From Candidatus Bathyarchaeota archaeon (GTDB lineage: Archaea > Thermoproteota > Bathyarchaeia > Bathyarchaeales > Bathycorpusculaceae): 32,152 bases of DNA. Every line of letters starts with the position of its first letter. Within the stretch, counting starts at the first letter, position 1. The notes below the pieces were generated by a model. It made no database searches. It was not told where the DNA came from and saw only the letters and a list, made by a program, of their open reading frames with translations. This document shows, one piece after another, positions 1 through 32,152 of this stretch. The translations under genes were made by a program, and so were the position numbers. The DNA lies in NCBI GenBank assembly GCA_018396705.1, contig JAGTQZ010000008.1, forward strand, positions 1 to 32,152, read 5' to 3'.

Positions 1-709
1 TCGCCTTTTTCAAAGTTGTCATGGGTAAAATTTTTCCCTTGCCCACAACCCATCTAACATTTACGACGGCTCTGCCTTTTGAATCGAATTCAGCCTTTTC
101 CACAAGTTTTTGGTATTCACCCCAGACTTCAGCCATATCCGCCTGAATGTAGAAATTTTTTTCTGAGGCAAATGCAACTGCTAGCTCCCCCATCAAGCGC
201 ACAAAAAACCAATCATCCGAAACCACGCGCACTCCTTTAATTCTAAGAAGCCCATAAGTATGCGTGGTTTTACCAGTCCCTGAAGGCGCAATTAGGCAAA
301 CTCCTCTGCCATCTACATCCACACACGCACCGTGAACAGAATTTATTCCATGATTATCTTCAAGGATATCGCTGGCAACGCTTAAGGCTAGGGACTTGAC
401 CCAACCATAATAGTCTATGTTGATTAAAAAGGCTGTTTTAGAAAGCGGGTCATAAAGCACTTGTTGTTCCATATTTTCTTCGTTTGTTACTATTAGTCTT
501 CCATGGGAGCGAACATGCGCCGACATTGGATAGAAGCTTTCTTCCCAACGTTCCTTCATGTATTTTATGTCAGTTAAGAGCTTGATGCAACACCCGTAAA
601 TGTCAGCTCTCTCTTCATAAAGAAGGCGCTCACCATATTTTTCCATAAGCTTATCTTTTTCTTCAATAGAGATTAGTTTGACTTCATATTTTGATTTCGT
701 GACAATCAC
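1..709 (-). CDS. HPr kinase/PEPCK-like P-loop protein, C-terminus cut off by window edge
   Basis: The frame is open from a GTG at 709 to the window edge, giving 236 residues without a stop. The GTG overlaps the stop of the upstream calcium ATPase gene (GTGA), which argues for translational coupling. Near residue 126 there is an HGA motif, then a Walker A loop (APSGTGKTTHTYG, about 141-153) and an SDD motif about 164-166. The order HGA, GxxGxGKT/S, then VxDD is that of the HPr kinase and phosphoenolpyruvate carboxykinase fold. Archaea of this kind generally lack a sugar phosphotransferase system, so a true HPr kinase role is unlikely; the target is unknown. The N-terminal 100 residues are not recognised. 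Fold assignment is fairly firm, function is open. Confidence 0.7.
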   Translation of the reverse strand, partial: MIVTKSKYEVKLISIEEKDKLMEKYGERLLYEERADIYGCCIKLLTDIKYMKERWEESFYPMSAHVRSHGRLIVTNEENMEQQVLYDPLSKTAFLINIDYYGWVKSLALSVASDILEDNHGINSVHGACVDVDGRGVCLIAPSGTGKTTHTYGLLRIKGVRVVSDDWFFVRLMGELAVAFASEKNFYIQADMAEVWGEYQKLVEKAEFDSKGRAVVNVRWVVGKGKILPMTTLKKA

Positions 710-3438
710 CTCTTTATTTTACTTCTAACAAATTTTCTTAGCTCGTCTGCAAAAAACACCGAACTGGATATAAGGAAGATTGTTGCCCATTCCCAAAGTG
801 AAAGGGTAACCGTGCCTAAGGCAATCTGTAGAGGGTGTAGAAAAGTTGCCAGCAATTGTAGTATGATTGATGTGGCAATACCCAGTAGCAAATACTTGTT
901 TGTGGTCAAGCCAAGCTTAAAGACTGATGTGGTTCTTGATCTGCAGTTTATTGCGTTGAAAACTTGAAACATCGCCATAGTGGTGAAACCTAACGTCTGA
1001 GCTTTTCTAAGGTCTCCATTAAGCCATGCAATGTTAAAAATCCATAAGGTTCCAACAGCCATGAACAAGCCTACATATATTATATTTAGCGCTATATCGC
1101 GGTTGATTATTTTTTCGGTGGGTTTTCTCGGTGGCTGTTCCATAACGTCTCGCTCTTTAGGCTCCATTGCCAGAAATTTGTCAAGTAAACCATCAGTTAC
1201 CAAGTTCACCCATAATATCTGAACCGGAGTAAAAATTAACGGAACACCTGGTAGGAAAAGCAAAGCTCCAGTAATTGTGATTATTTCGCCAGTGTTTGTA
1301 GAAACTAAGTATTTTACGACTTTGCGGATGTTCTCAAAAACTACCCGTCCTTCCTCCACAGCGTTTACGATGCTTGCGAAATTGTCGTCCGCCAAAACCA
1401 TGTCCGCAGTTTCTTTTGTGACATCAGTGCCAGTAATGCCCATGGCGATTCCTATTTCTGCCGCCTTCAAGGCTGGGGCATCATTTACTCCGTCGCCTGT
1501 CATGGCTACTATGTGGCCTTTACGCCTAAGGGACTCAACTATCCTGTATTTATGGACTGGAGATACGCGGGCGAAAACCGAAGTTTTTTCTATTACTGCA
1601 TCTAACTCTTCGTCGCTTATGTGATCCATCTCCGCTCCAGTTAAAACTCCGAAACCTGGCTCCAGAATCCCGATTTCTTTTGCGATGGCTTCTGCAGTAA
1701 GCTTATGGTCTCCCGTGGCCATGATAACTTTTATCCCAGCTTTTTTACAAAGTTCCACCGCTTGTTTTGCCTCGGGCCTTGGGGGGTCGATCATGCCGAA
1801 GAGGCCGATAAAAACTAGCTTGACTTGTTTATGCTTGATTCCTTCCTTAAACGCCTCTAGATTATCCTCCTCTATTGTTTGGTATGCTGCTGCCAGCACC
1901 CTTAGCGCTTCTTTAGCCATCTCAACATTAACTTTGAGAATTTCCTCCCTTTTTTCCTTGGTCAACTTCTTTGTTTGACCCTTTTCCATAAAACTTGAAC
2001 AAAATTCCAAAACGGTCTCTGGCGCTCCTTTCATGCAAACTAGTAAAGTTTCTTCCGCAGTTTTGTGAAATGTAACCATATACCTCTTTTCGGGGTCGAA
2101 TGGGATTTCATCAACACGTGGATATTTCTTGTCTATTTCATCTTTTTGAATGCCAGCCTTTGCCGCAGCAACAATTATAGAGCCTTCAGTTGGATCTCCG
2201 TAAATTTCCCATCTGCTCTCACCATTAAGCTTGTGCTCTCTAAGCCTAGCATTATTGCAAAGGGCACCCACTTGAAGTAGTAGGCTAAGCGCGTGGTCCT
2301 CTTTTGCATCTATAACTCTTCCGTTTATTTCGAAGCTGCCTTCGGGAGTAAAGCCAACCCCTGTAACGTTAACCACCTTGTTATTAACAAATATTTTTTT
2401 GACGGTCATCTGGTTCGTCGTTAGGGTGCCCGTTTTGTCAGTGCAGATTACGGTGGCGGAGCCTAAAGTGTCAACCGCTTGCAAGTTTCTGATTATGGCG
2501 TTTCTTTTAGCCATTCTATGCACCCCAATCGCCAAAGTAATAGTAATGACTACTGGAAGTCCCTCAGGTATGGCTGAAACAGCCATCGCTAAAACAAACA
2601 GAAAACCCTCAAAAAATTCAAAACCCCGTAGGAGGCTTATTGCCAACACTATAGCGCTCGCCAAAATGGCGAGTAAACCAAGTTTTTTACCCAAATCGGC
2701 GGTTCGCTTTTGAATGGGGGTTGCAGCCTTTTCTGTTTCTTTAATAATGGAAGCTATCTTTCCCATCTCAGTTTTCATTCCAGTTGCTACAACAACAGCT
2801 TTTCCCCGCCCCTGCGTAACTATTGTGCCTGAAAAAGCCATATTCCGCCTATCGGCAACAGGCAAATCAGCATCCAAAGGCTCAGTGGTTTTCCTAACGG
2901 GAGTGGATTCGCCAGTCAGCATAGACTCGTCTATTTCGAGGTTTATTGCTTCGAAAATGCGCGCGTCCGCCGGAACCTTGTCGCCAGCATCTAAGAGGAT
3001 TATATCTCCGGGAACAATTTCCCTTGCCTTAACGCGCATTTCTATGCAGGCGCCTTTTTCTGGACAGTTTCGGAGAACTTCAGCTTCCGGCGCTGCTAAG
3101 GACTTTAAAGCATGAAGAGCAGCTTCAGCCTTATATTCCTGAACAAAACCGATTGAGGTGTTAATGGCTATTACAACAGCAACAACTACAGCGTCAATCA
3201 CTTTGCCAACTAGCAAAGAAATTAACGCGGCTGCAAGGAGCACTCCAACTAATGGATTCTTTAGCTGGTGAATTAGCAAAGCCAGTTTTGTCATTCTTTT
3301 TTCTTCTTCAAGCTCGTTTGGGCCATACTCTCTTAACCTCTTCTCCGCTTCAGCTAGCGTTAATCCATGGCCACTGGTTTTCAATTTTTCAAATATTTCC
3401 TCGACGGATAGTGCATGCCAAATATTTTCTCGCGACAA
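706..3438 (-). CDS. Calcium-translocating P-type ATPase, SERCA-like (P2A)
   Basis: A 910-residue membrane pump that would expel Ca2+ (or Mn2+) using ATP. All catalytic landmarks are present: TGES (175-178) in the actuator domain, DKTGT (334-338) with the phosphorylated Asp, KGAPE (about 470) in the nucleotide domain and TGDGVNDAP (647-655) in the hinge. The ion-site residues of SERCA-type pumps are visible: PEGLP in M4 (291-295), N715 and E718 in M5, and NLVTD (745-749) in M6. At the place of the SERCA M8 glutamate there is a Gln (Q825), so site I may be altered. Four helices precede and six follow the cytoplasmic core. The start is TTG at 3438 with GAGGAG upstream. It lies 43 bases after the glycosyltransferase gene and overlaps the next gene by four bases. 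Confidence 0.95.
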   Translation of the reverse strand: MSRENIWHALSVEEIFEKLKTSGHGLTLAEAEKRLREYGPNELEEEKRMTKLALLIHQLKNPLVGVLLAAALISLLVGKVIDAVVVAVVIAINTSIGFVQEYKAEAALHALKSLAAPEAEVLRNCPEKGACIEMRVKAREIVPGDIILLDAGDKVPADARIFEAINLEIDESMLTGESTPVRKTTEPLDADLPVADRRNMAFSGTIVTQGRGKAVVVATGMKTEMGKIASIIKETEKAATPIQKRTADLGKKLGLLAILASAIVLAISLLRGFEFFEGFLFVLAMAVSAIPEGLPVVITITLAIGVHRMAKRNAIIRNLQAVDTLGSATVICTDKTGTLTTNQMTVKKIFVNNKVVNVTGVGFTPEGSFEINGRVIDAKEDHALSLLLQVGALCNNARLREHKLNGESRWEIYGDPTEGSIIVAAAKAGIQKDEIDKKYPRVDEIPFDPEKRYMVTFHKTAEETLLVCMKGAPETVLEFCSSFMEKGQTKKLTKEKREEILKVNVEMAKEALRVLAAAYQTIEEDNLEAFKEGIKHKQVKLVFIGLFGMIDPPRPEAKQAVELCKKAGIKVIMATGDHKLTAEAIAKEIGILEPGFGVLTGAEMDHISDEELDAVIEKTSVFARVSPVHKYRIVESLRRKGHIVAMTGDGVNDAPALKAAEIGIAMGITGTDVTKETADMVLADDNFASIVNAVEEGRVVFENIRKVVKYLVSTNTGEIITITGALLFLPGVPLIFTPVQILWVNLVTDGLLDKFLAMEPKERDVMEQPPRKPTEKIINRDIALNIIYVGLFMAVGTLWIFNIAWLNGDLRKAQTLGFTTMAMFQVFNAINCRSRTTSVFKLGLTTNKYLLLGIATSIILQLLATFLHPLQIALGTVTLSLWEWATIFLISSSVFFADELRKFVRSKIKR

Positions 3439-3481
3439 GTTAGTCTCCTCTATTCTTTCAGAAAATCATATTAATGAAACT

Positions 3482-4728
3482 TTACTTTTCTCTCATAACC
3501 GCCTTGTAGATTTCAAGGGTTTGTTCCGCAGCCTTTCTCCACGTAAAGTATTCCAAAACTCGTTTTCGTCCGTTTTTGCCCCAGATTTCTGCCCTATGCG
3601 GGTCTTTAAGCGTTTCCTTGATTCCCCAAGCTATGTCGGCTGAATCTCCGCCATTTATATGGATTCCGTTTTGATGCGGACCTGAGGAGATTACCTGCTC
3701 TCTGAAGCCAACAACTCCACGGGAGCCAACCACGACGGGCTTTTCCATAGCCATGGCTTCAAGGCTTACTATGCCAAAAGGTTCGTAAACCGACGGGAAA
3801 ACACATACATCTGCGGCGGCATAATGTAGTATTCTTTCGTCTTCTGGTATAAATTCGAATCTATAGATGACTTTATCCTTTATTCCAAGCCTGTTTGCAG
3901 TTTCAACAATGTCTTTTTGTTCTTCACCTTTGCCTAAAATTAAAAGCTTTGTTTTCGGGTATTCTTCCAGAATCAAGGGCATTGCCTGTATTAAGTTTTT
4001 GACGCTTTTTACCCATGCAAGTCTTCCCACAAAGAGAATCATTTTCTCGTCGGGTTCAATGTTATATTTTTCGCGAAGTCCTTCTACGTCTTCAGGTTTA
4101 GAGTTTTTAGGATTGTAGCGTTCAGGGTCTACGCCGTTCCATACAACATTAATTTTTGATTGAGGCCATCCATGTCTCATCAAGTCTTCTTGCATGGCGT
4201 GGCTTACAGTTATTATTTTATTCGCTTGCTGGGCTGTCTCCCATTCGAGATGTGAAACAACTTTTGATCCTTGGCCTCCGCTTCTGCCCCATTCAGTGCT
4301 GTGGACGTGAAAGATAAGGGGAATGTCTACTTCATTCTTGATTATTAACCCTGCTATGCTGCTAAGCCAGTCATGCACGCAAACCACATCAAAGCTGTAA
4401 CCCTCTTTACGAATTAGGTTGTTAATGAACTTCGTCGCGCTTAGAATGTTGTAAACGAAAACATCGTTAAAAAAGCGAATATTTGTTCCCCAATTTCTGA
4501 GATCTTCAATTACAAACATGGGAAAAACGTGACTGGCATCAGCGATCAAAGGACGATGAACCTCAACTCCCTTAAGAATTTCTCTAGTTTTCAAATTCCC
4601 TGATTAAGAGTAAAGACTGACACATCATGGCATAGTTGAACGAACTCACGAGTTATGTATTCGGCGTATGTGCCTAAGCCACCGACTATTTGAGGTGGAT
4701 ACTCCCAAACAAAGAAACCTATCCGCAT
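3482..4728 (-). CDS. GT-B glycosyltransferase (GT4/glycogen synthase-like), interrupted by a one-base frameshift
   Basis: The long downstream frame (3482-4594) encodes 370 residues of a retaining GT-B glycosyltransferase: VHDWL (about 73-77), FVGR (188-191) with the following conserved basic residues, and the donor-binding EPFGIVSLEAMA motif with Glu at 271 and 279. Its apparent TTG start would lack the acceptor-binding N-terminus. That N-terminus is found just upstream in another frame: ATG at 4728 starts MRIGFFVWEYPPQIVGGLG, containing the GGL motif, and runs 45 codons into a TGA at about 4593. One extra base in the GGG run at 4598-4600 would join both parts into about 415 residues. This is either a sequencing or assembly slip, or a recent inactivation; nothing else in the gene is decayed. 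It heads a minus-strand operon with the ATPase. Confidence 0.85.
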
Positions 4729-4757
4729 CTAACATCATCCCAACGATAATATATCTC

Positions 4758-4800
4758 TAAACTTATAAACATTATCCTAATTAGAAATACTTATAAGTAA
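4758..4800. promoter_or_regulatory. Divergent promoter pair with two TATA boxes
   Basis: A TATA element GTTTATAAGT on the minus strand (4761-4770) sits about 35 bases before the ATG at 4728 of the glycosyltransferase. A second, palindromic element ACTTATAAGT (4789-4798) sits about 35 bases before the ATG at 4833 on the plus strand. Both spacings fit archaeal promoters with short leaders. Seen in sequence; transcript starts are inferred. Confidence 0.6.
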
Positions 4801-4832
4801 AAATCAATAAATATAGTTTAAAGGTGAACAAT

Positions 4833-5099
4833 ATGCTTAAAAACTCCATATTTAAAAAGGCCGCATCATGCGAGGAGTCAAAGTTTTTCCATTTATTCTT
4901 TTTGAAAAACAACGAGGATTGTGATGTCGAAGTCGAAGAGGTAGAAGAAATTGATTTCACCAAAATTATAGAGCGCCTCAAAAGGGGAGAATCAGTTTTT
5001 ATATCACCAAAGTGCAAGCAAGAATCTAGCCGAAAAATACCCGTTAAAAAATTTTCTAAAGAAAATGCATCTGAGCCGTGGTATTTCACTCACATTTGA
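4833..5099 (+). CDS. Small hypothetical protein with acidic middle and basic end
   Basis: I do not recognise this 88-residue protein. The ATG at 4833 follows an AAAGGTGA ribosome binding site by five bases, better than the GTG at 4824 that lies inside the site itself. The N-terminus is basic and aromatic, residues about 29-42 are strongly acidic (VEVEEVEEIDF), followed by an amphipathic stretch (IIERLKRGESVF) and a lysine-rich tail ending in EPWYFTHI. No signal peptide or membrane helix is seen. A 102-residue frame on the other strand overlaps it but has no binding site. It has its own TATA box and is followed by an independent promoter. Confidence 0.6.
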   Translation: MLKNSIFKKAASCEESKFFHLFFLKNNEDCDVEVEEVEEIDFTKIIERLKRGESVFISPKCKQESSRKIPVKKFSKENASEPWYFTHI

Positions 5100-5128
5100 G
5101 GACAAGATACTTTTAATTATCTATCGAA

Positions 5129-5137
5129 TTTATAATA
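5129..5137 (+). promoter_or_regulatory. TATA box for protease gene
   Basis: TTTATAATA lies about 55 bases before the preferred TTG start at 5189. A start of transcription near 5158 would leave a leader of about 30 bases holding the GGAG ribosome binding site at 5176-5179. Confidence 0.45.
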
Positions 5138-5188
5138 AGATGGGGCAACATGTACTATAGTTAAAATCGAAGTTTGGAGAAATGCGCA

Positions 5189-6307
5189 TTGTCCTTAAAT
5201 ATTGGTAAACTTTTAGGCGTTCCGGTTAAACTCCACTTTACGCTAATTCTCGGTGTTTTGCTTATTGCCTGGACTCTTGCTGTAGGTTATTTACCCTTGG
5301 AATATCCTGGGTTGTCTTCAACAACCTATTGGCTGATTGGTGTAGTAAGCGCTGTCACGCTTTTTGCCTCTGTTTTACTTCATGAATTGGCGCATTCATA
5401 TGTAGCCAAGAAAAATGGTTTACCCGTAAGGCGAATCGTTCTCTTTATTTTTGGCGGTGTATCAGAAATTGAAGGAGAACCGAAAGAAGCCCGCCTCGAA
5501 TTCAAAGTGGCCCTAGTTGGACCATTGACCAGTTTTGTGATTGCATTAATCTTATGGTTTTTGCAATATCCAGCGAGCGCCTTTGGAGTTTTAGCTGTGG
5601 CACCCCTAGAATATGGAGCCTACATTAACCTGTTATTAGGCGGATTCAACTTGCTTCCTGCTTTCCCGCTTGACGGTGGACGAATCCTAAGAGCGGGGAT
5701 TTGGCGCTGGAAAAAGAACTTGCTACAAGCGACTAGAATCGCCACAAGAATTGGGGTTTTCTTTTCTTATGTGCTTGTTTTCTGGGGATTATTTTTCATA
5801 ATCGGAGGAGTTTTCATTGGAGGATTATGGTTTGTTCTGATCGGATGGTTCCTGAAAAATGGAGCGGAATCAAGCTACAGGCAAACCATCGTAAGCGAAG
5901 CCTTGGCAGACGTTTTAGTCCGCGACATAATGACCCGAGAGGTCCACACCGTTGACCCAGACACCTCAATCACAGAAATCGTGGAAACTCACTTTACAAA
6001 ATATAAACATGGAGGATTTCCTGTGGTAAAAGACTCTGAACTGCTTGGGATTATCACACTTGAAGACATAAAGAAGATTCCTAAAGAAAAGTGGCAGGAA
6101 ACTAAAGTAAGCGATGCAATGACACCTTGTGAGAAGCTTAAGTGCGCAAGCCCTGAGGAAACAGCCGTAGACGCCTTAATGAAAATGTCAAAATATAATG
6201 TAGGCCGCCTTCCGGTCCAAGAGGATGGAAAACTTGTTGGAATAATCACCCGAAGTGATATTATACACGCCATTCAAATTAAAACGGAGTTAGGAGGTGA
6301 AAAATAA
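5189..6307 (+). CDS. Site-2 protease (M50) with C-terminal CBS domain pair
   Basis: An intramembrane zinc metalloprotease of the archaeal S2P/SpoIVFB type. The HELAH zinc motif is at about residues 65-69 and the third zinc ligand is in PLDGGR (Asp about 162), both within predicted membrane helices; about six helices fill residues 10-225. Two CBS repeats follow (about 245-300 and 305-365), which in this family bind adenine nucleotides and gate the protease. The start chosen is TTG at 5189, nine bases after GGAG; a TTG at 5174 is in frame but has no ribosome binding site and adds five residues atypical for the family. The stop TAA overlaps the ATG of the PRC-barrel gene by one base, so the two are coupled. 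Substrate unknown, possibly a membrane-bound regulator. Confidence 0.93.
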   Translation: MSLNIGKLLGVPVKLHFTLILGVLLIAWTLAVGYLPLEYPGLSSTTYWLIGVVSAVTLFASVLLHELAHSYVAKKNGLPVRRIVLFIFGGVSEIEGEPKEARLEFKVALVGPLTSFVIALILWFLQYPASAFGVLAVAPLEYGAYINLLLGGFNLLPAFPLDGGRILRAGIWRWKKNLLQATRIATRIGVFFSYVLVFWGLFFIIGGVFIGGLWFVLIGWFLKNGAESSYRQTIVSEALADVLVRDIMTREVHTVDPDTSITEIVETHFTKYKHGGFPVVKDSELLGIITLEDIKKIPKEKWQETKVSDAMTPCEKLKCASPEETAVDALMKMSKYNVGRLPVQEDGKLVGIITRSDIIHAIQIKTELGGEK

Positions 6308-6594
6308 TGGTGAATGTAAACACACTCCTCGGAAAAAACGTAGTCGGCGATGACGCCCGATTAATTGGCAGCGTCACAGGTGTAGAAGTAGAGCTATTGC
6401 CTTCATGGAAAATCACTCATCTACATGTAAGTTTGACAGAAGAAACAACAAGAGAACTTGGATACAAAAAACCATTCCTAGGGTCAGTAGAAGTTCTAAT
6501 ACCTATATCCATAGTCAAAGCCGTCGGAGACCTAATATCATTAGACAAGAAAACTGCAGAACTCAAAGATATAGTGGAACCAACCAAGAAATAA
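6307..6594 (+). CDS. PRC-barrel domain protein
   Basis: A 95-residue soluble protein with one PRC-barrel: the GKNVVGDDARLIGSVTGVEV start and the GSVEVLIPISIVKAVGDLISL end are the two halves of the small beta-barrel. Free-standing PRC-barrels in archaea act as adaptor modules, for example in cell division and RNA processing proteins. Here it begins on the last base of the protease stop codon (TAATG), which suggests that the two act together, perhaps with the barrel as a partner of the CBS domains. The latter is inference. Its gene converges on the winged-helix gene, with four bases between the stops. Confidence 0.85.
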   Translation: MVNVNTLLGKNVVGDDARLIGSVTGVEVELLPSWKITHLHVSLTEETTRELGYKKPFLGSVEVLIPISIVKAVGDLISLDKKTAELKDIVEPTKK

Positions 6595-6598
6595 TAAT

Positions 6599-6892
6599 CT
6601 ACGGCTTGATAACCATAACTATCCTTTTAACGGCTAACTCGCAGATCTTCCGGATTCCTCTTCTACCTGGCTCGTAACTAACCTTCACCAGCTTTAACTC
6701 CTCTAAACGATGAATTTGTTCACTTACGTAGGCTTCACTCAAATTCAACCTTTTAGCAATCGTCGAAACATCAAGACGCTCCTCAGAAATCAGCTGAAGA
6801 ATTCGGAAACTTGACTCGGTAAGGACATCAGCTACCTTTAAAGCCTCCTCTCCTGAAACTATCATCTCTTCCGACGTCAACACACACCTCAT
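6599..6892 (-). CDS. Winged-helix transcriptional regulator (ArsR-like)
   Basis: A 97-residue DNA-binding protein. Residues about 27-80 form a winged helix: ILQLISEERLDVSTIAKRL is the first part, LSEAYVSEQIHRLEELKLV the recognition helix region and KVSYEPGRRGIRKICEL the wing. The sequence resembles archaeal ArsR/MarR-like repressors; no metal-binding cysteine pair is evident (only C3 and one Cys near residue 85). The ATG at 6892 opens a stretch of about 400 bases without genes. The regulated genes cannot be named from the sequence; the convergent protease/PRC pair is one candidate. Confidence 0.85.
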   Translation of the reverse strand: MRCVLTSEEMIVSGEEALKVADVLTESSFRILQLISEERLDVSTIAKRLNLSEAYVSEQIHRLEELKLVKVSYEPGRRGIRKICELAVKRIVMVIKP

Positions 6893-7310
6893 TAACTTAA
6901 CTCATTTTAGTAGGAAGTCTCTTATAACATTTGCTAAACTCGATTAATATAGGAAAAAAGAAATACTTTATATCATCTAAAAGCTAAAATCAAGAAATGG
7001 TTTTCATCAAGTGTTTATCGATGTACAGATATTAGCGCTTTTGATCTTACAAAAAATTTTCTTATGCCTTCATTTTGAAGTTTTACTGTTAATAACGTTT
7101 AATTGAAGTTTGTTGGCGGCTTTGAGAGCTCCCATTTTCGTTTAATGTGGAAGTTCTCCTTCATAAAATGAATTCAACTTAAAACTAATTTTTAGGTTAA
7201 AGTTGTATTTTGCAATGGCTAATGTTCTATTTGTCGTTTGCATTTTATGTGCTTGTTATTTTTGTTGAAAAGCTGTCATGATTAGGTGAGTCTTATATGT
7301 TTGCGGTCGC
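6893..7310. other. AT-rich gap without recognisable genes
   Basis: The 418 bases between the winged-helix gene and the truncated nuclease copy have short, interrupted frames in all directions. A TACTTTATATCA element near 6964-6975 could be a promoter. The left end of the putative integrated element should lie here or in the next few hundred bases, but I see no tRNA-derived repeat. Confidence 0.4.
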
Positions 7311-7670
7311 TTGGCTGTTAAGTTCGGCTTGTTTGATCGCGCTGGAAGACCTAGGAAAGCTTTCATCTTGGATTCATTGCTGAGGTTTAGTTGTTTAGGC
7401 TGCGTGAAGAAGGCTTTTACGCAAACGCGTTTGCGCGGCGATGGTGGTGACAATATAGATCCCCTTTACAGGGAATTCCATGATTTTGCGGTAAACCTCC
7501 TATCTGGAGCATTAATGTGCGCCTTGGACAGGGAAAATCTAAGTGTTTGTTGTGAGGACCGCGGTGACCACGGAGTTGTCGACGTCGCAATCAAGCCAAG
7601 AGGTTTTGGCGTCATCGTTGTCGTTGAGGTTAAAACAGGAAGACGCATTAGCCTAGTGCAGACGCTCTAG
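7311..7670 (+). pseudogene. Truncated paralogue of the PD-(D/E)XK nuclease at 8144
   Basis: The 119-residue frame from TTG 7311 matches the middle of the intact nuclease downstream: KFGLFDRAGRPRKAFI and a CLGCVKKAFTQ stretch correspond to KFGLVDAMGRPRKAFI and CVGCIRKVFTQ. It keeps the catalytic pattern (Asp 91; EVK 106-108) but lacks the first 40 or so residues, and a TAG after LVQTL removes the last 100. Traces of the lost end (SLLEYL, near 7715-7735) survive in the same frame after the stop. The bases 7671-7893 that follow contain nothing else I can support. No ribosome binding site is seen. An old duplication that has decayed is the simplest reading; a functional short version is less likely. 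Confidence 0.7.
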
Positions 7671-7893
7671 ATGGATTCAGAAGTCAGCTCGCCCAGCTTT
7701 GACTTGAGGTACTCGTCGAGCCTCCTCGAATACCTATTCACGATGTAGGGCGGGAGGGTTTGGTCGTCGGGTTTCTATGGATAGTGAATTAATGATTGAC
7801 ATGAAAGTGATAAGTGCGCACACAGCGGTCGTAAAAATTCATCATAGTTCATGGAAATCAACAAAAAGAAACGAAAGCCGATCTCTAACGTTT

Positions 7894-8067
7894 TCATATT
7901 TTTTGGTATATTATTCGCCTTTTTTGCTGGTCTATGGAAACTTTTAGCCTTTCTCCGTTGGTTATGCTTAGGGCTTCTGCCGCCTGTTTTGGAATTGTGA
8001 CCATGAAGCTTCCGCTTCGCCTTAGTTGGACTTTCACGAAGTCTATTTCGACCTCTTGGCTTGTCAT
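7894..8067 (-). CDS. AbrB/SpoVT-type DNA-binding regulator (antitoxin-like)
   Basis: A 57-residue protein of the swapped-hairpin AbrB fold: the segment VQLRRSGSFMVTIPKQAAEA followed by LSITNGERLKVSI is the characteristic strand-helix-strand DNA-binding unit, as in MazE and archaeal AbrB regulators. The ATG at 8067 is preceded by GGGTGG at a good distance; a TTG at 8097 is in frame but weaker. The gene is divergent from the nuclease pair with only 76 bases between starts, so it probably represses both itself and the pair from that shared region. The size and arrangement resemble an antitoxin or operon autorepressor; which of the two is not decided by the sequence. Confidence 0.8.
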   Translation of the reverse strand: MTSQEVEIDFVKVQLRRSGSFMVTIPKQAAEALSITNGERLKVSIDQQKRRIIYQKI

Positions 8068-8143
8068 GCAACCACCCGTTACTATTTGCAACCACAAAGT
8101 TTATATATTTTTCCACCATTAATGTGGTTTTAGGTGGTCGAAA
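8068..8143. promoter_or_regulatory. Shared divergent promoter between abrB-like and nuclease genes
   Basis: AAGTTTATATATTT (8096-8109) can serve as a TATA box in both directions. TGCAACCAC occurs downstream of the minus start and GGTGG-type words occur on both sides; these would serve as ribosome binding sites (GGGTGG for the minus gene, AGGTGGT at 8132-8138 for the plus gene) and may also be regulator contacts. Confidence 0.55.
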
Positions 8144-8932
8144 ATGGTTGAAAGACATATTGAGCTACTGATGCCTAACACCACGCAGTTGACCCCTAGC
8201 GGTGATTACGAGTTACTACAATATCTAAAAAGTTGCCTAGATGAAGTTGCGGAGAAGCTTTCAGCAAAGTTCGGGCTTGTTGATGCAATGGGTAGGCCTC
8301 GGAAAGCCTTCATCATCGATGCGCTTTTACGGTTCGGCTGCGTTGGCTGCATCCGCAAGGTTTTTACGCAGATGCGCAAGCAGTCTACAGACAACCTTTA
8401 CTTAGAAATGCATAGCCTTGCAGTGAACCTTTTGGCTGGAGTGTTAACGCACGCTCTCTGCAACCCAAAGATGGAGGTGCTCTTAGAAGAAAATGGGAAG
8501 TACGGCAGGGTTGACATTGCGATTAAAACAGCGGCTTTTGGAGCAGTTGTTGAGATCGGCAACGTGTCGGTCATAGTCGAGGTTAAAACTGGCCGAAACG
8601 TTGATCTCGTCCAAGTTTTACGCTATCTACTGGAATATCCCAAGGCGGCGCTACTGGTTTGGAGGGTTAGAAAACGCCAGGTATTCATTGTTAAGGGGGA
8701 GAGGCTGACGTCTCTTTTGTGCATGTGCGCCGCCGTAGCTATAGGCAGGGCGCTGAGGTTGCTGAACGGCTGTAACATTGATTGCCCACATAACCCCCAC
8801 GACACATTTGCAATCATGGAGAAACCGCAAGAACTTATAAACGAATACTTCGATGGCCTAGCTGATGGTCTTCCAAAGGTTGTTTCAGCCGTTTTTAGGG
8901 CTTTGAATGAGGAGGAGCTGCATGCAGGCTGA
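8144..8932 (+). CDS. PD-(D/E)XK nuclease-fold protein, mobile-element type
   Basis: A 262-residue protein, not recognised by name. It shows a restriction-endonuclease-like core: Asp 124 in GRVDIAI, then EVK (146-148) on the next strand in VSVIVEVKTG, and a helix with Gln 157 in LVQVLRYLLEYP, the D...ExK...Q order of Cas4/RecB-like and related nucleases. Conserved blocks shared with the decayed copy upstream are GRPRKAFI (50-57) and CVGC (66-69). The last 90 residues contain several cysteines but no clear zinc motif. ATG 8144 has AGGTGGT five bases before it. The next gene starts 11 bases before this stop, so both are made together. Nuclease activity is inferred from the motif only. Confidence 0.75.
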   Translation: MVERHIELLMPNTTQLTPSGDYELLQYLKSCLDEVAEKLSAKFGLVDAMGRPRKAFIIDALLRFGCVGCIRKVFTQMRKQSTDNLYLEMHSLAVNLLAGVLTHALCNPKMEVLLEENGKYGRVDIAIKTAAFGAVVEIGNVSVIVEVKTGRNVDLVQVLRYLLEYPKAALLVWRVRKRQVFIVKGERLTSLLCMCAAVAIGRALRLLNGCNIDCPHNPHDTFAIMEKPQELINEYFDGLADGLPKVVSAVFRALNEEELHAG

Positions 8933-10034
8933 AGTTAAGCGGAAAACGTTCTTAGAGAGAATCGTAGACGCATTACCATCGTCCATTAAAGAGGCCTATG
9001 AAAATGCTCCGAGGAAAGGTTCCAAGCCTCATGAAATATTGAGGCTTCTTGCCGTTATGTACCTCTGGAACCATGGCTATAGGAGCATAAGCTTCGAGAA
9101 ATGCGTCAACCATAATGGCGGACAAAACATGTGCGTTGACATATACGAGGATACATTAGGACTCTTCGTTGAATGTGAAAGATTCCCTGACAAAAAGGCG
9201 ATAGCCGACAGACAGAGGGCGATAAAAGATGTTTACCCTGCGGCCAAATTCGTGATCGCGACACAGGACAGGATGGGCTGGAGGGCCTTAAGGCTGCAAG
9301 GTGTCGCAGACGAAGTCTGGATTGTATGCCGCGATGGGCGCGTATTGACACCTACTGAATGGGTTGAGGAAAGACGAAAAACACTTAAGAGTATATTTAA
9401 TCCCATCGAGCTGGGAAGCTACGTAAGTGTATATGAGGAAGCCGAAGAAGAATACCGCAAGTTTAAGCGGTTAACAGACGAGGAAGAAGCGTTCTGGAGA
9501 CAAATCCTAGGCCAGGCATGTCTAAAAACAGCCCAGTTCCACGCGGAATGGCTCAATGACCTAAACATAAAAGGCGCTTGGTTTAAGCATGTTGAAACCG
9601 CCAGCAAGCGCATGGAAGAAGCGAAAACCAAAATAATCGCAAAAGTGGTTGAACTGCTAAACGCCGTCCTTTCGCTGTCATCTCCGTATACGCTAAAGCT
9701 TTGCGATGATTATGTAATAGAGGTGGGTGTTGATTGGGATGCTTGGCAGTGGCTTGGCTGGAAGGATCATCCCAGCAAAAGCCCAGCCGCTTCAGCCCAA
9801 TACCGGATACTCGAGAAGAACCTCCAGAGAGAATTAAAGATTGCAACAGGAAACATAAAGCCAGAGAAACACAAACAGGTAGACAGCAAGGCAGAGATAA
9901 AGTGGATAATAGAGTATAAGCACACTTTCAAGGAGCTACGAAAAGACATTGAGGAAATTAAAAAGATGATACCATTGTTGGCGCAAAGGTTACAGCCTCC
10001 GCAACCCAACACGGAACAAAACATAGCATTGTAA
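8922..10034 (+). CDS. Second nuclease-fold-like protein with coiled-coil tail, partner of the upstream gene
   Basis: A 370-residue protein of unknown family. The ATG at 8922 lies behind GGAGGAG and overlaps the upstream gene by 11 bases. Residues 36-90 look like the start of a PD-(D/E)XK fold in degenerate form: HEILRLLAVMYLWNHGYRSI, then Asp 73 in CVDIYED and an ECE motif (84-86) in place of ExK. After it comes a region ending with EVWIVCRDGRVLTPTEW (about 131-147), like the distal strands of such folds. The middle is charged and alpha-helical, with a Trp-rich patch (DWDAWQWLGW, about 272-281), and the C-terminal 80 residues are lysine/glutamate-rich and probably coiled-coil. It could be a DNA-binding partner or an inactive nuclease subunit. 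Confidence is high for a gene, low for function. Confidence 0.65.
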   Translation: MQAEVKRKTFLERIVDALPSSIKEAYENAPRKGSKPHEILRLLAVMYLWNHGYRSISFEKCVNHNGGQNMCVDIYEDTLGLFVECERFPDKKAIADRQRAIKDVYPAAKFVIATQDRMGWRALRLQGVADEVWIVCRDGRVLTPTEWVEERRKTLKSIFNPIELGSYVSVYEEAEEEYRKFKRLTDEEEAFWRQILGQACLKTAQFHAEWLNDLNIKGAWFKHVETASKRMEEAKTKIIAKVVELLNAVLSLSSPYTLKLCDDYVIEVGVDWDAWQWLGWKDHPSKSPAASAQYRILEKNLQRELKIATGNIKPEKHKQVDSKAEIKWIIEYKHTFKELRKDIEEIKKMIPLLAQRLQPPQPNTEQNIAL

Positions 10035-10159
10035 ACTTTCGCATTAAGCAGCCTCACCCGCCCATACGACACTTAGCGCCCCGTAATGTATTATTTTTTA
10101 AAGTTTGGCTTCTTCGCCCTAATCTTCTATGCTTAACCCCTCTAGCATGAAGCCAGACT

Positions 10160-10261
10160 TTGAATGTTGGATTTATAGTGTTCGCAATCTTCACGTTAAC
10201 TGCTGTTGTTTTGCTTGTCGTCGTCTTTTTGGCCGTTCTGGTCACTTGGTTATTCAGTTGA
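10160..10261 (+). CDS. Possible single-helix membrane peptide
   Basis: From a TTG at 10160 a 33-residue frame encodes almost only a hydrophobic helix (GFIVFAIFTLTAVVLLVVVF and on) ending WLFS. Archaeal plasmids and viruses often carry such peptides. No ribosome binding site is seen, and low-complexity T-rich DNA can create such frames by chance, so support is weak. It is the only coding-like stretch in the 355 bases after the nuclease-like gene. Confidence 0.25.
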   Translation: MNVGFIVFAIFTLTAVVLLVVVFLAVLVTWLFS

Positions 10262-10389
10262 TTGTTATCGTTGTTTTCGTCGCCTTCTAAGCTCACTTAC
10301 TCCCCGCCGTCTGGTTGAAAAAAGAGAGGATGGCGAGGGGGAGGGGGTACACGGGCGGGTAAGCGAGCTTACTTCTTTTGGAAATTCCT

Positions 10390-10855
10390 AATGTTATATC
10401 CTTGGAACAGGCTGCAGTGTTGAAACCGTCAACTTGGAGACAGGCGTGGTGAGGTTCAAGCGTATGGTCGAGCGGTGCAGACGGAGGCATCGTTTGCGTC
10501 AATTGCCGCAAAGGTTCTCTCTAGAAAGCTCGGCGTCAAGCTTTACATCGGCGTGGTTGTTAGCGTAAAGATCGCGGTGAAACGTGTCTCTGACTTGGCC
10601 TCCGCCGACGGAGCACCGTGGCGATGCGATGTATCTGACGACGGAGTACATCGCCTACATCGAGAGGAACGATGGTCCTTGAAGGCGCTGCAGGCGATGG
10701 AGCACGATGTTGAAGCAACGTTCCAGCGTTCCGACGTGGGTGCTGGCGCAGAACAGCGTGATATGCGAGGTGAACTACGGCAGCAGCTCCATCTACAGCA
10801 ACAGCTTCCTCACGAAGCATGCTGAGAAAAACAGAGCCTTAAAGAATTTTTCAAA
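10390..10855 (+). pseudogene. Frameshifted remnant of an unidentified gene, GC-rich
   Basis: This stretch is clearly richer in G and C than its surroundings and shows protein-like segments that move between frames. One frame gives SVETVNLETGVVRFKRMVER (about 10419-10478), a second continues VQTEASFASIAAKVLSRKLG and VKLYIGVVVSVKIAVKRVSD (about 10476-10600), a third YLTTEYIAYIERNDG (about 10630-10677), and a further one VLAQNSVICEVNYGSSSIYS and a charged end (about 10740-10850). The reading jumps suggest at least two small insertions or deletions. I do not recognise the family. Other frames over this stretch, on both strands, look like GC-rich shadows. Confidence 0.45.
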
Positions 10856-10858
10856 CGG

Positions 10859-10973
10859 AACTACATGTAGTTAACTACAAACATCGGTTAACTACACGTT
10901 AACTACAATGTAGTTAACATTGTTTCAAAAGCAGTTGAAGGTGCTCCGCTAGCCACACAGAACGGTTAACTAC
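10859..10973. repeat. Cluster of GTTAACTAC repeats (iteron- or operator-like)
   Basis: The word GTTAACTAC occurs within TGTAGTTAACTACA (10866-10879, a perfect palindrome), at 10887-10895, at 10898-10906, inverted at 10910-10918 (GTAGTTAAC), and once more at 10965-10973. The first copy is joined to another perfect palindrome, AACTACATGTAGTT (10859-10872). Spacing between starts is about 11-19 bases for the packed copies, near one or two helix turns. This fits binding sites of a plasmid replication initiator or of a repressor. Direct sequence observation; role inferred. Confidence 0.7.
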
Positions 10974-11076
10974 GGGGGAGCAGCGCCCCCTAGACCCACT
11001 GACGCAGGGTCATCCCATCGGACAGTAGGCTGTCAGCCGAAAGTCCAACAGCACTTATGCGTCTGCACATTAAAAT

Positions 11077-11229
11077 ATGAGGCATGGAGGGTATGCAAAG
11101 CGGCGTCTTCAAGCTGGATTTTTAAGCAGAGGCATAACAATTCCGAGGCCTCATAGGAAGGAGGACATATTAGTCGAAAACATCGTTGCCTGCATGTTTT
11201 CCGGCGAAGCCTTAATATGGACGAAATAG
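11077..11229 (+). CDS. Small basic hypothetical protein, probably frameshifted at its end
   Basis: ATG 11077 opens a 50-residue frame with a basic N-terminus (MRHGGYAKRRLQAGFLSRG) and the segment RPHRKEDILVENIVACMFSG. It ends in IWTK, but the overlapping frame from ATG 11217 (to 11273) gives MDEIAEALQKAISRLRVF, which reads like the natural helical end of the same protein. One frameshift near 11210 would join them to about 65 residues. No ribosome binding site is apparent. Family unknown; a DNA-binding role is only suggested by charge. Confidence 0.35.
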   Translation: MRHGGYAKRRLQAGFLSRGITIPRPHRKEDILVENIVACMFSGEALIWTK

Positions 11230-11334
11230 CTGAGGCTCTTCAAAAGGCAATAAGCCGGCTGAGAGTTTTCTAGGCCAGCGGTCACAGTGTTTTTGTTTGC
11301 CCGCTGAAGGGCGTCTGCACCGGAGCAAAGTCGG

Positions 11335-11430
11335 CCACCCTATAGGGTGGGCACAGGTTGTCATAGGGTCATACATCAAATTGTTGGCAACAATTCAACA
11401 TTCCATCCTGTGACAACCTGTGCCCACCCT
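11335..11430. repeat. Nested palindrome with perfect 20-base inverted repeat
   Basis: AGGGTGGGCACAGGTTGTCA at 11344-11363 is repeated perfectly in inverted orientation at 11411-11430, 47 bases apart. The interior holds a smaller inverted repeat (AATTGTT GGC AACAATT, about 11379-11395). The outer end overlaps a perfect 16-base palindrome, CCACCCTATAGGGTGG (11335-11350), so the left arm has two possible pairing partners. The structure could be a miniature inverted-repeat element, a hairpin-forming RNA, or part of an origin. Confidence 0.75.
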
Positions 11431-11449
11431 CGTTGCGTGAAATTTACTG

Positions 11450-11539
11450 TTAAACTGAAGGTTTCAGCTTCCACCCTTCAAGGATGTGATCGCAGTTTTC
11501 GTCCTTCTCATATACAACCTCGTAGGTGCCAAGACGCAC
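11450..11539 (-). pseudogene. Short coding-like remnant
   Basis: From GTG 11539 a 29-residue frame reads VRLGTYEVVYEKDENCDHIL and ends in WKLKPSV. The composition is protein-like and the frame continues a few codons upstream of the GTG. It ends 20 bases before the nested palindrome. I see no ribosome binding site. It may be the last piece of the decayed minus-strand gene run that begins near 11985. Confidence 0.25.
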
Positions 11540-11563
11540 GGCCAGCTGTGAACTATAAATGTT

Positions 11564-11668
11564 TCATGCCTTCGCTTTTAATCCATTATTGAATGGTGGA
11601 AGCCTAAGCAGTGGCAGTATGGTGCATGCTGTATATGAGTAGTCTGCATCTCTGCCGATGATTGTCAT
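11564..11668 (-). CDS. Very small hypothetical protein, coupled by ATGA overlap
   Basis: ATG 11668 overlaps the stop of the upstream small frame (ATGA) and opens 34 codons: MTIIGRDADYSYTACTILPL and a proline-rich basic end. Not recognised. The overlap suggests a compact, virus- or plasmid-like gene run, but the short length makes chance possible. Confidence 0.3.
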   Translation of the reverse strand: MTIIGRDADYSYTACTILPLLRLPPFNNGLKAKA

Positions 11669-11856
11669 TGAACGCGCCCGCCTGTTTTGAAAACATAACT
11701 TTCCACGAAGCCGCCCATCGTAAGCTTCAGCACCGCCGTGAACCGCGCGCCAAGATGCCTGCGCAACTCAACCAATTCTCGCCTCGGCAGCCTTCCGCTA
11801 AGCATCATCCTGTCAAACTCTGCTAGAACCGTTTGATAGGACGAAGCCAAAATCAT
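11665..11856 (-). CDS. Small hypothetical protein of the mobile region
   Basis: A 63-residue frame from ATG 11856. It has a helical first half (YQTVLAEFDRMML, then LPRRELVELRRHLGARF) and a beta-like end (VLKLTMGGFVESYVFKTGG). The ATG follows directly on the TAA of the preceding minus-strand frame, and its own stop overlaps the next start. Codon composition is GC-rich, like the other frames of this run. Family unknown; the neighbours point to a plasmid or viral accessory protein. Confidence 0.45.
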   Translation of the reverse strand: MILASSYQTVLAEFDRMMLSGRLPRRELVELRRHLGARFTAVLKLTMGGFVESYVFKTGGRVQ

Positions 11857-11985
11857 TTAGCGCGCCCACATAAGCCTTCTCTCAACCCAGTCGACGACGG
11901 CTTTCCGCTCCAGCGTGGCGTACAAGCGTCTCACAACTTCCTTTTCTCGAAGGTTGCAGAGCCTGTCATCAGATGCTTCTTTTCC
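11857..11985 (-). pseudogene. C-terminal remnant of an unidentified gene
   Basis: A 42-codon open stretch, without an ATG of its own, ends with VVRRLYATLERKAVVDWVER and RLMWAR just before the ATG at 11856. Upstream, the protein-like reading seems to move to another frame (YEKREEKKHLMTGSATFEKR, about 11935-12000), so the original gene has probably suffered a frameshift. Charged, helical, not recognised. Confidence 0.35.
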
Positions 11986-12117
11986 TCACGCTTTTCATAG
12001 CATGCGTTGGAAGGGCCTTTTAGGCGATAACAGCGTCATATCGTTTAACAAAGATGGATGTGTTGATCTTAACTCTGTAGGCGAGATATGCGCACCAGCG
12101 TTCCAGTATAGTCTTCC

Positions 12118-12279
12118 ATGAGATCTGCTTTTAAGTTCAGGTTGCCTTATCCTTTGGTGACCTATGTGGCTGATGATAGGTATGTGGTTGTTCGTGAGGG
12201 CGACCTAAAAGCACTTTTAAGGGAGGTCTCTGAGTTAAAGAGCACTTTGGCCAAGTGTATTAGGCTTTTGAAAGGATAG
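12118..12279 (+). CDS. Small hypothetical protein convergent with the integrase
   Basis: ATG 12118 opens 53 codons: a basic N-terminus (MRSAFKFRLPYPLVTYVADD), RYVVVREGDL and a short helical, possibly coiled-coil tail (LKALLREVSELKSTLAKCIR). Composition and regular structure favour a true gene, though no ribosome binding site is seen. Its end overlaps the end of the integrase gene by 20 bases on the other strand. It could be an element-encoded regulator or excision accessory factor; that is a guess from position. Confidence 0.5.
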   Translation: MRSAFKFRLPYPLVTYVADDRYVVVREGDLKALLREVSELKSTLAKCIRLLKG

Positions 12280-13450
12280 ATCGAACAATATTCTCAAGCC
12301 TGTCGAGACGCTTAAATGCCTCCTCAAGCATCTTAATAACATCCTCATTCCTCATATGTTGCTCTTCTTCAATTTTCATCGCCAAGCTTCTGTCCAATAT
12401 GTAACCGCAGAACTCGCATCTAACATTATCCGGTGCATTCATTTGCTTGCATCTAGGACACTCCACAGGTCTCATTATTCCGTCAGACTGCTTAGCCTCC
12501 TTCAATCCATGAATCTCTAGGACAGTTTCTTCGAGATCCCTAGCGGAAAAGTGCACATAGCGCCTAGCCATTTTCGACCCATGAACCCAACCAGCATAAA
12601 GCTCAAGCTTGCTCTCTGTCAAAATTTTCGCTAGAGCCGTTAGAGATGAATGTCTAAATAGATACGGCCAAACCTCCCTTCTAAGCCCAGCTTTCTCAGC
12701 AAGCCTCTTAACAAGCTTCCTAAAATAATAGTAGCTCATTGCCTCGCTCTTGGAATTATTACTAAGCGATATCCATAGAGGTGCATTCGGATCATTTCTG
12801 CTGGGATGTTTCATAAGCCAGTCTAATAGAAGCCTATGGCTCACAACCAACGGAATCCTCTTTACACCAGTCTTTCCGCATACAGAGATCAGACAGTAGT
12901 TATCCTTAAACTCAACACTTCCAACTTTCATCGTCAACAGCTCGCCTGGCCTTAATGCCGCCTCAAACAGAACTGATATTAAGGCTTTGTCACGCTCATT
13001 CTCTGCGGCGTTGATCATAGCCTTAACATCCTCTGATGTTAGCAAGATCTCCGGCTTAACTCTGCTATCTCTCTCGTCAACCTTCATAGGTATCCAAGCA
13101 ACCTCCGGTGGGAGCGGAGTCTTCTCATCGCAGCTGCCATATTTAGCATACTGAACCAGCTTCCTTAGAGCTGTTTTAAGGCCATGCTTAGTCCACTCCC
13201 TATATGGCTGCCTGTTAATCCATGCAACCACGCATTCAATATCCTGCTTAGTAGCAGCTGAGGGGTCAAACGCCACATGCCTAAACATCTTGGACAGGTG
13301 ATTTGCATACTTTAAAACTCTAGACCTTGACAATCCTAAGCTCTCTAAGTGATCCAAGAACCTTAGCAGCAAGCCACCCTGCTCTAAGCTGCTGAGCCTA
13401 GCCCTTGCAGCCTCAAGCCTCTTATCAACATCATAAATGTCCGCGGTCAC
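12260..13450 (-). CDS. Tyrosine recombinase/integrase with C-terminal zinc ribbon
   Basis: A 396-residue site-specific recombinase. Residues 20-120 form the SAM-like core-binding domain. The catalytic domain shows the first Arg in ALRPGELLTMKVG (about 166), a Lys in the beta-hairpin GKTGVKRIPL (about 193-202), RHSSL (about 266-270) with Tyr-Leu-Phe in the place of the usual His box, GWVHGSKMARRYVH (about 287-300), and the nucleophile Tyr in RRYVHFS. A zinc ribbon follows: CPRC (about 332-335) and CEFCG (about 347-351), then a coiled-coil tail. The gene starts with GTG at 13450, only 66 bases from the 3' end of tRNA-His and in the same direction, the usual position of an archaeal integrase beside its attachment site. 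The gene is intact, so integration does not split it. Confidence 0.93.
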   Translation of the reverse strand: MTADIYDVDKRLEAARARLSSLEQGGLLLRFLDHLESLGLSRSRVLKYANHLSKMFRHVAFDPSAATKQDIECVVAWINRQPYREWTKHGLKTALRKLVQYAKYGSCDEKTPLPPEVAWIPMKVDERDSRVKPEILLTSEDVKAMINAAENERDKALISVLFEAALRPGELLTMKVGSVEFKDNYCLISVCGKTGVKRIPLVVSHRLLLDWLMKHPSRNDPNAPLWISLSNNSKSEAMSYYYFRKLVKRLAEKAGLRREVWPYLFRHSSLTALAKILTESKLELYAGWVHGSKMARRYVHFSARDLEETVLEIHGLKEAKQSDGIMRPVECPRCKQMNAPDNVRCEFCGYILDRSLAMKIEEEQHMRNEDVIKMLEEAFKRLDRLENIVRSILSKA

Positions 13451-13515
13451 ACTAGACTCTGCACACGTGGACTTTAAAGCGAAGGGTATGGAAAAGGCAC
13501 CAGAACTAGAGGTAA

Positions 13516-13592
13516 TGGGGCCGAGGCCGGGATTTGAACCCGGGCGCCGGGCTCCACAGGCCCGTAGGCTTCCAGACTACCTCACCTCGGCC
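13516..13592 (-). tRNA. tRNA-His (GTG anticodon) with encoded CCA
   Basis: The minus strand folds as a complete tRNA: acceptor stem GCCGAGG / CCTCGGC, anticodon stem CGGGC / GCCCG enclosing CTGTGGA (anticodon GTG), and T-arm CCGGG TTCAAAT CCCGG. There is an extra G at -1 (13592) opposite C73 (13519), the identity mark of tRNA-His, and CCA is encoded (13516-13518). No intron. It borders the integrase and is the probable attachment site of the element to its left. Confidence 0.95.
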
Positions 13593-13968
13593 ACTTTTCC
13601 ATGCTTTTCCGTGACCTCGGTCGCTTTTTCCATAACCTCGATATGTGTCCGGCTTATTTTCTTTTGCGGTGTGGACGTACTCCGTTAATCACGTCAAAAG
13701 GATTCAAAGCTGACTTCGCCAAGCTTTATGGCTTCCTCAATATTGTTAACGGCTTTTATATTAACTGGTCGTTTGGAAGTTGTCTGAAAGGGGGTTTTGG
13801 AATATTCTTCACTTCTGCTTTGTTTAGAGTTCAGCCGGTAGTCTTATACTAAACCTAAACTCAGAATCATTGCTCTAATATGGTGGTTTGGCGTGCGCCA
13901 GTTCAGTAATGTTTAAGTTATTTACGGTTTATGGTGAGTAGGCGCGAAATAGAGGGTGTATTTCAATT
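13593..13968. other. Intergenic stretch upstream of tRNA-His and MarC
   Basis: No supported gene. Just upstream of the tRNA the minus strand carries an imperfect copy of its beginning (GACCGAGGTCACGGAAAAGC, beside GGCCGAGGTGAGG), with further AAAAGC/GGAAAA words; this may be remnant att-type sequence or chance. A 52-codon open stretch on the minus strand (about 13686-13841) lacks any usual start codon. Confidence 0.4.
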
Positions 13969-14562
13969 ATGGAGTTTATCTTTGACTTGGTTAAGGCGGT
14001 TATAACTTTATTCATCATTATCGACCCGCTAGGGAACATTCCAATTTTTATTAGTTTAACGAAGGGGCTGGCGAAAGAGGATAGGCAGAGGGCTTTTCGC
14101 AATGCAGTATCCACCGGTTTTATTCTCTTAATATTTTTTGCGCTCATCGGGGAGCGCATATTCGTCTTTTTTGGAATATCGCTTCATAGTTTCATGATTG
14201 CGGGGGGCATATTGCTTTTAATAATTTCGATAAGGATACTTGTTCGCGGAGAATGGGAAAAGAATTCAACAGCACCTGAACGCGTGGGTGTCGTCCCCAT
14301 TGGTTTTCCCCTTCTTGTGGGTCCGGGAGCCATAACCACCACAATCCTAACCCTCCAAACATCTGGTGTGATGATTACAATTATAGCGGTTTTATTAGTG
14401 TTTGTAGTGGTGCATATCATTCTTGGACTTATTGACTGCATATACAGTTTTTTGGGAGCCTCCGGCTCCCTGGTCATATCGGGGCTAATGGCACTATTAA
14501 CAGCAGCCATAGGCATCCAGTATATTCTAGACGGCATTTTCTGGTATTTTGGGACTCTATGA
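13969..14562 (+). CDS. MarC family integral membrane protein
   Basis: A 197-residue protein with six predicted membrane helices. It shows the MarC (UPF0056) signatures DPLGNIPIF (22-30) in the first helix and GFPLLVGPGAITT (about 112-124) in the fourth, and length typical of the family. Its role is not established; the name comes from a locus once tied to antibiotic resistance, and NAAT-type neutral amino acid transport has been proposed for a relative. ATG 13969 follows GAGGGTG at a rather long distance (12 bases). It stands alone on the plus strand. Confidence 0.92.
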   Translation: MEFIFDLVKAVITLFIIIDPLGNIPIFISLTKGLAKEDRQRAFRNAVSTGFILLIFFALIGERIFVFFGISLHSFMIAGGILLLIISIRILVRGEWEKNSTAPERVGVVPIGFPLLVGPGAITTTILTLQTSGVMITIIAVLLVFVVVHIILGLIDCIYSFLGASGSLVISGLMALLTAAIGIQYILDGIFWYFGTL

Positions 14563-14755
14563 AGAATGAGCTTGACAGGAGACTTTGGCTTTTTGATGGA
14601 AAATCCTAGAAATTGCTCTTTTTATGACCGTCAGTATCTATGCTGAGCATAATTTGGTTGTAATCATCATAATCGGGAATCAACTTCTTGAAAGAAAGCG
14701 GGTTACAGTTTGTTTACGGACTAAACCATTAAAGTTGGAGCTAATCCTTTGCCCG

Positions 14756-14938
14756 ATGAAACACATCGTGAAAATGTCCATTTTGATTTCAATTATTGTC
14801 TTAAGTTTATGGCTGCATGAAACCCATCCGCAGACTAGCCAAGAATCTCGTGGAAAAATTGTCTTGTTCTTTGATGTTGGCGCAATTACAACAATATGCA
14901 GTCTCACAGCCCTCATGAAGAGAAACAAAAGGGCATAG
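14756..14938 (+). CDS. Possible small two-helix membrane protein
   Basis: From ATG 14756 a 60-residue frame encodes a hydrophobic helix (VKMSILISIIVLSLWL), a polar loop (HETHPQTSQESRGK), a second hydrophobic segment (IVLFFDVGAITTICSLTALM) and a basic end (KRNKRA). The symmetry and the basic tail look like a genuine membrane protein. The frame extends upstream to 14624, but that part does not look coding. GGAG lies 15 bases before the ATG, too far to be convincing. Family unknown. Confidence 0.4.
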   Translation: MKHIVKMSILISIIVLSLWLHETHPQTSQESRGKIVLFFDVGAITTICSLTALMKRNKRA

Positions 14939-15038
14939 CGTATTCCGGACGCAGAATCGGTCTGATCAAGGAGTTGTGTATTTTAAACTGCGGATTTTAT
15001 CACGAGATGCTACGGAACCCCCATTTGAAAGCTAAAAA

Positions 15039-15047
15039 AATATAAAA
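15039..15047 (+). promoter_or_regulatory. TATA box for MoaD-like gene
   Basis: AATATAAAA in an A-rich context lies about 43 bases before TTG 15086. A transcript starting near 15068 would contain the GAGG ribosome binding site at 15073-15076. Confidence 0.5.
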
Positions 15048-15085
15048 CACTATTCTGTCTTCATTCTTTATTGAGGAAAGTAGAG

Positions 15086-15379
15086 TTGAAGGTTAAAGTT
15101 GAATACATCGGCCATGTTAGAGAGATAATCCACAGCGGTAGAGAAGAAGAGCTCGAAATTAGCGAAGGCGCTTCTCTTGGTGATTTACTTCTTATGCTGG
15201 CGGAAAAATATGGGGAACCCTTTAGAAAAGCCGTTTACGAACCCGGTGGCTCTGACGTTAAGCAAAGTTTCATAATCACGGTGAATGGATACCTGTTAAA
15301 CCAGCTGGATGATGGGGTTAAAACTAAACTCAAGCACGGAGACCATGTCATTTTAATGTCTATTGTAAGCGGCGGTTGA
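15086..15379 (+). CDS. MoaD/ThiS-family sulfur carrier protein
   Basis: A 97-residue ubiquitin-like protein ending in the SGG tail that is activated by adenylation and carries sulfur as thiocarboxylate. The core is typical: the KVKVEYIGHVREI first strand, the EGASLGDLLLMLAEKYGEPF helix, and the IITVNGYLLNQL and LKHGDHVILMSIVSGG strands. In archaea such proteins serve molybdopterin (or tungstopterin) synthesis, and also tRNA thiolation. The two bis-pterin enzymes nearby make a cofactor role attractive but do not prove it. Start: TTG 15086 is nine bases after GAGG; the earlier TTG 15071 would precede that site. Confidence 0.85.
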   Translation: MKVKVEYIGHVREIIHSGREEELEISEGASLGDLLLMLAEKYGEPFRKAVYEPGGSDVKQSFIITVNGYLLNQLDDGVKTKLKHGDHVILMSIVSGG

Positions 15380-15410
15380 AGCAAACTCGTTCATCAAGCC
15401 CTTTGAAACA

Positions 15411-15420
15411 TTTTATAAAA
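15411..15420 (+). promoter_or_regulatory. TATA box for Xaa-Pro peptidase gene
   Basis: TTTTATAAAA lies about 40 bases before TTG 15456; the expected leader carries AAGAGGTGG as ribosome binding site. Confidence 0.5.
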
Positions 15421-15455
15421 GGTTAAATGCACCATACATTTTAAGAGGTGGAATT

Positions 15456-16535
15456 TTGGATAGAACAGTCCTTCTTAAAAGTAGGGCCTTTAAAGAAAAA
15501 GGGTTCGACGGTTTTTTGATAACACATGACGCTAACATGCTTTATTTCGCTGGTTTCCCCGGTGCTTCTTGTCTCCTTTTTTCAAAAGACAAAAAAGATG
15601 TATTGTATGTTTATGGCGTCAATTATGAGCAAGCAAAAGCCGAAGGAAAAGGATTCCATGTGGAACTTGTAAAGCGTGATGAAAATTTAATGGCTAAGGT
15701 AGCGGCTCAAGTGAAAGACAATGCCATCAAAAAATTAGCCTTTGACACTCTAACCATTGAGAACTACAGAATCCTAGCAAGAGGCTTAAGGGGTAAAGCA
15801 AAACTTAAACCGCAAGGCAAGCTGATCTGGGAACTTCGCGAGGTAAAAGACGCTGAAGAGCTTGAGCTAATGCGTAAAGCCGCAGAATTAACATGTGCAG
15901 GAATGAAAGCAGCATATGAAGCCATAAGGCCAGGCGTACGGGAGTACGAAGTTGCAGCCGAAATAGAATACGCCATGCGAAGGAAAGGCTCCTGGGGAAC
16001 AGCTTTTGATACAATAGTGGCATCTGGGGAGCGCTCCGCCTTTCCTCATGGAGGTTGCACAGATAGAATAATCCAAGAGGGCGACATAGTTGTTGTTGAC
16101 ATAGGCGCCTCTTACCGATATTACCGTTCAGACATGACTCGAACCTTTGTTGCTGGAAAACCATCAGAAAAACAGAAAAAAATTTACGAAATTGTAAAGA
16201 CAGCGCAACAAATGGCTGTTCAAAACGTTAAAGCAGGAGCAAAAGCGAGAGACATAGATTCGACAGCGAGAATAATCATTGAAAAAGCCGGATACGGCGA
16301 AAAATTTGTCCATGGTCTCGGACACGGCATAGGCTTAGAAGTCCATGAACCGCCAACCCTAAATCCAGAAAGCAAAGACAAGCTAAAAGTCGGTAACGTT
16401 GTAACCATAGAGCCCGCAGTATACATCGCTGGATTTGGAGGGATCCGCATAGAAGACACTGTACTAGTGAACGAATATGGCGCAGAAAAACTCACGGATG
16501 GCCTTTACACAATTGAAGCCAGCCTAAAACGTTAA
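15456..16535 (+). CDS. Xaa-Pro dipeptidase/aminopeptidase, M24 family
   Basis: A 359-residue cytoplasmic metallopeptidase that cleaves the bond before proline in small peptides. The N-terminal creatinase-like domain (about 1-125) is followed by the pita-bread catalytic domain. All five metal ligands are seen: D215 (VVVDIGA), D226 (RSDMTRTF), H290 (HGLGHGIGLEVHE), E319 (TIEPAVY) and E333 (RIEDTVLV). The length fits PepQ-like enzymes. TTG 15456 is preceded by AAGAGGTGG, six bases away. It has its own promoter and ends convergent with the liv operon. Dipeptidase and aminopeptidase forms cannot be told apart here. Confidence 0.93.
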   Translation: MDRTVLLKSRAFKEKGFDGFLITHDANMLYFAGFPGASCLLFSKDKKDVLYVYGVNYEQAKAEGKGFHVELVKRDENLMAKVAAQVKDNAIKKLAFDTLTIENYRILARGLRGKAKLKPQGKLIWELREVKDAEELELMRKAAELTCAGMKAAYEAIRPGVREYEVAAEIEYAMRRKGSWGTAFDTIVASGERSAFPHGGCTDRIIQEGDIVVVDIGASYRYYRSDMTRTFVAGKPSEKQKKIYEIVKTAQQMAVQNVKAGAKARDIDSTARIIIEKAGYGEKFVHGLGHGIGLEVHEPPTLNPESKDKLKVGNVVTIEPAVYIAGFGGIRIEDTVLVNEYGAEKLTDGLYTIEASLKR

Positions 16536-16574
16536 AAACGCACTTAATTTTAAAGAAGTAAAAACACTTCATTT

Positions 16575-16600
16575 TAGATAAAGAAGTTTAGCTTTATCTA
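16575..16600. terminator. Hairpin between convergent genes
   Basis: TAGATAAAG (16575-16583) and CTTTATCTA (16592-16600) form a perfect nine-base stem with an eight-base loop between the peptidase and livM ends. T-rich stretches on either side would allow termination in both directions, or the hairpin may protect 3' ends. Confidence 0.45.
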
Positions 16601-16615
16601 TTAATAACCCAAGTC

Positions 16616-17593
16616 TCATTTAGATTTGGCGGTATGCTCTGCAATGGTTTTAAAGATGCCCTTTAAGCCTCTTGGGGCTACGAACACTATTATGAGAACT
16701 ATGATTCCTTGCACAATTAGGGATAACCCCATGAACCTCACAAGTTGCAGGTAGAGTATAGTTACAATTATCGCTCCAACAACAGGTCCTTCAATGCTTC
16801 GTAATCCCCCTATAATGGTAGCCATTAACGGGATTAATGTCCAAGCGATTCCGAAGCCACTTTGTGGTTCGATGTAACCTTGGTATAAATAAAAGGTAGC
16901 ACCAGCTAAACCCGTAAAAAAGCAACAAATTACAAAAGAATATAACTTGTACCTGTACGTTGGTATTCCACAGCTTAGCGCAGCGTCCTCGTCATCACAA
17001 ATAGCTATAATGTTCAATCCAAGCTTTGAATTGAGAATAATCTTTATAGAAAAAATTGCTAACAAAGCTATTATTAGTGCAAGGTAATAAATCTCCATTC
17101 TTGAAATATACGTTGCAGCTTTTATAGGGATACCCGCCCCTCCCCAAGTTACAGGTGAAGCCCATGGAGGTCTCCAGGAAGTAAAAAATATTCTGAGCAT
17201 CTCGGTTAAGGCAAGTGTTCCTATAGAGAAATACACACCCTTTATCCTAAAAAGGGGTTTAGATACAACCGCAGCAAATATGGCTGAAACTATACCAGCA
17301 GTTATAATTGCTAAATGGACTTGCCAACCGAAGTCCGTGAGAACACCCAGCATGTAGCCTGCTAAACCTACATAAGCTCCTTGGCCTAATGAAAATAAGC
17401 CACAGTATCCGGCCAAAAAATTCCATAACTCTGCCATAGTCAAAAAGGTTAGGAAAAGTATTAGAAATGTTGTTAAGTATTCCCCCAAACCAATAAATGG
17501 AACCAGAAATAACACAACAATGATAATTAAGAGACATAACAACACATTCCTATTCCTATTAATACTCATAAGAGACTGCTTCACACTGCTCAA
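16616..17593 (-). CDS. livM: Branched-chain amino acid-type ABC transporter permease LivM
   Basis: A 325-residue inner permease with about ten hydrophobic helices. The LivM signature region is clear: NFLAGYCGLFSLGQGAYVGL (about 58-77) and the cytoplasmic coupling segment with SKLGLNIIAICDDEDAALSC (about 188-207), then GGLRSIEGPVVGAII. The start is TTG 17593, overlapping the livH stop by four bases (TTGA), so LivM is coupled to LivH. Liv-type importers also move aromatic acids, urea and short-chain amides in other organisms, so the family does not fix the substrate. It is the last gene of the operon. Confidence 0.93.
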   Translation of the reverse strand: MSSVKQSLMSINRNRNVLLCLLIIIVVLFLVPFIGLGEYLTTFLILFLTFLTMAELWNFLAGYCGLFSLGQGAYVGLAGYMLGVLTDFGWQVHLAIITAGIVSAIFAAVVSKPLFRIKGVYFSIGTLALTEMLRIFFTSWRPPWASPVTWGGAGIPIKAATYISRMEIYYLALIIALLAIFSIKIILNSKLGLNIIAICDDEDAALSCGIPTYRYKLYSFVICCFFTGLAGATFYLYQGYIEPQSGFGIAWTLIPLMATIIGGLRSIEGPVVGAIIVTILYLQLVRFMGLSLIVQGIIVLIIVFVAPRGLKGIFKTIAEHTAKSK

Positions 17594-18450
17594 CGTCCAA
17601 GCACCCCTTTAGGTCTTAACGCTAATAGAATGAAAATAACTAAGTAGCTAGCAAACAGCTGCCATGCCGGATTGAAGAAAGTTGCTGTGAGAACTTGAAC
17701 TAAACCAATTATTATACCGCCTACAAATGTGCCCACCATACTACCGAGACCACCTAGCACCACTACACCAAAGGCTATAACCATGTAACTTTTACCAGTA
17801 GGAGGAGAAAATGGATAAGTAAGTCCGACTAGAATCCCGGCGATTCCAGCAGTCAAAAAGGCTAGACCAAAAGCAAGCGCACGGATATTATCGGTGTTTA
17901 TTCCCATCAGTTGAGCCATTTTCCAATCTTCAGATGAAGCCCTAACGGCCATACCAAGGTAGGTTCTTCTTAAAAATTCCCTTAAAGAGAGTAGCACAAC
18001 AATGGAAATGAAAAAATTAAAAATAAACACAAAAGGCATGCTCATCCATCCTAGCCGATATGACCATAAGGAATAATTAGTTACAAGAGCCCGTTGCATA
18101 GGTGACCATATCAGGAGGTATACGTTTTCAAGAATCGTTGATATGCCTAAAGTTGTTATCACAAACATTTCTATAGAATATTTTAGAGGCCTGCTAAGGC
18201 CGAACCTCTGAAGTAAATATCCTAACGATACAAAGATGGGTGCCAAAATGATTATGCTGACTAGTGGGTCTATACCAAATGATGTAAGCAGATAATAAGC
18301 AAGATAGCTGCCTAGAAGAACAAATTCTCCATGAGCAATATTCATAACATCCATAACGCCCAAAATAAGCGACATACCGATACCTATAACTGCATAGGTG
18401 CCCCCTAGCAAAGCACCATAGATTAAGGATTCGATCAGTTTTGTAATCAT
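17590..18450 (-). CDS. livH: Branched-chain amino acid-type ABC transporter permease LivH
   Basis: A 286-residue permease with about eight helices. Family marks are the N-terminal LLGGTYAVIGIGMSLILGVM (about 14-33), NIAHGEFVLLGSYLAYYL (about 37-54), the coupling loop with YLGMAVRASSEDWKMAQLMG (about 164-183), and VVLGGLGSMVGTFVGGIIIG near residue 240. ATG 18450 has GGGAGT upstream and follows the livF stop by 12 bases. It pairs with LivM to form the channel. Confidence 0.94.
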   Translation of the reverse strand: MITKLIESLIYGALLGGTYAVIGIGMSLILGVMDVMNIAHGEFVLLGSYLAYYLLTSFGIDPLVSIIILAPIFVSLGYLLQRFGLSRPLKYSIEMFVITTLGISTILENVYLLIWSPMQRALVTNYSLWSYRLGWMSMPFVFIFNFFISIVVLLSLREFLRRTYLGMAVRASSEDWKMAQLMGINTDNIRALAFGLAFLTAGIAGILVGLTYPFSPPTGKSYMVIAFGVVVLGGLGSMVGTFVGGIIIGLVQVLTATFFNPAWQLFASYLVIFILLALRPKGVLGR

Positions 18451-18462
18451 TTAACATACTCC

Positions 18463-19173
18463 CTATAAACCAAGGTAGGCTCTTCTAATGTATTCTTCGT
18501 CTTTAAGTTCTTCCGCAGTCCCTATTTTTATGATCTTCCCCGATTCTATTAAACATGCACTATCTGCTTTTTCAAGAGCTTTCCATACGCTTTGCTCTAC
18601 TAAAAGTATTGTTATACCTTGTTCGTTAATCTCTTCACATGCGGCATAAATTTTTTCGGTTATCAAAGGTGACAATCCCAGTGACACTTCGTCAAGTAAA
18701 AGTAGTTTAGGATTGGACATTAATGCCCTGCCTATAAGCAGCATTTTCCGTTCACCTCCACTTAATTTATCTGCCATCTGATTTGACCTCTCCTTCAATC
18801 TAGGGAACAAGTTGAAAACTCTCTCCAACATGTCATTTTTTTCTGACCTTCTAACATATGAACCTATCATGAGATTTTCAAGCACCGTAAAGCGAGTGAA
18901 TATGGAAGCACTACTCTCAGGAACCAATGATAAGCCACGCGCAACCCTTTGATATGTTTTAAGATTATCTATTTTTTCTCCCAGGAATTGTACGTTGCCG
19001 GTATACCGCACAAGTCCAACTATAGCATTTAAAATGCTTGTTTTGCCAGCTCCGTTAGACCCTATTATAGCGAAAATTTCGCCCTCCTTAACATTGAAAG
19101 ACACGTCATGTACAGCTTCTAAACTTCCGTAGTATACGTTTAAATCACTTATGCTTAAAATGGTCTTTGACAC
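18463..19173 (-). CDS. livF: ABC transporter ATP-binding protein LivF
   Basis: A 236-residue ATPase of the Liv importer. Walker A is GSNGAGKTS (about 38-46), the signature is LSGGERKML (about 138-146), Walker B is LLLLDEVSLGL (about 158-168), and a switch His is replaced by Gln in the D-loop-distal segment LLVEQSVWKAL, as is usual for LivF. The GTG start at 19173 lies inside the end of livG (29-base overlap) with GAGGGA nine bases ahead. Confidence 0.94.
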   Translation of the reverse strand: MSKTILSISDLNVYYGSLEAVHDVSFNVKEGEIFAIIGSNGAGKTSILNAIVGLVRYTGNVQFLGEKIDNLKTYQRVARGLSLVPESSASIFTRFTVLENLMIGSYVRRSEKNDMLERVFNLFPRLKERSNQMADKLSGGERKMLLIGRALMSNPKLLLLDEVSLGLSPLITEKIYAACEEINEQGITILLVEQSVWKALEKADSACLIESGKIIKIGTAEELKDEEYIRRAYLGL

Positions 19174-19900
19174 CTTGCGCTTCCCTCTTTCCTAGATAAA
19201 CTTCGATTACTTTTATATCTCTCGAAACTTCCTCAGGCTTACCCTCAGCCAACTTCTCACCTGAGTTCATAACTACGACTCTATCTGCTATTTTCATTAC
19301 AAACGACATTATGTGCTCTACAACGAGTATGGACAAACCCATTTCTTTTAACATCTTAAAAATCGACAACAATTCTGCGATTTCGTTTTCTCTCGACCCT
19401 GCTGCAACCTCGTCCGCCAACAACAGTTTTGGCTTCATACTTAGGGCTCTGCCCAATTCAAGTCTTTTAAGCTCCATTAACGTTAGACTTCCAGCAGACA
19501 TGTTTTCTTTTCCTTTAAGCCCTATGATATCTATAACTCTTTCCACCTCTTTTTTAGCGTGTGCTGCGCTGAAACCGCCACCGTTTATTGCAGCCACCAT
19601 AAGATTTTGAAAAACCGTCAAGTTTTTGAACGGACGAGGTATCTGAAAAGTTCTTGCTATACCCAGCCTACATATAAGATTGGGTGACAAACCATCTATC
19701 CTTTTTCCTTCAAAATATAAATTTCCCGAGGTGGGCTTGAGAAGACCAGATATGAGATTTATAACAGTAGTTTTCCCGGCTCCATTGGGTCCTATTAACC
19801 CCAAAACTTCGTTTTTTCTTAAATCCATTGTTAAATTATTAACAGCCGCCAAACCTCCAAACCTTTTCGTTAAATTGTCACATTGAAGTAAGACACTCAC
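19145..19900 (-). CDS. livG: ABC transporter ATP-binding protein LivG, atypical signature
   Basis: The first gene of the liv operon, about 251 residues. Walker A is GPNGAGKTT, and the LivG insert GIARTFQIPRPFKNLTVFQN is present. The usual LSxGQ signature is replaced by SLTLMELKRLELGRAL and Walker B reads LLLADEVAAG; this altered signature is also known from a subgroup of LivG proteins (from memory) and need not mean inactivity. The GTG at 19900 starts MSVLLQCDNLTKRFGG, which matches family starts; TTG 19915 adds five residues. The gene has its own TATA box and begins the order G-F-H-M. Confidence 0.9.
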   Translation of the reverse strand: MSVLLQCDNLTKRFGGLAAVNNLTMDLRKNEVLGLIGPNGAGKTTVINLISGLLKPTSGNLYFEGKRIDGLSPNLICRLGIARTFQIPRPFKNLTVFQNLMVAAINGGGFSAAHAKKEVERVIDIIGLKGKENMSAGSLTLMELKRLELGRALSMKPKLLLADEVAAGSRENEIAELLSIFKMLKEMGLSILVVEHIMSFVMKIADRVVVMNSGEKLAEGKPEEVSRDIKVIEVYLGKREAQGVKDHFKHK

Positions 19901-19960
19901 TTTTTGCACTCTCAACTAATTTTCCATCGACTAATTTACCTACCTTTTTTAAATTCCACC

Positions 19961-19970
19961 CATTTTATAA
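19961..19970 (-). promoter_or_regulatory. TATA box for liv operon
   Basis: On the minus strand TTATAAAATG lies about 60 bases before GTG 19900, in an AT-rich gap of 157 bases after the molybdoenzyme gene. It indicates that livGFHM can be transcribed separately from the oxidoreductase gene. Confidence 0.5.
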
Positions 19971-20072
19971 CTATAACTAAATTTAAAAGTTTTTACCAAA
20001 AACTGAAGACAGGGGTATAATAGCCGGAAGGGGGGACCCTGTGTCGTTTAATCTCACTGTCATATCGAGGAT

Positions 20073-22550
20073 TTATTCCGCCCGGTAGACTTTACAAAGC
20101 ATTGTCTTGTATGGTGCGCCACCCCATCCAGTTTCACATACATATCCCATTGGAACTAGCTGATTTAATGAAAATTCCCACAACCCGAACAACGATGGTT
20201 CATGTGACGGCAACTCTGGTAGCCACCAGCCATGATCAGCCATGACCATCTGAGGATGAACTGCAGGCGTTAATTTTGCTTTACGTTTACATCTACCATA
20301 ATTGTTTTCAATCCAAACCCAGTCACCATCTTTTATGCCAAGCTTCTCAGCCGTCTTTGGATGGATTTCAACTATCGGATCTGGATGTATTTCTCGAAGC
20401 CATGGTATTTGTCTATGTTCGGAGTGAAAGTACGCTATTATTCTTCGACCAGATCCTAGAATTAGGGGATACTCCCTATAAAGTTCCGGAGTTTCTATAG
20501 GGCTGTGGGGACGCGGTTCCCGATAGTATGGAAATGGATCATAGCCCCATTTTTTTAGACGAGTTGAATATATTTCGGCCAATCCTGAAGGCGTTGCAAA
20601 ACCCGGTTCGCCGTTTCCTCTCAGTAATCCCCTTTCATATCTTTTATATGGTTTAGATCCCCATGGATTATCCTCGGGTGGGAATATTACATGTTTTTTG
20701 CGTAATTCTTCATACGTGAGCCCAGAGAGTCTGAGAAGTTTGTCGTAAAAATCTTCTTCGTCCTTAATTCGTTGAAGCAGAGGATTGAAATTTTTAGCTA
20801 ATGTTAAGCATATTTCCATATCTGATTTGCATTCGCCGAGAGGTTCGATGGCTTTTTCTATGGATGATAGTGGACACCACCAGTTCCAGCCTCCTATCCT
20901 CTCTGCGATGCTGGCGGCGGGCAAAACCATGTCGGCAAGAGCTGCAGCGGTTGGTGTTAGAAAAGCGTCAACAACAACTATGAAATCAACATTCTTTCTT
21001 AGTGCCTCATACCAACCCCTTGGGTCGGCACCCATGCAGGCTAGGATGTTGCTTGTTTGAAGCCAAAGGAATTTAATAGGCCAAGGCTTTCCTGTTTTTA
21101 TAGCTTCATACACATCATCCATTTGTGGAACCGGAACAAGAATGCCCGCAGTGTCGCGTATCAGAGGCCATTTGTCTGCTCCAATACACCTTTCAACCAA
21201 TTTATCGAGAGGCATTGTTTCATGGAAAAATGGAGGAAGATATATAGGCATGAAAAAACTTGGACCATGTGTTGGCCTCGCAATTACATTGCCTCCGGGG
21301 ACATCAATGTTTCCAGTAATAACTGCAAGTTGTGTTATAGATTGGGCAGCGCGGAAACTTTCACCTCCATGATCTATGGCAACTCCCCACTGAATAGCTG
21401 CTGGTCGACTTTTGGCATAGAATCCAGCGGCCTCTACAAGCTTATCCTTCGGCACCCATGTTATTTGTTCAACCTTCTCTGGAGAATATTCAGCTAAGCG
21501 ATCGAGATAAAGTTGCCATACCGGCTTACATTCAACTTCAGACCCATCAATTAATCTAACATTGTACGAGCCTTCTAAACTTAAATCCACATCAAATTTT
21601 TCATAGGAAACTGTGGTTGGATCATATTTCACTATCTCTCTGCTTTTTTTATCCCACGCATAATAGCCAGCTTTTTCGAAGTCTTCCCTCGCTCCTTTTA
21701 TTACATGCCATTCCCTTAGGGGCTCTTTGGTATCCATCCTTATCAAGTGGGGCGCATTCGTCCACTTTTTAACAAAATGCTCGTCATACAATTTTTCACG
21801 GATTATAACGTGGAGTAACCCTAAGGCTAATGCGCTATCTGTGCCAGGTCTTACTTGCAACCAGTATCGGGCGCGAGTTGCCAGCCACGTGCAACGCGGG
21901 TCTATTACTACCAGCTCCGCTCCTTTTTTCGCTAAATCTACAATCCAATGTCCGAAAAAGCCATCTGGACAGACGGCTGGAGGGTTATTTCCCCAAACGA
22001 TTATACACTTAGGTACAACATAGTTTGGGTCGTCATATCTTTTATCCCACCATTGTGCTGCATCCACAACATGCAAATCACCAATAGTCACCCAACTTGC
22101 ACCTATGCGCGGGTAATAACATGAGAAACCGCTTAAACCAAAATCTCCGGCGTTGGGTGTTCCAAGCGACCACGCCAAGAGATGCGCCGGCCAAATATTT
22201 CGACCAGTGCCACGACCTATGCATATGCTTTGTGGGCCATATTTCGCTATTACTTCTCTCAACTTTTCTTCAATTTCTTGAAAAGCTTCCTCCCATGTTA
22301 TCCTTTTCCATCTGCCCTGACCCCTTTCACCAACTCTTTTCATGGGATACAGCAAACGATTAGGATGATAAACATATTGTATCAGCGCCAGAGCACGCGG
22401 GCACAAGCGTCCTTGATTCCAAGGATGCCCTTCGTCACCCTCCACTTTCACTAATTTTCCATCTTTTACGTGAAGAAGCGCACCACAACCACCGTGACAA
22501 CCAGGTCCAGGAGACCACAAAGTTGTCTTTACGACTTTATCTCCATCCAT
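20073..22550 (-). CDS. Molybdopterin (Mo/W-bis-PGD) oxidoreductase, CHGGC type
   Basis: A DMSO-reductase superfamily enzyme of about 825 residues. Counting from the GTG at 22559, the N-terminal site has Cys 21, 25 and 53 (GPGCHGGCG ... GRLCPRA); the first of the four usual cluster cysteines is Gly 18. Later marks are YPMKRVGERG, the metal-ligand position in SGFSCYYPRIGA (about 143-154, a Cys), IVWGNNPPAVCPDG, and the C-terminal cofactor domain LGIKDGDWVWIENNYGR. The C-terminal 150 residues resemble acetylene hydratase and relatives, so a non-redox reaction is possible. No Tat signal, hence cytoplasmic. ATG 22550 follows AGTGAAG by five bases; GTG 22559 has no site. It diverges from the ferredoxin gene, its probable partner. 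Confidence 0.9.
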   Translation of the reverse strand: MDGDKVVKTTLWSPGPGCHGGCGALLHVKDGKLVKVEGDEGHPWNQGRLCPRALALIQYVYHPNRLLYPMKRVGERGQGRWKRITWEEAFQEIEEKLREVIAKYGPQSICIGRGTGRNIWPAHLLAWSLGTPNAGDFGLSGFSCYYPRIGASWVTIGDLHVVDAAQWWDKRYDDPNYVVPKCIIVWGNNPPAVCPDGFFGHWIVDLAKKGAELVVIDPRCTWLATRARYWLQVRPGTDSALALGLLHVIIREKLYDEHFVKKWTNAPHLIRMDTKEPLREWHVIKGAREDFEKAGYYAWDKKSREIVKYDPTTVSYEKFDVDLSLEGSYNVRLIDGSEVECKPVWQLYLDRLAEYSPEKVEQITWVPKDKLVEAAGFYAKSRPAAIQWGVAIDHGGESFRAAQSITQLAVITGNIDVPGGNVIARPTHGPSFFMPIYLPPFFHETMPLDKLVERCIGADKWPLIRDTAGILVPVPQMDDVYEAIKTGKPWPIKFLWLQTSNILACMGADPRGWYEALRKNVDFIVVVDAFLTPTAAALADMVLPAASIAERIGGWNWWCPLSSIEKAIEPLGECKSDMEICLTLAKNFNPLLQRIKDEEDFYDKLLRLSGLTYEELRKKHVIFPPEDNPWGSKPYKRYERGLLRGNGEPGFATPSGLAEIYSTRLKKWGYDPFPYYREPRPHSPIETPELYREYPLILGSGRRIIAYFHSEHRQIPWLREIHPDPIVEIHPKTAEKLGIKDGDWVWIENNYGRCKRKAKLTPAVHPQMVMADHGWWLPELPSHEPSLFGLWEFSLNQLVPMGYVCETGWGGAPYKTMLCKVYRAE

Positions 22551-22559
22551 AAACTTCAC

Positions 22560-22756
22560 TTTGAAGTTATTTTGATGTTCTAGATATATTAGATTTATGT
22601 GTGAATTGGGCTATTCAATTTACGCTATTACAATAATCTTATTGTTAGTTTAAAACTTCACAACTTGTTACAAATTTATAAGTTACCCACAGTAGTAACA
22701 CAAGCAAATTTTATATACAGAGATCATATAACCAAATGTTTAACCCGGTGATAGTT
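22560..22756. promoter_or_regulatory. Divergent promoter region of molybdoenzyme and ferredoxin genes
   Basis: Plus strand: AAATTTTATATA (22706-22717) about 45 bases before ATG 22757. Minus strand: TAATATATCTAG (about 22582-22593) about 35 bases before ATG 22550; a second candidate CTTATAAATTT lies near 22673-22683. The shared region would allow common control of both subunits. Confidence 0.5.
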
Positions 22757-23089
22757 ATGTCTCTTTATGGTCTCCTGATAGATTATCAATGGTGTTCTGG
22801 CTGCCACTCTTGTGAAGTAGCATGTAAACAAGAACATAACCTACCAGTTGGCGTATGGGGAATTAAAGTATATGAATTAGTACAGGAATATAATGGCAAA
22901 ATCTTTATTGATTATTTCCCATTTCCCACAGATCTTTGCAATTTATGTGCGCATAGAACAAAAGAAGGGAAAAAACCTGCATGCGTCCAACATTGTATGG
23001 CTCGGTGCATGTATTATGGAAAGATTGAGGAGCTAATAAAAATAGCGAATGAGAAGTCAAAAATGGTTCTTTGGGTTCCACGCCAGTAA
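22757..23089 (+). CDS. Small 4Fe-4S dicluster ferredoxin, molybdoenzyme partner type
   Basis: A 110-residue electron-transfer protein with nine cysteines: 13, 16, 19 and 23 (CSGCHSCEVAC) and 61, 64, 76, 80 and 84 (CNLC ... CVQHCMARC), enough for two cubane clusters. The fold is that of a shortened DmsB/NrfC-type subunit with only two of the four usual clusters. Start: GGTGAT then five bases to ATG 22757, giving MSLYGLLIDYQWCSGC, a usual beginning; ATG 22736 is in frame but lies only 25 bases after the TATA box and would leave almost no leader. It is the only plus-strand gene in the right part and stands head to head with the CHGGC molybdoenzyme, which it probably serves. Confidence 0.9.
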   Translation: MSLYGLLIDYQWCSGCHSCEVACKQEHNLPVGVWGIKVYELVQEYNGKIFIDYFPFPTDLCNLCAHRTKEGKKPACVQHCMARCMYYGKIEELIKIANEKSKMVLWVPRQ

Positions 23090-23103
23090 CGTATGTTTGG
23101 AAA

Positions 23104-24321
23104 TTAAAGGATTGCATGCCACAAGAGTTCAGCACAGTTGACAACTTTTATTAAACTCTCATCCTCAGCTACAGTTTTGAGACTATATTCGCACCATGGG
23201 CAAGCTGTAACTATTATGAAGCTCCCGGTACTTTCAGCCTCTTTAATTCTTTCTTTCGCAGCAAACTTCATAAGATCAGGAAAAGCCGCCATAACACCCC
23301 CATTTGCACCGCAACACCATGTTCGCCCTTGATTTCTGGGTAATTCCTTTATCTCCGCACCTTTAATGCTTTTAAGGATTTTACGCGGCTCTTGGGTTAT
23401 TCTTGTGAACCTTGAGAGGTTGCAAGGATCGCTATAGGTGATTGTGACGTTTAGCACTTTTTCTGGTTTAAGTCGGCCTTCCTCAATGAGCGCATTAAGA
23501 AACTGTGTGAAGTGCTGCACTTCAAAGTTGAGGTTTCCAATTTTGGGGTAAAGTTTTTTAAATGAATAGTAGCAATGAGGACAAGGTGTAACCAACGTTT
23601 CTATTCCTAGTCCATTCAACATCTCTAAATTCTCTTCAGCTAGGTTTTGGAACAGACCTTTTTCACCTAATTGTAATTGTAATACACCACAACAATTTTC
23701 ATTTTCCCCAAGGAAACCAAAGTCTACTTTTGCCTTATTCAGAAGTTTCACAAATATTTTTGTAGTTTCTCTAACGGTAGGTTCTAGAGAGTACATGCAC
23801 CCGGGATAAAAAAGCACTTTAGACATCTCTTTAGTTAGATTCTTAATTTTGAAGTCTAAACCTTCTGTCCATTTTAACCGTTCTTTTCTAGGAACAAAAG
23901 GATTACCAAACTTAACAGTGTTTTCGAGAAGTGCCTTATGTTCTGGAAAAACTATGCCTCTCTCGACAAGCTGCTCTCTGACGAATTGAATCACATCAGT
24001 GATAGTTGTCCAGCCCTTTTCTATATATTCCTCGCCGAAAAACTTTTTGCCGAATATTGCGCAATTTTCTTGGCACGCTCCACACATTGTGCATTTATAA
24101 AACACTTCCGCAAGATTCTTGTCATAGCTTATAGATCCGAAAACGATGGCTCTTGCTAGTGATATTTTTCCGGAGCCAGAGTAGGCATAAAAACCATATC
24201 TCTCATAGGATGGACATACGGGAAGAAATTCTGGAAGATCTGACCATATGCAGCTGCGACATCTAATGCAAGCCATAACATCAACGCCTATGTGATCCCT
24301 TATTTCTTTCAAACTGACCAA
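23104..24321 (-). CDS. GlcF/HdrD-like iron-sulfur protein with two CCG domains
   Basis: A 405-residue cytoplasmic electron carrier. Two ferredoxin-type sites come first: C18xxC21xxC24 with C36P, and KCTMCGACQENC near residue 75-86. Then two cysteine-rich CCG domains: FYPGCMYS ... ENCCGVLQ ... PCPHC and SDPCNLSR ... WCCGANGG ... ACPWC. This order is shared by glycolate oxidase GlcF, lactate-oxidation subunits and heterodisulfide reductase HdrD. TTG 24321 is seven bases after GGAGGT. The gene follows the flavoprotein gene by 15 bases; the two very likely form one dehydrogenase complex. Acceptor (quinone, disulfide or ferredoxin) is not evident. Confidence 0.92.
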   Translation of the reverse strand: MVSLKEIRDHIGVDVMACIRCRSCIWSDLPEFLPVCPSYERYGFYAYSGSGKISLARAIVFGSISYDKNLAEVFYKCTMCGACQENCAIFGKKFFGEEYIEKGWTTITDVIQFVREQLVERGIVFPEHKALLENTVKFGNPFVPRKERLKWTEGLDFKIKNLTKEMSKVLFYPGCMYSLEPTVRETTKIFVKLLNKAKVDFGFLGENENCCGVLQLQLGEKGLFQNLAEENLEMLNGLGIETLVTPCPHCYYSFKKLYPKIGNLNFEVQHFTQFLNALIEEGRLKPEKVLNVTITYSDPCNLSRFTRITQEPRKILKSIKGAEIKELPRNQGRTWCCGANGGVMAAFPDLMKFAAKERIKEAESTGSFIIVTACPWCEYSLKTVAEDESLIKVVNCAELLWHAIL

Positions 24322-24336
24322 CTCGCCTACCTCCTG

Positions 24337-25941
24337 CTATTCAGGCCACATGTGTGGGGACATAATATTGTTTGGATCTAACGCTTTCTTAATTCTTTTT
24401 AACACCTCGTAGTAGCCACCCGTCTGTTGTAGGATTGCTTTAGCTTCCTCTCTTGTTGCTGGTGGTTTATGACCAAAAAAACCATACTTCCTTAACAATT
24501 CAGCTGAATATGTCGCATACTTCCTTAAATCCTCCCTAAGCTCATTGAACGTCCCGCCAAACCTAGAGATATAAAATCTGTGAAACATCATCCTACCCTG
24601 ATCAAAGGGCTGAATATAAGCCGAGATCAGAGACATCCCTTCTTTACCTTCGAAAAGGTCAACAAGGTGCTTCTCCATCTGCACTAAATTTCTTGGTGGA
24701 ACAAGACCTATATAAGCAGCGGTAAAAAATGGAGCCATGAGGCCGAGAGCCATTGCTGGTGAGCGAGGTGGTTCATGTTTCACATGCCTCTCTACACACA
24801 TTTCATAAAAGTATGGAAAAACACGCTTAAAATCCTCATGATTATAAACAGTTCCCCCGTTCTCTCGAGCGAGTCTATCACAAACTTTAATCTGCGCCTC
24901 AACAACTTCTTTGAATCCTTCAAAAGTTGTGACTGTAAGCCAAAGTGGCACTCCTTCAGGAGGATCGTAGAAATTTCGAGGACTCCATGTATCGTATGGA
25001 ATCAACTCTCCGTCAAGGACGTTTCCGTACAGCATTTTTCCCCATCGTTCCATCTGTAAAAGCGCTACCCAATGCCAGATAACTACATGTTCGGCAGCAC
25101 CGCGAAGACACACCTGCCTACAGAATTTCACGGCAGACTCCGTTGAATTAAAACCAGTTATGTGAAAGTTGGCTACCTCCCCTTGCGGATAAATTCTCAA
25201 CGCGAATTTAGTGACAACGCCTAACATACCATTAGCATTCAACCAAAGGCCGTGTATATCTGGAAAGTTGAAGTATTGATGAGCCCAGCTTCCATGTTCA
25301 GCGACAGCTCCACCTGTTCTAACTAACGTTCCGTCCGGCAACACCACTTCAAAACCTAAAATATCGTCAAAACCTCCACTTCCTCTATGTCCCTGAACTT
25401 GTGTAGTTGCAGGACCGAAAACACTCAGCTGAGGATTATAACTGCCTTTTGAATGCCAATACTTGAGCGGTTGCAATGCTTTATAAAGCTGACCATTCGT
25501 GACACCTGGTTCAAGAACGACGTATCCTTCATCAGTATTTATCTCTATTATCCTGTTCATTCCAGACATGTCGAGGACTATGCCACGTGGAATACAAAAG
25601 GTAGAAGAAGCTGAAAGAAGACACCCACCAGCCACAGGGGTTACTGGTATAATGTGTTTATTAGCTATCCTAAGCGCGGCTTGAACATGTTCTACCTCTT
25701 TTGGTCGAATAACTATCTCTGGAACAAGAAACGGCACCGCACCGTAACTTGCGCACACCGCTGGATTGTCTGACACATTTTCATCACCAATGAGTCTTTT
25801 AAGTTCTCCAACAACCTCCCTTTTTAACTGCTCAGACATCCTATTTTTAAACTCTGGAAACATTGCCAAAATATCCGGATACATTGCAGCAAAAGGAGTG
25901 TCCTTGACAGATTCTTCTAGCATAGAGGGGTCAAAAACCAT
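24337..25941 (-). CDS. FAD-linked oxidase, PCMH/VAO-type flavoprotein
   Basis: A flavoprotein of about 534 residues. The FAD-binding PCMH domain spans about 60-260: VRPKEVEHVQ-like entry (VIRPKEVEHVQAALRIANKH), VTPVAGGCLLS at the pyrophosphate, VVLEPGVTNGQLYKAL, GHRGSGGFDDILGFEVVLPD and NANGMLGVVTKFAL. The C-terminal substrate domain ends with LKRIKKALDPNNIMSPHMWP. The family covers glycolate and lactate dehydrogenases as well as 4-cresol dehydrogenase and vanillyl-alcohol oxidase; the long C-terminal domain with many aromatic residues resembles the latter group, but the covalent FAD residue cannot be assigned by eye. ATG 25941 lies two bases after the upstream stop, behind AGGAGGT; TTG 25953 would overlap it. 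Confidence 0.92.
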   Translation of the reverse strand: MVFDPSMLEESVKDTPFAAMYPDILAMFPEFKNRMSEQLKREVVGELKRLIGDENVSDNPAVCASYGAVPFLVPEIVIRPKEVEHVQAALRIANKHIIPVTPVAGGCLLSASSTFCIPRGIVLDMSGMNRIIEINTDEGYVVLEPGVTNGQLYKALQPLKYWHSKGSYNPQLSVFGPATTQVQGHRGSGGFDDILGFEVVLPDGTLVRTGGAVAEHGSWAHQYFNFPDIHGLWLNANGMLGVVTKFALRIYPQGEVANFHITGFNSTESAVKFCRQVCLRGAAEHVVIWHWVALLQMERWGKMLYGNVLDGELIPYDTWSPRNFYDPPEGVPLWLTVTTFEGFKEVVEAQIKVCDRLARENGGTVYNHEDFKRVFPYFYEMCVERHVKHEPPRSPAMALGLMAPFFTAAYIGLVPPRNLVQMEKHLVDLFEGKEGMSLISAYIQPFDQGRMMFHRFYISRFGGTFNELREDLRKYATYSAELLRKYGFFGHKPPATREEAKAILQQTGGYYEVLKRIKKALDPNNIMSPHMWPE

Positions 25942-25943
25942 TT

Positions 25944-26315
25944 TTAGGTGCAACCTCCTTCCATTGTCAAACCCAACTTTCTCAGCATAAATGATGCTCT
26001 ATATGCTACTAATGCGGAAGTGGGAGCAACCACCTTCACTTGAATGTCTCCCTTTAAATATAGATTCCGCATAATATTTCTAATGTTTTTAAATTCTTTT
26101 TCGCAAGCCAGAGAATTGATAGCATCCTTATTTATTTTAAATACAACTAAGGGTTTATCATTTTCTGAAGGTTGCAGAAAATTAACCCCAGCATGGTTTC
26201 TAGCTACTTTGTAAATGTCACCATTTAGGACTAAGTAAATCACAGCTCCCTCGCGCAATTCTAGAAAAGCTTCTTTAAATAGTCCATATACGAGGTTCTC
26301 AAAAGTCCCAATCAT
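25944..26315 (-). CDS. Small protein, possibly SCP2-like
   Basis: A 123-residue protein directly before the flavoprotein gene. The pattern resembles the SCP-2 lipid-carrier fold: a helix FENLVYGLFKEAFLEL, strands around GAVIYLVLNGDIYKVA, the PLVVFKINKDAINSLA strand-helix, and the MRNLYLKGDIQVKVVAPTSA end followed by a helix. The match is by eye and weak. ATG 26315 follows GGTGT by four bases. Its place in the operon suggests that it helps bind or present a hydrophobic substrate to the flavoenzyme; this is a hypothesis. Confidence 0.6.
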   Translation of the reverse strand: MIGTFENLVYGLFKEAFLELREGAVIYLVLNGDIYKVARNHAGVNFLQPSENDKPLVVFKINKDAINSLACEKEFKNIRNIMRNLYLKGDIQVKVVAPTSALVAYRASFMLRKLGLTMEGGCT

Positions 26316-26393
26316 TTAAACACCTTAATTGAGATTTTTTAATAACACTTATATACTATAAAGACCTTTCGATTGGATACGTTTAAATTTGAT

Positions 26394-26678
26394 CTAACTA
26401 GTTTTTAATTGTTCTTCCATCCATTTGAGCTTTTGATAAAGCCTTCTTTCTTGGTTTTTAAAAGAGTGTATCTTCACGTTTAAATATTCCTCTCGCCCTG
26501 TCAGTTCTTTAGCTCTCTCCCTACAGACTTTTTCGCTTATTTTTTTGATTTCCATAAGTTCTGCTTCGAGTCTTCGCCTTTTCGCCAAAACGTTTAAAAA
26601 ACAAACTTTAAGTCTATGAAGCATAGCCATTTTTAATAAGATATCCTCAATCTGCTCGTTCCCAGTCATATCCGCCAA
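26394..26678 (-). CDS. Small coiled-coil hypothetical protein
   Basis: A 94-residue, highly charged and almost entirely helical protein. Heptad-like patterns run from about residue 30 (LAKRRRLEAELMEIKKISEK) to the end (KNQERRLYQKLKWMEEQLKT). Two cysteines at about 27 and 52 have no motif. The start is TTG 26678 or, nine bases later, ATG 26669; neither has a strong binding site. It lies between the flavoprotein operon and the first binding-protein gene. It could be a small regulator or scaffold. Not recognised. Confidence 0.55.
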   Translation of the reverse strand: MADMTGNEQIEDILLKMAMLHRLKVCFLNVLAKRRRLEAELMEIKKISEKVCRERAKELTGREEYLNVKIHSFKNQERRLYQKLKWMEEQLKTS

Positions 26679-26881
26679 CCTAGACTAATGTCAATTATCA
26701 ATAAAAACTCATTCTATTCAACTTTTCAACATTTCCAATGCAGCTCAGCGACGCTTCAGGAACATAGTTGTAGACCGAACACAGTATAAAATCATTTTAA
26801 CGGGAACCAACCTTCCGAATGGATTACAAGGTCCATATTCAAAAAGATGTGAGGGGGGATTTTTGATTAAAGTCTTAAGGT

Positions 26882-28213
26882 TTAGGGAAGCGGGAATAAT
26901 GGTTCACGTGTAGGTTGTAGATCCGGATTTGGCGAGTAAACAATCTCCATCTTCAGCTTTCCATGCTCATCTACAAACCATTGACCTACATAAAGCACTT
27001 GAGGACAAAAGTGGAAATCTTTTACGAACTTTACTCTTCCAAACGCCATTGCAACAACGTCAATGTTAGATAAGGCATCCAGTATTTTTTCAGGATCCAG
27101 ACTTCCAGCCATTTCTATTGCTCTACATGCCACTTCAGCCCACGAATACGCGCTTAAAGCATCTGACCAAGATCTCCCAGTTTCCTCTGTCCAATCCTCA
27201 GCCAGCTGCATGTTGGTTCTCCCGCCGTAGTAACTTTTGTATGGTATATATGGGTTCCATACGTTAAATGGATCAACCAAACCGACGGCAAGGTTTGGAT
27301 CACCTATCGCTGCTACGTCCTCATAGTTTTTGAGGGCCCTTCCATCCAGAACCATTTTCGGCTTCCATCCTAAACTTGTGGCTTGTCTCCACATAGTTGC
27401 AAAATCGCTTCCAATGGATAGTCCCCAAAGAACTTCGGCTTGAGCATCTTTCCATTCGCGGATTATTGCTGTAAAGTCCATAGTTCCAGGAGCATATTGA
27501 CCAAGACGTTTTTCAACACCAACAACAGTATACCCGGCACCTTGCAAGATTCCAGTTGCAAGATCATACCAAGGTCTGCCATCAGCATCATCCGGTGCAA
27601 ACAACGCTACTTTACCATTGATTTCTTCACGGAACAAATTAGTGAAGTCCAAATAATTTCCAATGGCAGAATACCCAGGCTTACCAGCCCTAAAGTCTCC
27701 TTCCGGAACTGGTGTAACAAGTACCGGGCCTATAGCCCATGCATACTCATAGGGTCCGGAATTCCACCATGGCTCCATAACCCCGTCCACAAGCGCAGGC
27801 ACCTTAAATTTGTCCACCGCGCCTGAAACTGGAATATGAATTATTGGTGGACCTGGATTAGTAAGTATTATGTGGACTTTGTCTTGGAGTATTAGTTGTT
27901 CGACTAGGGCTGTTGCTTTTGAGGGGTCGCTGGAGTCGTCGTATTGTATTAGTTTGACTTGGAGTTTTCGGCCGCCGACATTTAAACCACCAAGGTTATT
28001 CACATCCTCAACACATTTCTTAATACCAAAGGCAGCTGGTTGACCGAATGCGGCCATGAATCCTGTCATTGAAACTAGATTTCCAATTCGGACCTCCTCA
28101 ACTCCTCCGGGAGTTGTGTAAAGATATACTAAGACGCCGACGATAGCAGCGACGATTATTACGATCGCCACCAAAAGCACCTTCAAACGGAAAGCAACGC
28201 CTTTTCTATTCAT
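26882..28213 (-). CDS. LivK-type ABC substrate-binding protein, membrane-anchored
   Basis: A 443-residue periplasmic-type binding protein (type I fold) that would deliver the ligand to LivHM. Residues about 10-33 form one hydrophobic helix (VLLVAIVIIVAAIVGVLVYL) with no lipobox cysteine, so it is probably tethered by an uncleaved helix. Fold marks: VRIGNLVSMTGFMAAFGQPA, LQVKLIQYDDSSDPSKAT, KVALFAPDDADGRPWY, and MDFTAIIREWKDAQAEVLWG. The ligand pocket is rich in Trp and Tyr (EPWWNSGPYEYAWAIG), compatible with a planar or aromatic ligand. ATG 28213 is favoured over GTG 28222 by the AGTGGT site. It shares identical DNA patches with the paralogue at the window edge. Confidence 0.92.
   Translation of the reverse strand: MNRKGVAFRLKVLLVAIVIIVAAIVGVLVYLYTTPGGVEEVRIGNLVSMTGFMAAFGQPAAFGIKKCVEDVNNLGGLNVGGRKLQVKLIQYDDSSDPSKATALVEQLILQDKVHIILTNPGPPIIHIPVSGAVDKFKVPALVDGVMEPWWNSGPYEYAWAIGPVLVTPVPEGDFRAGKPGYSAIGNYLDFTNLFREEINGKVALFAPDDADGRPWYDLATGILQGAGYTVVGVEKRLGQYAPGTMDFTAIIREWKDAQAEVLWGLSIGSDFATMWRQATSLGWKPKMVLDGRALKNYEDVAAIGDPNLAVGLVDPFNVWNPYIPYKSYYGGRTNMQLAEDWTEETGRSWSDALSAYSWAEVACRAIEMAGSLDPEKILDALSNIDVVAMAFGRVKFVKDFHFCPQVLYVGQWFVDEHGKLKMEIVYSPNPDLQPTREPLFPLP
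27423..27497. repeat. Identity patch with second livK copy (75 bases, copy 1)
   Basis: Identical over its length to 31580-31654. It codes for the segment around MDFTAIIREWKDAQAEVLWG. Flanking sequence diverges, including at silent positions. Confidence 0.85.
27866..27992. repeat. Identity patch with second livK copy (127 bases, copy 1)
   Basis: Identical to 32026-32152, where the window ends, so the true patch may be longer. It codes for the segment LQVKLIQYDDSSDPSKATAL and its neighbours. Confidence 0.9.
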
Positions 28214-28246
28214 ATTTACCACTGAACCGAAGTTAGTGGCATATAT

Positions 28247-28257
28247 CTTTATATAAG
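28247..28257 (-). promoter_or_regulatory. TATA box for first livK gene
   Basis: CTTATATAAAG on the minus strand about 40 bases before ATG 28213. The gap to the next gene upstream (about 200 bases) therefore holds an independent promoter. Confidence 0.55.
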
Positions 28258-28424
28258 GTTTACGTTACTAGGATTTTCGGAGCTTTTCCTTTAGCGTATT
28301 TGCTGCTGGGCTATTTATACTGCTAGACTAAGTAGCTAATTTAACTTTCACGAAAGCCTCCTGACGCAGGCCAGCGGTTAGGTCGTAAAAATTTTGTTAA
28401 ATATCTTTAGTATCTTGTTTATGT

Positions 28425-30944
28425 TTAGTCTATGTTTGCTTTTTCGATTTGAACTAGAAATGCGCTTACCACCATGCCAGGAACATTTTTTGAAGTTGTC
28501 TTCGATGGAGTTATAAGGTTTATGGCACCTCCTCTATCTATTTTGTATTCTACGGACAGTAAGTCAACCCCTGCCCCATGATCCATGCTAACCACTCCAG
28601 GCATTATACGCTCTGTTATGTAGGCAGCACCTAAAACGGTGCCTCTTTCATTGTAGACTTTGACTATGTCTCCATGTTTTATTCCGCGTTTTGCGGCGTC
28701 GCTTGGATGGATCCAGACTGGTTCATATAGATAGCCGTCTGGCCCTTTTATTTTGCATGTAGGTATCTCCCTAAGCCATACTATATCGTCATTTTGAGCG
28801 TGAACCCTCCATCTTGGATGGTTGCTAACCATTAGGAGCGGATATCTCTTAGCCCTTGCATGCAGCAGGCTTTCCTGATGAGTTTCGCCATAAGGAATGT
28901 AATGAGGTACTGGAGGTCTTTCGGTGTCTTCTGGAAAGTTTTCAGCAAGGCCTGTAGAATAGAACTCAAGTTTTCCGGTGGGTGTTTCCAGTCGGTTGTT
29001 GAGAGGATCCTCGTAGAAGGAACCTAAGCCTGGCTTAACATTGAGTTTCTTCTTCATCTTTTCCCATTCTTCAGGCGGTGGTGCAGGGAGGAAAAATATT
29101 TTTTTCCTTTTGAATTCCTCCCAGCTCATATATTTGGGACATACAGACTCCTCGTAAATTTTTTTGGCGAACTCTTCAAACTCTGGAAACTTCTCTAAGT
29201 AGGAATTCAACCCAATTTTTTGTGCTATTAAACGCATTATTTCATAGTCGGTCTTTGACTCGCCAATGGGCTCGATACACTTATCAACCCACCATGCAAT
29301 TGTGTACTCTGGAGGATCAACTTTAACAGCCATATCTTCTGTCTCAAAAACTGTGCATGCTGGGAGAATTATATCTGCGAATTTACAGTCATTTTCAAAC
29401 CATGGATGCACTGCCACTATGAATTCTATTTTTGGGCTTCTTAGGGCTTCGATCATTTTATAGCCTTCGTTCCAGCATGTGGTCCAGCAGCCGTTTTCAT
29501 TGAATATCATATGGATTTCAGGGTATCCCTCAAAGGGATATGTATACTTAACAAACTGGTCTTCCATTAATGCCATAATAGCACCAGTACCATACCAGCT
29601 TACTGGTGGATTGAGAATAGCGTCTGGCAACAGTGTCTTGGGAATGAAAGGTGGATTGTAAGGTATTAACCCCCAAAGGTTACCCGGGTTTATCGGCATA
29701 CCCTTTGCAGCTATAGCTTCTATCGCTCCCGAATAAATTTCTATATTCGTGGGAACACCCGGTAAGACACGTCCAAACGTCCATGTTGGAAGAAGTCTCA
29801 CCATGTGAACCCCTGGTTTCCCAAGTCCTTGCATGGACAACAGTATAGCCTCTAATCTTGCAGGCTCTGTTGAGTATGGTCCCCTTATTTTTGGTCCCCC
29901 GAATACTATGCCTATTGATGTTCTTTTAGACGCCCACTCTCTTGCTAAGGCTTTTATTGTTCTAGTGGGGACTCCCGTTATCTTTGATGCCCATTCTGGG
30001 GTTTTTGAAATCCCGTCTTCATGGCCGAGGACGTATTTTTGAAATTCTTCGAATCCATGAACGTGAGTTTTGATATATTCCTTGTCATATGTTTCCTCTT
30101 CTATCCACATGTAGGCTATTGCTAAGTACAGAGCTGCGTCGGTGTTGGGTCTTATTGGTATCCATTTGTCAGCCCACTTAACGGTCGTATAATTGGCATC
30201 TGGAGCTATGGCTATACATTTTATACCGGCCTCTTTAATCCACCACATAACTATTGAACCGCTTTGCCCACAAAACCCCCAAGAGGTAGTTTCAGGATCA
30301 GCCCCCGTGAGTATCATAAGTTCCGTATTTTCCAAAACGTCCTCGTAGATAACATCTTGAAAGTGCAATCCGCATTTAAGTCCCTCACCACCCCATACAT
30401 GCTTTGCCCCCCAGTAATACCCTTCCCAACTGTCTGGATTTCGAATAATATGTGTGCAGCCACCTAAATGCTCAAAAAGCTCATGCGCATAGAAATGTAA
30501 TGTCTGGAAGCTTGATTGTCCATGACCGTCAGCTAAAACAGCTATCGCGTGGGGACCGTACTTTTCTTTTATCCTATTAATTTCACTAGCTATGATCTCT
30601 AACGCTTCGTCCCAGCTTATTCTGACATACCCACTTTTACCTCTATTTTGAGTGTTTCGCTCACCATTTGGGTCAAAGTCAACTCGTTTTAACGGATACC
30701 TAACCCGATTCGGTGAGTATACACGTAACTTAAAGGCAAGTTCAAACGGTGCTTGCAAGGTCTTTCCAGGTTTTGTGAAAGTCTTGCCACGCGCCTTAAT
30801 CGTATAAGAAAATCCGTCAAAGAACATAGGCTTTAGTCTTATTATTTTACCATTCCTGATGTGAACTTCCGTCGGAACGTACGCGTCTGTAAAACCAAGC
30901 AGACTTGTAGGCACATAACTTTTCCTTATATCACTTCCATTCAT
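28425..30944 (-). CDS. Molybdopterin enzyme without cluster domain, pyrogallol-phloroglucinol transhydroxylase-like
   Basis: An 839-residue DMSO-reductase superfamily protein that lacks the N-terminal cysteines for an iron-sulfur cluster; it begins with an unusual domain (HIRNGKIIRLKPMFFDGFSY) and reaches the family core at VRYPLKRVDFDPNGERN (81-97) and ISWDEALEII. Two features recall the large subunit of pyrogallol transhydroxylase: the absent cluster, and D171-S172-W173 with H141 thirty residues earlier, the same spacing as its active-site His 144 and Asp 174-Ser 175-Trp 176 (from memory). Ser 172 would bind the metal. Later marks are GADPETTSWG, NENGCWTTCW and the C-terminal ARAKRYPLLMVSNHPRWRVH. 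ATG 30944 follows GGTGA by four bases. It lies between two binding-protein genes. Subfamily is likely, substrate uncertain. Confidence 0.85.
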   Translation of the reverse strand: MNGSDIRKSYVPTSLLGFTDAYVPTEVHIRNGKIIRLKPMFFDGFSYTIKARGKTFTKPGKTLQAPFELAFKLRVYSPNRVRYPLKRVDFDPNGERNTQNRGKSGYVRISWDEALEIIASEINRIKEKYGPHAIAVLADGHGQSSFQTLHFYAHELFEHLGGCTHIIRNPDSWEGYYWGAKHVWGGEGLKCGLHFQDVIYEDVLENTELMILTGADPETTSWGFCGQSGSIVMWWIKEAGIKCIAIAPDANYTTVKWADKWIPIRPNTDAALYLAIAYMWIEEETYDKEYIKTHVHGFEEFQKYVLGHEDGISKTPEWASKITGVPTRTIKALAREWASKRTSIGIVFGGPKIRGPYSTEPARLEAILLSMQGLGKPGVHMVRLLPTWTFGRVLPGVPTNIEIYSGAIEAIAAKGMPINPGNLWGLIPYNPPFIPKTLLPDAILNPPVSWYGTGAIMALMEDQFVKYTYPFEGYPEIHMIFNENGCWTTCWNEGYKMIEALRSPKIEFIVAVHPWFENDCKFADIILPACTVFETEDMAVKVDPPEYTIAWWVDKCIEPIGESKTDYEIMRLIAQKIGLNSYLEKFPEFEEFAKKIYEESVCPKYMSWEEFKRKKIFFLPAPPPEEWEKMKKKLNVKPGLGSFYEDPLNNRLETPTGKLEFYSTGLAENFPEDTERPPVPHYIPYGETHQESLLHARAKRYPLLMVSNHPRWRVHAQNDDIVWLREIPTCKIKGPDGYLYEPVWIHPSDAAKRGIKHGDIVKVYNERGTVLGAAYITERIMPGVVSMDHGAGVDLLSVEYKIDRGGAINLITPSKTTSKNVPGMVVSAFLVQIEKANID

Positions 30945-31041
30945 ATTTTCACCTTGAAGCTATAGTTTGTTTTATCCATCTTTTTTATGTTTGAAATAAA
31001 AATGAAGATTGTTAATATGTGAATTCAATTATTAACTTTTG

Positions 31042-32152
31042 CTAGGGCAGCGGGAAGATTATTTCGTGAGTAGGAGTTATAGACGGATCTGCACACCAGA
31101 CAATTTCTGCTTCCCATACCCAAGGCTTATTTGTCTTCACCCATTGAACCACATGAAACAGAGATGGACTACTATGAAACTCTGCAATGATTTTTACTCT
31201 TCCAGCTATTGACATAAAATCAACTTGAGGAAATGCTTGATTTATCTTTTCTGGATCTAAACTTCCTGCAATTTCTACCACTCTACATGCCACTTCAGCC
31301 CAGTGATATGTTGTTAACATCTCCGTCCAAGCTTTTCCTGTTTCATTTGTCCATTCCTCAGCCAGACTTGCGCATGTTCTGCCACCGTAATAACTTTTGT
31401 ATGGTAGGCTTGGGTGCCAAGCTTGAAATGGGTCGGCCAATCCAATGGCAAGGTCCCCGCCTATGGCCGCTACATCATCATAGTTTTTAAGAGCCCTTCC
31501 ATCCATGGCCATTTTCGGCTTCCATCCTAAACTTGTGGCTTGTCTCCACATGGTTGCGAAATCTGCACCTACAGACATACCCCAAAGAACTTCGGCTTGA
31601 GCATCTTTCCATTCGCGGATTATTGCTGTAAAGTCCATAGTTCCAGGAGCATATAAACCAAGACTTTTTTCAACACCAACAACAGTATACCCAGCCTCTT
31701 CAGCAACTTTTGAAGCTAACTCGTAAAATGTACGTCCATCCGCATCATCCAACGCGAAAAGGGCGATTTTCTTGTTAATCTTGTCACGGAATAGTTCAGT
31801 AAAGTCTAGGAAATTAAAGAGAGCGTTGTACCCACGCTTACCAGCTCTGAAATCACCTTCTGGAATAGGTGTGGCAAACCAAGGCAGGTTACCGGTCCAA
31901 CAGTATTTATACGGCCCTGCACCCCACCAAGCCTCTAGAAACCCATCGGCGAGACAGGGGATTTTATGATGCTCGGCGGCCTGGCTAACTGGTATGCTGA
32001 TTACCGGTGGACCTGGAGGTACTATTATTATGTGGACTTTGTCTTGGAGTATTAGTTGTTCGACTAGGGCTGTTGCTTTTGAGGGGTCGCTGGAGTCGTC
32101 GTATTGTATTAGTTTGACTTGGAGTTTTCGGCCGCCGACATTTAAACCACCA
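31042..32152 (-). CDS. Second LivK-type substrate-binding protein, N-terminus beyond the window
   Basis: The frame is open from the stop at 31042 to the window end, giving about 369 residues and lacking the N-terminal anchor and first strand. It is paralogous to the protein at 26882 throughout: DSSDPSKATALVEQLILQDK, PIPEGDFRAGKRGYNALFNF, LFALDDADGRTFYELASKVA and the PLP end. In the ligand region it differs (LEAWWGAGPYKYCWTGNLPW against EPWWNSGPYEYAWAIGPVLV), so ligand preference may differ. It stands upstream of the transhydroxylase-like gene, 97 bases away and in the same direction. An ATG at 31752 is internal, not the true start. Confidence 0.92.
   Translation of the reverse strand, partial: GGLNVGGRKLQVKLIQYDDSSDPSKATALVEQLILQDKVHIIIVPPGPPVISIPVSQAAEHHKIPCLADGFLEAWWGAGPYKYCWTGNLPWFATPIPEGDFRAGKRGYNALFNFLDFTELFRDKINKKIALFALDDADGRTFYELASKVAEEAGYTVVGVEKSLGLYAPGTMDFTAIIREWKDAQAEVLWGMSVGADFATMWRQATSLGWKPKMAMDGRALKNYDDVAAIGGDLAIGLADPFQAWHPSLPYKSYYGGRTCASLAEEWTNETGKAWTEMLTTYHWAEVACRVVEIAGSLDPEKINQAFPQVDFMSIAGRVKIIAEFHSSPSLFHVVQWVKTNKPWVWEAEIVWCADPSITPTHEIIFPLP
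31580..31654. repeat. Identity patch with first livK copy (75 bases, copy 2)
   Basis: Partner of 27423-27497, same orientation. Confidence 0.85.
32026..32152. repeat. Identity patch with first livK copy (127 bases, copy 2)
   Basis: Partner of 27866-27992, same orientation, still identical where the window ends. Confidence 0.9.

Follow-up and report, generated by a model that had tools for sequence, protein, structure and literature searches.

A putative module for the uptake and remodelling of hydroxylated aromatic compounds in an archaeon of the class Bathyarchaeia

Gene content of the locus

The stretch of DNA analysed here (the window, 32,152 nucleotides) is the entire contig C8 of a 9-contig, 1.71-Mb assembly that is 97% complete, and its host is a member of the Bathyarchaeia, in agreement with the archaeal origin assumed in a preliminary description of the same DNA. 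That description had placed in positions 16616-32152, mostly on one strand, a Liv importer, two binding proteins, two molybdoenzymes, a flavoprotein and a CCG iron-sulfur protein. We found each of these genes, every one of them on the minus strand, in the order SBP2 (cut by the contig end), MoB, SBP1, two small open reading frames, the FAD protein, the CCG protein, MoA and LivG-F-H-M. The sole plus-strand gene of the set encodes a small ferredoxin and lies between the CCG and MoA genes; it had been overlooked at first (22736-23089), as had the two small open reading frames. A binning error is disfavoured for the cluster, given that its G+C content and tetranucleotide profile match those of the genome's other contigs. 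A copy of the att site was also sought for the integrase at tRNA-His, and none was found. In the comparisons below, G000 is the window's genome, G080 belongs to another family of the same order and G150 to the same order.

The importer genes form a complete Liv/HAAT ABC set, with two permeases, two ATPases and a type I substrate-binding protein (SBP). The LivM-type permease (16616-17593, minus strand; PF02653, E 4e-34) and the LivH-type permease (17590-18450, minus strand; PF02653, E 1e-35) are 73% and 77% identical to the copies on contig C22 of G080, and the LivF-type ATPase (18463-19173, minus strand; PF00005) and the LivG-type ATPase (19145-19915, minus strand; PF00005 and PF12399) are 75% and 69% identical to their G080 copies. 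The best NCBIfam models for the two ATPases are LivF (216 bits, with a cut-off of 441) and LivG (209 bits, under its cut-off). SBP1 (26882-28222, minus strand; PF13458, E 6e-42) is a membrane-anchored Liv-type substrate-binding protein with a 66% homologue in G150, and SBP2 (31042-32151, minus strand; PF13458, E 5e-32), about 66% identical to SBP1, is a second protein of this type whose N-terminus is missing, as it lies past the contig end.

Two small open reading frames lie between SBP1 and the FAD gene. The first, of 94 codons (26394-26678, minus strand), belongs to no family, has no homologue among the loci compared and may not be a gene. The second (25944-26315, minus strand) encodes a small protein of no family and overlaps the FAD gene; its product is marginally similar to a 124-aa open reading frame found before a second FAD gene on contig C22 of G080 (18% over 84 aa, E 0.001).

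MoB, a relative of pyrogallol-phloroglucinol transhydroxylase

MoB (28425-30944, minus strand; PF00384 and PF01568) is a MopB enzyme with a serine ligand. It carries an AhtL-like domain 1 (PF21423), and its best match in the PDB is 4v4c, the large subunit of pyrogallol-phloroglucinol transhydroxylase (PT; PgtL/AhtL) from Pelobacter acidigallici, with an E value of 4e-149 and 501 bits, the runner-up scoring 255. The two proteins belong to a common fold family, share 38% identity and are both without the N-terminal Fe4S4 cysteines. MoB retains the equivalents of the Mo-ligand Ser175 and of His144, Asp174 and Trp176, and this His/Asp/Ser/Trp set is invariant across 95 relatives in a 97-sequence alignment. 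Serine ligation has been described in PgtL and in the resorcinol hydroxylase RhL (PMC10100899).

In a phylogenetic tree, PT groups with the 12 relatives that have Tyr404 (clade support 1.0); MoB is placed in the sister group, which includes other archaea (Nezhaarchaeota, Nitrososphaeria, Methanomethylicota and Bathyarchaeota). In contrast to the conserved set, Tyr152, Arg153 and Tyr404 of PT are replaced by Thr, Leu and Ile in MoB, and there is a gap at Tyr560; in PT these are active-site residues. No gene for an Fe-S beta subunit adjoins MoB within the window, the contig ending past SBP2, and 59 of the 80 MoB-related loci have a beta-subunit homologue. The resemblance to PT that had been put forward for one of the molybdoenzymes holds as far as the nearest structure goes, but MoB lies outside the PT clade and has neither the diagnostic tyrosines nor a beta subunit beside it, which rules out that it is PT itself. 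Its place in the tree assigns it to the sister clade.

Transhydroxylases and phloroglucinol-pathway homologues in the same genome

Three true PT genes are present elsewhere in the genome, 57-60% identical to the Pelobacter enzyme (4v4c) and with 8 of 8 checked active-site residues; two of them adjoin Liv importers. On contig C4, at about 68-79 kb (locus L042), LivFGMH and an SBP accompany a true PT (57%), a PT-beta-like ferredoxin that carries a carboxypeptidase-regulatory-like domain, a MoA relative (55%) and a ferredoxin (61%). Contig C5 holds between 18 and 43 kb genes for AFOR, Fe-ADH, CoA-transferase, acetoacetate-CoA ligase, SDR, cupin, BKACE and HAD (3-hydroxyacyl-CoA dehydrogenase) proteins, together with LivMHFG, an SBP, an amidohydrolase, a further AFOR protein and the second true PT (59%). 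The third PT (60%) adjoins a 'Cyclase' family gene at about 174 kb of C4, and the closest MoB paralogue (about 60%) is found at about 90-98 kb of the same contig (L043), together with a beta subunit, a second cyclase and an SDR.

The phloroglucinol pathway demonstrated in Clostridium scatologenes uses enzymes of the SDR, cyclase, HAD and BKACE families, and the cluster of that bacterium (PGR-DPGC-TfD-TAL) was reported with a major family transporter and no Liv importer (PMC10470551); in the window's genome their homologues stand beside PT, Liv genes or the MoB paralogue. No ring-opening gene of this pathway lies within the window, the homologues being on other contigs. These assignments go by family and neighbourhood: only for the acetoacetate-CoA ligase is a curated cut-off tied to a specific reaction exceeded, and the NCBIfam scores of the other paralogues are below the cut-offs, a single generic model of an SDR subfamily excepted. 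The preliminary description had proposed a search for benzoyl-CoA or phloroglucinol genes just outside the window; such a search yielded the phloroglucinol-type homologues on C4 and C5 but no gene of the HGD-D family (benzoyl-CoA reductase class I) in the genome. One of the nine AFOR proteins was also considered as a BamB and rejected, since comparison with the PDB favours aldehyde oxidoreductase (373 bits, versus 268 for the benzoyl-CoA reductase BamB).

The same kinds of gene are found together in other genomes. The phloroglucinol cassette, whole or in part, occurs in several of the 80 MoB-related loci, from many phyla (L071, L091, L098, L099 and L129). On the Actinomycetota contig L099, genes for BKACE, SDR, HAD, cyclase, a PT-like enzyme, PT-beta, MoB, MoB-beta, SBP and LivGFHM lie in this order on one strand. 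A bathyarchaeal locus of G150 (L083) has the cyclase/SDR arrangement of L043, with a cyclase and an SDR that are 74-80% identical. Within the Bathyarchaeia, PT adjoins Liv genes in G000 (C5 and C4), G080 (C32) and G150 (C29). The Liv proteins that adjoin PT in G080 and G150 share 34-51% identity with their G000 C5 counterparts, as against 67-87% for the PT proteins; the Liv systems thus differ, and by these identities the association of PT with Liv genes seems to have arisen more than once. A search with PT matched 4 of the 257 genomes of the class: G000 itself and, in another family, three members of a single genus. The window's genus has three further genomes, none of which matched. This patchy distribution of PT and MoB probably reflects horizontal transfer. 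Conservation of the window's set in related archaeal genomes, an expectation of the first description, was found for subsets such as Liv with FAD/CCG in G080, but no other genome was found to hold the complete combination.

The binding proteins and the FAD/CCG pair

The SBPs show, by eye, no clear amino-acid motif. Modelling of the binding proteins, which had been proposed as a check on their ligands, gave a poor AlphaFold model for SBP1 (pLDDT 65, from a shallow alignment) that matches binders of amino acids, urea and aromatics equally, so that the fold search did not separate ligand classes. Solved Liv-type SBPs with p-coumarate, caffeate or hydroxybenzoate as ligands are among the fold matches. 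The Liv-type aromatic importers of Rhodopseudomonas palustris (CouPSTU and relatives) have the importer architecture seen in the window, and their binding proteins are among these matches, at a low sequence identity of 15-20%.

The FAD-linked oxidoreductase (24337-25953, minus strand; PF01565, E 8e-28) and the CCG (HdrD/GlpC-like) iron-sulfur protein (23104-24321, minus strand; two CCG domains, PF02754, E 8e-33, and PF13183) are 80% and 74% identical to their G080 copies. PDB matches of the FAD protein are confined to its N-terminal FAD domain and are spread over cresol, lactate and glycolate enzymes, and its AlphaFold model has a pLDDT of 55 (shallow alignment). Its earlier placement in a family with 4-cresol dehydrogenase is correct at the level of the VAO/PCMH and GlcD superfamily, but the match to 4-cresol dehydrogenase is no better than that to D-lactate dehydrogenase, and 4-cresol dehydrogenase/PCMH has a cytochrome c subunit where the window has a CCG Fe-S partner; no cytochrome gene was seen among the window genes scanned. 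A FAD_binding_4 protein paired with a CCG Fe-S protein, as found here, is the composition of GlcD/GlcF-like enzymes or D-lactate dehydrogenase. The pair misses the cut-offs of substrate-specific models.

Contig C22 of G080 joins window-type Liv genes (69-77% identity) to a FAD/CCG pair (74-80%), with an AFOR gene but no MopB gene, and the nearest Liv/SBP sets, this FAD-linked one aside, adjoin 2-oxoacid-dehydrogenase-like E1/E2 genes. These neighbourhoods, together with the likeness to GlcD/GlcF and lactate dehydrogenase types, would suit an importer of an aliphatic or aryl 2-hydroxy or 2-oxo acid (e.g. phenyllactate or mandelate) that is oxidised by the FAD/CCG pair as in GlcDF or D-lactate dehydrogenase, the molybdoenzymes being neighbours with separate jobs. 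We consider this unlikely, since in several lineages the genes for relatives of MoA, MoB and the Liv proteins are grouped with those for PT and the phloroglucinol pathway.

MoA and its small ferredoxin

MoA (20073-22559, minus strand; PF04879, PF00384 and PF01568) is the catalytic subunit of a MopB-family molybdo/tungstoenzyme. Its best PDB match is acetylene hydratase (2e7z; E 4e-79, 269 bits, runner-up 189), which bears out its earlier attribution to the acetylene hydratase group; the clade also holds catechol dehydroxylases (Cdh). On its sequence affinities MoA is assigned to the acetylene hydratase/catechol dehydroxylase side of MopB, the Raoultibacter relatives being the only possible Cdh kin compared. 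It shares with acetylene hydratase the Cys ligand of Mo/W (the Cys141 equivalent, retained in the alignment columns of MoA and 28 of 29 relatives) and the equivalents of C12, C16 and C46, but is without the first Fe4S4 Cys (3 of 4 kept) and has His in place of Asp13. A W-[ST]-...-GC-H type motif is common to MoA relatives of Moorella, Sporomusa, Raoultibacter and an Anaerolineales genome. A further difference from acetylene hydratase and Cdh is a 117-aa ferredoxin partner, an electron-transfer subunit encoded divergently from MoA (22736-23089, plus strand; PF13247, E 1e-6), which we assign to MoA because homologues (52-61%) adjoin MoA relatives in other loci (L042, L089, L193 and L202).

By analogy with the gut catechol dehydroxylases, reported to be nearest to acetylene hydratase (PMC7028382), dehydroxylation would be a reasonable activity for MoA. 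Corrinoid methyltransferase genes adjoin MoA relatives in Moorella and Actinomycetota, which fits catechols derived from O-demethylation, yet the window's genome has no gene of the URO-D methyltransferase family. MoA and MoB might also be respiratory reductases whose electron acceptors are phenols or other organic compounds, a role proposed for the expanded enzymes of Eggerthellaceae; the cluster would then serve electron disposal, not carbon gain. The 86 matches to MoA in the Raoultibacter genome of about 3.9 Mb and the position of the catechol dehydroxylases would agree with such a role; however, neither a Tat/Sec signal nor a membrane anchor subunit is apparent in the sequences for MoA or MoB, and the sister clusters are accompanied by ring-opening genes, which makes it distinctly improbable.

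Linkage beyond chance and a proposed role

Of the genome's 7 Liv permease pairs, 4 have a MopB enzyme no more than 12 kb away, and 5 have a MopB or AFOR enzyme at that distance; a simulation of random placement gives a P of about 0.007 in both cases. The window supplies one of the four pairs, and the simulation uses assumed lengths for three contigs. This linkage of Liv genes and molybdoenzymes beyond chance is supportive only. An ordinary branched-chain amino acid importer lying by chance beside unrelated redox genes would account for the Liv family of the permeases and ATPases, but is highly implausible with this non-random linkage, with SBPs that have no clear amino-acid motif and with Liv proteins that miss the curated NCBIfam cut-offs of every Liv model.

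We favour, as rather probable, a module for the uptake and oxygen-independent remodelling of hydroxylated aromatics, most likely phenols of plant origin (for instance di- or trihydroxybenzenes or their carboxylates), in an anaerobic bathyarchaeon, and the parts are plausible as the single unit of import and oxidoreduction that had been suggested before. SBP1 and SBP2 would bind a phenolic compound and LivHM-FG would bring it in, an uptake step predicted from families and neighbours. In the cytoplasm, MoB may move or add a ring hydroxyl in the manner of a transhydroxylase or hydroxylase, and MoA with its small ferredoxin may remove or add an oxygen of the ring or side chain, as a catechol dehydroxylase or acetylene hydratase might do. 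The FAD/CCG pair would oxidise an alcohol or hydroxy-acid group, with the electrons leaving via the CCG Fe-S centres, and the products would pass to the phloroglucinol-type ring-opening genes on C4 and C5. The cytoplasmic setting, the directions and order of the steps and the exact substrate are given here as we infer them.

The phenolic or other aromatic substrate of the preliminary description is backed by the sister clusters with true PT and phloroglucinol-pathway homologues and by the one-strand set of the bacterial L099. The affinities of MoB to PT and of MoA to acetylene hydratase, the neighbours of the MoB paralogues in L043 and L083, the recurrent PT-Liv linkage, the MoA relatives beside corrinoid methyltransferases and the existence of solved aromatic-binding Liv-type SBPs argue for it as well. 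Against it we count the ring-opening genes missing from the window, the absence of Tyr404, Tyr560 and an adjacent beta subunit in MoB, the indiscriminate SBP1 model, the E1/E2 genes beside the nearest Liv/SBP sets, a full combination found in no further genome, and the lack of HGD-D and URO-D genes.

PT, the phloroglucinol pathway and Liv-type aromatic importers are already known, and PT has been predicted from genomes in Chloroflexi (PMC3971608). In the literature searched, whose coverage was partial, we found no description of PT or of a phloroglucinol-type pathway in Bathyarchaeia. A 2025 review notes that the lignin-degrading Ca. B. ligniniphilus lacks the canonical genes of aromatic catabolism and cleaves the ring by a route yet to be identified (PMC12694404). 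The window's genome, whose lineage may not be close kin of that organism, suggests a route open to testing, in which Liv import would be followed by PT-type molybdoenzymes that rearrange hydroxyls and then by ring opening of the phloroglucinol type. More tentatively, and as a reading somewhat less likely than not, some hot-spring Bathyarchaeia may have taken from bacteria a modular polyphenol-degrading system whose Liv importers, PT, MoB (as a PT-sister hydroxylase) and MoA (as a dehydroxylase-like enzyme) would channel diverse phenols to phloroglucinol ring opening; MoB would then be a new ring-hydroxyl-processing activity with the window as its dedicated module. The MoB and MoA types represent two large enzyme clades, common to acetogens, Chloroflexi and Eggerthellaceae, whose substrates are directly assayable.

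Candidate integrated element and small genes near the Liv cluster

The left half of the window contains a tyrosine recombinase gene (12260-13591) that directly adjoins tRNA-His. Because of this position, and because G+C is raised to 0.465 and recognisable genes are scarce across 7-13.5 kb, the sequence suggests that this interval is an integrated element. An att repeat of tRNA-His was sought for the window integrase and was not found. Related integrase fragments occur near Liv importer genes in a genome from another family of the same order (G080, contig C40) and near MoB, the Ser-ligand MopB enzyme, in Nezhaarchaeota (L062).

An M24 creatinase/prolidase-like gene (15456-16535) adjoins LivM, and a similar-looking gene is present in the Liv cluster at 112-124 kb of contig C2, which also carries E1/E2 dehydrogenase genes. 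A ThiS/MoaD-like small protein (15071-15379) is also encoded near the Liv cluster; a small protein resembling it in sequence lies on contig C5 (L146, 15391-15678), flanked by LivG and a substrate-binding protein. These two are possibly tied to pterin cofactor supply for the Mo/W enzymes.

Mo/W enzymes at other loci

In the sister cluster on contig C4 (L042), the beta subunit of pyrogallol-phloroglucinol transhydroxylase (PT), encoded at 7741-8604, carries a carboxypeptidase-regulatory-like domain. Its gene is flanked by a true PT gene on one side and by a relative of MoA, the Cys-ligand MopB enzyme, on the other. MoA relatives in Actinomycetota and Moorella stamsii (L193, L202) have ferredoxin partners of 56-61% identity and neighbour URO-D, B12-binding or DUF1638 genes. 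The 1.7 Mb genome has an unusual Mo/W enzyme load: its MopB catalytic proteins number approximately 13, and it encodes nine tungstoenzymes of the AFOR type.
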